Shown here: one piece after another, positions 1-64,000 of the stretch
Layout: each line of letters opens with the position of its first letter
Position numbering within the stretch: the stretch's first letter is position 1
Origin: Buxus sempervirens
Lineage: Eukaryota; Streptophyta; Magnoliopsida; Buxales; Buxaceae
Assembly (NCBI GenBank): GCA_947561395.2
Contig: OX387183.1
Coordinates: forward strand, 14,497,402 to 14,561,401
Length of the DNA stretch: 64,000 nt
Direction of reading: 5' to 3'
Notes under the pieces: generated by a model
The model's input: the letters and a program-made list of their open reading frames with translations, nothing else
Database searches by the model: none
What the model was told of the DNA's origin: nothing
Translations under genes and position numbers: made by a program

Positions 1-1475
1 TGCCTCAAATTGGGCATTTGACACATCAAATGGTACTAAAACCCATGTATACCATGAACTTTATGAGATTGCATAAGGGCATTACAAATATGCACAAAAA
101 GATCCCTTACAGTAAAGGAAATGAACTATAATACAAATTGGCCTTCAAGGGCATGAATCAAAAATAAAGATACAATTTAGCCTTCTTGGGTTTGAGAAAG
201 AGAATTATTAAACTAAAAAAGAGGACCCTTTGTACCAGCAGCTCTTGGGTGGCCTTCACATACAAATTTCCTGCAAAAAGGAGGATTATCCATATTTAAA
301 TAGAGGAGGGCCTAGGCTCCCTCCCAAAAATGAACACCCAATGCATGAATTTTGGGACTTTTGGGTACCTCCTAAGAGTATTTGGGTAGAATGACACCTA
401 AGAAGAGTAAAAACTCTCTTTAAGGGCTACACCAATCCTAGGATAACAGCAACTTTCGGAGAAAATAAAATCCCCACCAAATGGACACCATGAGCTTGAT
501 TTTACAAAGTATAGTGGCCATTACAAGAAGTAGACTAAAAATACCTTGTTACCTCATGTTTACCTTCAAGATGGTGACTATATCATACCTTGAATCACCT
601 AAGCCATGCAAGACGGCCTTCCTTCGTTACAAACCCTTTTCCCATCGCATTGGTTTACTTTGGCCAAAATCGTGTTTCTCAACCTTCAAGCGTGGGGGTT
701 TTGGGTTTTGGCTTATTGGCAACTTAGAACTCAAGCCTAGTGTATGACCAGAATTCTAGATCCACGCACCATGTCATCACATCATTGGCTCAAAGCTTCT
801 AAGGTGAATGTTTTCACTTTCGCTTTCCGAAGTAACGACCTCGGTGCGCCAAGCTACACACATTCTTGTTCAACTTCCTATAGGATGATAGGTAGATTTT
901 GTAAAAAAAATAAAAAAGTGCACAAGTGCATTTGAAATAAGTGGGTCAGATTCATCACAACGTCCCACCCTTGCCACTCTTTTTTGTAGCCATGCAAGCA
1001 TAATCATAATCACCAAGGCATGATATAGAGATCATCTGAGATAAATAAACATGAGAACATCCAATTAATAAAAAGAAAGCCTAGCATGCTCCATCTAAAC
1101 ATGCATTCACACAACCATCAAACATGTAAGCATGTTATCAAGTTATACAAAAATAGCATTTAATATGCTTGACATGTTCAAAACATCTCTCAGAAATTCA
1201 GATTATATATTCATGACATTAAGGCCCTAATCAAAACATACTTATCATGGAAACATGGCAATCTAGCATGACAAGGCTATCTAGGTCTCCTAACATGGTT
1301 TTGAGCATAACCAAAGCATACACACATCACATGCCCTATTTTCATTGGTATTATATTCTCTAAAACAGAAACACACAAATCAAACATGCTTATCACACAT
1401 TGACAAAACAGCAAACAATTCATAAAAGCCAATCAAACATGCACAAGCAATCAAAACATGGCTCAATTCCACTAC
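1..1475 (-). mobile_element. Tat-type element 1, internal leader (cut by window edge)
   Basis: Untranslated leader of a minus-strand Ty3/gypsy element of Tat/Ogre type; it runs off the left edge. No long ORF is present. The call rests on similarity, in reverse complement, to the leader of the large plus-strand element: the stretch around 740-880 (with AGTAACGACCTCGGTGCG) matches 15240-15330, and 960-990 matches 15125-15160. It lies next to the primer binding site and 5' LTR on its right. The body and 3' LTR would be left of the window. Confidence 0.75.
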
Positions 1476-1493
1476 TCCCCAGCAGAGTCGCCA
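1476..1493 (-). other. Primer binding site of Tat-type element 1
   Basis: On the minus strand TGGCGACTCTGCTGGGGA begins 2 nt inside the LTR end (LTR ends ...TCTCACA). Position and sequence fit a tRNA primer binding site for minus-strand DNA synthesis. I do not assign the tRNA species. Its presence marks the neighbouring LTR as a 5' LTR and fixes the element's orientation. Confidence 0.8.
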
Positions 1494-3323
1494 ATTGTGA
1501 GACATGGAAAATGTCATCTAGGATGACTTTCGATATTTTCACGCGGGGATTGATAAAAATAATGAGTCGCCACCATCCAAGTTAAGGTGTGAATGGACAC
1601 CAAAGGGTTCATAATAGCCAAATAGAGCCAAAGTAGCTCTAATATAAGGAAAAATCCAGAGATCAGGTAAGGGGAATTATTTATAAGCGGGGGAAGGTGT
1701 TAGGCACCCCCACTCATCCGTCTAAGACGGTTGCCACATGCTTGCTTATGCTAAGGATTGTTTGCTAATAAAAAAAAAACAAGAGATGCTTAAAATAAGC
1801 AAAATGTATGTGATTATTCCACATGAGCAATCCAATGAACTTGAACTCTCCTCATGGATACATCACTTCAGAACTTCATGAGTGAAGGAAAATCTAAGTC
1901 AAGTTTGAAGAAAATCAAGCCAAGGCAAATCTGGAAAAATCAGACCAAAAGAGTTTGAAAGCTTCGATTAACCATAACTCACTCAATTTAAATCCAAATC
2001 CAATGAAACCAAAGCCATTTGAAAACTGGTGTATAGCAGAGTATACAATAAAACATTCAGCTCAATCCGATTTAAAACGAGAGAGAAATGTTCTACTAAA
2101 ATCTGTTGTTATAACTCAGAAAAAGTGGTGAGTAGGCATTTTCAAAACCTTATTCGTGGAGTTGGGCTCCATAAAAATCCATGAAAATTTGCATGGATGA
2201 AGTATGTGGTGCCATCTTTCCAAAGAAATAAGCCTCACACCAAACTCCATCCAGATGTGGCTTATGTGCTCTCTTGAACAGGCCTAGAAGACCACAGATT
2301 AGCTCTGGACTATGCCAGCGAGCAGCTCTGAGTCAATCAAGCACACGAGGCACAAATCAAAACCAAATCTCTTGAAACCAGTTGGATTCGAAAATAGACT
2401 TCTCAAGGAAAACACAGAGATTAAAATCACTTGAAACGGATTAAAATTGAGCAAATGGTGCACCATCAAAGCGGCAAGTTCAGCAATCTGGGCTGAACTG
2501 ACACAGACTTTGAACAGATGGTGTCAAAAAATGGCTCCATAAAAATGAGCGAAAATTTCCAGATATAGAGTAGGCCATTCCATCTATCACATGTCTTTGG
2601 AAACACTCAAAAATTCATCCAGAGGATAAAGTTATGAGCATTCTAAGACAAGCCACAGATGCTGCCCTGTTTTTAAGATTTTGGAGAAGAAAGCCAAACT
2701 AGTACATGTGTGCAAGTGAATTCGACCAAAACACTTGGAAATAAAGAAAAAACCATCTCATGAAGTTCTAAAATTCATTCTAAAGCCAATAATCTCAGAT
2801 TTCCCGTATTAAACATGGAAATCCAAGATCTAGCTTATTCTTGCAAAAATGGTGAAAAGTGTGCTTGGTGATGAAAATCAATTCTCCAGGAGAAGGCTGG
2901 AATCCATTGCAATTGAGAGCAAGGATTCACACAATTTCTCCAGAAGCAAATGCATAAACATCAGAAAAATCATCCATAGGCTCAAAATAACCAAATAGCA
3001 TGCTCTTCATCATTTGTAGGTTCTAAGCCTAGAGGATCCATTCCTACTTCTTTTTCCCAAGGCTTTTTCTTCACGTTTTACGGCTAGAGAGAATTCCCAG
3101 GTACTTTGGAAGAGGTTTGGGGTTGCAAAAATACACAAAGTGGCCTTACACTACTGAAAGGTAGAAGATGAGAGTTGGAATATAAAGGAGATGCTAGAAA
3201 CTGAACTAGAAAATTACCTTTTGTAGCTTGAGTACTTGAGTAGACAATCCAGCAGAGTTTCTCCTCTCCTTGCAGAGCTTCTAAGCTTCAAATTGTCAAC
3301 CATTTGCAAGAGGAGGACCCCTC

Positions 3324-3331
3324 TATTTATA
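3324..3331 (-). promoter_or_regulatory. TATA box of Tat-type LTR
   Basis: TATAAATA on the minus strand within GCCTATAAATAGAGG, about 580 bp from the LTR 5' end and 200 bp downstream of the palindrome array. The equivalent box in the sister solo LTR is at 19135-19142. Likely the core promoter of the element transcript. Confidence 0.7.
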
Positions 3332-3532
3332 GGCAAAGCCAAGGGTAATAAGGTCCCAAGGGTATGCCTAAAAGTTCTTCTAGATTACTCCAATTCTCCT
3401 TAAAGGCTTGAATTGGAGTAATTTAGCAAGTTTCGGAGCGTGAAATAGGGAGTTCAAGTCCCTGAGAGAGAGGTAATATGCGTAAATAAGGCTCAGAGAT
3501 CGAGCCATTTCGCAAATCCCCGAAACAACCAA

Positions 3533-3799
3533 AACCGCATACACAGTACGGTTTCCACAGAACCGTCACAATATGTGCGGTTTCTATGCAAATTCACCTC
3601 AACCGCACATACAGAGCGGTTCAAATTTAGTTACGCTCGTCATGATTGCTGTCGACGTGGCTCAACGGCCGAAGCTTCCGGAAGCCACGTGGCAGCTCAC
3701 ACGAGAAGCATGAAAATCAACCGTGCTGTGTGTGCGGTCGCAACCGTACATACAGAGCGGTTGAGACCAAATTCTCAGAAACCGTATATTCAGTGCGGT
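3533..3799. repeat. Array of 21-22 bp palindromes in LTR U3
   Basis: Six related imperfect palindromes of about 21 bp (AACCGCATACACAGTACGGTT type) start at 3533, 3561, 3601, 3719, 3742 and 3779. Arms are AACCG(C/T) and (G/A)CGGTT around a variable centre. The array lies upstream of the LTR TATA box on the minus strand. The sister LTR carries the same array at 19343-19609. Confidence 0.75.
3684..3693. promoter_or_regulatory. Perfect G-box in LTR U3
   Basis: GCCACGTGGC is a 10-bp perfect palindrome with the G-box core CACGTG, bound in plants by bZIP and bHLH factors. It is conserved in the sister LTR at 19494-19503 and lies inside the palindrome array. A regulatory role is inferred. Confidence 0.5.
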
Positions 3800-3913
3800 T
3801 AGCATCATTTTCGAGTGTTTTTGAGTGTTTGACACATGTCAAAGCTCAAATAAGACATTTAAAGTTCTTTTTGAAGGTTCTCTTATATTGAAGTGCAATT
3901 TGGGGTGTCTACA

Positions 3914-5962
3914 GGATGAATTCCAGCAAAGTAACTGGAACATGAGCCTTTTGTTCAATAAATTCAGTTGGCATTTGTGAAACTGTCTTTACCGGTGCTT
4001 TTCTTCTTGGCTTATTTCTTTTCACCTTGCTTGTCATCCTTTTGTTGTTTCTGGTCTTATTTTGACAAGTCTTCTTGGGTTGTGGAAGACGTGAACTTCT
4101 TTTCTTTCGAGGAGTAACTAAAGTCTGACCTTCATCATCAGAACACAGTTTTTCTCCTCCAGTTGAGGTCATGCCCCCAGTTTGCGAGGTCTGCTGTCTT
4201 GGCAGGATGATAGGGTCAAAGGACCCAAATGTAATTGCGGCAAGATTTGATGTAGCCACTTCTTCATTATCAAGGACAATCTTCCCTTGACAAGCAAGAT
4301 CTAAGATCTTTTCTTTCAAAATAAAACATTTTTCAATTGGATGGCTAACTACCCGATGGTACTTGCAGTAGTTAGGATCGTCTACACGGTCAGCCTCTTC
4401 AGGGCGTTTTGACATTGGTAGTTCGATAATCTTTAATTTTAACAACTGCTCAAACATCTCAGAGACGTCTGAATCATGAAAAGGGTATTGGTTCTCTTGC
4501 AATTCTTTTAAAGAAGGTCTCTTTCTCCCTTTGTCTTGAGCAGATGTGGTTCTTTTCTCCTCCTTTTGTTTAGTAGAAATCTTCACTAGAGCCACATTCA
4601 CAGACATTGATTCCTTTCCATTGCCAAGCTTAACAGGTGGTTTGCCCCCTTTGCGGCTTTCTTGCTTGTCTTTGTTTCTCCCTGGTTCATAAACAGGGAT
4701 GTCATGTTTGAATTAGCTTGTATACTAAACTCCATATCATGAGCTCGTGTAGCCAATTCTTTAAAGGATCTTGGTTTAATCCCCTGTAGAATGTAACGAA
4801 GCCCCCAATGCATGCCTTGAGTGCACATCTCTATTGCAGAAGCTTCTGAAAGCCTATCTTTGCAGTTAAGGCTAAGATCCCTCCACCGGTTAATATAGTT
4901 GATCACTGGCTCGTCTTTCCATTGGCGGGCATTAGTCAACTCAATCATGCTAACCGTTCGCCTGGTGCTATAAAAGCGATTGAGGAACTCTCTTTCCATC
5001 TGCTCCCAACTATCGATGGAGCTTGGCTCGAGGTCTGTATACCAGTCAAAGGCATTTTCCTTCAACGACTGTACAAAATGCTTCACCAATAGGTCACCAT
5101 CAGTTCCAGCATCATTGCAAGTCTCAACAAAGTGAGCTATATGTTGTTTCGGATTGCCCTTTCCATCAAATTGTTGAAACTTTGGTGGTTGATAACCAAC
5201 CAAAAGTTTCATCTCACTAATCTTTTGACTATAAGGCTTCGAGTATGAGAATGGAGAATGAGTTCCACCCTCAAACTTATCCTGAATAGCGCTCATGATG
5301 AATTCTTTAAGTTGACCAGCCGGAATAGAGGTATCAGAATATACTGGGATTTCTTCAACAGGGCTTTTTCCTTTATTTGATGATTCTGGAATATCACGGG
5401 ATGCTTGTTGAGGAGTGAAATTAGGTGGATTGGTCGGCCCATGGCTTGACTCTCCAACAGTTTCAAGTTTTCTCACAAGTGTTGCAATCTGGGCATCATT
5501 TTCTTGAACGGACTTGGTGAGTCCTTCAATAGCTTTAGCCATAGCTGCTATCTGCTCTTCAAGGGAAACACCCTGGGTCATCATAACTGGCATAGCAACT
5601 GAATATGATGAGTTAGCAGTATCCGAGGGTCTTGAGGACGTAGATCTCGGCGTCTTGCTGGGTGATACAGGCATAGAATCTGTGCTTGAACTATCATCTT
5701 CTGACATGACAGTTTTACTCCCAGAGTTCGAATCTTGAGAGAAAACAGGATGAGCTAAGATCCTTTCAGCAGACTTGGATGTAGATTCCTTTGCCTCCTG
5801 TGTCGCCAAAGTGAGTTCAGGTTGAGCAGATTTGGATGTGCCAAAAACTAGAATTGATTTTGGCAAAACAGTAACCGCTTGAATTGGTTGAGATAGAGCT
5901 TTTGCCCTACTTCTAGTAATCATGCCAGTTGCGTGAGTGTTGAGACTTAATCCAGGATACAC
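3914..5962 (-). pseudogene. Ty3/gypsy gag, frameshifted and cut by an LTR insertion
   Basis: Gag polyprotein of the second gypsy element. The first frame (5962 to 4598) starts near an MITRSRAKA motif at 5923. It has a Ser/Thr-rich N-terminus, then a retrotransposon-gag domain (around residues 250-400, with [17 protein letters not shown] and [17 protein letters not shown]). The reading frame shifts near 4620-4710, where the minus strand changes frame without loss of similarity. The second frame (4607 to 3914) carries the CKYHRVVSHPIEKC knuckle-like motif and a basic tail. Reading stops at the LTR inserted at 3913, so protease, RT and integrase lie left of the window or are lost. The lineage within gypsy is not certain. 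Confidence 0.85.
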
Positions 5963-6106
5963 CAGAGCCCTAGGATCAGATCCAGTTAGCTTTTCAGCAA
6001 TATCTTTCTATGTAGCTTTGGACGATGTTGACCTTTAAGCCATTGATGTTGACTTTGAACTTGCAGAAATTCATTTGATGAAGAAAAGAGATGAAAGGTA
6101 GAGATG

Positions 6107-6124
6107 GTCCCACCGGGCGTGCCA
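6107..6124 (-). other. Primer binding site of gypsy element 2
   Basis: On the minus strand TGGCACGCCCGGTGGGAC lies 6 nt downstream of the LTR end and about 180 nt upstream of the gag start region. Position fits a tRNA primer site of a Ty3/gypsy element. Confidence 0.78.
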
Positions 6125-6130
6125 AAAATT

Positions 6131-7052
6131 TGTATACACAAATTTGTATTTTTATTAAAAATAATGTAGGGTACAGATCTTTGTGATTCCTTTGATTCTT
6201 TTCTTCACAAATCTTCGATTTGAGGGCTGAAATAGGTTGATCCCAAATCGGTCTTCGGCCTTCCTTGGCGAACTTCACGAAAGGCAGACAAAGTGGTAGA
6301 TCTGGTGGATTCCACGTGTAGATCTGTGATGGATTTGGTGAGAAGTCTTCGGCTTGATCTTCGGCTTATAGGCTTGTTGAAGGCCTTGGAAAACTTCAAT
6401 ATTTGATGTAGATCTCTGGGCTGTAGAGCGCGTCAAAGACAGAGTACCTGAATCTTCAGATCTTGATTGCTATATTTGAGCTTCAAGTCTTCAGTGCTTC
6501 AAAGCTTCTTGAATCTTCAGAACAGCAGCACCTTGATTCTTCAGAGCTTAAGGTATTCAGAATAGCAACACTTCAGTTCTTCAAAAATTTAGGTCTTCAG
6601 AACAGCAGAGCTTCAGTTCTTCAGGGCTTCAGTTTTCAGAGTAGCAGAAATTTGCTTATTTTCTTCTGTAGACTTCCTGTGTTTTGAATGAGGAGAGAAC
6701 CACCCTATTTATAGATGTTGGGAGGATAGAGCTCTATAGATTTAAAACTCTTGAGAGAGTTATCACAAGTTGTGAATAATTCTCTATTTGTTTGAAGAAT
6801 TATCAATATTTAAAGATAATTCATCTAAAAACTCTTGAGATAATTATCACAAGTTGTAGATAATTCTTTATTTTTGGAATAATTATCCATATTTAAAGAT
6901 AATTCATTTTTGAGAATAATCCCTCAAAGGGGCCCCAAAAGCAATTTATTAGCTATTTTAGAGATTATATAATTTTATCTCTAAGTGGGGTCCATACTTT
7001 TGTGAGATTTTGCCATGTGGCATTGTGGCATCTCAAAATTTCCCTTCCTACA
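6131..7052 (-). mobile_element. 5' LTR of gypsy element 2
   Basis: About 922 bp with ends TGTAGGAAGGG...GTGTATACA on the minus strand. The inner end is well fixed by the primer binding site; the outer end at 7052 is chosen from the TG dinucleotide, and 7035 is a possible alternative. It has a TATA box (minus, 6706-6713). The U5 side is a run of CTTCAG-rich degenerate repeats (6440-6650), and the U3 side has two AT-rich repeats of about 90 bp (6740-6905). Confidence 0.7.
6740..6905. repeat. Two tandem AT-rich repeats in LTR
   Basis: The block with CTCTTGAGA, TTATCACAAGTTGT, GATAATTC and TATTTAAAGATAATTCAT occurs twice, with a period of about 90 bp. It sits on the U3 side of the LTR TATA box. 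Confidence 0.6.
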
Positions 7053-8570
7053 GACCCATTTGGTCAAGTGGTGATTGCAAGTCCTATTCTCACCACAAAG
7101 GTATGGCAGGGGATTCTAGTGGTATGCAACGTTCAGATTTGTTCACTTTCCAAATCCTTTTATTTCAGCACTATGTAAAATGTGAACTTATCATTTCTTG
7201 AACTAATTAAGTTCTGCAAAACATACCAGATTAATACTTCTGATTATAAAATATGTTCAAGTTAGACATCCTCTACAAAAACATACCGGATTAATATTTA
7301 TGATTATAAAATATGCCACTACAAAACAGACAAGATGTAACACCCCAAATTTTTTAGATTTGGTCTTTTGGATTGAGTGTTATATTTTTGGTTAATTTTG
7401 GTGATTCATTGGAAATTTATTGCAAATCATATGATTTATTTGGAATTTAAACAGCTTTAATATTTATGATTTATGTTATTTAACTATATATGACAAATGA
7501 TTTTGGCTTCACACTGACTTATATTCTTTCTTCCACCCTATTTTTGTAATTACGGGGATGCAATTATTTTTAGAGGAGAGGTTTTGTAACATCACAAAAT
7601 TTTCAAATTTTGTCTTTTGGATTAAGTGTGATATTTTCTATTAATTTTGGTGATTTATTGGAAATTTATTGCAAACCATATGACTTAATTGGAATTTAAA
7701 CAGTTTTAATAAAAAATTTTATTTGATTGGTTTAGAGGTCTTGAGGATTTTTTTTTTTTTTTAGGAGTCCGAACATAGTTTCCCTTTAGTCTAGGTGGCT
7801 ATTTAAGATTGGGCTTTAAAAGGTAGTATAGTAGGCTGGGTAGAGTTGTGTCACACTGAATTGGATCTAAGTCTAATGTAAGTTGCCTTTAAATTAGGAG
7901 TCAACAGAGAATGAGAGTCTCACCAAAAATAAAACAGAGAATGAGAGAATAGCGACTTAATTATTATCGGGTTTCTTCTTCCTTTCCCTTCGTTCTTCTT
8001 CTCCTTCTTCTTCATTCCTCTCCTCCTTCCCAATAATTCTTCTCTCTTTCAATTCGTAGTTGGGCTAATCCAGAAGAGATGAGAGAGTTGCTGTAGAAGG
8101 TAATAATATGGTGACCATTCAGATTGGTAGCTACTAAGGAATCTGCAAGGATCAAGTAAATTATCATTTATTTTTTATTTAAGCATGCTAAATGATATGA
8201 TTATATACGTATGATGTTCTGCTATTGGGTTTTTGAATGATTTAAGCATATAGTTTAATCTTTGAGTGATGTGATAAACAATAATTTTAAATGATTTTGG
8301 GAAGTTTTGGGATGTTTGCAATCATTATAAATTTTAGTTTAATAGGTGTAGATTACAAATGAATTGATTTTAAGTTTATTGGAGTCCTGGATTGCTATCT
8401 AAAATTCGGCAAAATATACCAGTTGATCACAAACATGAATGAATGGTAGCCTATTGGTTATTGGACGAGATTCCTTGTTGGCTTAGGATCATTGAGTGGT
8501 AGTCTATCGGTTGTTGGATGAGATTCCTTAAGCTTTTTTCACGGTTGCCCATGTCTTAAACCTTTTCTTT
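7053..8570. other. Degraded LTR-like repeat DNA, no gene
   Basis: Holds several local duplications: CAAAACATACC(A/G)GATTAATA twice (about 7216 and 7278); a block of about 130 bp beginning TGTAACA(C/T)C at 7335 and again at 7586; and TGGTAG(C/T)CTAT(T/C)GGTT(A/G)TTGGA(C/T)GAGATTCCTT twice (8443, 8498). The TGTAACACCCC start and pyrimidine-rich tract (7970-8050) look like a decayed del/Tekay-type LTR, but no boundaries can be set. No coding region is supported. Confidence 0.4.
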
Positions 8571-9154
8571 TTCCTTCAAGCTGCATTGGTAGGTGAAATC
8601 TCAACACTTGGTTCCACATGAAGTGATGGCTCCGAAGTCAGTGTTATGGGTTGCACCTCAATATCTCTATTGGTTTGTGTTCCATCTAACAATCTACTTG
8701 CCAAAATAATCATAAAGACTTTTCTCAGGTGGGCATATTGGCCAAAATAATTATTTTGGCAAAATAATCTATTTGCCAAAAAAAATAAAAAGATATAGAA
8801 GACTCAATTTGGGTTATTTTTAAAAAGTATCACTAAAATCCAATTTCCCCAATTAGAAAAGGATAAATTTTGAATCCACATGTATCAGGTGGGCATATTG
8901 GCCAGCTAACATCTAAAGACTTTTCTCATGCGAAAGACAATTATGAAACAAACACAGACATCAACATCATATAATGTTAGAAAGATTAACATCGATCCAG
9001 ACAGCACAAAACTTATTACCAAACGGGAAGGGTGGAAACCAAATAGTTGAAAAGTGACAAAGCATCTAACAAATAATTACGTAGCATGGTGGACACCATA
9101 AAATAGGACATTTTGGGTCTGATTTAGAATCAGATGCATCGCAGTGGAGATCTG
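8571..9154. other. 3' flank of BAHD pseudogene, no gene
   Basis: AT-rich DNA without a supportable ORF. The phrase AGGTGGGCATATTGGCCA occurs twice (about 8727 and 8887), each near AAGACTTTTCTCA, which points to a small local duplication. Confidence 0.4.
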
Positions 9155-10443
9155 TTAAAACTTAAAAGCGATGCCATCAGGAATGGGATTGGACGAAGCA
9201 AAGGCAAGGAGGGCCTCATCACGTTCCAACTTCCAACATCACCATGGTTTGTTCATCCGAGGTCACCTATGCTTCTATTCCATCACCGTGTCTGGTGTCC
9301 ATCAGAAGAACTTCATTGCCCTCTCCAGCAATTGCTGCATTGAAATAACTTACCCATGCAGGCTTTCCCCACCCAAAATCAACTTCATATAGAGGCATCC
9401 TACACATACTGCTGAAGGTACAGGAATCTGCTTCACAAAAGAGCTGCTGTTCCTTTTCTGCTTCAAGCAATTTTGAGATCCACTCATCACCCTGTAATTC
9501 TCTTAAATATTCACTGTCAATCTTCCTAATTGCTTCTCTTAGCTGAAGTACCAAGTCGACCAACTCGTTCTCCCTCTCGTTCTTCAAGGACACATTCGTG
9601 TCCCAGATCAAGTTTCCAACAGTGTTTCCCGGTAAGGGTGGAACTACCCTCCCCCGGACGTTAACCATATGTCTCGCTGTGAAAGGAAGCCTTTTCGAAC
9701 CTGGTTTTGCTCTACAGGCAGCCATCATACGTTGCCAGATGAGTGACGACACCACTTCAAACCTTGTGGGACGCTTCATACTACTTTCAGAAATGTTGTT
9801 GCTTACCTTGGCCTTGAGGGAATCTATGCTTGTGCCTGTAAACACAAACCTTCCTGTCTTTGTAGTGATGGACTCCTCTTTGGATGACTCGTAAACATTT
9901 ATATTTTGGAACAATCCTGATATATCCCTTGATGGGTAGATAGAATCTTGTTAGAAGACGGGAGACAAAGGTTCATTAGAACCGCGAGCGATGGAGGCCC
10001 AATCGTTAACGAACGTCGCCGTGGATACTGCATCAATGATCTTGTGCAAAATACACAAACCGATTGCTAGTCCTCCGCAATCAAAGTTGGTCACTTGAAT
10101 GGATAATTGAGCTGCATTATCATCTACTTCAGTAGTGGAAAAATCATGTGGAAGGAAATGATTCAGTACCTCGATTTCGGGTTTCTCTATAAACTTGGAG
10201 AGCTCACAGTTGACATGGGCTTCTATATAATCAGCTCCCTCGTCGTTACAGTCGATAATGGAGAAGCCATCTTTGAATCTTCCTGCAAATGGGTAGTATC
10301 GGGACATGGCCTCCGATAACGATTTCTTGAGCTGATCAGATCTTTTGGCAGCTGGGATCCTTTCTTGGCTATTGCTTATAGAGGGGTAGAAGAAAACCTT
10401 GGACTCGTACAAGGGGGGGATGAGCTGGTCGAGAAGGGAGAGC

Positions 10444-10480
<37 letters not shown>

Positions 10481-10620
10481 CGGCGGTGGTGGGTGGGTGG
10501 GTGGGTGGGGGAGTCGGGGAAGATGGTCTGGAAGATGGTCTGATCGTCTCAAGAGGGGGGTGGGTGGGGAGTCGGGGAAGATGCTCTGATCGTCTCTCTT
10601 GAGATGATTTCAACCTTCAT
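9155..10620 (-). pseudogene. BAHD acyltransferase pseudogene
   Basis: Paralogue of the intact acyltransferase at 47510-48877; BAHD enzymes transfer an acyl group from acyl-CoA to alcohols or amines in specialised metabolism. The catalytic HxxxD (HKIID) and the structural DFGWG are both still present. It is broken in at least four ways: a duplicated N-terminal segment of about 50 bp plus a 35-G run after MKVEIISRE shift the frame; a TAA at 9951-9953 replaces a Leu codon; a TAG near 9267 replaces the Trp of the IEVW motif; and a 7-bp insertion after TTGGAA near 9220 shifts the C-terminus, after which a LAFAS motif and a TAA at 9155-9157 can be read in another frame. No intron is seen, as in the paralogue. 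Confidence 0.9.
10446..10480 (+). repeat. Poly-G run (35 G) in BAHD pseudogene
   Basis: Thirty-five consecutive G on the plus strand, followed by CGGCGG and (GGGT)n to about 10510. On the coding (minus) strand this is a Pro-encoding C run. The stretch is a strong candidate G-quadruplex and a likely assembly or slippage site. The paralogue has no such run. Confidence 0.9.
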
Positions 10621-10921
10621 CTTCTTCTTTGTTTCTTTCCGAAAAATTGCAACTCTTGTGCTCGATATGCGCTTCTTAGAAGATGCAAACAGTATTTAGG
10701 CTAACGAATGATAAGGAGCTTCACAGATGAAAGGGGTTATCATTGTAGCAAAGGATTACACGACTTGAACAGGGAATTAAATTTCTAACGTTTCTGCCAC
10801 ACCTTGAAGGCTTTTTTTCTTTTGGGTAACGTTAAAGACGCCACCTTGAAGGCTCGAACAGGGAATTAGATTTCCAAAATTTTAAAGCGGGACCAGTACG
10901 GCCGCCAGTCTGGCTGGGCGA
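10621..10921. other. Upstream flank of BAHD pseudogene with local duplication
   Basis: No gene. CACCTTGAAGGCT occurs at about 10800 and 10841, and (C)TTGAACAGGGAATTA(A/G)ATTTC(T/C) at about 10763 and 10853, so a segment of about 90 bp is duplicated in tandem with some drift. Confidence 0.5.
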
Positions 10922-11599
10922 TTCTTATTAACTTTTTTTTTCTTTTTTTTTTTAAAGGGAAAACGAAGACTATTATTACTTAGAAAACAATCAAGATACA
11001 AATCTGGGGTGGGACCTCCCCACAAAATCCTCCCACATGAGCATGCTAACCAGGGACTACAGCTGGGATTTCCAAAAGCACGAGAACTGCTGGAGCGCAA
11101 ATTTTGCCAATCCATCTGCGGCAAAGTTGGCCTCTCTGTATATATTCGAGATTCTGAAGTCAATGAACAGCCTACTTAGGAATCGGGCTTCTTCCATCCA
11201 GTGATGTATTTTCCAAGGCGTGGCAGAGGGGTTATGGAAGGAGTGAACCACTAGTTTAGAATCACTTTCAAAAGAGACCCTCTGCAAATTCAAAGCCAAA
11301 GCCAAACGGATTCCCTCAACTAGCGCTTGAGATTCAGCCATTAGAGAGTCCGCTGTTCCAATAAAGTTTGCAATCGCCCCGATGGCCAAACCGTCTGAGT
11401 TTCTTGCAATCACTCCCACTGCTGCTTGACCAGGCGTGCCTTGAGCAGCACCATCAACATTTATTTTGGTCCATCCCTCAGCAGGCCTGCTCCATTTGAT
11501 GTGCACCTCCTGTTTGCTCGCCTTTCCAGTGTTGCTCTTCATCCCAAATGGATAAAGGCATGGGCATGTTGCTTGATTTTTGTTTAAAGGAAAACCCAT
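10922..11599 (-). mobile_element. 3' fragment of a LINE with RNase H domain
   Basis: The ORF from 11599 to 11057 (180 aa) is a plant RNase H-like domain of the RVT_3 type, with VDGAAQG (first Asp), AESQALVEGIRLAL (Glu), FESDSKLVV (Asp) and a late NFAADGLAKFA. This domain is common at the C-terminus of plant L1 LINEs. It is followed on the minus strand by an untranslated tail and an A-rich tract (10930-10953), as in a 3' poly-A end. The 5' part with endonuclease and RT is missing. No target duplication is visible: the right edge joins Tat leader sequence directly. A stand-alone RNase H gene is less likely given the poly-A tail. Confidence 0.72.
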
Positions 11600-11740
11600 A
11601 TTGTGATATGACTTGGCTATATAATGTGATAGTATGTGTTGTCTTGGGGTTTCAATGCCATGAGTTGGAAAAAAGAAATATTTGAAATCTGGAAATTTTG
11701 TGTTAATTTTGGGTATTCAAGCATGTTCCCCATGAAAAAT

Positions 11741-14542
11741 TGTAACGCCCCGGAACCGGGTTACGTAGTAAAAACCGTAACTCGTTCCCCAAGGGTTACT
11801 TTTATACACAGGATCGCTATATCAGAGTAAGGAAAACATGAAATGGCAATAACATAATCAGAGTCAACTAAAAAGGCTTCCCCAACTCACCTGAAAACAA
11901 TCATATACCCCCTGTATCGTCCTCTCATATATCTGAAATAAAAACAAAACAGTGAGATACAACTATCTCAACAAGTAGCAATGCATGCCTAAAATATAGT
12001 TGTAACAGTACTAAAACATGTACGATTAAAAATACACGACGATTAACCACGATAATCCGTCTAATCTCGGAAATACATCATCAATCACATTCGAAAAATC
12101 TTATGTATTGGGACTCATGAAGTCTGTCTATTTTGTGTGGCTAAGCACTAGTGTTCCAAACAATCTAGTCGAAATACTGCAACAGCTCAAACAACCAATT
12201 CATCGCCCTCATGGCGGAAATACCCGTGTGACCTCACCCTCATGGTGGAAACGGAGTTGTTGCAGCACTTCCCTCATGGAAGGCCTCTCCATCATGGAGG
12301 AAACGCATGAAGGAACCCTAGACTTAAATCCAAACAAAATATACAAAATTCACTACAACTCGACTGTGGATCCACACTAAGTTTCGCCCTATTAAGTCGG
12401 GAAAATTTCTTATATACAATGCAATGTAACATACATCATGCTTGTAGTAAAAGAAAACATTTATCGTGAAAAATATCAAATTCAGTTTCATTTACTCACT
12501 AAAACCTTCCAACAGAAAAATACAGCATTTGATACATAATTTAGGAGTATTCACCATGTCCTCAAACCAGAAACAAATAACCACCTGGTTATTCCATAAT
12601 CAAAAACAGATTAGATTTATAATTACATGTTAAGCAAAACAAATAAAGATTATTTCAGATCCCAAAATTCCAATGACTACACCCTTAGGTTAGAAGTCCA
12701 ATTTTTCCAACAATTAACCAATTTAATTCTAAAATCAATTATGCCCATAATCTTACTATACATGATAATCACTATAGATGACTACATGCTAATAACAATA
12801 AAATTCAGAAACATCTTAAGTCTCTACAAATAGTATTTTCCCAAACCCTTTTTACATGCTTACCAATAACATTATCCCCCAAGACTTCCGAAAACTCTGA
12901 TTTATTCTCTGTTGAAATTCTAATTTCCTCCCTCTAATTTAATCCTATGATTAACAATGTATTATAATACTTTAATCCACTCCTTTAGACTTGATGCAGG
13001 TGTTAAAATCAATTCCCACCAGAAAATCACAACAGCCGCAAACCTTCATATAAAACTTAGTCTGGCGCTAACCAACATCATCTGGGGCTAACCTCGTGAG
13101 GTTGGCTCCAGATATTTGCACTTAGCGATGGGCAATTTCTTGGTCTGGTGCTAACCTCTTTGAGGTTGGCGCCAGATCCATTAGGTTGGCACCAGGTCCA
13201 AGCACTAGGCGGCAGTGTTATTTTGGGTCTGGTGCTAACCTCTTTGAGGTTGGCACCAGGTCCATTAGGTTGGCACCAGGTACTTTCCAACTCGAGGACT
13301 TCTCAAACTTGCTATAAAATGTAATCCCTCATTCCGAATCACACACATACCTCAAGAAATCTTCTAATACAACACATAGATCCTTCATAACTCATTAAGC
13401 CTCCTTTGAGATTACATAACCAAATTATACAACCATCAGACAGTATTCACCCGAAATGTTAACAGAAACTAAAAATGACCTTAAACACATTTCCTTTCTT
13501 TATAAGATCTTAAAACACAGAAAACATGCTATTATCAAAGGTGCTAACTTGCATAGTTCAGAATTCTCATTGACTGAAATGAATGAATTTAACAAAACCA
13601 CTTCTATCATATGAACAACAATTCTAATAACTTAGTTACCACAGCTGAAATATCATTCTCAGATCAACATCAACATACGAACAGAATATTCTCAGATTAA
13701 ACTTAATTACATTTCTGATTTAATCCACTTAAGCAAAAGATCATCCTAACCATTCTTATACGAACATAAATCTGGAATTTTCTGGATTCTTCAAATCTGG
13801 ATCCGTGTAAACACAAATCATGCAATCAGAGAAAACTTGAAAAGAGCTACTTGCCTCTTGTTTTCGTCTTCACCAACACAGCAACTCCTTTGGATGATCC
13901 TCACGTCCAGAATCTTCAATAGCCAATCTGAACTGGACGTTTTCTTGCTGCAACAGCAATGGACGACTTCCTCTTTCTTCTCCAACAAAACTCTCCACTC
14001 TTTCTCAATTCTCAGATTTTTGTTTCATCCGTTTGGCCTTCTCCCAAGTTAAACCAGTTAGAAACGCTTGGAGAGAGAGCTGTTGAGACGATCAGCAACT
14101 TCAACTTCCTTACGTTACAAAACTTTTGATTTTCTCTTATGATCCTATGCAATGCTCCACCACCATATCTCCTACACCAACCACTCATCGATACTTGATC
14201 AAAATAATGCCTTCTCAAACACAATATTACCCATACTATAACTCAATTCTAATAAAATATTCTCAACAATAATTATTTAAACTAAACTATATTCTTACAT
14301 GAAATATACACAAATCAAGATTCCTGAAATTCCCATATTGCCCTTAAATAGTTTCCACCCTAAACCAATAATTAAAAATCTAATTAATGTTTCTTATCTT
14401 TTAATTAGAACTTCCACCCGGATTCGCCCGAGAATGCCGGTTTGACCGCTCAATCTCTCTTTCTAGACTTTCCCATCAATTAAATAAATTAGTATTTTTC
14501 TAAAACAAAATTTTAATATTATTAAAATTTTGGGATTTTACA
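11741..14542 (-). mobile_element. Solo LTR (del/Tekay-like family), TSD AAAAT
   Basis: 2802 bp; ends TGTAACGCCC...GGGATTTTACA on the plus strand, flanked by AAAAT at 11736-11740 and 14543-14547. The right part on the minus strand begins TGTAAAATCCC. The TGTAACGCCCCGGAACC end matches the end of the LTR at 56522, so both read on the minus strand. No internal region is present, so this is a solo LTR left by LTR-LTR recombination. It carries its own palindrome array (13081-13260). Confidence 0.9.
13081..13260. repeat. Array of 32-33 bp palindromes in solo LTR
   Basis: Three long palindromes at 13081-13112, 13144-13176 and 13228-13260 have arms of type TCTGGTGCTAACCTC and GAGGTTGGCACCAGA. Single half-sites (TTAGGTTGGCACCAGG) lie between and after them. 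A related half-site begins at 13061. Confidence 0.75.
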
Positions 14543-15060
14543 AAAATGCTTTTTTGTGCTTAATGTTTGTTTTATGCCATGCTTTTGATCTAGGTGTATG
14601 AGATGACATGATTTGAGCATGAAAACAATGAGCAAAAAGAAAAAAAAATCTGGAAATTCAGTAGCTATTTTGGAACTTTTCAAACATGTTCTCCCTAATT
14701 AGAACACCTCTTGTGCCAAATTGTTAATTGCAGAATTCTAGGCTTCAATTTGAGTAGAAACAATGCATGTTGAGCACCAAAAATGAAGGATACAAAATCT
14801 GGAAATTTTAGTGTATATTTTGGAGGTTTTCAAGCATGTTTCAACCATCAAAATTTTTCTTATATCATGTCAAGTAGTGTTGAATTTTTAAGCTTCAATT
14901 TGGGTAGAAATGGTACACTTTGAGCATGAGAAAAAGCATGAAAATCTGGAAATTTGGGGTAATACCTTTGGGGTTTCAAGCATGCTTTCCATGTTTTAAT
15001 TGGTTTGTACAATAACATGTTTTGGGTGTCATTTTTGGTCATGAGCATGTTTGGGTGTTT

Positions 15061-16380
15061 ACCATCTTGATTGGCTTGTATTTTGCTTCCAATATGATAA
15101 TTGTATATGCCTTGGCTTGAAATTGTATGCATGGCTACAAAAAAGAGTGGCAAGGGGCTGGGACATTGTGAATGTTACCTCAAAATTCAAAATGCACTCG
15201 AGCACAATGAACACTTTGCACAGCCTACCCATTACCTATAGGAAGTTGAACCCCGAATGTGTGTAGCTTGACGCACCGAGGTCGTTACTTCGGAAAGCGA
15301 AAGTGAAAACATTTACCTTAGAATTTGAGTCAATTATGTGATGACAATGGGATCTGTGATTCGATTCTGTGCATCACTAGACTTAAGTTCTAAGTTGCCA
15401 ATTAAGCCAAAACCCAAAAACCATACGTTTGAAGGTGGAGAAACACGTTTTCAGCTAAAAGTACACAATTGCGTTTGGGGAATTGGGTGTAAATGTGGGA
15501 AGGCCATTTGCATGTTTTACAGGCCAAGGTATAATATGAATACCATATTGAAGGTAATACAAGGTGGCAAGGTAAAGCCATGTTCTTTTTATGTTCATGT
15601 AAATTAAAAGCCATGGTGTCCATATGCTTTGGATGAAATTTTCCCAAAAATATATATAGCCTAAGGTTGGTGTAACCTATAGGATGAGTTTCCAACTCAA
15701 TTTAATAGTCATCCTACCCAAAGTCCATGTAGGAGGCAACCAAGTGTACAAAATCCAAGAATTGGTGCATAGCTTTGGAGGGACAAGTACCCTCATGAAT
15801 TTGTGAAGTTTGCAAGTATAAGGTCAAGGCCCAATTCGGGGCAAGTTTTTAAGGCCAAGTCAAGGTGAACATCAAGTGGGAATGAAAATAACATAATCTG
15901 GTGAAAAAATGAGTCAAAAATGGCCATTTCGGCATTAACCGGCAACTCAGGTCGGTTAAGAATAATTTCATTCATATCTGGCATATATTATCGGTTACAA
16001 AGGCTTATGCGTGTATCCGATCATTGTTGCCGGATACAATAAGCCATAGCCTTATCCAACACTTCATGCCGGATACATACAGAAAATGTATAAATTGGTT
16101 TTTTTCAACCCGAATTTTCAGAATAAAATGCCTAAACACTGTGGATAATCCTTAGGCACCCCAAAGAGAATATAAAAATGTTGCAAAAAAATAAAAAAAA
16201 TAAAAACGAAAAAACAAAAAAAAATATTCTTTTAGGATTTAACCTAATTTTGAAACTCAAAGAGCAAGCTAAGGTGTCATATTTTTTTATATCAATTCAA
16301 TTCAAACATGTGTCAATCAAGCTTTTGAACTTGAAAACTGAGAAAATTCAGCAAATTTCAAAAAGAAAAAAAACCCCCCT
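15061..16380 (+). other. Tat element leader, non-coding
   Basis: Non-coding leader shared with the inverted element at 1-1475 (best match 15240-15330 against 740-880). It holds a palindrome array (15935-16076). No supportable ORF is present. Confidence 0.6.
15935..16076. repeat. 39-bp-period palindrome array, Tat leader
   Basis: Four 25-bp imperfect palindromes start at 15935, 15974, 16013 and 16052, exactly 39 bp apart. The first has arms TTAACCGGC / GTCGGTTAA, a compensated change from GTATCCGGC / GCCGGATAC. Spacers are 14 bp and not conserved. Confidence 0.85.
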
Positions 16381-17090
16381 TGGTTGGTCTTTTTCGTACC
16401 AATCAAAATCAAAACATTTGTGGGACATTTGGAAACCCCAGAATATTCTAAAAACCTTTGTTTGGTCACGAGAACCAATCAAATCAAAAAACTTGTGGGA
16501 CATTTGGAAGCCCCAGAATATTCCAAAAACCTTTGTTTGGTCATGAGAACCAATCAAATCAAAAACTTGTGGGACATTTGGAAGCCCCAGAATATTCCAA
16601 AAACCTTTGTTTGGTCATGAGAACCATTCAAATCAAAAAATTTGTGGGACATTTGGAAGCCCCAGAATATTCCAAAAACCATTGTTTGGTCACGAGAACC
16701 AATCAAATCAAAAAACTTGTAGGACATTTGGAAGCCCCAGAATATTCCAAAAACCTTTGTTTGGTCACGAGAACCAATCAAATCAAAAAACTTGTGGGAC
16801 ATTTGGAAGCCCCAGAATATTCCAAAAACCTTTGTTTGGTCACGAGAACCAATCAAATCAAAAAACTTGTGGGACATTTGAAAGTCCTAGAATATTCCAA
16901 AAACCTTTGTTTGGTCACGAGAACCATTCAAATCAAAAAAAAATTTGTGGGATATTTGGAAGCCCCAGAATATTCCAAAAACCTTTGTTTGGTCACGAGA
17001 ACCATTCAAATCAAAAAATTTGTGGGACATTTGGAAGCCCTAGAATATTCCAAAGACCTTTGTTTGGTCACGAGCACCAATCAAAATCAA
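16381..17090 (+). repeat. Tandem repeat of about 75 bp, 9 units, upstream of gag
   Basis: About nine head-to-tail copies of a 74-79 bp unit containing TTTGTGGGACATTTGGAAGC, CCCAGAATATTCCAAAAACC and TTTGTTTGGTCACGAGAACC. Copies differ by a few bases and by the length of an A-run. Long open frames across it on both strands come from the repeat, not from genes. It sits about 130 bp upstream of gag, a usual place for tandem repeats in Tat leaders. Confidence 0.92.
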
Positions 17091-17325
17091 AAAAAAAATA
17101 AACTCAAACTTGTGTTCACCTAGCCTACTTGTCTACATTTATAGGGGTGTGACTCAAGTTAAATGGAAGCTGACTTGTTGCTTTTTTTTTTCTTCACCAG
17201 GTACACTTACTTGCAATCATTGCTCCCGTGACCAGATCCAAAGCCAGAGCCATGAATACTGAAGAGAACCAAGCTCAAACCACCGTACCTGCTCAGGACT
17301 TTGCTCAGCTGTAGGAGCAAGTGGC

Positions 17326-20192
17326 TGTGAGACATGGAAATGTCACCTAGGATGACTTCTGATATCGTCACATAGGGATCGATAAAAGTAAGAGTCGCCA
17401 CCATTCATGTTAAGGTGTGAATGGACACCAAAGGGTTCATAAAAGCCAAATAGAACCAAAGTAACTCTAATACAAGGAAAAATCCAGAGATCAGGTAAGG
17501 GGAATTATTTATGAGTAGGGGAAGGTGTTAGGCACCCCCGCTCATCCGTCTAAGACGGTTGGCATATGCTTGCTTATGCTAAGGATTGTTTGCTAATAAA
17601 AATAAACAAAGGATGCTTAAAATAAGCAAAATGTGTGTGATTATTCCACATGAGTAATCCAATGGATTTGGATTCTCCTCATGGATATATCACTTTAGAA
17701 CTTCATAAGTGAAGGAAAATCCAATTAAAATTTGAAGAAAAACCAATTCAAGGCAAATCTGGAAAAATCAGACTAAAAGAGCTTGAAAGCTTCGATTAAC
17801 CATAACTCACTCAATTTAAATCCAAATCCAATGAAACCAAAGCCATTTGAAAACTGGTATATAGTAGAGTATACAGTAAAACAATCAGCTCAATCCGATT
17901 TAAAACGAGAGAGAAATCCACATATGAAATCTGCTGTTATAACTCAGAAAAAGTGGTGAGTAGGCATTTTCAAAACCCTATTTGTGGAGTTTGGCTCAAT
18001 AAAAATCCATGAAAATTTGCATGGAAGAAGTATGTTGTGCCATCTTTCCAAAGAAAAAAACCTCACACCAAACTCCATTCAGATATGACTTGTGTGCTCT
18101 CTTGAACAGGCCTAGAAGACCACAGATCAGCTCTGGACTATGCCAGCGAGCAGCTCTGAGTCAATCTAGCACACAAGGCACAAAACAGATCAAAATCTAC
18201 TGAAACCAGTTGGAAATGAAACTAGACTTCTTAAGGAAAACTCAGAAACTGAAATCACTCGAAACGGATTAAAATTGAGCAAATGGTGCACCATCAAAGT
18301 GGCAAGTTTAGCAATCTGGGTTGAACTGACTTACAGACTTTGAACAGATGGTGTCAAAAATTGGCTCCATAAAAGTGAGCGAAAATTTCCAGATATAAAC
18401 TAGACATGCTCATCTATCACATGTCTTTGGAATCACTCAAAAATTCATCCGGAGGATGAAGTTATAAGCATTCTAAGACAAGCCACAGATGCTGCCCTAT
18501 TTTGAAAAACCTTGAGTAAAAGTGTGAAACCAGTGCATGTGTGCAAGTGAATTCGACCAAAATAACTTGAAATCATGAAAAACAACTCATGAAGTCTTAG
18601 AAATTCATTCTAAGGCCAGAGATCTTAGATTTTCCGTATTGAGCATGGAGAATCCAAGATCTAGCCTATTTGATGCAAAACAGTGAAAAAGTGTGTGATA
18701 TTGGTAAAAACACATATCTAGGAGAAAATTAAAATCCATTGCTATTGAGAGCATGGATCATGTTGATTTCTCCATATTCAAATAGCACAAATAATCAGCA
18801 TATAAAAATAACATGCAAATCATTCAAGGTAGGTTCTAGTCTAAAGGATCCATTCCATCTTCCTTTTCCCAAGGCTCTCTCTTCACGTTTTACGGCTAGA
18901 GAGGATTCCCAGGTACTTTGGAAAAGGTATGGGGCTTGCAAACAACCACAAACTGGCTTTACACTACAGAAAGGTAGAAGTTGAGAGTTGAAATGTAAAG
19001 AAGAAGTTGAAATCAACTAGAGCTTTACCTTTGGTAGCTTGAATACTTGAGGCAGCAATCCAGCAGAGTTATCCTTCTTCTTGCAGAGCTTCCAAGCTTC
19101 AAATTATCAGCCTCTTGCAAGAGGAAGACCCCTCTATTTATAGGCAAAGCCAGGGGTAGAAGAGTCCCAAGGGTAGGCTTAAAAGCCTTCTAGATTATTC
19201 TAATTCAAGCAAATGCCTTGAATTGTTGTAATACTAGAAGTTTCTGAGAGTGAAATAGGGAGTTCAAGTCCCTGAGAAAGATGTAATATGCGTAAATAAG
19301 GCTCAGAGATCGAGCCATTTCACAAATCCTCGAAACAGCCAAAACCGCATACACAGTGCGGTTTCCACTGGATCGTCACTCTATGTGCGGTTTTTATGCA
19401 AATTCAACCCAACCGCACATACAGGGCGGTTTCAATTCAGTTACGCTCGTCATGATTGCTGTCGACGTGGCTCAACGGCCGAAGCTTCTCGAAGCCACGT
19501 GGCAACTCACGCAAGAAGCGTGAACATCAACCGTGCTGTGTGTGCGGTTGCAACCGTACATACAGGGCGGTTGAGACCAAATTCTCAAAAACCGCACATA
19601 TACTACGGTGAACACATTTTTTGTTGGCTTTGAGCCTTAACTGCATAGGCCAGGCTTATTTACATGTAATATCATTAAAGTAAATGTCCTCGTATTTTTT
19701 AATCTCCATTTACTTAAGATATTATATGTAAATAAGCAAACACCCCCCCCCCCCCCCATTTGAATCCATTAAAAATATTTCCAGACTCAAATTCTAAGTG
19801 AATAAAAAGTCAACTTTCCAGTTCCAGGCTAAATTCCAATTTTTCAGGTCCGGTAAAAAGATTTAACATGTTAGTACCAAGGTATTCGTCAAGATTTAAA
19901 ATCTCAAAAAGTTCATTTATGCAATAACATTGCTAAAAACTTGATTACCGGGAAAAATTATCTTCAAATCTTGCTTAAAAAAATATTTCATTTTCTGGGG
20001 TCAAAAGTCAACAAAATTCAACCTGAAAAAGTTTGACTTTGCAAAAAATATTGAATTTGGGCCTTTTCCTTTGCGGCTTTGGATTCAAATGGGTTAAGGA
20101 TCTCAAACCCAATGCTAAGAATTGAAAATTCCAATAAAATATTTCTCTCCTTCAAGTTTTATCAAAAATCGTGCAATTTTGGGGTGTCTACA
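17326..20192 (-). mobile_element. Solo LTR (same family as 1496-3913), TSD GTGGC
   Basis: 2867 bp, plus-strand ends TGTGAGACATGG...GGTGTCTACA, flanked by GTGGC at 17321-17325 and 20193-20197. The interrupted gag reads through once the LTR is removed. It is nearly collinear with the 5' LTR at 1496-3913 but has about 450 bp extra near 19620-20170, including a C-run (about 19742-19757). The TATA box is at 19135-19142 (minus) and the G-box at 19494-19503. No primer site follows, confirming a solo LTR. Confidence 0.93.
19343..19609. repeat. Palindrome array in solo LTR (AACCGC...GCGGTT type)
   Basis: Counterpart of the array at 3533-3799, with units such as AACCGCACATACAGGGCGGTT. It lies upstream of the minus-strand TATA box. 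Several units differ from the sister LTR at single arm bases (for example a disrupted GATCGTCAC copy near 19371). Confidence 0.7.
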
Positions 20193-20877
20193 GTGGCTGG
20201 TCTTGCCAAAATGCTGGGAGACTTACTGGCGGCTCAGGCCCAAAACCAAGTCTCTACTTCCCATCAAGCACCACCACCTCAGGCCTACATTCCGCTTCCG
20301 GCTCAACCCATGCCTGAGCCCATTTCTGAACCGGTCCCTGAACCTATTCTGATTAGGGAAAATACTGTGGAATCTGAGAAAGAAATTGAAAAATAAAAGG
20401 CTAGGGAGGAAATGGAAAAGAAACTTCTACACAAAATTGAGAGAATCCAGGAAGAACTTAAGGAGGTGAAGGAGGGAAACCGCTACGGAGGTACCACCTT
20501 TGATGATCTCTGCATGTACCCGGATGTATGCCTACTGGCCAAGTTCAAGTGCCCGGACTTCGACAAATATGATGGCAGGGGCTGCCCGATGAGCCACTTA
20601 AAACTATACTGCGGGGCCCTATGCCAGTTTGGTCGGGATGACGGCATACTAATCCAACTCTTTCAGAGGAGTTTGACAGGGTCAACCTTGAGGTGGTTTG
20701 CCACGGTGGACCACGGAAGGAGCAGAAGATGGAAGGACTTGGCGGACGCCTTCCTGGTACAATACAAGTTTAACTCGAAGATCGTGCCAGACCGGTACAA
20801 CATGATGAGGATGAGTAAGGGGAAAGATGAGTCTGTCAGGCAGTACGCCAAGAGGTGGAGAGAGGCCGCCTCCCAGG

Positions 20878-23253
20878 TGTAGACACCTGATTTTTGCACC
20901 CCTAAAATGGCAAAAAATGAAAAGTCAAACCCTGAGGGGGTTAAAAAATTGACTTTTTGATTCAAGATAATTTGGCCATCAAACTTTATATCATTGAAAA
21001 GAGCATTTCGACACGGTTCTAACGCAACTGAATTTGCTGGAATCGGAGTCCAGATGAAAAAGATATGAGCTGGTCAAACTTTTGGGGAGCGAAAAGTTGA
21101 CTTTTTGCTCAACCCAATTCAACTGCCAAATTTGATCCCAATGGATAGGTGATTCCGAGCCGGTTCCAACGACATTAAGTTTGCTGAAATCGAACACCGG
21201 ATGAAGAAGTTATGAGCAGTTGAAGCTTCAGAAAAACTGCCCATGTGGCAAAAAAGACAGCAAAAATGGAATAAACCAATAAAATAAATGTGTTTAATAA
21301 TATTTTAATAAAGAGAATCTCGTTTTTTAATAAAATAATCGAAAAATCGAATAAGAATCTTGCAAAAAACCAAATTGAATAAAGGTTTGAAATCCAAACA
21401 TTTTAAAAACGTGTTGGACCGTATTCTCATTACGGACGGGGCATGCCCGTATTTCAAATACGGGCAAGATTCCCGAAGAAAACACGCGTCACCGTACGGC
21501 GGGACACGCGTCCCGTACAGCTGATTCGCGAGATTTGCAAATGTGCGTTTTTCGCCCGTATTTGAATTACGGGCAAGGCACGCCAGTACTTCAAATACGG
21601 GCACGAAAATTTTGCCTATAAATAGAGAGGCCTCCCCCCCCTCATTTCAACAAGCCCTCTCTCCTGGCCATCTCCCCTACCCTCCTGAAGTTTGCCTCGA
21701 CCAAATGCTGCCCTCATACTGTCACTCTAGCATCCTAACTCTTCTTTTTCCTAAACTACCCCTAGGTTAGTTAAACCATGTCAATATCATGCAAAAATCC
21801 TCTCTGATCTAACTCTCAAACCCATCACCCAGCCAAACCCTTTTTCCAACAATTTTGAAATATTCGGGAGGACGCGGAAGCGCTGCCCAAATCTTTGGAG
21901 AACCACAAATCCAACAAAACAAACTAATTACATTGTAAGTATACTATTATCTCTAAATTGAATAAATTTTGCTTATTTCATTGTCTTCTTTACTCACTTT
22001 TTTTTTATCACAATACCACTAACTTGTTTGCTGTTTTGGATGCCATGAGAGTTTAGAATTAAAGTATTAACCTTTGTTGGAAATGAGGAAAAGAAAGTGT
22101 TTTTCTTGATTAAACTAATGGTCATCTCTAACCATTTAATGTGGAAGGATTAAGCCTTGCTTAAGGACACGTAATATTCCCTGTAAAACTCCCCTTTTCC
22201 ATGCTAAAAACGAATTGGAGATTATTCATGCAATGCAGTGTTTCTTCAAGAAACACTAAAAGAAAAGGAAGATGGTCATTTGGGCCAAATGAGGCAAATG
22301 AAGTCCCTGGAAGAACCTGCAATCTTTTCTGAAGCTACAAGAACATCTGAGAAAGCCACGGAACTGATCCCAGGAAGAGCCGGCACCAAATATGCAAAAC
22401 TGGAGGCGCCCATAAACTCAAAACGGTCCCGTCTGGACTGTGTTTACTTCACGGGCGAACCCAACCGGAATTGGTCCACGGGCAAGAGTGGACCATATAA
22501 CAAATACGGGCGATTGTAAAATAACCTGAAAAATGTAATTTTCCGGCCCGGTTGAACCTGATTAGACCTGAACCGGCCTGAACCATTCCCTTAAAAATTT
22601 TGGGCTATCTTTAGCCCATTTTTGGACCGTGGGCCTAGAAGGGCCCACCAAGACCCCCCTTGGGCCAACTTGAAGGCCCATATTTAGACCGGCCCATACC
22701 GGGCCCGTTTTCAACAAACGGGCTCCAGGCCAATTGACTCAGGCTAATGGGCCCATTCCAAGCCCACCAAGCCCAAACTAAAATTATAAATACATAAAAC
22801 TTAATAAAATAATCAAACGGGTTACCCAATAACCCAATTGGGCCTAAGGCCCAGCCATGGCAACCCACGAGTCTTCCAACGGGACCCGGGTCCGACCCAC
22901 TTCACTTAAATAAATAGAAAGATAAAATCAAATAAAAGGGACCCACACCTTCAGAGGGCCCCGCCAGACCTAATAAACAGCATGCTGGTCTAGGAAGGGT
23001 GAACTTGACTCAAAAACCAGGGAGACCCGAGGGACCCATCAAATCGACGGGGCGGACCGGGGTGTCTTTAGGACTTCCCCGGATCGTAACCGAGGACTTA
23101 GCTAGAACTCTGAAAAGCCGCAGACCAGACTTAGACCCGATTAGGGCAAAACCGTGTCTGCCTGCACCTCTCAGGCAGTGGCAACTCCGAATGTCCCGAG
23201 GCACGCATGAAAGGTGTGCCCGGTGTGCGATCTAGGATTTTTAGGTGCGCACA
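20878..23253 (+). mobile_element. Solo LTR (third Tat-type family), TSD CCAGG
   Basis: 2376 bp, ends TGTAGACACC...GGTGCGCACA, flanked by CCAGG at 20873-20877 and 23254-23258. It lies within gag, and excision restores the reading frame. TATA box TATAAATA at 21617-21624. The 3' part has GGCAACTCCGAATG, related to GGCGACTCCGAATT in the solo LTR at 33550-36795, so the two are distant relatives in opposite orientation. A GGCCCA-rich tract spans 22540-22900. Confidence 0.92.
21445..21602. repeat. Palindrome array (GCCCGTATTT type) before LTR TATA box
   Basis: 21-bp palindromes at 21445-21465 (perfect: GCCCGTATTT, C, AAATACGGGC), 21554-21574 and 21582-21602, plus degenerate CGCGT/GTACGGC copies between them. 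The array ends 14 bp upstream of the TATA box at 21617. Confidence 0.8.
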
Positions 23254-24669
23254 CCAGGTCAGGCCACCCATGCTAGAACCCGAAATGATCTCAACATTTG
23301 TGGGCACACTGGGGCAGCCCTTCTACAACCATCTGATGGGGTAGATCACCACCAATTTTGCAGCCTTGGTCCAAGTGGCAGACCGGATTGAGGAAGGGGT
23401 CAGGTCAGGAAGGCTCATTGACTATTCCACTTTGACCAGGCAGTCTGATTCCACTGCTTCCCTGGCACAAAAGAAGGGAACTGGGTTCAAGAAGACCGGG
23501 GCCAGAAAAGAAGGAGAAGTGAACCTGGTCCAGGCTCCTCCCGCCAAGAAACCGCTTCATGTGAACATCTCTGCACCCCAGTAGGCCCAACAGGCCCAGC
23601 ACTCTTATCAGACCCCGCACAATGTCAATTTCTCCCCCTCAGTGCCTGCAAACCCTAGGAGGACTTTACCAAGGAAGAGAGGGAAGCCTGGTTGGCAGCA
23701 AGGAGGAACCGAGTCTTTACTCCCCTTCCCGTATCTCTTTCCCAACTGCTGCCAACCATATTTGACTTTGAAAGAGCCCAACCCAAATGCTCCGAAGGGG
23801 AGGAATTTTGATCCAGCCATCACTTGCGACTATCACATGGGTGCACCAGGGCACTCTACTGACACTTGCTGGATGCTGAAGCACGCTGTCCAGGACCTGT
23901 TGGACCAGAAGGCCCTGGTTTTCAATACTGCCGCACCCGCCCCGTCGGGGAATGATATTGGGCAAAACCCTCTGCCATACCACAATGGGGCAGGCCCATC
24001 CAACTCCGTCACTGCCATATCCACCAAAAGAAGGACCTTTGACCCATCTCAGCTCATAGCTCCCGTAGGGACCACGGTCAAGGTCCATTTTTTTCAAGAA
24101 AAAGAAGAAGAGGAGATCAATATGGTCTCCCAGAAAAACAACCATGCTGCTGAGGACATTAGCTCCTCTTTGAATCGAGTCTCCTCTCTTATGGCCCAGA
24201 TAAACACTGTAAGGCCTCCATTGGTCTTCAATTGCAGTCCACCCACTTGTACACCATCTAAGCCATCAAAGGCTCCACTATTCATCAACCTTGACCCCAC
24301 CACTGCTTCCATCACCTCTTCTATCCCCACAAAATCCAAGCTCCAGCCCTTGGTTGTAAATGTTCAGCCATCCTACAGTATCCCTAAACCGGCCCATACA
24401 TCCGGGTCCAAACTCCAGCCGTTGGTGGTTAATGTCCCAAAACTAGCCTATTCTGAGGCCGCTGTACCATGGAATTACAGCGAGGGAGTCACGGCTACGG
24501 TTCCAGTGGTCAGGAACCAGAACCAGAAGGAGGTGAACCTCATGACGAGGTCAGGGAGATGTGCAGGGAGTGAAGAGAAAGAAAAAGAGACAGAGGTGGA
24601 AAGAGAGAAAAAAGAAACATAAGAAAAAAGAAAATAAAAAGGAAAAACAAAAGTAGGAGAAGACACCCC

Positions 24670-26196
24670 CAGGGTGCAGAAAATGAGGCAACAGACCTCA
24701 TAAAAATAATAAAGAAAAGTGAATTCAATCTTGTGGATCAGCTGAACAAGGTCCCGGCCCAGATTTCAATACTGGGCCTTTTGCTGAATTCTGAAAAGCA
24801 TAGGGATGCATTTTTAAGGGTGCTACATAGTGCACATGTATCCCAGACAATCGATCCAGACCAACTTGGCAAAATGGTTGGTCAAATCTTGTCACATAAT
24901 GTGATAAGTTTCTCCGAAGGTGAGATAAGCCCAGGTGGGTGTTATCATGTTGACCCTTTGCACATCACAGTGCTTTGTAAGGGCAACATGGTGGCATGGG
25001 TTTTGATTGACAACGGGTCGGCGTTAAACGTCTGCTCGTTAATCACTTTTTTTAAGCTGGGACTGGATCAGTTAAAGATCAAGCATAATGGAAGGATAGT
25101 GAGGGCTTTCGACAGCTCTAAGACACACTCCCTAGGGGAGATTGAACTGTCGGTCACAATTGGACCGAATATTTTCAACATCACATTTGAAGTGATGGAT
25201 ATTCCAGCAGCATTCAATCTGCTCCTAGGAAGGCCGTGGATACACTCGGCTAGGGCAATACCATCCACGCTCCACCAAAGGGTGAAATACATAAGAGGGC
25301 AAAGGGTGATAACAGTCCTAGTTGAGAATTTGGTGCCTCCCATTGTGTCACCTGATATACCCTTGATAAATGTAGACTTGACTGTTGACAAGATTGCGTT
25401 TCACTCGTTTCAATTTGAAACAGTCAATTACATACCTAGGGGGTGTGAGAAAAAAGAAAAGAAACAGACTACTGCTGAAGAAATGGTGAAGAAAGTGATG
25501 GAGAAATACCACTTTCACCCGGGGAAAGGCCTGTGAATAAATTTGCAAGGGATGGTGGAGCCAATCACAGCCAAGAAGCTGATCCCCAAAGTAGGGTTGG
25601 GGTTTAAACCCCGAGGTTGGAGGAGGATGAAACATGAAGAAGGTGAGAAGAGAAGCAAAGGAAAACTCCCTCATCTAAGGGAGAACTTTCCAAGACCCTC
25701 TTGCATAATCCAACTATCTCCTCCTATGGACCAATCCAAGCCTCCATACCACAACATCAACCCATTCCAAAAGCCTTCTGTTCCGACCCTGCAACCCTAT
25801 AACCCCTCTCCTATGCTTGGAACTTTGGACGGGCCTGGACCATAGCCCGAGCAGCAGGTGGACTACTCTGAAGATGTTAGGGCTTTCTTCTCCATGACTG
25901 AAGGCGAAAAAACTGGTGGTGACAAGGAGCTACCATTCATTGACTGGGCCCCAGTAAAGATTCCGGAGGAGGTCATTTCTAGATTGGGCCCCATAGCAGA
26001 AAAGGGCAGTACCCACCCGGTGATGATGGCATCGGATTCTGGGTTTGAGAAGCAGGATTTCCCTATTTCCCCTACTCTAGAAAATTTTGTATTGAATAAT
26101 TGGGAGGAAACTCCCCTTATCTTTGAAACAGCGTTTGTTTGGCAAACTGACGCGGCTTCCAAAAAAAACTCCAATAGTGGATTGCCATTTTCCTGA
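24670..26196 (+). pseudogene. Tat-type retropepsin and pol N-terminal region
   Basis: Aspartic protease region of pol. It begins around SEFNLVDQLNKVPAQISIL, with the active-site motif VLIDNGSALNV (catalytic Asp) near 25000-25030 and a later NLLLGRPWIH flap/helix motif. DNGS in place of the usual DTG/DSG is characteristic of Tat elements. In-frame stops at about 25534 (TGA after HPGKGL) and 25843 (TAG) break it. It reads about 680 codons to 26196, where the frame shifts. It would release gag and pol products in the virus-like particle; this copy is inactive. Confidence 0.85.
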
Positions 26197-26593
26197 AGGT
26201 CCTAATGAGCCTTCGTCTTCAAAGGAATTATGTTTAGAAGGCTCACAAAAAACCCAAAAAGATTTTTCTATTTTTTCTAGAAAATTTAATTTTTTCAAAA
26301 AGGTCCAAACTACTTATGAACCATATAATCAAACCGAATTGGACCAGGTTGAATATGACTTCGACTTCGAGCTCGACTTTGATCTCATGGGGATCGAAGA
26401 AGAAACCGGGGTTGAAGAAAAAAAAATCAGTGGTGAAACCGCGCATTCATCTGGCAAACAAATTTGTTTTTTGAAATCGGGATGCCCTAACCGCATGAAA
26501 GAATTTTTTGCAAAAGGGAAGTGCTTACCTTGTCGTGGTGAATCGGTGGAAAGCTTGAGCTCGCGCCGAGCAAATCAAGTCTCCGTCAAGTGA
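26197..26593 (+). pseudogene. Acidic pol linker upstream of (missing) RT
   Basis: In the shifted frame an acidic stretch (ELDQVEYDFDFELDFDLMGIEEE) continues pol. Tat elements carry an acidic linker between protease and reverse transcriptase, so this is probably that region. Reading ends at a TGA near 26591. No RT motifs (such as YxDD) occur here or downstream before RNase H. Confidence 0.5.
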
Positions 26594-27027
26594 ACAGAGC
26601 TTGGCGGAGGGGGAAATGGCCGAGCGGGTGTGTTGAAGGGAAGAAGGAAGAAAGGGGAAAAGGGTTTTGGGTGAGGAAATAGAAAGGGCGAGGGTCGAGG
26701 TTTTTTTTTGGGTTCGGTTTCGCATAGGGGAGCCGGCTGGGTTGGTTGGGCCGGTCGAGTTATGTTGAAGGGTCGGGTTTTAAAAACCCAAGATCTTGGC
26801 AGGAGAAAATTTTTCTTCTTGTGTGTTTGTAAGCACCGGTTTGGATCCTCCGAAGAAGTAACGAAATTTTTTTGGATTAGGGTGCGCAAGTTATTTGCTG
26901 GGTCTAACCCACCTCTAGGTGAAGTTTTAAAATTTTATCAGCTTAACAGTAGTAAGGGAACCTATAGGGAAGACATCTGATATGTTGGAAATTTTTTTTT
27001 CTCTTTCTTCTTTCATGATAAAGTTAA

Positions 27028-27064
<37 letters not shown>

Positions 27065-27643
27065 CAGGTTATTGATTCATAGAATGGAAGAAAAATAATA
27101 ATAATAAAATAAAATATAATAATAATAAATATATATATATAGTAAGGGTAAAATATGCAATTATATGTTGAAGAAATGAGGATGAGTGAGTTACTAAAAT
27201 TAGTGTTGTTGCTAAATGATATCTAATGTTTATTTACTGCTGAATGCTATCTGATGATTGTTGAGCCAGTTGAGTGGGCTGCGTATCAAGGTGTGGTGAA
27301 GCAGGGTACCATGCGGAACCACACTGAGTGCGAAACCTATGCAATTGGGATATGTATTAGTATAAATAGAGAAGTGTATAAATGCATAAGGCAGATATTG
27401 TTATGAATATATTCAAGTTAACAACTATTAGGAATTGCAAATTTCCTGCTCAAAATTTTCATATAGGCGGACGCGTTTATATGGAAGGATTGAGAATAGA
27501 AGGTTGCGGATTTCTTCTACAGTATTTTAAGTTAATAAATTTCCGGCTTTGATAATCAAATCATGAAATGAAATCTGACTGCAAAAGTTGGCATGGAGCT
27601 GTGTGTTAAATTTCGAGGACGAAATTTTTGTAGGGGGAAAGAA
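26594..27643 (+). mobile_element. Junction region and 3' internal remnant of a del/Tekay-like element
   Basis: No ORF is supported. The final 40 bp, TTTCGAGGACGAAATTTTTG then a purine tract (27631-27643), is the typical 3' internal end and polypurine tract of del/Tekay chromoviruses, directly before an LTR. Further left are an (AT)n microsatellite (about 27030-27063) and an (AAT)-rich tract. The part before about 26985 is unassigned and may be truncated Tat pol or foreign DNA. Loss of Tat RT and of the nested element's 5' part probably happened in one deletion here. Confidence 0.55.
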
Positions 27644-28369
27644 TGTAAAACCCCAGTTTTGAGAAAAATAATAATAATAAAAATAATAGAATAAAATAAA
27701 TTAACAGTCAAAAAAAAATTTTATTGCTAGGAAATTTGTGGGTCATTAGTGTTAAAGAAATTTAAGTGGAACTATAAATAGGTTACATTCGGACCCGGAA
27801 ATAAATAAAAATTGGTTAAATAGTTAAGATCCGGGGAAAACCCTACATTAATAAAGGGTAGAACAGGGATTCGAGGAATAAAAGGGAAATTAGGTCAAAT
27901 CTTTGCGATGTCTATAAATAGGAAGCTCCTATAAGTTTTCGGGGATTTGGGAAAAGTTGCTGCTCGGGAGAAAGTTAGGGCGGCAGTCCAGCAGGTTAGG
28001 TCTCGAAGTCAAATCCCCAGGATGGCCGGAAGTTTGAAGAAGGTCTTCAATACTAAAGTGAGTAGCACTGATTTACAACTGGGGTTTTGTGTTCTATGTT
28101 TTCGCGAGATTATTCTGATGCATGGTTGTATTTTAAATGATCTCTGAGTTTTTTCTAGTTTTCTGGAATGACATGAAACAGAGTCGGAGACTGAAATTTA
28201 TCTTGAAATTAAATGTATTTAGATTAAATCCAAAAGTGATTGGGAAGTCTTCTGAGAGTATTAGGAGGGTATTGGAGCAATAACAGACCTAAACAAACCA
28301 GCCAGAATTGGAGATCTCGAATATACAGAGAACTGGAAATCGCAGTGGGTATCCGCAAACCTGGTGCCC

Positions 28370-28600
28370 ACTTGCGTTCACCTAGGAGGTAGGCGCCCAG
28401 TTAAAATTATTCTTACAGCCGAACTGGCGCTCACCTGGCGCTCAGCTCGCACGCACTCGAAAACCCGGCGCTCAGCTCGCGCCCATCTTGCGCTCACTTA
28501 GCGTCGAGTGAGCACAAGGTACATTTTACCCTGTTTTTCTTACCGCCGACCAACGTTCACCTGGCGCCCACTTCAGGAAGTGAGCGCATACCCTATTATA
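28370..28600. repeat. GC-rich short palindrome cluster in LTR (GCGCTCACC type)
   Basis: Repeated words GGCGCTCA, GCGCCCA, CTAGGAGGTAGGCGC and TGAGCGC form a cluster of imperfect palindromes. Here it lies downstream of the TATA box, so it would be in the transcript leader. The homologous LTR has it at 58670-58920. Confidence 0.6.
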
Positions 28601-29206
28601 CTTACTGAAATGGAACTTTTGATTTAACCAAGAGTAATTGGGTGACTTGAGGGTTAAACCACCTCACTATTCACTTGTTTGGGAACTTTGGAACCTACTT
28701 TGCCTATGAAATTATTAGAGGAAAATTTAGTGAACTTCTTAAAAGCTTCCAAGTGGAGTTTAGGTTATTCATGAGTGTTGTGCCGGATACCAAACCACTA
28801 AGAGTTACCAGTTACATTTCCTCTGTTTTATACACTGTTTTGATTGAGGAGTTATTCTATTCTGGTTTCACTTGTTTGGAAACTTTAAATATATTGTAAA
28901 GATTTTCCTGTTATGAATGAATTGAGTTTCGTTTCCAAATGGCATGTGTTACGGAAATGAGAAAATACTGAAAGTACTTGAGGTACTGCTTGCTCCAAAG
29001 GGACAGGTGATGAACTGTGATGGGTTTTACATGATGTGGAATGAATGGTTTTACTTTGATATTGGAATTGAGATTATACGATGTTTTACCGTTTTGGTTT
29101 AACTTGTCCTGGATCTAGATGTCTAAGCTTAGTAATGTGATACTTTTATTTTATTGGAGTAATGGCATGGCCATGGAGTGTTGCCACGACTGGTGTAGAG
29201 CAGCCA

Positions 29207-29318
29207 GAAACCCTGAGTAGGCCTGGTTGTCAATGTCGAAACCCTGAGTAGGCCAACATTGGATGACGAAACCCTGAGTAGGACGTCATTTCAGAGTATC
29301 CGAAACCCTAAGTAGGCC
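29207..29318 (+). repeat. Four units of GAAACCCTGAGTAGGCC
   Basis: The 17-bp phrase recurs at 29207, 29238, 29268 and 29302 (about 31-bp period) with small changes. The opposite-strand LTR carries it several times at 57095-57525. Function unknown; a family-specific LTR repeat. Confidence 0.8.
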
Positions 29319-29939
29319 AGAACTGTGTACATGGAGGTGTGGAGGTCGCTCTGGCATGTTGATTAACCAATCAAATATTTGTATGACATTGACCATGTGG
29401 ATTTGTTGTTTACTTATCAGTTGGAATACCATGGGATACGTAGTGGAATTTGTCCTGTTGAAGCATGGATTATAATGATATTGTTTTTTGGAACTGATCT
29501 GGGTTTTGTTGACCAAGGTATTACCGATGTTAATTGCTTATAGTTTAAATGGTTTCCTATACTCTATGGTCAACAATATTTTAAAAAGGGGTACACAGAC
29601 TTCACCGGTTATTCCTTGTTTTCTCGTCTGATTATTCGATCATAGAAGTTTTAAATTTGAAGATGTGTATTTCTGCATGCATGTGCTACTCGCTGAGATA
29701 TTCGTATCTCACTCTTTTATTTCTGTTTGTTTTTCAGATACGTATGGAGAGCCGATAATTGCGAGTAGTGAAATTTGGTCATGTGAGTTTTACTTTGGGA
29801 TTGTTTAGCGCACTCTATTGCATAGAATTATTTAATTTCATGTTTTCTTTACTCTGGTCGTGCGATCCTGTAAATTATAATAACCTCTGGATACGAGTTA
29901 CGGGTTTTTCATGTGACTCGGATCCGTGGCGTTACACTT

Positions 29940-30607
29940 TGCCAGAATACCAACCTCTGAAGACCAACTTTCCAGATGAGGCAATTCTGTGTGCTAAAGA
30001 GGATGAAAGTGAGAGTTCTTGACAGATGTTCTTTGATGGGGCCGCCAACATGAACGGAAATGGAATAGGGGCAGTTTTGGTCAAGCCAGATGGGTCCCAC
30101 ATCCCAATCGCAGTGAAGCTAAGATTCCAGTGCACCAATAATATCGCAGAATACGAAGCATGTATAATTGGGTTGCAAGCCGCCATGGATCATGAAGTTG
30201 AGGAACTTGACGTATACGGGGATTCGAGTCTTATCATCTTCCAAACAACTGGTGAGTGGAAAACCAAGGATCACAAATTGATCCCCTATCACCAGTAGTT
30301 GGAAGAAATAAGCACAAACTTTACTCGAATTTCCTTCAACTATATGCCAAGGGCCAAGAATCAGTTCGCGGATACTCTAGCAACATTGGCTTCCATGGTC
30401 AGCATGCCAGAAGGGGTAGACATCAGACCACTGGAAATTGAGGTCAGGGACGAACCGGCTTACTGTCTCATTCTAGAGGGAGCACCTGAAGAAGAAGCAC
30501 CATGGTTTCAAGATATCAAAAATTTCTTGAACAATCGGAGTTTGCCAGAAATGCCACTTCTACTGAGAAGAGGACAATACAGAGATTGGCTGGTCAATTT
30601 CTGCTAA
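29940..30607 (+). pseudogene. Tat-type RNase H domain
   Basis: Starts as YQPLKTNFPDEAIL, then MFFDGAANMNGNGIG (first Asp), NIAEYEACIIGL (Glu), VYGDSSLIIFQ (Asp) and KNQFADTLATLASM (fourth Asp). All four carboxylates of the RNase H fold are kept, but in-frame stops (TGA near 30020, in place of a codon before MFFDG; TAG near 30296) break it. It ends with a shift into the integrase frame around 30560. This is the retrotransposon domain that degrades RNA in RNA/DNA hybrids. Confidence 0.9.
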
Positions 30608-31749
30608 ATGGTGGACACCTATATAAGAGATCACATAACGACATTCTGCTCAGGTGTGTTGCTAAGGCTGAGTTAGAAAGGTTAATCGAGACCGTACATG
30701 GAGGAGTTTGTGGACCCCATATGAATGGACACATGCTTGCAAAGAAGATCCTAAGGTTGGGGTATTACTGGTCAACAATGGAGCACGATTGCTGTATACA
30801 TGTCAGGAGGTGTCATCAATGTCAGATATATGCAGATAATAAGCATGCACCCCCAAGTGAGTTGCACAACATGACATCACCGTGGCCCTTCTCTATGTGG
30901 GGCATAGATGTCATTGGCATGATTTCCCCTAAGGTATCAAACGGGCACAGATTTATCCTGGTAGCGATTGATTATTTCACTAAGTGGATGGAAGCAACCT
31001 CATATGCAAACATCACAAGCAACCATGTTATTAAATTTTTTAAGCACAATATTATTTGTCGCTATGGACTGCCAAGTGCCATAGTATCAGACAACGCTTC
31101 AAATATTAAAAACAAAGACATGAAGAAAATGTGTGAGCAGTTTCAGATCACCCACCACAAGTCAGCTCCGTATAGGCTAAAGATGAATGGGGCAGTAGAA
31201 GCAGCAAACAAGAATATAAAGAAAATTATTCAGAAAATGGTAGTGAGTTACAAGGATTGGCATGAAATGGTGCCACTTGCTCTACATGCCTATAGAACCT
31301 CAATACGGACTTCAACTGGGGCAACCCCGTATTCACTGGTCTATGGAATGGAAGCAGTCTTGCCAGTGGAAGTAGAAATCCCATCACTCAGAGTGCTCAT
31401 GGAGACTGAATTGGAAGAAGCTGAATAGATACAGTCAAGAAGTGATTAACTCAACCTAATAGAAGAGAAACGATTGAAAGCACTTTATCATGGCCAGTTG
31501 TACCAAAGGAGAATGGCCCGGGCCTACAATAAGAAAGTGAGGCCCAGAACTTTCCAAGAAGGAAACTTAGTGCTAAAGAAAATCTTACCATTTTTGGAAG
31601 ATCCTCGTGGTAAGTTCAAGCCCAATTGGGAAGGTCCGTATGTTGTCAAGAAGGCCCTGTCTGGGGGTGCACTCATCTTGATAAAAATGGATGGGTCAGA
31701 TTTTCCTGAGCCAATTAACTCTGATGCAGTAAAAAGGTATTTTCCTTGA
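30560..31749 (+). pseudogene. Tat-type integrase
   Basis: Continues pol in a new frame. The HHCC zinc domain is visible (H in VHGGVCG, HMNGHM, CHQC). The core D,D,E residues sit in WGIDVIG, VSDNASN and NGAVEAAN. The C-terminus has the GPY-like NWEGPYVV; no chromodomain is seen, which fits Tat. Stops near 31426 and 31447 split off the C-terminal 91-codon piece (31474-31749). NGAVEAAN keeps the Glu, but SDNAS differs from the usual SDNGT/SDNGS. It would insert element cDNA into the genome; this copy is dead. Confidence 0.92.
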
Positions 31750-32198
31750 TTGAACATTACTAGGAAATGATCCGAGGCCATTTTTCTTTATTTCCTTCAA
31801 AATTTTAATCCCTAGTCTAACCAAGTTGAGCCGGTTCGTTTCTTTGATAAACCCAAACCGGATTTACAGTCTTATACTGGGGCAAAACAAATTGGGGCAA
31901 AGCCAAGTGGGGCAAAATTAAGGAAAAAAGAAAAAAAGAGAGAAAAGCAATGGAAAATGGCAAATGAAAGCCAAGTGTGAAAAAAGATGCAAAGAATGCA
32001 ATTTGGAGGAAAAAGGGTTAAATTCATCATGACTGTAAGTCCGGTTGACCTATTTCCACATTTGAAAATTTTTGGGCCTTTAAAGGTCCTAAGATGGACG
32101 GTTTTGATCCCTCACTATTACTTGGAATACCCTTTTCATTATTTTAACTTGGTTTTAATTCCTTTAATTATGGGTGATTAAGTGCATGGACCAAATTT

Positions 32199-32242
<44 letters not shown>

Positions 32243-32425
32243 AAAACTATACTATGGCCAGTGATGATAAATCAAATACTTTTCATAAAACCTTTGTTTT
32301 CACAAGCATCTAAGCATTCTGAGGCCAATAATATAAAAAATTTTTGAATTAAATCCTTTGTCTTTCCACTATTGGAGTTTGCTTTCGTACAAAGGTATGG
32401 GAAAAAAAATGTTCAGGAAATAAGG
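31750..32425. other. Spacer between integrase and antisense genes
   Basis: No gene. Contains GGGGCAAA phrases (31880-31920), a purine-rich tract (31920-31950) and a (TA)n microsatellite (about 32203-32237). Here the sense pol transcript and the 3' end of the antisense DUF7745 gene converge. Confidence 0.5.
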
Positions 32426-34592
32426 CTAGTCTCTGTCTCCTAGCCGCTCCTCAAGCTCTGGAGTCTGAACTGCCTGAGCTGCAATAACTCCAGAAGCCCC
32501 CTCTGTAGCGGGATCACTCAAGAAGGAAATGACCTCATCTGAAAGGGTCTGTCTAATCCGCATACTCCTAAAGTTGGCTAAAGCATCCTGATGCTTCTGC
32601 CGTATCATCCGAACCCCAAAGCGGCGGGCCTGCCTCTGCTCCTCAAGTTTCTTCTCCATAGCAAGACGGCGGGATACCTGCTCCGCAAGTTGCCTTTCCA
32701 TGTCAAGGCCCCATATCCTAAGCTCCTGGGCCTCTCGTACCCATATCTGCTGAAGTCGCTTGTGAGAAGCTCTCTCAGACTCCAGGATGTCCTCATAAGT
32801 AGGAGCCAAGACTGCAGGAGGATCTTCAGGTACTGGGGCCTGACTCTGTATCTGCTCCTTGATCCAGAAGAGATAGTCCTTCACATGGAACTCTGAGAAG
32901 ACAGGGCCCCACATAAAGCGAACATAGGACCACTCTCTCATCAACCAAGCATTCAGCTTCATGGTAGCTGGTGAAAGTGGCCCAAGGTGGTCCTCATATC
33001 CACTTGGGATTATAATCCCTTGGGTTGCTCTGAACTGACAAAGAACCCGCAAAGGAAGGTAAAGCACTGCGTGTCTCAAGCCAGCCAGAACCAAAAAGTT
33101 GTGGTCTCGGAAGCTGATCACAGTCTCTGCATTAGGCTGATAAGTACCAGACCACCTCACTTGATCATCCTGGAGCGTAGCCAAGAAAGCAAACCAGCCC
33201 TGCTTACCCCCTGGAATGTCAGGACACCCCCGGTTGCTTATCAAGATGGGAACTTTCAAGCTTGGGAAGAAGTGTCGATTGATCTCCTCAATCTGACTCA
33301 AGTGGTCAAGTAGCCAGAGCTATAAAGGAGGAGTGATATTTCATTATATTGTAAAAAGAAAGAAAAGCAAAAAAGAAAAAAGCAGAAAGAAAAAAACAAA
33401 AAAAAAGAAGGAAAAGAATAGAAAAAATTACCTACAGGATAGGGGCACATGATAGGAAGCGCTTCGACTTCCTGTGATAGCAGTCAGTCAAAGCCTGATA
33501 CATCTCCGCCAAAATCATAAGAGCCAATCTCTCCCGCTCCCTAACCTAGTGTGCGCGCGTCAGAAACGCGGCACGGGAAAATTCGGAGTCGCCACCGCCT
33601 GATGGGGTGCAGGCAGACACCTGGGTGCCTAAGTTTGTCTACTTTGGGCTTTTGGTCTGCGGCTTGAGATTCTAAGTTTGGTTCTCGGTTGCGGTCTGGG
33701 GAAGTCTGTAGACACCCCAGTCCACCCCGTCGGATGACGGGTCCCGTGGGTTCCCTGATTTGAGTCAGCTTACTTTGATTTCACCCGATTCCTAATCCAG
33801 CATGCCATTTGTTTAAGTCTGGTGGGACCACCTGGGTGGTGTGGGTCCCTTTAATGGATTTTATCTTGTTTTACTTAAGTTGTCTGAGTCTGATTGGGTG
33901 GGCCCCATTGGAAGGGACACGGTGTCATTGGCGAGCTTGGGTGAGCCCATGTGCCCCTGGTGGGCCTCTGTCTAACCTAGGAGGCCCTGTGGGCTTAGGT
34001 TAAGTGAATTGATTTTACATTAAGGTTCAGGTTTGAAGCTTAAGTGGTTTTCATGCAAATAGTGGGCCGGTGTTGGTTTGCGGGCCCCTGGGTGGGCCCC
34101 CATGATGGTTGCCGAATTGTTTTTAATTTATCTCATTTAGATTCGCCCAGGTGGGTTGGACATTGGGCTTGGGGCCCATAGTCCAATTCTTAGGTTTGAA
34201 AGCCCCAGTTAATTGAAGTTAGGGTTTTGAACCCTTAGCTTTTTTTTTTTGGGCTTCGACGGGCCCGATAGGCCCTAACCCTGGGTCTCGGCCAAACCAC
34301 GCAATTCATTCATTGATCCCCAAAACAAGGTTTGGGTGGGCCGCATTGGGTTTGGCCCACCTGATTCGAATGGTTCATTTCACTTAGGTTGCTTAATTGC
34401 ATGCCTTTAGATTTATCAAGCTTGTTGGGCCCCGTTGGAAGGCCCACTAGTGTTCCCAAGTTGGACCATGGCCCAAGTCCCAAGTTGGGTTTCCGAGTGG
34501 CCCGAAAACCCTACTGGATCATCCGGTTCAATGGAAAGAATAGGAAAATTGCACAAGACCAAACGAAATGGAAAAATTAGATTTTCGGCAAT

Positions 34593-34695
34593 GTAGCCGG
34601 CCTGAGATGCCGGCTACACACAGGGACTAGTGTATCCGGCCTGAGTTGCCGGATACACGCAGGCCATAGGTGATCCGGCCTGAGTTGCCGGATCA
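34593..34695. repeat. 39-bp-period palindrome array, solo LTR copy 1
   Basis: Three 25-bp units at 34593, 34632 and 34671, exactly 39 bp apart. Arms are GTAGCCGGC/GCCGGCTAC, GTATCCGGC/GCCGGATAC and TGATCCGGC/GCCGGATCA: base changes on one arm are matched on the other. Confidence 0.88.
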
Positions 34696-35977
34696 CACTA
34701 AAATGGCCTTTTTCCGGATTTTGGCAACTGGGGTGACCTCCAGGGGCTTCCTAGAGGTTTCTGCAGGTCATGTGGGCCCCTGGATGGGCCCACATAGGTT
34801 CAGGTATGGGGAAAGGCCTCATTTGGCCTATTTTGGGGATTTTCCAGCAAGGTAAAGGGGGCCTGGGACCACTGCTGTTCCCTACAGCTTCTTGCATGGC
34901 TCGGCATGGGGGAGTTGCAAGGGATGGGGGGAGCACACTTGCATGGTCCATGGCAGCAAGTGAGGAGTGGGGTGAGGGATCATGCCTACATGCATAACCG
35001 CAAAAAAACAAGTGACTAAACCCAAGGCAATACACCTAATCACTAGCAGGCATGTCAAAAAATACAGCAATGGAAGGGCTGGAGTGGGTGGAGCACGGTT
35101 GCATGCTTATGGCTAAAAAAACAAGTGGTCGATGCATGGTCATGCTACGTGGACAGTAACCAGCATGTTTTTTAGAAACAAAAAGGAACAGCAAATTCAA
35201 AGGGGAAGAAAGAAGATGCATTCCCTCTTGATAACAAAATAGCAAACAATCACATGATCTTAAAGCAAAGGAAGAAAAGACCGGAGCAGGTTGCTACCAG
35301 CAAACTAATATCAACAACTATCATAGAGAAAAGAAGACGAGGAGACAGAGGAAATGGGAAAGGAATGAGGGATGGTATAGGGGTACATTAGATTGTAATC
35401 TAAGAAGGAACATGCTCCTTCAAAAAAAAGCTTCAGGTGAGTCCCTGGACAGCAGCCCAAGGACACTAGACATGGCATCATATTAGACTTACATGCTTCC
35501 ATAAGAGGCCTACGTGGACTCCCCACTCGTGGTGGCTTCATGCCATGAAAAGAACACCAAATACATACATAAAACATGCTAAAACCAGGCCATGCCAAGC
35601 AAGAAGACAAGAAGAAGAAAATACAACAGAAAAATCTAAATTTAATATATGATGAACACAATATGGTGAGGAGTCTTACCTGAGGGTTTACAAGCCCTAG
35701 AGAGGTAGGCTAGGATCTCCTTGAAGCTGGGACAATGGCTGGAGCAGCACCCTCCCACAGCAACAGCAAACTCTCCTTGTTGGATTGTAAGCCAAGAGGA
35801 AGAAAGAAGAAGAAGGGTGGGGGTACTTGAGGTGGTGTCTTGAGGTTATGGAAGGCCAAGGGAGCTGAAGAAAGGAGGATTCGGGTGGAGGAAAGTGGGA
35901 GACAGAAGTTGAAAACAAGCCAAAAAAGCCAGCCCCCGGAAATGAGCTGCTGTTTGGTATTTACAGACAAACTTAAT

Positions 35978-36223
35978 GTATCCGGCAACTCAGGCCGGAT
36001 ACACTAAGGCCTCTCCTTATCCGGCCTTCATGGCCGGATACACTAAGGCTCATTTGTATCCGGCCTTCAATGCCGGATACAAAACATAATCATTTCGAAT
36101 TTTAATGCCGCCGCGAATTTGTCGGGCGATCGGCACGAATCTCTCGCGAAAATCTTCTTGTATCCGGCCTTCAAGTCCGGTCATGAAGGGGAGCTAGTGT
36201 ATCCGGCATTAAATGCCGGATAC
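35978..36223. repeat. 39-bp-period palindrome array, solo LTR copy 2
   Basis: Units at 35978, 36017 and 36056 (39-bp steps), then 36160 and 36199 (39-bp step again). Centres include AACTCAG, CTTCATG and ATTAAAT. The unit at 36160 has a damaged right arm. The gap 36081-36159 holds degenerate GC-rich sequence. Confidence 0.88.
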
Positions 36224-37509
36224 AAATCGAAAAATTACTGGATTTGCCCCTCGACTTGACCGATTTGACACTTTTGGATATCTACGGATTGGTCCCTACG
36301 AAATTTTGCTTTAAACCCTGGGATATTTTGCATTTTTGGATATTTACGGATTGCCCCTCGAGATATTTTCTTGCGCCATTCGCTACGTGCGCGGCTTTTT
36401 GCCACGTGTGTAGCTTTCGGTTTTTCTGCTCGGAAACTTTGACGGCTCATATTTCCTTCATTCGGACTCTGATTTGAGCAAACTCAGTTGCGTTGGACTC
36501 GTATCGGAGCCCTCTATCCAATGATGTAGAGCTAAGCATCTGGCACGGGGTTCAAAAAAAGTCAACTTTCGGCCACCCTCAAGTTTGACCGGCCCACAGA
36601 GCCTTCATCCGGACTCCGATTCCAGCAAACTCAGTTGCGTTGGTCTCGTGTCGGGATTCTCTATCCATTAAGATAAAGCAAGATGGCCAAATTTCATTTG
36701 ATCGAGAGGTCAACTTTCGACCCCTTTGGGTTTGACTTTTTAGCAGGGTTTTGTATTTTTGGTTTTTTTGGGAGCGCAAAAATGAGGTGCTTACACCTAG
36801 CATACAACTAAGATTAGGGCCAAGTCCACCTCATCATCATCCCTTGGGAAAAGCAGTTGGTTGACCACTATCAGGGTCAAGGCATTGAACTTAGCTTCTT
36901 TGTTCTCCCCCCCCCCCCCCCTCAAGAGCTTCTCAGTCAGAAAAGTTTTAGACAGAGTCAAAAAGGTATCAGAATCCCCTAAATCCTTCCTCCCTATGCC
37001 TAGGAAAGTAGAAGCCTCCTTCTTGTAGCTGGGCCTGAGGGGTTGGTTCACTACCTTCTCATCAAATCTCAAGCCCAAGATGGTTTCCACCTCTTCAATG
37101 GTTGGGGTCATCTCATGGTCCCTAAAACGGAAAAGGTTTAGGTCGGGTACCCAATGGCCAATCATGGCTTCAATAATCTCCCACTTGAAGGGAACCTTCG
37201 GGATAAGCAGAATGTGGCCTAGATGGTTGGAATCCCATCTCCTCTCCTCATCCAGGGTCATAGAATTGACCCATCTATTATAAAAGGAGTCCACAGGATT
37301 GTACCTAGTAAGATTAGGTGGTTTTGATCTAAAAGGCTGTTTTGCAGGGGAGGCCATGTGGACAGACAACAAGGGGGCAGAGGATGATTCGGAATCCATT
37401 GGAGGCAATGGGAGCAAGCTAAGAATCAATGGGAGGATGAAAAAGGTGAAAAAGGGGGTTCCTAAACTCAAAAAGTCGTAAAAAATGAGCAAATCCCGAG
37501 GCTGGTTGC

Positions 37510-37516
37510 ATTTATA
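37510..37516 (-). promoter_or_regulatory. TATA box of antisense DUF7745 gene
   Basis: TATAAAT on the minus strand within GCTATAAATGC, about 110 bp upstream of the ATG at 37399. The first unit of the palindrome array starts 15 bp further upstream (37531). Inferred core promoter of the antisense gene. Confidence 0.55.
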
Positions 37517-37530
37517 GCTTTTTTTTTAAT

Positions 37531-37672
37531 GTAACCGGCATATCAGATCGGATACAAAAGATTTTGCTCATATCCGATGAACAATGCCGGATACAAAAGG
37601 TTCTAAACGTATCCGGCATAATATACCGGATACAAAGAGAACTCAGTGTATCCGGTCTGATATGCCGGATAC
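37531..37672. repeat. 39-bp-period palindrome array upstream of DUF7745 gene
   Basis: Four 25-bp units at 37531, 37570, 37609 and 37648, all 39 bp apart. Their centres (CATATCA, TGAACAA, CATAATA, TCTGATA) follow the same order as the four units of the 3' LTR array (42733-42871), while the 14-bp spacers differ. Confidence 0.9.
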
Positions 37673-37890
37673 AAAGAAAAAATGCAAAAAAAAAATGAGA
37701 AATTGGAGAAAAATCCGAAATTTTTACCTGTTTTACCTGTGTACAAGTCATAATTGCATGAAATTGAAAAGAAAAGAAGTGCAAGACAAAAGAGAATGAA
37801 TAAAAAAAATTTCATATATCTATGCAAGTTTCTCGGTACAAAGTACGGTATAAATACATAAGAATCCTAATCTCCTACTACTGTGCAGGA

Positions 37891-40618
37891 TCACCCTCCA
37901 CGTCCTCTGCCTCGTGCCCCTCTGCGACCTCTACCTCGAGGTAATCGGCACCTAGAGTATGCCAGAATACACTCGGCAGCATGGCGAGGAAGCCGACCCA
38001 CAACCGACTGGATCTGATACTCCAAACAATACTCCGAAAGGTCTGGAGGTGGGTCAGGAGCAGAATCTGGGGAAGAGGCCTCGGGCTCAGCAGGTACGGG
38101 CTCAATGGGACCCTCAACCACAGCAGTCTCTGCTCCAGCAGATCCAGAAGGCCCAGCAGCATTAGAATAGGGATTAGGAACAGAGGTATCTGGGTCAACA
38201 GAAAGGGTCAAAAGCAGAAGTATCAAGATAAACCAAAGAGGGAAAATTAAAGAAAAACTTACCGGGAATATCTACAGTGGGAACCGAGGGATCCGGCTCA
38301 ACCGGATCAGCAGCAAGGAGGTACTCCAGCTCAAGAACCGCCACTGGAGATGAAGGACCCATGGGGTCCACAGGAGCAACCACCGGGTCAGCAGCTGGGG
38401 CATCACCAAGATCAGCAACCCGAGCTGGAGATGGATCAGGAACAGAGAAATCGGGCTCGTAGGCAGCATCCTGATCTGGGACTGGACCCTGAAAAAGCAA
38501 AAAGGTTTATATCAGAACAATAGAAACATGGAAATAAAAGAGACGAAAATATAAAGAAACTAGATACCTGTCAAGCCTGGAGCTCAGCAACCAGAGCCTC
38601 CAGCTCTCTGATCCGAGCATCCCTTTGGGGCACGACCGCATCATGCTCTACGATCATATCCTCGATCGCGGCCCGCTGGCTCAGGAACTGGTCCCCCACA
38701 GCCTTCAGCTCGTGTACCTGCCAATAAGAACAGAAGTAGAGTCAGAAATACAGGATTGAAAGATGAACAATGAAAATCATGAAACTCACCGTATCATCGT
38801 GGATCCGGACATAGATCCCGCCAATCTCGGTCACCCCGGCACGAGTGGGTCGATCCATCATGCACCCAATGGATACTCTCTGGATCCACTCATCGTAATC
38901 CCCAGCTACTGTGAGCCCCTCCGCATCCTGAAAATGATCAAACTGATCAACATCGAAACCCGACAGGAGCGTGTCTGGACCCACAGGAGGAGGGGGAACG
39001 GGGATACGAAGTGTGCCTGTGTGCTGATAGTACAGGCGCTCTCCCAGATACATCACCCTACCAAGCCTCCCAAGGAAACACTGATAGGGCTAACGTCGGA
39101 GATCTCTATCAAAAGCATCCTGTACTATCATCTCACGGGCCACTCCAACATCCACGTCATCAAAGCGTGCCAGGATGAGCTGCAAAGAAGAAAAATGGTC
39201 AGATACAATCAAGGTGCAGGAAAAGAAACAAAAGGGAAAAGGCAAAGAATTTACATCGGATCGTCGGGCGCGGCCCAAGTGAACCCGAGCAGTGCGAGGT
39301 TGACTCCTATCAGCATCTCGGACCTAGGTCGACCAGCGCAAAGCAACAGGGAACTCCACAACGCCAGGCACTGGAGATGGGCGGAAGAAAGTCATGTAGG
39401 TATACATAAACACCTAGCAAAAGGAAAATCAGTCAGAGATAAAGAAAATAAAGCTTAAGGAATAAAACAAGACAGATGAAGTTCATACCTGCAGAATCTA
39501 CCAAAAGAACCGGCAGATAACTCCATCCCCTCTCGGAGCAGCTCATCCTGGTCCTGTATATGAGCCGACCCCATGCTAGCTGGCGGGTCTGACAAAGATC
39601 TCTCAAAGCATCCAAGAAAAGAGGACTGACACTGGTCGTATCCTCCTGGAAGAAGCAGCTCCCGAGCATCAGCAGGAAAACGTGCCGGAAGATAGGTACA
39701 AAGGCTGCATCCTCCACAGTGATGGTCACGTGTCTCCCCTCATAATGACGAACCAAGCTCTCCCGCAGCCAACTGATAGAGATGCGACCACTCCGCCCGT
39801 CCCAAGCAGCTGGAGGCAAGTCCGGATATCCCAAGAGAAGGCTGATATCCTCCGTTTAAGGCCGATCCAGAACGATAGTCCGCCCCATCAAAGGAATACC
39901 CGTAATCATCACAAAATCGGAGGGGCGGATCCCCAGCTCCACGTCCGGCAGATGGAATGACTGCTTCTCCGGAAAATATCTCTCCATCATGGCGAAAATG
40001 AGTGGACGATCGGCTCGGAACGACGGGATGCTGAGAAAATAATCCAAGTGGCACCTCCCAAACTCGCACCTGAGTGCCAGGGAAAGCGACTGCGCCAACT
40101 CACTAAATCTCCCCCAACTGCCTCGCAGATTGGAAGAAGAATATGGAAGAGGCACATCGGCCCGGATGCACGTGGAGGGGTGGCTATCCAAGCCACTAAG
40201 GAGCTCTGTATCATGAATAAACGCTCTCAGCTCCACAGAGACCCCTAGCAAAGCTACAGCAGCACCATCCTGAGCTACACCTCTGGCTCTACCACGGCCT
40301 CGACCTCTGCCACGGCCTCCCTCACCCTCAAGGGCCTGATCCTGAACTCTGCCTCAGCCTCTGCCTCGACCTCGAGCAAGAGCAACCACGGGCTAAAATT
40401 CAAAAAGGGAATGTGAAGGTTTGTGTAGGAAGAATAGAAGGAGGGAAAAGAAGAATTTGAAACCCTACCTCAGTAGAACCCTCTCCAGAGCTCTCTCTGG
40501 AATCATCTAATGGCTCCGACAAAGTAGCACTAGAACTCGCCTCTACCCGAGCCCGTGAAGTGGAAGGTTGATCAGCAGGGTCAGCCTCCTCTCGAACCCG
40601 AGAGCGACTCCTAGCCAT
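37891..40618 (-). pseudogene. Antisense plant mobile domain (PMD/MAIN-like) gene
   Basis: Multi-exon gene on the minus strand, starting at ATG 40618 (MARSRSRVREEAD). Probable exons: 40618-~40470; ~40393-39489 (Arg/Gly-rich start, then the PMD core with MMERYFPEKQSFHLPDVELGIRP and SDFVMITGIPLMG); 39413-39255; 39179-38790; ~38719-38573 (coiled coil); then Pro/Asp-rich exons ending in a basic RGRGRGG tail at 37891. GT/AG junctions are visible at 39489/39413, 39255/39179 and 38790. Stops: a TGA in the RG-rich start near 40353, TAA at 39856-39858, one after LRWST, and TAG at 39090-39092. PMD proteins occur both as host MAIN/MAIL factors and inside transposons; here the gene lies inside the Tat element. 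Confidence 0.8.
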
Positions 40619-41992
40619 CTACACAGGGAAGTGTTTTATGAATTTTAGTTCAAATCTACCTTGCTTGTGGTCTATACTTCAGTTTCATCATGAATTGTGT
40701 CTTACTTTTATTCTCTGTTTCAGTGCAAAGTTTTCTGATCCTAATATTTCCTAATTTGTGGTGAATTCAGGGAGGCAAAAAAAAAAACAACAGGAATTGC
40801 AGACAGAACTGCAAAATTTCAAATCAAGAGTTGGCAAGCCAAGTCAGAAAGTTAGGATGAATTGAAAAAAAAATTCACAACAATAGGTAGGCCACCATCA
40901 ATAATTCATCAAAAGCTTTGGCAAAACTGGAAAATCATGCCCTGAGCATTCATCACCAGCAATGCAAAGTAAGAAAGCAAATCAATAAACACCACTGGTA
41001 GTCAGTGTTAAAGAACCACACCCCAGGAATGGGCAAGACCAATTTGAAAGTCAAAGCAAATTTCAGAAGAACAGACATGGCATCAAGTCTGGAAATGCAA
41101 AATCATACTGTGAACAATCCAGTTGGGAATTAGCATGGGGACAGTGAAAAAATATCACTAGCAGGATAGTTTTAAAGAATTGTAGCAAATTGGATCAAGA
41201 TTAGGAGATCAGAGTTTGTTCTAACATGCAATCAGGAAATCTAGCATGCAATCAGAAAATTGGCATGCAATCAGCAGGACACCATCAGTTCATGCAAATC
41301 AGCAAATATCATCAGCAGACAGCCCAAAATTCTGAGATACCGTCAATTCAAGGGTACCACCAAAGAAGAAAGCTATCATTATCAGGAATTACAGCAGGAA
41401 TCAGCCAGACAAAACATATGGCATTAAGTCTGAAAATTTCAGCAGCAACAGAGAATCAGGCCATAAGTAATTCATCCAAGGATTCAATGGCAAATGAAAA
41501 GTCTGAAAATTTTGAATGTGTTCACTAATCCTGCTTGCTTGGGGGAAGTAGGCAATCAAGCGCAATCAACAACAATTCACAGAATAATAAAATTGTGTAG
41601 AAGTAGCAATTCGGCATAAACAAGAAAATGTTTCGATTGAAGATTCCAAGTTGCACTTACTGTTTGATTGGCAATAGAGAGGGGAAAACCTGATTGCAGG
41701 TGAATGAGTCGGAGTGGTCGTAGGAACTCAGAGGAAATCACTGGAGATCAATTGAGGAATCACCGGAGGTCAGCAACGAGTTAAGGCTCGGCCACAGCAA
41801 CAAACGAGCAAATGCCAGGGAATTTAATCCTCGCCATAGGTGGTGGAAGTCGCCGGAGGTGAAGCAAGTCGCCGGAGAAGAAGAACGTCAACAGTCGAAG
41901 GAGAAGGAGGAAGACGTATCCACTGTTGGCAATCGGAGAAGAAAGAACAGAAGAGGAAGAGTCGCAGTCGCGCGCGACTTATGTAAGTTAAT

Positions 41993-42056
41993 GTATCCGA
42001 CATGTTATGTCGGATACACAGGAGACTCTTCTTATTCGACGAGCTATGTCGGATAC
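41993..42056. repeat. 39-bp-period palindrome pair upstream of PMD gene
   Basis: Two 25-bp units at 41993 and 42032, 39 bp apart. The first is GTATCCGAC/GTCGGATAC with a compensated G-to-A change; the second is worn (TTATTCGAC). They lie about 1.4 kb upstream of the PMD ATG. Confidence 0.8.
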
Positions 42057-42616
42057 AAAAGAAAAAAAAACAAGAAAAAAAAAAGAAGAAGAAGAAGAAA
42101 AAAAAAGAAAAAAGAGAAAAAAAATGAAAAAATGAAAAAAGAGAAAAAGAAAAAGAAAAGAAAAGAAAAGAAAAAAAAAGAAGAAAAAAAAGAAGGAAAA
42201 AAAAAGAAAAAGAGAGAGAGCAAAAATGGGCTACAAAGTTAGCTATTTTCACAAAAATCCCTATTTTGCTTTAAAATCCACTTCACAGCCACGAGAACTC
42301 GTTGGAATTTGGGACTACTTTGGGAAATGTGTTGGTCAAAAAGGAAGATATCCACTCAATTTTTAACTTGGTTCGATAAAAAAATCAGTTTTCAAAAAAA
42401 ATCCTATTTTTGAGCTTAAAATCCACTTCATAGCCACGAGAGCTCAGTGGAATTTAAGACCTCTTGGAGAAATGCCCCCCTTAAAGTTAGGGCTTTTTGG
42501 CAAATCTCTACCTAAAAATTATTTTTACAAAATTGAATTGAACCAAGCAAATCATGGTTAAGGGAGTGCAATTTGGGTTTGTCTAATCTTTGCAGCTCAT
42601 TGCTTCGCAACTCCCG

Positions 42617-42630
42617 CAAAGAGGGGCAGT
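42617..42630 (+). other. Polypurine tract of Tat element 3
   Basis: CAAAGAGGGGCAGT directly before the 3' LTR start TGTAGACACC. Primer site for plus-strand DNA synthesis; confirms orientation and the LTR boundary. Confidence 0.7.
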
Positions 42631-42732
42631 TGTAGACACCCCAAATTGCACAGTAAAAATGATCAATAATCAGCAAAAATCAATATCTCCTTGGAAGCCA
42701 GCACAAAATTTGAGAAAATAAGTTTTTTACTT

Positions 42733-42871
42733 GTATCCGACAACTCAGGTCGGATACAAGAGTTCTTCGTATCCGATGGAACATGCCGGATACAAGCAGG
42801 CTTTAGTGTATCCGGCATTATATGCCGGATACATTAAGGCACTCATGTATCCGACCTGATATGTCGGATAC
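42733..42871. repeat. 39-bp-period palindrome array, 3' LTR
   Basis: Four 25-bp units at 42733, 42769, 42808 and 42847 (steps 36, 39, 39), with arms GTATCCG(A/G) and (T/C)CGGATAC. The array ends about 165 bp upstream of the LTR TATA box. Confidence 0.9.
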
Positions 42872-43037
42872 ATAAGTTTTGCTCAAAATTAGGGTTTTCC
42901 GAGAGATTTCACTTTTTACCATCATGTCCTTCATTAAATGAGGGGAAATCTCGGAAATGGCCTTAGGGTTAAGGTTGGTGGGCACTAGACATTATTTTGT
43001 ATCTACCATCTCACCAACCCTAACCCTAGCCTTTGCC

Positions 43038-43045
43038 TATAAATA
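43038..43045 (+). promoter_or_regulatory. TATA box of 3' LTR
   Basis: TATAAATA in the context GCCTATAAATAGGAGG, about 408 bp into the LTR, the same context as in the other Tat-type LTRs here. Likely core promoter. Confidence 0.7.
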
Positions 43046-44962
43046 GGAGGCTCCTCCTTAAGCAAATGGCCAACAATTCTTGCCAAGAACCTCTACCAAG
43101 AAGAATCCCAAGTGAAGAGGGGAACCGCTGCGGAAGTGCGTCCAGAACCCAGGTAAGCCTCAAACCTATCTTTAATTTTCTGTTTTTGCATTTCTAGATC
43201 TAGATCTCTTCTTCTACCTTTCTGTAGAATAAGGCCTTGATGTGTGTATGAAAACCCTTCCCCGGCTCAAAGTATCTCAAGACTCCCCTTAGCCGTAAAA
43301 CGTGAAGGCGGGATCTAGGAGAAACGAGACTGGGGATTGACCATAGTACTAGAACCTCATTTGAATAAAGCCTTTTGAATCTTTGAAGCCCGTTTCATAT
43401 TCAAAGTACCCCAGAATTATCTTGAAGAACCGTGTTTAACGGGGAGAGAGAACTAAGGGAAACGATAATGGAACGGAATCCTAGGTTGCTTTTAGAACCA
43501 TATTTTGATGAATATGAATGCATGCTATGTTGTTATATTGTTCTTGAATGATTTTGACACTTGCACATACATAGCACATGTTTTGGCGGGATAGGCTCAT
43601 ATTTCAGATTTATTGCATTTATTGTGATAAATCTGAGATAAATAGCCCCAAGCAATTCTGGAATGTTTTTAAATGATTTCCAAAAGATTTTGATTCATCT
43701 TGCACGAATTACACACACTTTATCACAGTTTTGAATTGGTTTTGTTCAAAAAGGCTTAACTTGACAGCAACTATACCCCGACTTCGGACACTCATAACTT
43801 CATCGTCCGAATGAATTTTGGAGTGATTCTAGAACCATGGGAAAGGTGAGGCTGTCTACTTTATGCCTACCAAATTTCATTAATTTCTATCAAGCGGATT
43901 TTTGACACCTCTCTGTCGAAGTTGATTGGTCAGTTCAGGTTTAAATACGGAACTTGTCACTTCGACTGAGCGCCATGTGTTCGTTTTAAATCCGATTTGA
44001 GTATTTTTGTTTCTGGGCACTCCTTTATGAGTCTATTTTCAAATCCAGTTGGTTTCATAATTTTTTGACTCCATTTGTGTTGTTGGTAACAGATTTACTC
44101 AGAACTGCTCATCAGCACTTTTTTGGGTAAATCTGTGATCTTCAGGGCCTGTTCGGGAGACCACCCAAGGCACATCCGAATGAATTTTTGTATGAGGCTA
44201 GTTTCATTTGAAAGATGGCCATACAGACTTCAATCATACCAAATTTCATGAATTTATATGGAGCCGATTTTTCTAGGTGATTTTCCAAACTTGCCTACTT
44301 GCAACTTTTAATTATCTCCAGCAGCAACTTTAAAGGAGGCATAGCTCCTAGGATTTCAACCGGATTCAATCGAAATTTTGCATGAATCTCTTATTTACCA
44401 TAATCTTTCAAATGGATTTGGTTTTATTCAATTTTAAATTGGATTTGAATGATTTCAAGACAAATGGTTCTTGCTTTTACCGAATTTTCCGAATTTAACT
44501 CAACTTGGTTTTGTGCAACTTTTGCTTCGGATTTCCACCTTTGAATGATATTCCAGAAATGATATTGACATAAGAGAGGATCTGGAATCCATTTGGATCT
44601 TCATGTGAAAAGATCATACATTTGTTCAAATCCTTTTTCAAGGTTTTTTTAATGATTTTTAGCAAGCTTTCTCTTTCTTTTGCATGAACAAACACTTGGC
44701 AACCACCTTGTGTGGGTGAATGGGGGTGCCTAACACCTTCCCCCGTTCATAATCTAATCCCCTTACCCATCTCTGGATTTGATTTTCAAGTAGAGTTATT
44801 TTTACTCTAGAATTTACTTTTTAGCTCTTTTTGTTTATTTTTAAACTTCTGGTGTCCATTCACACCCTAAACTTGAATGGTGGCAACTCTCCCACTTTTT
44901 ACGTTGAGCCCCGTGTGTTGACGGAGGGTGAATCATCCCGGTGATTTTTCCCATGTGTCACA

Positions 44963-45237
44963 GGGGTTGATCAAGCGTCCAGCAATTTTCCTCAAACCTA
45001 ATAAAGTAGCACATGCCATGATAACACCTTTAATGGCTTTAATGGCAAAATCATTCACCATCGTTTACCCAATAAACATATATATATTATACTTAGACCC
45101 CTGTTTACTCCGATTTCATCGGGTTACGGTGGGTGTAAACATGGGTTTCACTTGACCCGTATGTGGTAAGACACAGATCGGTCAAAAGATATACGTGACT
45201 GTAAAACACTACCGCCGGGCTACGGCGGGTGTAAACA
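44963..45237 (+). repeat. 275-bp dispersed repeat, copy 1
   Basis: Begins directly at the 3' LTR edge (GGGGTTGATCAAGCGTCC) and ends GGCGGGTGTAAACA. It matches 61021-61294 at roughly 94-95% by eye. It contains two CGGG(T/C)TACGG(T/C)GGGTGTAAACA-like blocks and a TGTTTACTCC...GGTGTAAACA inverted pair. It is probably part of an older repeat into which the Tat element inserted. Confidence 0.85.
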
Positions 45238-47509
45238 GGGGGCGAGAGAGAGAGAGAGAGAGAGGTGAGTTTCCCCTTTGATTTCTTCTTTGGAAAGAGA
45301 AAGAGAGGAGAGGCTATTTCTTAAGTTCTTAACAACAAAGAGGAGAAAGATTGTAGTTTGACGTTATGTGAGAACTAACGTTCTTGTCGGAAAAAGACGA
45401 TCAGAAAAAAAAAAAACAAAACAAAACGAAGATCCTGTTGTTTGACATTAACGACAGAAGATAAAGGTTGTGGTTTGACATTAGCGACAATGACAACCGA
45501 AGAGGTTGCTGGAAAAAGACGACTGGAAAAGAAAAAGAAAAAAAAAACAGAACAACCGATTGGAGAAGATGACCGGAAAAAGAAAGGAAGAAGCTTACCT
45601 GTTTTGGAAGAAACAGAGACGAAAGGACTTTCTCAACCTGTTCAGGAAAAAAACAGACTATCGATGGGTTTATTTCCGTATCAAGGCTATCAACTTCCCA
45701 ATTCTTATCATGAATCCTAAATTCTCTCCTCTTGGGATGGGAATTAGGTAAGCTAAAAAATAGCTTATAAGGTAATTCCATAGAATTGTTATCCAATTCT
45801 AATTCCAACTCTCTCTTATGCCTTCAAACATGAGATTTGGAATGCTCATAATTCCAATTTCAATTCTTACCCCAATTCTTTGAACCAATGGGGGCGTAAA
45901 AGAATCTACGAGCCATCCCATCAATTTGATCTGTCAAGGCATCAATGAACAATTCATTAGATGAAGTGGTTGGGAATTCAAGACTAATTGGATCAATGTG
46001 ACTATGTGAGTCGTCACACATTCCCCAAAAGTTAAAACTTTTTTTTTTTTTTGATAGAATCCCCAAAAGTTAAAACGCATTGTACAATAAATAACGTAAT
46101 AATTTAATAATGAAAGCAACATCTTGGACTCAAAGAAATCGCAATTATTGCACCGAAAATAATACTCACCCCATGAACACCGTTCACATCAAAAACACTA
46201 TATAACAACGCATGACACTACAAGTCTAAAACCATTGCACCAATTCCCCACTACGCATGAAAGATGAGCAATCCAATTTAGACCTACAGCCTTCCTTTCT
46301 CCTATTCATGCACATAAGTTGGCAAGAAGTTAGCATTTTGAAAAGAAACAAAACATCTTCTCAAGAATATTAGTAAAAACAATGTAATCAAGAAATTAAT
46401 ATATATGAAAGCAAGTTTTACTAATGCAAAGCTAATATTAAAGTCAAATATACAGACAACAGAGAGAATGAGAGAGACCCACCACCGCTCCATCACAACT
46501 CATGGCACCACTACCATTAAAACACAACCCTCACCATCACCACCACCACGTCACAACCCCTCACCATTAATGCCACCACCCCCTATACCATAACCCATAA
46601 CACTACAACCATTGCACTATATATATATATATATATATATTTTATGGAAAGCCTTAATTAGGCTATTTCATTAACAAAAAGAAGCATTACATTATACATA
46701 ATAGCATACACCATTGAGTACATGAACACATAAACAAGAGCCATGAAACCGGGAGTTACAGAACCAAAGACACATCCGCCAACAGCAAGGTAGTCTGAGT
46801 ACCAAACAAAAACAAATTCAAGCATACGACCAGTGCCGAAAGACCTAATGGAAAACAATCATGAGCGCATGAGAAAGGGTCCGCTAACAGGTGGATTTGA
46901 AGAGTCCACAAAGGGAACAGATTCGCTAATTGAGTTGCGATGAACCAGGAAAGGATCGGATCACCGATCCTAACCGACAAGAGGCACAAAAACCACCCAC
47001 ACAAGAGGCACAAAGACCACCCTACTGTTAGGGACGCACCTGGAATCTAACTCCAAGCATCACCTGAATAGACAAAATACGGCCAACGGCCTTGATCGGA
47101 GGCAAGAGCCGGCCACACCAAACAACAACTATTAACAAAAACCTAGAACAGGACAGATAAACAACAAGAAGAACATGAAGAACAACCCACAACCAAACAC
47201 TATCGACAGGGATGAAGTGTGGAGGCAGAGAACGAGCGAACGGTCGACAAAAACTACCGGTCCAGCCAAGATCGGACTGTTGCCGACCGTCACCGTCGGC
47301 GGCGGCGTCGGCCTCATCCCCGTCAGCTTCAGCAGTGAGCTATTAGACTGTGATCTGGTTGCCGCTCAACTCGAACCTCCAGAAAAATTGCCAACCACAG
47401 AAAACGTGAAGAAGACCGGATGCGGTGCCTTCAATGTCGAACAGATGTCCTTCGTCCCTCACGAAACCCTCAAAACCTCAAATCACGAAACCATATGACT
47501 ACAACCACA
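45238..47509. other. Intergenic DNA with microsatellites, possible LINE 3' end
   Basis: No gene is supported. Contains (GA)n at about 45245-45267, an A-rich stretch, and (AT)n at 46617-46641. From about 47170 down to 46643 the minus strand looks like an untranslated LINE-type 3' end (GTTAATGAAATAGCC, then an AT-repeat tail), but no domain is present to prove it. ORFs here are short and unrecognised. Confidence 0.4.
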
Positions 47510-48877
47510 TCATAGTGAACATTTATTGAAAACGATGCCGTTAGCACTAGGATTGGGCGAAGCAAAGGCAAGGAACTCCTTATCACGTTCCAACATCGCC
47601 ATGGTTTGTTCATTTAAGGTCAACCATACTTCTATTCCATCTCCATCTCTGGTGTCCATCAGAGTAACCATATTACTTTCCGTACCCGCCATTGCTGCAT
47701 CGAAATAACTCACCCATGCAGGCTTTCCCCACCCAAAATCAGCTTCATATAAAGGCATCCTACACAAACTGGTGAACCAACAGGAATCTGCTTCAGAAAA
47801 GAGCTGCTCTTGCTTCTCTATTTCAACCAATTTTGAGATCCACCCATCGCCCTGAAATTGATCTCTTAAATATTCACCGTCAATCTTTCTAATAGCTTCT
47901 CTCATCTGAAGCACCAAGTCAACTAACTCGCTCTCCCTCTCATTCCTCAATGACACATTCACGTCCCAGACCATATTTCCAATAGTGTTTCCCGGTACGG
48001 GTGGAACCATCCTCCCTCGCATGTTAACCATATATCTCGCCACGAAAGGAAGCTTTGTAGAACCTGGTTTTGCTCTAGAGGCAGCCATGACACGTTGCCA
48101 GATGAGCGTCGACACCACTTCAACCCTGGTGGGGTGTTTCAAAGTACTTGAAGACATGTTGTTGCTCACCTTGGCCTTTAGCGCAGTTATGCTTGAGCCG
48201 GTAAACACAAACCTTGCTTTCCTTGCAGTGATCAACTCCACTTTGGATGACTCAAAGATTGCATTTTGGGGCCACAATACTGATAAATCCCTTGATGGGA
48301 AGATAGAATCTTGTAAGAAGATGGGTGACACAGCTTCACTAGAACCGCGAGCGATGGAGGCCCAATCGTTAACAAACTTCACCATCGATGATGCATCAAT
48401 AATCGTGTGTAGAAAGCACATACCGATTGCTAGTCCTCCGCAATCAAAGCTGTTCACTTGAATGGATAACTGAACTACGCGATGATCTAGTTCAGTAGCC
48501 CCAAAATCAGGTGGAAGGAAACGATTCAGTACCTCAATTTCAAGTTTCTCTAAAAGCTTCGAGAGGTCACAGTTGACATGGGCTTCTATATAATCAACTC
48601 CCTCGTCGTTACAGTCGATACTGGAGAAGCCATCTTTGAATCTTCCTGCAAATGGGTAGTATCGGGACAAGGTCTCTGATAAGGATTTCTTGAGCTGATG
48701 TGATCTTTTGGCAGTTGGGATCCTTGATTGGTTGCTTACAGAAGGGTAAAAGAAAACGTGAGGACCATACGAGATGGGAGTGATCTGGTCAAGAAGGGAC
48801 AGTTTAAAGGTTCTAAGGTGAGGGGGAGTCGGGGAAGATGGTTTGACAGCTTCTTTTGAGATGATTTCAACCTTCAT
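47510..48877 (-). CDS. BAHD acyltransferase (vinorine synthase-like), intact
   Basis: 455-aa cytosolic BAHD-family enzyme, single exon. BAHD proteins move an acyl group from acyl-CoA to a hydroxyl or amine of a plant specialised metabolite; the acceptor cannot be told from sequence. HTIID (HxxxD catalytic motif, residues 157-161) and DFGWG (residues 380-384) are both intact. Length is normal for the family. The start MKVEIISKEAV at 48877 is chosen over an upstream in-frame ATG (48904) because the nine extra residues are Lys/Arg-rich and unlike family N-termini. The end is LAFASPNPS... plus a short tail. It is closest to the pseudogene at 9155-10620, same strand; some 37 kb of retrotransposons separate them. 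Most similar known groups are vinorine synthase and stemmadenine acetyltransferase types, by motif only. Confidence 0.93.
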   Translation of the reverse strand: MKVEIISKEAVKPSSPTPPHLRTFKLSLLDQITPISYGPHVFFYPSVSNQSRIPTAKRSHQLKKSLSETLSRYYPFAGRFKDGFSSIDCNDEGVDYIEAHVNCDLSKLLEKLEIEVLNRFLPPDFGATELDHRVVQLSIQVNSFDCGGLAIGMCFLHTIIDASSMVKFVNDWASIARGSSEAVSPIFLQDSIFPSRDLSVLWPQNAIFESSKVELITARKARFVFTGSSITALKAKVSNNMSSSTLKHPTRVEVVSTLIWQRVMAASRAKPGSTKLPFVARYMVNMRGRMVPPVPGNTIGNMVWDVNVSLRNERESELVDLVLQMREAIRKIDGEYLRDQFQGDGWISKLVEIEKQEQLFSEADSCWFTSLCRMPLYEADFGWGKPAWVSYFDAAMAGTESNMVTLMDTRDGDGIEVWLTLNEQTMAMLERDKEFLAFASPNPSANGIVFNKCSL

Positions 48878-49601
48878 CTTCTTCTTTCGTTTCTTTCTTT
48901 TCAAACGTTAACTCTCTCTCTCTCTGGTTCAGGCAAACGCAACGTTCTGCTTTTTTTTCCTTTTTTTCTTTTGGGTGAAGCAATGTTCTGCTTATAATGT
49001 TAGGGAATAGGGAAGGCAAATTCAGGCGTACCCAATGGTGAGTGGAAAAATTGGTTTTTAGTGATTTTTTCAATATAATTAAGATTCGGTCGACCAATTC
49101 TCAAAAATTAAGAAATAGTGACACTCTTGTCAAATAATTATGATTCAGTATCATTTTACTATCATAAAAAATTTCTTTCAAAAACACCCTCAAAAAGACT
49201 TACAAACCTCACTTCTACCTCACTTATACCTAAATGAGTGAAAAGGTTTTCAAACTCTTTTGAGGGTATTGTTGGAAAAAGTTCTTGAGAACAGTAAAAT
49301 AAAATGTCAATTATATGAAAAATATTATTAATTTTTAGTTTTCGAGATTTAATCGACTGAATCCGAATTATGTTGAGAAATTATCACTAAAAACCAATTT
49401 CTCCGAAAAATAATTCACTTTTTCAGAGCAGGAGTGAGAAAGAACACTGCCACATTATTTTTATTTTTTATTTTTTGTCAGAGAAATGGCAGTTCAAAGC
49501 ATCCGCAGGAGTGAGAAAAAACACTGCCACGTTTATTTTTGTTTTTTCTGTCGGAGACAGGGCAGTCGCAAATGGTAGATTCTTACGAGTCGATTTCCTC
49601 T
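48878..49601. other. Intergenic, BAHD upstream region
   Basis: No gene. A (CT)n tract (48908-48925) and AT-rich DNA. The phrase AGAGAAATGGCAG...AAAACACTGCCAC is a small local duplication (about 49436 and 49511; GGAGTGAGAAA(G/A)AACACTGCCAC). The left breakpoint of the inverted duplication is at 49602. Confidence 0.4.
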
Positions 49602-51458
49602 CAGATGACTTTCTATGCATCCTCAATCTGCGCCCCCGCCGTGAACCCGTGTTGGATGGGCGCCGCGTGTCCACCAAATTTCAAACGCCAAAAATTTGTT
49701 TCCACCAAAACGTGCCAAGCTCGTGGGACCGGGGGAACGGACGAAAGCTCGCCCGTTAACGGCGTTTCATCCCGGTCTCTCTCTCTCTCTCTCGTCTTTT
49801 TGGCTTCCCTCCAAAACGAAAAAATCAGATGTAAACCGAGTTTTGGCTTCGTTTTCATTGAACAAAAATCAACCGGCTGCGTCAAGGAGAACCCTGCTTC
49901 CTTCCTCTTCATTTGTCTGTCTCAAACCTGCTTCCTTCCTCTTCCTCTTCGTTGGCGTGAGTTTTTCAAGTTAAACGGCCTCCTCTGTTTTTCCAGTTGA
50001 AGGGTAAGTTTCTCTCATTCTTTGTCTCTCTCAGTGTCGTCGCAGTCGACAATGGCGGTCGGGTATTTCTCTCTTTCCTTGCCTACTCTCTCTGTAGTTT
50101 TTGTTGGATGAACATGCCGTCGTGTTAATTTTACAGTAAGAACAAGAGGATTTCGAAGGGAAAGAAGGGAGGAAAGAAGAAAACGTGAGTATGAAACCCT
50201 AGATGCTATACTCGAAATATCTCATGCTCTGTGATTTCTAAATTATTTTCGCGTTTGTGTTTTCGTTTTAGAGTTGATCCTTTTGCCAAGAAGGATTGGT
50301 ACGATATCAAGGCTCCGTCGATCTTCAACGTTCGGAATGTCGAGAAGACCTTGGTTACGAGAACACAGGGAACTAAGGTGTGTACTTTTCTTATTGTCAT
50401 TTTTTCCGTATTTGATCTGTTTTTCATTGCTTGTTATTTGGAATTTGTTTTTTTGCTTTTTTCCCATGGTAGCGCCTTGTTTAAGATCAGATCGATTAGA
50501 AACCAGAAACCTGTAGATTGCTTCTGAAGGTCTTAAACACCGAGTGTTTGAGATTTACCTTGCTGACCTTCAAAATGATGAGGATCAGTCTTACAGAAAG
50601 ATCCGTCCGAGGGCAGAGGATGTACAAGGGAAGAATGTGCTCACTAACTTCTGGGTGGGGTAACATTAGTATTTTTTTTTTCCTTCAATTCATTTTACTC
50701 ATTTTTATTTTAAATTAGCTTTGATTCATACTGATAAAATTTTTTTATTCATATCTCCTTTGTTTGAATAATCCAGGGAATGAATTTCACAACAGACAAA
50801 CTGAGGTCTCTGGTACATAAATGGCAAACATTGATTGAGGCTCATGTAGATGTGAAGACAACAGACAACTACGGTTTAAGATTGTTCTGTATTGGATTTA
50901 CCAAAAGGCGCCCAAACCAGGTTAAGCGAACCTGTTATGCCCAAACCAGCCAGATACGGCAGGTAGACTTTACATTTACACAACCTTTGGTTACTGAAAT
51001 ACGGCATTTTATGTTCAAAGCAACTAAGTTATGGAATGAGCTAGTGAAGCATAGGTTTATATATTACAGTCTCTTCTTTGTACATTCACATGCATTTTTA
51101 ATGTGTTTATCATGCTTTGGGCTCTTTGTTCTCGGATTCGCTGCAAGATGAGAGAAATCATGATAAACCAAGCAGCATCCTGTGATCTGAAGGAGTTGGT
51201 GCAGAAGGCAACCTCAAGTGTCTATCCTTCGCAGAATGTTTTCATTCGAAAGGTCAAGATATTGAAAGCTCCGAAGTTTGATCTTGGCAAATTAATGGAG
51301 GTATATATTTCAAGCACTCTTGAGCTCCATTCTGGTTTTTTCCCACTTTCTAAGTAATTCAAAGCAAGCTTATTCATAAAGATGTATCAGATGCATTGAA
51401 CTGGTTGTGATATTAGTGTGTCAAATTTGTTTTGAATGGATTTGTGCTATTACATCAA
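49602..51458 (+). repeat. Inverted duplication, left arm (RPS3a copy A)
   Basis: 1857-bp arm, nearly identical to the reverse complement of 53478-55330. From about 49800 to 51458 the alignment is gap-free (paired positions always sum to 104936); a few bases of indel lie in the (CT)n tract and near 49735. Breakpoints are sharp: homology starts at CAGATGACTTTC and ends at TATTACATCAA. Confidence 0.95.
50052..51300 (+). pseudogene. RPS3A: 40S ribosomal protein eS1 (RPS3a), copy A, truncated
   Basis: eS1 is a structural protein of the small ribosomal subunit, normally about 262 aa in plants. Exons: 50052-50062, 50137-50184, 50272-50377, 50517-50654, 50777-50962, 51136-51300, with good GT/AG borders except one. 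Reads MAVGKNKRISKGKKGGKKKTVDP in pieces, then [30 protein letters not shown] and [13 protein letters not shown]. Defects: the acceptor before exon 6 is GG (CTCGG|ATT), the conserved FIPE...IEK segment (12 codons) is deleted after ELVQK, and the final exon (VHGDYSEDVGVK...) is missing because the duplication ends in the preceding intron. There are unusual changes at conserved sites (RCKM for RRKM, RKIRP for RKIRL). No frameshift or stop occurs within exons. Confidence 0.9.
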
Positions 51459-53477
51459 ACGTGATCCGTCCACCTATCGTGAGGCGCACACGCCACACGG
51501 TGGAAACATGCAACGGTCCATTTTACTCTTTATTAACGAAATTCGCCCAAAAACCTCTTGGACTGGAAAATTCATGCTGTTCTTGCCGTCTCCTCACGTC
51601 GAAAGAAGAAACTTCTAGTAAAAAGGAAATTTTTTTTATTATTGATTTTCATAAAGTTTATGATTGATTTTGGGTATATGAGTCATAAAGTTTAAAATTT
51701 TATGATTGATTTTTTCTTTATTATGCTTACCCTACACCAATTCACTTTTTTAGCAATCGGCCTCTTATCTAACGCATACAGAAATTTTTTTTCATCCTTG
51801 GAGTAACATCACCTATTAACAGGTGAATAAGCTTCCATACTCTGAAGGAAAACTTCCTCTAGTACTCTATCAAATTCCCAATAGACGAGTAAGATTCATA
51901 TACCCAAAATTGATCAACTAGATTCAGTCATCTTCAGGAAAATGCCACCAAATTGGCATATAACAATAAGATCAGCCAAGAAAAGCAATTGATAATCGTT
52001 TTTAGCCAGAACCAGAACCAGCTTGGTTGGTGGAACAGCAACGAGAAAAGTTTACAGGAGTACAAGAGACATTTCGAACCCCCTAGTGCTGGATCCAAGC
52101 AAAGGTATCAATTGACTTCATTTTCAATTCCAGTTAAGAAACATAAATTGCGGCCCATATAAGTAGAAAGAATTCCGCAAACGGCTTGAAAACCTACAAA
52201 TTGTTACCAGTGACATCCATAATTTTAAGATCCGGTTTTATTGCCTGAAATGGGCACAATCTTAACAGGACACATTGTCTGCACGAAAAAAAAAACACGC
52301 CTGTATAATCATTGGTGCAATTACTTATAAAAAATTACCACCAAAAAATCAAAATATCCAGCCATATAGTTTAAATATTACAATCTAGGCTTGAACCATA
52401 ACCAACTTGAAAATAGTCACTATTAACTCCAAATTACAGAGAAACCAACGGAACATACAAAAGATTCCTGAGGAAAACTTTGGCAAACCTTAATAACCCA
52501 TACAAATGTCCACATGAACCCATTTAATGTGTTGAGACCCAACCCAATCCATGATTGCTACATGGCAAAATCCATCACCAAAATCAATCATTAAATAAAT
52601 ATGTTGGTAACTTAAAAAATATTAAAAGATTGAATTGCTGCCAATAAATACGAAGTCTCAGTTGTGTAAAAATTCAGTTTAGTATATTGGATCTCATTAG
52701 ATCAATGCCATATTCACCATTTGACAGCTCTACTACACAGATCTACAAGGATTCAAGTTAGATGCCAAAAAAAAAGATGCATAATGTATATGAAATAATA
52801 AATCGACAACAACCATGCACTCAGACATGGATAATATATAAAGAATGTCTATTACATCAAATCGGGCAAAAATCATGTTACCACTAATGTAACCCTCAAA
52901 ACTCCACTCTAAGCCGTAAAAGTAAAGATTAATCCATTAAATGTCTCCTTATAAAGTGCACATGAAAATTGCAAAAGTTGAAGCAAATATCTATAGGAGA
53001 TTATAAACCTTAACTATGCTCCAATCACTTCAGTCTCCCCCTCTGCCACTGGTTCCTCAGCTGGCCTCTCCATCTTCACACCAACATCTTCAGAGTAATC
53101 TCCGTGAACCTACACCCAGAATAATCCAAAAAAAAAAAAAAATTACCAAAACATAAAGCAGAGCCGACAACTTCCCTCTATATTAATGCTCTTCAAATTT
53201 TAGCTACAATTATTGGAATTGGGTTCTGAAAAATTTAAAAGCCATTTTTAATATGGATTTTACAAACTTATACAAGCAATTTCATAGATTTTAACTATTT
53301 ACCTTTCTGATAAGTACCAATACTGATCTGTGGAAGTTTTCAGTTATTTGGTAATAAATAAGTTTATCAGCTTCAGAAACTTATTATAAATTTTTATTTC
53401 ATTAAATTGATATTGTTGAGGCCTGAAGATGCATGCAAGCAGGCTTTCTGGTTACCCGAAAATATGTTTTACAAATG
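51459..53477. other. Spacer of the inverted duplication
   Basis: 2019 bp. The right part belongs to copy B (last exon 53014-53109 and its intron). The rest (51459-53013) is unique AT-rich DNA without a supportable gene. Confidence 0.6.
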
Positions 53478-54884
53478 TTGATGTAATAGCACAAATCCAT
53501 TCAAAACAAATTTGACACACTAATATCACAACCAGTTCAATGCATCTGATACATCTTTATGAATAAGCTTGCTTTGAATTACTTAGAAAGTGGGAAAAAA
53601 CCAGAATGGAGCTCAAGAGTGCTTGAAATATATACCTCCATTAATTTGCCAAGATCAAACTTCGGAGCTTTCAATATCTTGACCTTTCGAATGAAAACAT
53701 TCTGCGAAGGATAGACACTTGAGGTTGCCTTCTGCACCAACTCCTTCAGATCACAGGATGCTGCTTGGTTTATCATGATTTCTCTCATCTTGCAGCGAAT
53801 CCGAGAACAAAGAGCCCAAAGCATGATAAACACATTAAAAATGCATGTGAATGTACAAAGAAGAGACTGTAATATATAAACCTATGCTTCACTAGCTCAT
53901 TCCATAACTTAGTTGCTTTGAACATAAAATGCCGTATTTCAGTAACCAAAGGTTGTGTAAATGTAAAGTCTACCTGCCGTATCTGGCTGGTTTGGGCATA
54001 ACAGGTTCGCTTAACCTGGTTTGGGCGCCTTTTGGTAAATCCAATACAGAACAATCTTAAACCGTAGTTGTCTGTTGTCTTCACATCTACATGAGCCTCA
54101 ATCAATGTTTGCCATTTATGTACCAGAGACCTCAGTTTGTCTGTTGTGAAATTCATTCCCTGGATTATTCAAACAAAGGAGATATGAATAAAAAAATTTT
54201 ATCAGTATGAATCAAAGCTAATTTAAAATAAAAATGAGTAAAATGAATTGAAGGAAAAAAAAAATACTAATGTTACCCCACCCAGAAGTTAGTGAGCACA
54301 TTCTTCCCTTGTACATCCTCTGCCCTCGGACGGATCTTTCTGTAAGACTGATCCTCATCATTTTGAAGGTCAGCAAGGTAAATCTCAAACACTTGGTGTT
54401 TAAGACCTTCAGAAGCAATCTACAGGTTTCTGGTTTCTAATCGATCTGATCTTAAACAAGGCGCTACCATGGGAAAAAAGCAAAAAAACAAATTCCAAAT
54501 AACAAGCAATGAAAAACAGATCAAATACGGAAAAAATGACAATAAGAAAAGTACACACCTTAGTTCCCTGTGTTCTCGTAACCAAGGTCTTCCCGACATT
54601 CCGAACGTTGAAGATCGACGGAGCCTTGATATCGTACCAATCCTTCTTGGCAAAAGGATCAACTCTAAAACGAAAACACAAACGCGAAAATAATTTAGAA
54701 ATCACAGAGCATGAGATATTTCGAGTATAGCATCTAGGGTTTCATACTCACGTTTTCTTCTTTCCTCCCTTCTTTCCCTTCGAAATCCTCTTGTTCTTAC
54801 TGTAAAATTAACACGACGGCATGTTCATCCAACAAAAACTACAGAGAGAGTAGGCAAGGAAAGAGAGAAATACCCGACCGCCAT
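53014..54884 (-). pseudogene. RPS3A: 40S ribosomal protein eS1 (RPS3a), copy B, with last exon
   Basis: Exons (minus): 54884-54874, 54799-54752, 54664-54559, 54419-54282, 54159-53974, 53800-53636, and the terminal exon 53109-53014, which reads VHGDYSEDVGVKMERPAEEP and ends EVIGA-stop. It is the more complete copy and probably the source of copy A. It shares copy A's lesions: GG in place of the AG acceptor before exon 6 and the 12-codon deletion. Differences from copy A include NVGKT for NVEKT and HQV for HRV. If an upstream AG (TTACAG, minus, after 53868) were used, 22 extra in-frame codons would be added, so a longer product is possible on paper. A decaying copy is the better reading; a functional eS1 gene is expected elsewhere in the genome. 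Confidence 0.85.
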
Positions 54885-55330
54885 TGTCGACTGCGACGAC
54901 ACTGAGAGAGACAAAGAATGAGAGAAACTTACCCTTCAACTGGAAAAACAGAGGAGGCCGTTTAACTTGAAAAACTCACGCCAACGAAGAGGAAGAGGAA
55001 GGAAGCAGGTTTGAGACAGACGAATGAAGAGGAAGGAAACAGGGTTCTCCTTGACGCAGCCGGTTGATTTTTGTTCAATGAAAACGAAGCCAAAACTCGG
55101 TTTACATCTGATTTTTCGTTTTGGAGGGAAGCCAAAAAGACGAGAGAGAGAGAGAGACCGGGGTGAAACGCCGTTAACGGGCGAGTTTTCGTCCGTCCCC
55201 CGGTCCCACAAGCTTCGCACGTTTTGGTGGAAACAAATTTCTGGCGTTTGAAATTTGGTGGACACGCGGCGCCCATCCAACACGGGTTCACGGCGGGGGC
55301 GCAGATTGAGGATGCATAGAAAGTCATCTG
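53478..55330 (-). repeat. Inverted duplication, right arm (RPS3a copy B)
   Basis: 1853-bp partner of 49602-51458. On its 3' side the gene continues uninterrupted into the intron and last exon (to 53014), so this arm is probably the original and the left arm the copy. Confidence 0.95.
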
Positions 55331-56521
55331 CCTCTGATTTCCTCTCGTCCCCTTGTTGTTGTTCCCCATTCAACACGTTTGTTCCCTCAGTCACCACGCG
55401 CCACGCGTCCCCAAAAACCTCATTGTGATCACTTGCGTTAATAATTTGAGTTAAGGGTTACATTGCCAGCTTGCATCCAAAGGGCCCCACCACAAGGGCT
55501 ATCTCTCTCCCGCTTCTCTCCCTCTCCTCTCTCTCTTCTTCGCCTCTCTTCAAATCTGGGAAATGGGGTGTATGTGTATTATGTTTACAATATAATAACT
55601 AGATGAAGAAGAAGAACTATTAATTATTTTGAGCTTTTTAAATGGAATGGGTTATGGTTTTCTTTTCCTTTAGTTTTTTTAATGGAGGTTTTAGCTGCAG
55701 ATCAATGAATTTTAGAACAGATTTTTGATGTGGAACTTTGCTGTTTCCTAGGTGGATCTGCACTAAAACAAGTCAGTAATTTAGGGAGCAAGTTAAACGC
55801 AACGAGGAATACAGGGAAGCCCTAAGAACAAAATCGTATACGAAATATGGAATAAATTTCATGGCCAGATTGGAAGCTCGATAAGCGGCGAGATCAATCA
55901 ATCTTCGTTGTCTCCTTTGCTTTCCTGTACTCATTTCTCCGACTACCTTTTCGAACCCCAGCAAGAAACTCTTATTGACATGATTGAAAACATCAAAATC
56001 CATACTGTGGGTTTCTCCTCCCAAAAATGGATAGAACGCGCGCAAATTACTGAGTAATTTGCAGGGTAATAAAAACGACCAAAAGGGTACCAAATTGCAG
56101 AGATTAAACTGAAGAACAATGTTGCACCATCTTTCTTGATCTTGCTTCGTTTGCATTCTGTTGTGTCATGTGAATGAACAACCAGTGGAGAGAGGAGAGA
56201 GAGAGAGAGAGAGAGGCGATAGATGGAGAGAGCCGCGAGAGAGATGATAGAGAGAGAGAGGAACAGAGGAAGAAAAGCGACAGGGAGTGAGAGAGGCGTT
56301 ATGGTGGGGCACTTCGGGATGCAAGCTGTCAACCTAAATCTTAACTCAAGTTCTTAACCAAGCGGTTATGGTGGGACCATTCTACCAAAAAAAAAAAAGG
56401 TTATGGTGGGACCCTTTAGGGACGCCTGGCGCATGATGATTGAGGGAGCAAATATGGAGCAACAATAAGGGAATCAAAGGATAGGGTTTCTTACAAGGCA
56501 CGCCAACGGACCGGCCCGACA
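55331..56521. other. Intergenic DNA upstream of RPS3a copy B
   Basis: No gene is supported; ORFs (for example 55773-56332, minus) match no family I recognise. Contains a (CT)n/(TCTC) tract (55500-55545), (GA)n (about 56196-56215) and a telomere-unlike purine tract to 56260. Confidence 0.4.
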
Positions 56522-57094
56522 TGTAGCGCCCTGGATCCGAGTCACATGAAAAACCCGTAACTCGTCTCCAGAGGTTATTATAAAACTCAGGATCGCAATA
56601 TCAGAGTGAAGGAAAAACATGAATACAACAAAAACTATATAACAGAGTGCGCTAAAATAATCCCAAACGAAAATAAACTCACATGACCAAGTAACTACCC
56701 GCAAGTATCGTCCTCTCCAGGAGCAGCTGAAAACAAAACAAAACGATACGGAATGAGATACGAATATCCCAGTGAGCAGCACATGCATGCACAAATACAT
56801 TTATTTCAGTTCTAAAACATGCCACGATTATAACCATGTACAATGACGATAATACGCATATTCCGAATAAGCCGACTAAACTTCAATAATCCAATTCATA
56901 TCAGTGCGGGAAAACCATCAGGTAAGTCAAGCAATAACAATCCGTTTCCAATCCCAAAGATATCGATAAATAATGATTAATTGGCAACAACATAGCAAAT
57001 AAGCATAATTTTGTATCTCAAGATATAATTCCAGATATACCAATGTCACATAACACCAAGTCTTCTCATAACCATGCCAACGCCTCCAAATGTA

Positions 57095-57525
57095 TATCCG
57101 GCCTACTCAGGGTTTCGGATATTGAAATGACTACGTCATCCAATGCAGGCCTACTCCCCGGGTTTCTGCATTGACAACCAGACCTACTCAGGGTTTCTGG
57201 CTGCTCTACACCGGCGGAAGGTACAATACCCAATAATCGGTAAACAATATTCCATGAACCATAAATACCAACAAACCAGCGAATAAAACATATCACATCA
57301 AACCAAATCAAGTACCAACATTGGTCAATGTCATGACTATCGTTTAGTTGATAAATTAAACATGCCAAGTAGACACTCCACACCTCCATGTACACAGTTC
57401 CGGCCTACTCAGGGTTTCGGATACTCTGAAATGACGGCCTACTCAGGGTTTCGTCATCCAATACAGGCCTACTCCCCGGGTTTCTGCATTGACAACCAGG
57501 CCTACTCAGGGTTTCTGGCTGCTCT
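57095..57525 (-). repeat. GGCCTACTCAGGGTTTC repeat clusters in solo LTR
   Basis: Two clusters (57099-57205 and 57403-57525) of a 17-bp phrase that is the reverse complement of the repeat at 29207-29318. Each cluster has four or five units. The doubling relative to the other LTR suggests an internal duplication of about 310 bp. Confidence 0.8.
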
Positions 57526-58669
57526 ACACCGGTCGTGGCAACACACAAGGCCATGCAATTCCAACAACCAACAATAACATCACATTACTAAGCTTAGACT
57601 CTGGATCCAGGACAAGCTAGACCAAAACAGTAAAACATCGTATAATCTCAATACCAATATCAAAGAAAAACCATTCATCTCATATCATGTGAAACTCATC
57701 ACCATTCATCACCTGTCCCTCTGGACCAAGCAGTACCTCAAGTACTTTCAGTATTTTCTCATTTCCGTAACACATGCCATTTGGAAATAAAACTCAATTC
57801 ATTCATACCAAGGAAATCCTTACAATACATTTAAAGTTTCCAAACAAGTGAAACCAGTAGTAAGTATAAAACTAGCAAATCAACCCAATGTATTTTCCAT
57901 CATGTAAAACTGATATATACAGATCAACATGTTCAAGTAAATCATTCCTGAAGTGCACCGTGCATTCAAAGGTGAACTAGCATAATAGTGTAGAGGTATT
58001 TCAGCAAAACAATATGGTTTCAAAACTGACTTTCAGAATAAAGCACATTATACAGAAGTGATTTCAGCATCCAAACTTCGATTAAACATAACCCAGCAAA
58101 ACAGCTCCTAGATTCTAAATTTCGCTTTCATAATCCAAATCAATCAAATGAATGTCATAAAACCCTGGAAACACATTTTGGATGAGTGGAATAGTCTTAG
58201 GATCCCCTATAAGGTCACCATACCAAAAAGCAATCAATTCTGAGACAAAAAGTTTCGGACCTCAAAATATTCTAAGTCTGGTTAAAAACGTTGACTTTTG
58301 GTATATAATTTTTCTAGACAAATCTACAAGGAGTTTCGGGCTCAAATTTTGGTTGTAGTCTATTGAAGGGTAAACACATCTCCTAGAATTTTATGGGCTC
58401 CTGAATCACTCATCTGGGTGTTAAACCCAAACCGGGCATTTTGATTAAAACCGGGATTTAGGCATGAACTGGAAAGTTGACTTTTTATTGGCTGGGAATT
58501 AGACCTTGGAAGTATTTTTATTGGTTCCAAATGGGGGGTAAAACCTTATTTACATGTAAAGACTTAAGTAAATGGAGAAATAAATACACATGACATTTAC
58601 TTAAATGTCTTTCATGTAATTAAGGGGCTATTTTCAACAAATTATGTAATTCGGCAAGTGTATTGGACT

Positions 58670-58920
58670 ATGCGCTCACCTCCTGAGGTGGGCGCGAGGT
58701 GAGCGCCGGTCGGCGGTGAAGAAACAGTCAAAAATGGACCTGCCGCTCACTCGACGCTAGGTGAGCGTGAGATGAGCGCGAGATGGGCGTGAGATTCGCG
58801 CATCGTTTTCTACTTCGCGCGAGATGAGCGCGAGGTGGGCGCGAGGTGGGCGGTGGGTCATTTTTAACGGGGCGCCTACCTCTTAGGTAAGCGCCGGTGA
58901 GCGCGAGGTGGGCGGATACC
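58670..58920. repeat. GCGCTCACC-type palindrome cluster
   Basis: Includes GCGCTCACCTC/CTGAGGTGGGCGC (58673-58696) and many GAGCGC/GGGCGC half-sites. Counterpart of 28370-28600. Confidence 0.65.
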
Positions 58921-59847
58921 CCCTGTGATTTTTGTTTCTCTGTTATTCCAAGATCTACAAGTCTGGCCGGTTGGTTTAGGTCTGTAATTGCTCCAATACA
59001 CTCCTAATACTCCCAGAAGACTTCCCAACCATATTTGGATTTAATCTAAACACTTTTATTCTTAAAGATAAAATTCAGTCCGGAGACTCTGTTCATGTCA
59101 TTTCCCGAAAACCAGAAAAACCAGAAAACTCCTACTATCACTTAACATATAAACCATGCATCAGGATAATCTCGATAGAAACATAAAACACAAATCCCAG
59201 TTGTAAATCAGTGGTACTCACATGAATGCGCTTATTCCCGAATGATAAAACCTCGGCCGATCACCACTCCGGCCACGCACGCGAACGAAAAATCTATCCC
59301 AACAAATCTTCTCGAGCAGAGAGAAATAACCCTCTCAACTTCAGCTCCAAAACCTTTCTTTTAGCCCTTGCGATTTCTGGTTCTTCACGAACAGAAACCC
59401 TAGTCGCCATTTCAGCCGCAATCGCCAAATCGCCCAGTTACAAAATACGATGCGAGCATTCGAAAACCCAAAACCCTAATTTCCCTTTATATATATACCT
59501 TCCACACGCTCGCATATGTATTGCCGCATGACAACCTTTTAAAAGCCTTGATCCTGTGCATGCTCGCCCACTGAAAACCCTACATTTTCCCACATCCACT
59601 TAAGCTTATTCTCTTTGACAACTAATGACCACAAATCTCCATCAATGAACAAATTTTGATTAAGCCTGTCCATAAATCCATGTGTTCATACTTTTGCATA
59701 TATTTTATTTTACCTACTATTTTATATTGTTTATTATTTTTTTTTCTACTCAAAACTGGGGTCTTACACGACAAGTTTACTGTAGCGTGCCCGCGGCCCG
59801 GCCTGCTATGAGGCACGTCCAACTAAGTTAAATAAACCCAAAAAAAT

Positions 59848-59918
59848 GTCAATAACAGAGTTCGAACCTAGCCCAACAGATTTCTAATCTGTCTCCTTAA
59901 CTACTCAGACATAGCGAC
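59848..59918 (-). tRNA. tRNA-Ser(AGA)-like pseudogene or SINE head
   Basis: Minus strand, 71 nt. It begins GTCGCTATG, has a D-arm-like GTCTGAGTAGTTAAGGAGAC (A-box type), an anticodon stem-loop AGATT-AGA-AATCT, then TTGGGCTA and GGTTCGAACT (B-box), then a near-complementary 3' acceptor (TATTGAC). A T7 run follows 3 nt later, as in a pol III terminator. The long variable arm expected in tRNA-Ser is almost missing, and the acceptor has mismatches, so a pseudogene or tRNA-derived SINE end is more likely than a working tRNA. Confidence 0.55.
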
Positions 59919-61020
59919 TTCTTGTATCAATTGTATCTGTTGCTCCAAAAATGGGCCGGTGTGGACACGTGTCTGTGGTGGTGATGTGTCTCTACACGGG
60001 CGTGCCAGTATCGTTTGATACAATGATTTTCGAGTCGATTCCTGACCCCGGGCACCTGTTCCGAATCTGAACCGGGATCGGTTCAGTCGTACTGCAAGTC
60101 ACCTGTAATAAAATCGGTCAGGCGATGGTATGAAGACTAGGGGTTCGGTCTTCGTTTCGGGTTCTTGTAAGTGTTTGAAAGCGAAAGCAACTAACGGCAC
60201 ACAAATCCTTTTATTATAAAATCTGCCAAATAGCCGAAAGCGACAACAGATAATCCTCAAAATGGAAACAAAAGTACCAAAGAAAATCGACAGGGCTTGC
60301 AGGACCGGCCTGTCCTGGTCTTATAGCCGTAATCGGGTATAAGCGCAGGAGGAAGGGGGCGGCTGCTTACAAAGTCGGTTCAGGGGGTTCACCTTGGATT
60401 GCTGCTTACCCGAAAATACACGAGTCACCTGGCGTGAACAGAGCGAGTCTCGGGACCGGCTGCTCGGGATTCTGTAAGGACAGAACTGCGAGTCAGGGGC
60501 GGCCTCAACTTACTCTCCGGTGGCAGGATTCTGGTGTTAGTCGGAGTAAAGAGGGGTCGAAGATGTCACTGCAACTAGAAGCAGTGAGAGAAGTCCTAGT
60601 TTATCCGTCTGCATTATAGGGGATAAAGGATCACAGATGATCAAAATAATATAATAACCGGTTGCGGTTGTGTGGATTGTATCCTCGAGTTCTTCGAAGT
60701 TTATGCCTTTTATAGCCGATCCTTGACGGTTGCTCAACGTCCCATTCTTGCACGATCTTTGAGGAACCTCTTTCCCATGTCTGCAGGTCCGATTTACTTT
60801 ACCATAAAGTCTCTCAACAACCCACTTTTAGGAAGTTGAACCCACCTTATATAACCACTCCACGTTTTTAGAAAGTGGGGGACCCCACTCTCCACATCTT
60901 TAGAGAATAACCACTCCACGTTCAATGAGCCGTAATCGGCCAAAAGGCATAATTGGTTAAATGCACCTTTTCATAAATAAAAGGCAACTAAACATACCTT
61001 TTATCAAATAAAAGTATCAT
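59919..61020. other. Unassigned intergenic DNA
   Basis: GC-richer than its surroundings (GGGACCGGCTGCTCGGG, CCCCGGGCACC), without a supportable gene. It adjoins the 275-bp repeat and may be the left part of the same unidentified repetitive element, but no termini can be set. Confidence 0.35.
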
Positions 61021-61294
61021 GGGGTTGATCAAGCGTCCAGCAAATTTCCTCAAACCCAATAAAGTAGCACATGCCATGATAACTCCTTTAATGGCTTTAA
61101 TGGCAAAATCAGTCACCATCATTTACCCAATAAATATATATATATTATACTTAGAGCCTTGTTTACTCCGATTTCACCGGGTTACGGCGGGTGTAAACAT
61201 GGGTTTCACTTGACCCGTATGTGGTAGGACACAGATCGGTCAAAAGATATACGTGACCGTAAAACACTACCGTCGGGCTACAGCGGGTGTAAAC
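61021..61294 (+). repeat. 275-bp dispersed repeat, copy 2
   Basis: Second copy of the repeat at 44963-45237, from GGGGTTGATCAAGCGTCC to GCGGGTGTAAACA. Here the sequence before the first base is not an LTR, so the left edge of the shared part at 44963 was made by the Tat insertion or a truncation. Confidence 0.85.
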
Positions 61295-63553
61295 ATTTCG
61301 AACTGTATTCTTGGTTCTGTGTTCATGCTGATGTGGCCTAACCAACTGTGCAAGGCCTACGTGCTTTGATGCCATGGCCTAAATAAGCCACATAGGCACT
61401 ACGTGTCCTTTTCTTATTCGTTGGTCATATATGGTGTAAACAGTATCATAAAATTATTTTAAGTAAAAATTAAGGATACCTCTACAATTGTTGGAAAATA
61501 TAATTACAGAAGCTCTTATATAATCAATCAAAGTTAAGAAAATAATTAGGTATAAATAAGCCAAAAAAACTCTTATAAAATCTCCAATTAAATATATTTG
61601 TTAAGTCCATGGTTTTTAATTAAACTACTTTAAGTCTTTAATGGGTGTAATTCTTCATTTCATTCTCCTGCAACACAACGTACGTTTCTATTGAGCATCT
61701 CTCCTCCATGCTAAATTACCATCCAAATCCTAAACTATCTTAAAGCAAAACCTTAAATAATCAATTTGTAACTTAATACACAGATTGAAAGGACAACAAC
61801 GCGTCTTCTTAAGGCCACTAGCAAACATTTTGTAAGCAAAAGATAGATGAGTGGGTGCCAACCTAGTTGTGAATAATAAAAATATTTTTTAGAAATTTTT
61901 TGTGATTTTTTTACTATTTTTTATTGATTTTTTCTTGTTTTTTTTATAAAAAAATTATTTTTAATACCCTTGGTCCGCTAGGCCCGTCATGGCCCACCAG
62001 TTGGGGCATTCCGTGTCGGGTCGAGGTATTATCTAAATGGACTGCGGCCCGCCAGGAATGCAGCACGCGTGGCCCGCACTCAATGGGCCGAGGCCGTACC
62101 GGGCCGGCCCGTTGAGCACCCCTACCAAAGGAAATCGATTCAATTCGGACATACTTAAATGCCATAAAGTCTTTTGGCTTGGTAGATTTCTTTATGGTAT
62201 AATATTAGTAACTTTTTCTAGACTTGGCTTAATAATAAATTAATAATCTAAATATAGATGGATAACGTGCTGATATGACAAATATGAATAATAAGGATAT
62301 GACACACGAGAATACACTAATTATATCAGATTTTTGTTATAAAATTTCATTTTTTTTTAAGTTACGAAAGCCACACACTTTTTCTGTGTATTTATAAAAA
62401 CATGTTATGAAAATTCAAATGTTCAAAAACATACAACTTTTCCCTTATTATTATACTTTGCTCCAAAATCACTGAAACATTTTTCCACATTCTCAAAATT
62501 TATAACCTTGCAAACAGATTGAAAACGAGTTTGATTAATCGCGTCTTGCTCTGACTAATCGACAATCGTTTCAATTAATTGAAATGATAGAGTTCAATAA
62601 ATCATATAGCTTTGCTTTTAATCAATAAAATGTTCAATTACACCAATCGAACAATCAACATTGAGACTTGTCAATTAATCGTAACAAGTGTCAACTAACC
62701 TGACAATTTGTTGATTTTATCTCACGATGAAGTAACGTGTATCCATAGATGATTAAAATTATATATTTCGAAGATTTAACTTATATCCTTCGTATGATCT
62801 TCGATATGATCGTACTTGTTTCCATGTACATTTATTCAATCACGTGAGACCCTGTTGCTTTTGCAAGTCTCCTTCGTTGGATGTAGCAAAGTACTTTTCC
62901 TTGTGTAAAAGTCACGGGGTTCACTCCTTCTCGATGGCAAATCACGTCACCACTTATATCACAAGATCAAATCAGCCTTTATCGTATTCTGTGCAGCCAT
63001 TTTTTTTATATTTTTGGTGGAACTGTGCAGCCATATTTATATCTGTGGATGGTAGAGTTTTTGTTTTATTATATTCCTATAATCAATGGGACCATTTTTA
63101 TGGCATGGATGAATGGTTGAATAATCCAAAGTTCCAAACAGTTTATTTGATAAGGGATCATTCAGGTTAGCTTCTCTAAAGTCTAAACCCATATAAAAAG
63201 GTAGAATTCGTCACATGTATAATAACAAAGAGTGCTAATTGGGCCGGTGCGGCACAACATGGGCACATTTAGCCCATGTCTATTGGGCTGTAAGTGGGTC
63301 GTGCTGTGCCCAGCTAGTTTATCAATATGCTTGGCACAGCGGAGGGTGGGTTGTGCGTGCTGGGCTGGGCTGGGCTATACGTAAAAATTAAAAAAACAAA
63401 AAAAGCATTAAGAAAAAGTATTAAAAAAAATCATTTAAGTAGCATACATGTTCTGCGAAACTTTTTGTACTTTTCTCTTGCAACCATTGATGGCACGTAA
63501 ACAGTTCTTGAAAATGCAACAATACTTACATATTGGTGAATCGTGTTGAGACA
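61295..63553. other. AT-rich intergenic DNA
   Basis: No gene. Contains a GGCCCG-rich block (61965-62128) ending GAGCACCCCTACC, and another (63240-63385). These resemble the ends of small hAT-type elements (TAGGGGTGCTCA on the minus strand at 62127), but no matching second terminus was found. A TTAATCG/AATTAATTG-rich stretch lies at 62525-62720. Confidence 0.35.
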
Positions 63554-63636
63554 AGGAGTTGCAAAGGTGTTACTTGCGTCGATTACTGCTTGACTATCCA
63601 AGCAATAATCGACGCAAGTAACACTTTTTTAACTCC
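63554..63636. repeat. Long hairpin, 26-bp stem and 6-nt loop
   Basis: Arms 63567-63592 and 63599-63624 pair over 26 bp with a single G-T type mismatch; the loop is ACTATC. Outer AGGAGTT (63554-63560) and AACTCCT (63631-63637 region) extend the pairing across a bulge. Candidate MITE remnant or small-RNA precursor. Confidence 0.8.
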
Positions 63637-63687
63637 TATATAGACATAAAGAGACAAAAATGAAGAGAGAAAAAAAATGATAACTTT

Positions 63688-63960
63688 TTAAGAGCCTTAT
63701 TTAAATATTTGCCAAGGGTCGGGCTTTGTGATGTGCCCATGTGAGCATTCTGTCTTTGCTAGCCATTGGCAAAATCTCTAAACATGACTCTAAGAAGAAA
63801 ATGAAGAAAGCAAAAAAAAAAAAATTTTTTTTTGATAACTTTCTTAGAGTCTTGTTAAGAGATTTGCCAATGGTTGGTCTTAGGATACCCCTATTTAAGC
63901 ACTTCACCAAGTTTGTCGACCATTAGTCAAATCTCTTAACAAGACTCTAAGAAAGTAAGA
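63688..63960. repeat. Inverted and direct repeats with TTAGAGTCTTGTTAAGAG
   Basis: The motif CCATTGGCAAAATCTCTAAACATGACTCTAAGAA (63760-63800, given in parts) pairs with its inverse at 63840-63878. A third copy, ACCATTAGTCAAATCTCTTAACAAGACTCTAAGAAAG, lies at 63918-63956. A looser relative is at 63690-63718. This looks like overlapping copies of a short MITE-type element with an A/T-run centre. Confidence 0.6.
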
Positions 63961-64000
63961 AGAGATGAGAAGAGATGAGAAGAGGTGTGGTTTGAAGTGG

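Follow-up and report, generated by a model that had tools for sequence, protein, structure and literature searches.

Phased palindrome arrays at fixed places in Ogre/Tat-like Ty3/gypsy retrotransposons of Buxus sempervirens, probably tandem sites for a dimeric DNA-binding protein

Arrays of a 25-bp palindrome repeated in steps of 39 bp occur in retrotransposons of Buxus sempervirens; they are real and abundant, and they look functional. We consider it probable that they are tandem sites for a dimeric DNA-binding protein, serving as upstream promoter elements of a large Ogre/Tat-like Ty3/gypsy family. The analysis started from one window (the whole stretch of 64,000 nucleotides under study) and was extended to related copies in the assembly. 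An earlier, sequence-only reading of the window had proposed either selection on hairpin or dimer binding, or a copying mechanism that renews palindromes. Dimer binding fits best, because the half-site core is nearly invariant, the spacing is kept and the distance to the TATA box is near-fixed; the hairpin gained no positive support as the selected feature, and copying is disfavoured.

Each palindrome consists of two half-sites TGTATCCGG(C/T), placed head to head with 7 bp between them. All 22 palindrome starts given by the sequence-only reading are present in the window at the same coordinates, and its account of the period is correct: the 15 steps within arrays all measure 39 bp except that from 42733 to 42769, which measures 36 bp. 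A scan allowing up to 5 mismatches in 18 arm bases returned 23 palindromes, the known 22 and a lone weak one at 33477, against one match each in a shuffled and a reversed window. The assembly searched comprises 676.5 Mb in 247 contigs. Across it, the palindrome with up to 3 mismatches occurs at 55,629 places versus 26 for the reversed pattern, and exact neighbour pairs CCGGATAC-N14-GTATCCGG (14-bp spacer only) number 11,447 versus 0 in the control. In an even sample of a single contig, arrays were present in 3 of 20 evenly spaced 10-kb stretches. A satellite is ruled out by the size of the window arrays, which hold only two to four units each, and a stand-alone mobile palindrome by the matching places that arrays occupy in LTR elements. 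The arrays at 37531-37672, 42733-42871 and 35978-36080 are also second-order inverted repeats, in which the first unit pairs with the last so that each makes one long hairpin.

In the window, Ty3/gypsy elements lie nested in one another and have the features of LTR retrotransposons: TG...CA ends, 5-bp target duplications, a PBS-like site and a polypurine tract (Table 1). The PBS-like site sits after the LTR in copy L016 and is so called by its sequence position, tRNA match aside; this copy shows the order same-type LTR, PBS-like sequence, leader, gag. Matches to gag and integrase domains indicate a gypsy-type element whose reading frames are broken, and no RT domain was found in the frames scanned. 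For the additional RNase H that Tat elements carry between RH and integrase, the window offers a weak RVT_3 fragment just ahead of integrase, below cut-off. Integrase is the last of the + strand domains and an antisense gene follows, an order that we take to be of the Ty3/gypsy kind. Two LTRs, N1 and N2, are nested in the host element; N1 was considered as a DNA transposon, which its ends and 5-bp duplication rule out in favour of a solo LTR. A third segment, at about 17326-20191, is missing at the matching place in L016 and looks like another solo LTR.

Table 1. Parts of the host element and palindrome arrays in the window
Feature	Positions	Strand	Remarks
Array G, four palindromes	15935..16076	+	Leader between 5' LTR and gag (order as in L016)
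TATA box TATAAAT	16089..16095	+	12 bp past array G in the window; none at the matching place in L016
gag fragment, host element	20412..20882	+	PF03732 (Retrotrans_gag), E 7.3e-7; interrupted by solo LTR N2
Nested solo LTR N2	20878-23253	+	5-bp duplication CCAGG; TG...CA ends; empty site in other copies
RNase-H-like fragment (RVT_3)	30299-30604	+	Directly upstream of integrase; weak, E 0.0016, below cut-off
Integrase, host element	30502..31428	+	Integrase_H2C2 and rve matches
Nested solo LTR N1, TGTAAGCACC...CGCACA	33550..36795	-	5-bp duplication CCTAG; empty site in L022
Array A, three palindromes	34593..34695	-	Distal part of N1 LTR; no adjoining TATA box
Array B, three palindromes	35978..36080	-	Inside N1 LTR, upstream of N1-type LTR TATA box
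Array C, two palindromes	36160..36223	-	Inside N1 LTR, 79 bp upstream of array B in LTR orientation
Antisense DUF7745/PMD open frame	36797..37492; MDSESS-start ATG at 37399	-	PF24924, E 3.5e-13, above cut-off
TATA box (TATAAA) of antisense gene	37511..37516	-	14 bp past last palindrome in the window
Array D, four 25-bp palindromes, 39-bp steps	37531..37672	-	Directly upstream of antisense PMD/DUF7745 promoter
Second antisense frame, weak plant-mobile-domain match	39859..40353	-	PF10536, E 5.4e-5, under the curated cut-off; lies past array E when read in antisense direction
Array E, two palindromes	41993..42056	-	About 570 bp before 3' LTR; before second antisense frame; followed in antisense direction by TACATAAG in the window, where other copies may have TATAAA or TATAAG
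Probable polypurine tract before 3' LTR	42618..42629	+	From sequence
3' LTR, TGTAGACACC...TCACA	42631..44962	+	Same LTR type as the 5' LTR in L016, there followed by PBS-like sequence
Array F, four palindromes, steps 36, 39, 39	42733..42871	+	102 bp inside LTR start; no adjoining TATA box

Besides its DUF7745 match, the antisense frame behind array D matches PF10536 (PMD) at E 2.3e-6, below the curated cut-off. Between the window and copy L022 (one pair, 197 codons) dN is 0.054, dS 0.78 and dN/dS about 0.07, values on which the gene looks to be under purifying selection. None of the 521 candidates from a protein search with this frame reached E 0.001; a sequence search of PDB gave no relative up to E 1, and the papers that related terms turned up do not mention DUF7745. 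TRP28 (PF04195), the antisense mark of Retand, was absent from the 20 frames scanned. We call the elements Ogre/Tat-like because, according to the part of PMC6317226 used here, 57% of Ogre elements carry a PMD, a likeness that stops short of proof of Ogre membership.

Other repeats and genes of the window are listed here for completeness. In the leader, after array G and its TATA box, a 75-bp unit is repeated in tandem about nine times (16398-17094, 93% match). Segments 49602-51458 and 53478-55330 form a 1.86-kb inverted duplication about 2 kb apart, with 99.3% identity the most alike among the long repeat pairs listed. Two transferase-family genes (PF02458, BAHD-type), at 9267-10613 and 47510-48904 (- strand), are 83.5% alike in DNA; the former is split into two frames and the latter is one open frame.

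The arrays occupy fixed places in the element, and counterparts are found in L016 (F and G type), L022 (D, E, F) and L025 (A, B, C). Array D was followed in the largest set, comprising the window and 80 of the 149 other matches listed (taken from the top, some skipped), from a source search in which 150 of 5,498 candidates were scored. The copies are close relatives of the window, at 86-91% protein identity, hence kin rather than independent. Four recognised units are present in 77 of the 81, three in two, two in one and none in one; 215 of 236 steps are 39 bp and 17 are 38 bp. TATAAA starts at +12 from the array in 77 of the 80 array-bearing copies, at +13 in one and at +14 in the window, and is absent from one.

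The same distance is seen genome-wide. CCGGATAC-N5..19-TATAAA occurs at 3,335 places versus 88 in the control, and CCGGATAC-N20..34-TATAAA at 57 versus 168. Among the first 100 N5-19 modules listed (45 distinct sequences), 95 have 11 or 12 bp to TATAAA; by type, 13 are antisense, 58 are ATTAAGTT, one is from the leader and 28 are other. The ATTAAGTT type is the one that stands before the N1-type LTR TATA box in L003 and L025, where array B is followed by TATAAATA at +12 and +11, respectively; the window has TGTAAATA at that place. Array E is followed in the antisense direction, 8-9 bp on, by TATAAA or TATAAG in seven of 11 readable E arrays, and neither is at that place in the other four. No TATA box adjoins arrays A and F or the L016 leader array.

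Sequence constraint was measured on 77 D copies, leaving out the four of 81 without four recognised units; the columns used are those filled in 60% or more of the copies. Spacers are the most diverse class (mean pairwise diversity 0.301), followed by loops (0.246), the upstream flank (0.179), arms (0.115) and the downstream TATA-leader (0.068). Distinct gap intervals number four in 43 spacer columns, 120 in 322 upstream columns (a count inflated because the upstream flank is rich in T-runs) and nine in 90 downstream columns, so that per column the downstream leader about equals the spacers. There are none in arms or loops save for a whole extra unit in L088. Spacer sequence, then, drifts faster than the neighbouring column classes while spacer length changes little. 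The fifth palindrome unit in array D of L088, missed by the scan, illustrates a way in which arrays may lengthen; its 40 inserted columns are outside the diversity and gap counts.

Pooled over 616 half-sites, TATCCG is conserved at 0.96 or more at each base and the next G at 0.87, and the core TATCCGG hardly varies. At base 9 of the half-sites, T makes up 0.72 and C 0.23. The CpG is kept in 571 of 609 half-site instances versus 63 of 72 and 170 of 181 outside, a difference so small that CpG retention does not separate the array from background.

The arrangement suggests a dimeric activator that would bind two to four phased sites, in 39-bp steps, beside TBP. Promoter-proximal arrays place their last palindrome about 11-12 bp before the TATA box. 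Array D puts the module in front of the antisense PMD/DUF7745 gene and array B, in other copies, in front of a sense promoter belonging to one LTR type. In the window, array G places it in the leader that precedes gag, and array E, in other copies and at 8-9 bp, ahead of the second antisense PMD frame. A single regulator might set sense and antisense transcription of the element together. From the position and spacing of the sites, their distance to the TATA box, the conservation of the half-sites and the agreement of base 9 between arrays we infer protein binding, the dimeric state of the protein and activation. Among plant factors, some MYB-related and GARP proteins recognise sites of the GGATA type.

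Base 9 varies between copies and agrees between arrays. In array D, 20 copies have T in all eight half-sites, 21 have T with one A, and others have mostly C. Arrays E and F lie 4-5 kb from D, and their state at this base follows that of D (Spearman 0.79, n = 15; of 20 elements fetched, four had no such arrays in the part fetched and L070 had the other LTR type). The C fraction at base 9 of arrays E and F together is 0.62 in seven elements with a C-rich D and 0.12 in seven without C. Some copies (L016 at 1168-1309, L022) carry arrays with a third half-site type, GGA/TCC at base 9.

When GGC- and GGT-type copies were contrasted, leaving out four mixed copies of 77, columns differing in frequency by more than 0.6 were five of eight at base 9, one of eight at base 8, none of eight at base 1 and none of 48 in the core; elsewhere they were seven of 28 in loops, five of 42 in spacers, seven of 207 upstream and two of 80 downstream. 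This contrast is partly circular, because the groups are defined by base 9. With groups taken from the flanks alone (22 and 55 copies) the mean difference is again largest at base 9 (0.365) and smallest in the core (0.044), and none of the eight base-9 columns differs by more than 0.6.

The base-9 types follow descent in part and are not single clades: they need six label changes on the flank tree, versus a mean of 23.5 and a minimum of 18 in 500 shuffles. These six changes make recombination of arrays between lineages likely. Gene conversion of whole units is ruled out as the source of the pattern, since units 2, 3 and 4 retain their own loops; unit 1 is an exception: its loop in GGT-type copies either reverses that of the other type or duplicates the loop of unit 4. 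Linked inheritance can hold together arrays that share a type, but something must first have carried one base into some 16 half-sites whose loops differ. The simplest candidate is a shared trans-acting reader; mutation bias alone would need to leave the CpG of that half-site untouched.

That reader could be coded by the element itself: its antisense PMD/DUF7745 protein would bind the arrays in the leader, in the LTR and at the array-bearing promoter from which it would be expressed. We put this forward as a speculation that is rather doubtful as things stand, the more so as the two base-9 groups are not single clades on the flank tree. If true, Ty3/gypsy elements would have a self-coded regulatory or anti-silencing loop, and the GGC/GGT difference would be the trace of a changed PMD/DUF7745 specificity, other copies in the nucleus keeping the other half-site.

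The alternative that keeps most weight, itself unlikely, is that the arrays matter as hairpins: transcripts running through them would form fold-backs that enter small-RNA silencing, or the folded structure would serve the element RNA. Four arrays do fold far better than shuffles as RNA (z -11.1, -11.7, -12.6 and -4.9; none of 200 shuffles each as good), but any palindrome folds well. In LTRs of maize Sireviruses, palindrome motifs are hotspots to which small RNAs map, according to the part of PMC5311732 used here. Over the nine pairs, wobble-type states outnumber A-C/C-A (G-T/T-G 184 versus 107), about half of the G-T/T-G coming from pair 1, but at pair 8 compatible and incompatible states are similar (26 G-T, 19 A-C). 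Pairing frequently fails at pairs 1 and 9. In unit 3, 74 of 77 copies have a non-Watson-Crick pair 1/25 (G-T in 69), and the share of copies without pairing at pair 9 is 23-56%, depending on the unit. Nor is the fold of unit 1 on unit 4 conserved, the unit-1 loop being opposite in 40 of 43 GGT-type D copies. Folding also leaves unexplained why arrays sit 11-12 bp before TATA boxes.

An inherited tandem duplication, without function itself and riding along with the promoter, is a poorer account, and we think it very improbable. Tandem repeats are common in non-coding regions of Retand and other non-chromovirus elements, as far as the parts of PMC11963269 and PMC6317226 used here go; all copies share descent, and unit number is still changeable, as in L088. 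Against this, the spacers have diverged beyond the flanks while the half-site core is near-invariant, and the same core is kept before TATA boxes despite unlike linkers.

The sequence-only reading had described arms that covary, with compensated changes. Symmetric variants are real; the covariation proves weaker than it had been put once tested on a tree. TTAACC/GGTTAA (15935) and TGATCC/GGATCA (34671) recur in corresponding arrays of L016 and L025, and at least two symmetric variants are therefore inherited unit variants, not fresh compensations. The tree was built from short flanks and ignores recombination, which would likewise shift whole arrays together; on it, same-branch co-changes within palindromes come to 12.4 (10.4 compensated) versus 9.0 expected from branch lengths, and to 13.8 between left and right arms of different palindromes. 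There is thus no clear overall excess within single palindromes. Pair 8 shows a mild one, with 3.4 compensated same-branch changes versus 1.1-1.6 and a co-change fraction of 0.34 within and 0.03 between palindromes; for base 9 the fraction is 0.45 between and 0.28 within. As base 9 changes across palindromes and the variants are inherited, the compensated changes first noticed consist largely of shared changes in the half-site together with unit variants passed down by descent. Renewal of palindromes by template switching or arm-to-arm correction, with no sequence-specific reader, could draw on the symmetric variants, the excess at pair 8 and the unit-1 loop found in both orientations, but it has the least credence of all, being disfavoured because the mismatches at pair 1/25 of unit 3 and at pair 9 persist and compensation shows no overall excess; nor does it account for the TATA distance.

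If the arrays are dimer sites, an unexplained repeat becomes a testable promoter code of sense and antisense promoters in a retrotransposon family of thousands of copies. A phased dimer-type site beside TATA boxes would be a direct handle on who switches the elements on, and the half-site agreement between distant arrays makes coevolution of transposon and regulator testable. Control of Tat/Ogre antisense genes is apparently little studied, and the genes are described as of unknown function in the parts of PMC7264820 and PMC11963269 used here.

Searches on palindromes, tandem repeats and antisense promoters in plant LTR elements gave no earlier description of the array among the matches listed, subscription literature being mostly outside their reach. 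Literal motif strings led to no retrotransposon study, judged by title and start of abstract among the matches listed. As the sequence-only reading had said, no named element of the same geometry was found, but the arrays sit in a known kind of element and are similar to Sirevirus RM boxes.

For Tat, Ogre and Retand elements, an antisense gene between pol and the 3' LTR and a long non-coding region with tandem repeats are described (PMC11963269, PMC7264820 and PMC6317226, each in part), and the host element shares the antisense gene and the repeat-bearing non-coding region. The same portions of these sources place a promoter upstream of the antisense gene23 of maize Grande; palindromic arrays at antisense-ORF promoters, present here, are not described in them.

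Nearest in logic is the VANDAL/VANC system, where, in the part of PMC5735166 used here, a short motif is arrayed in transposon non-coding regions, as in our elements. Its motif variants (C-type, T-type) differ by subgroup and the units diverge together, which resembles the base-9 types, and its authors propose that the motif coevolves with the element-encoded protein. VANDALs are DNA transposons with motifs in the same orientation and binding shown, according to the same excerpts, whereas here the motifs are palindromes in retrotransposons, to which a protein would bind.

The nearest system overall is the Sirevirus RM boxes (PMC2829016, in part), palindromic CCG/CGG boxes present, like our arrays, in many copies per LTR retrotransposon. 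They stand before the TATA box in the LTR and before the extra gene (ENV), a comparable placement, and the Citrus RM AATCCGGCTWRCCGGATT has ATCCGG arms in common with the arrays. The arrays have a nearly fixed 39-bp phase and, where promoter-proximal, a nearly fixed TATA distance, for which the portion of PMC2829016 used here gives no counterpart, and unlike the RM boxes described there they are also carried by an antisense gene and a leader. Sirevirus is Ty1/copia and the host element is Ty3/gypsy, so the arrays work like RM boxes and are not members of them; they are probably a new form of a known type of retrotransposon promoter element.
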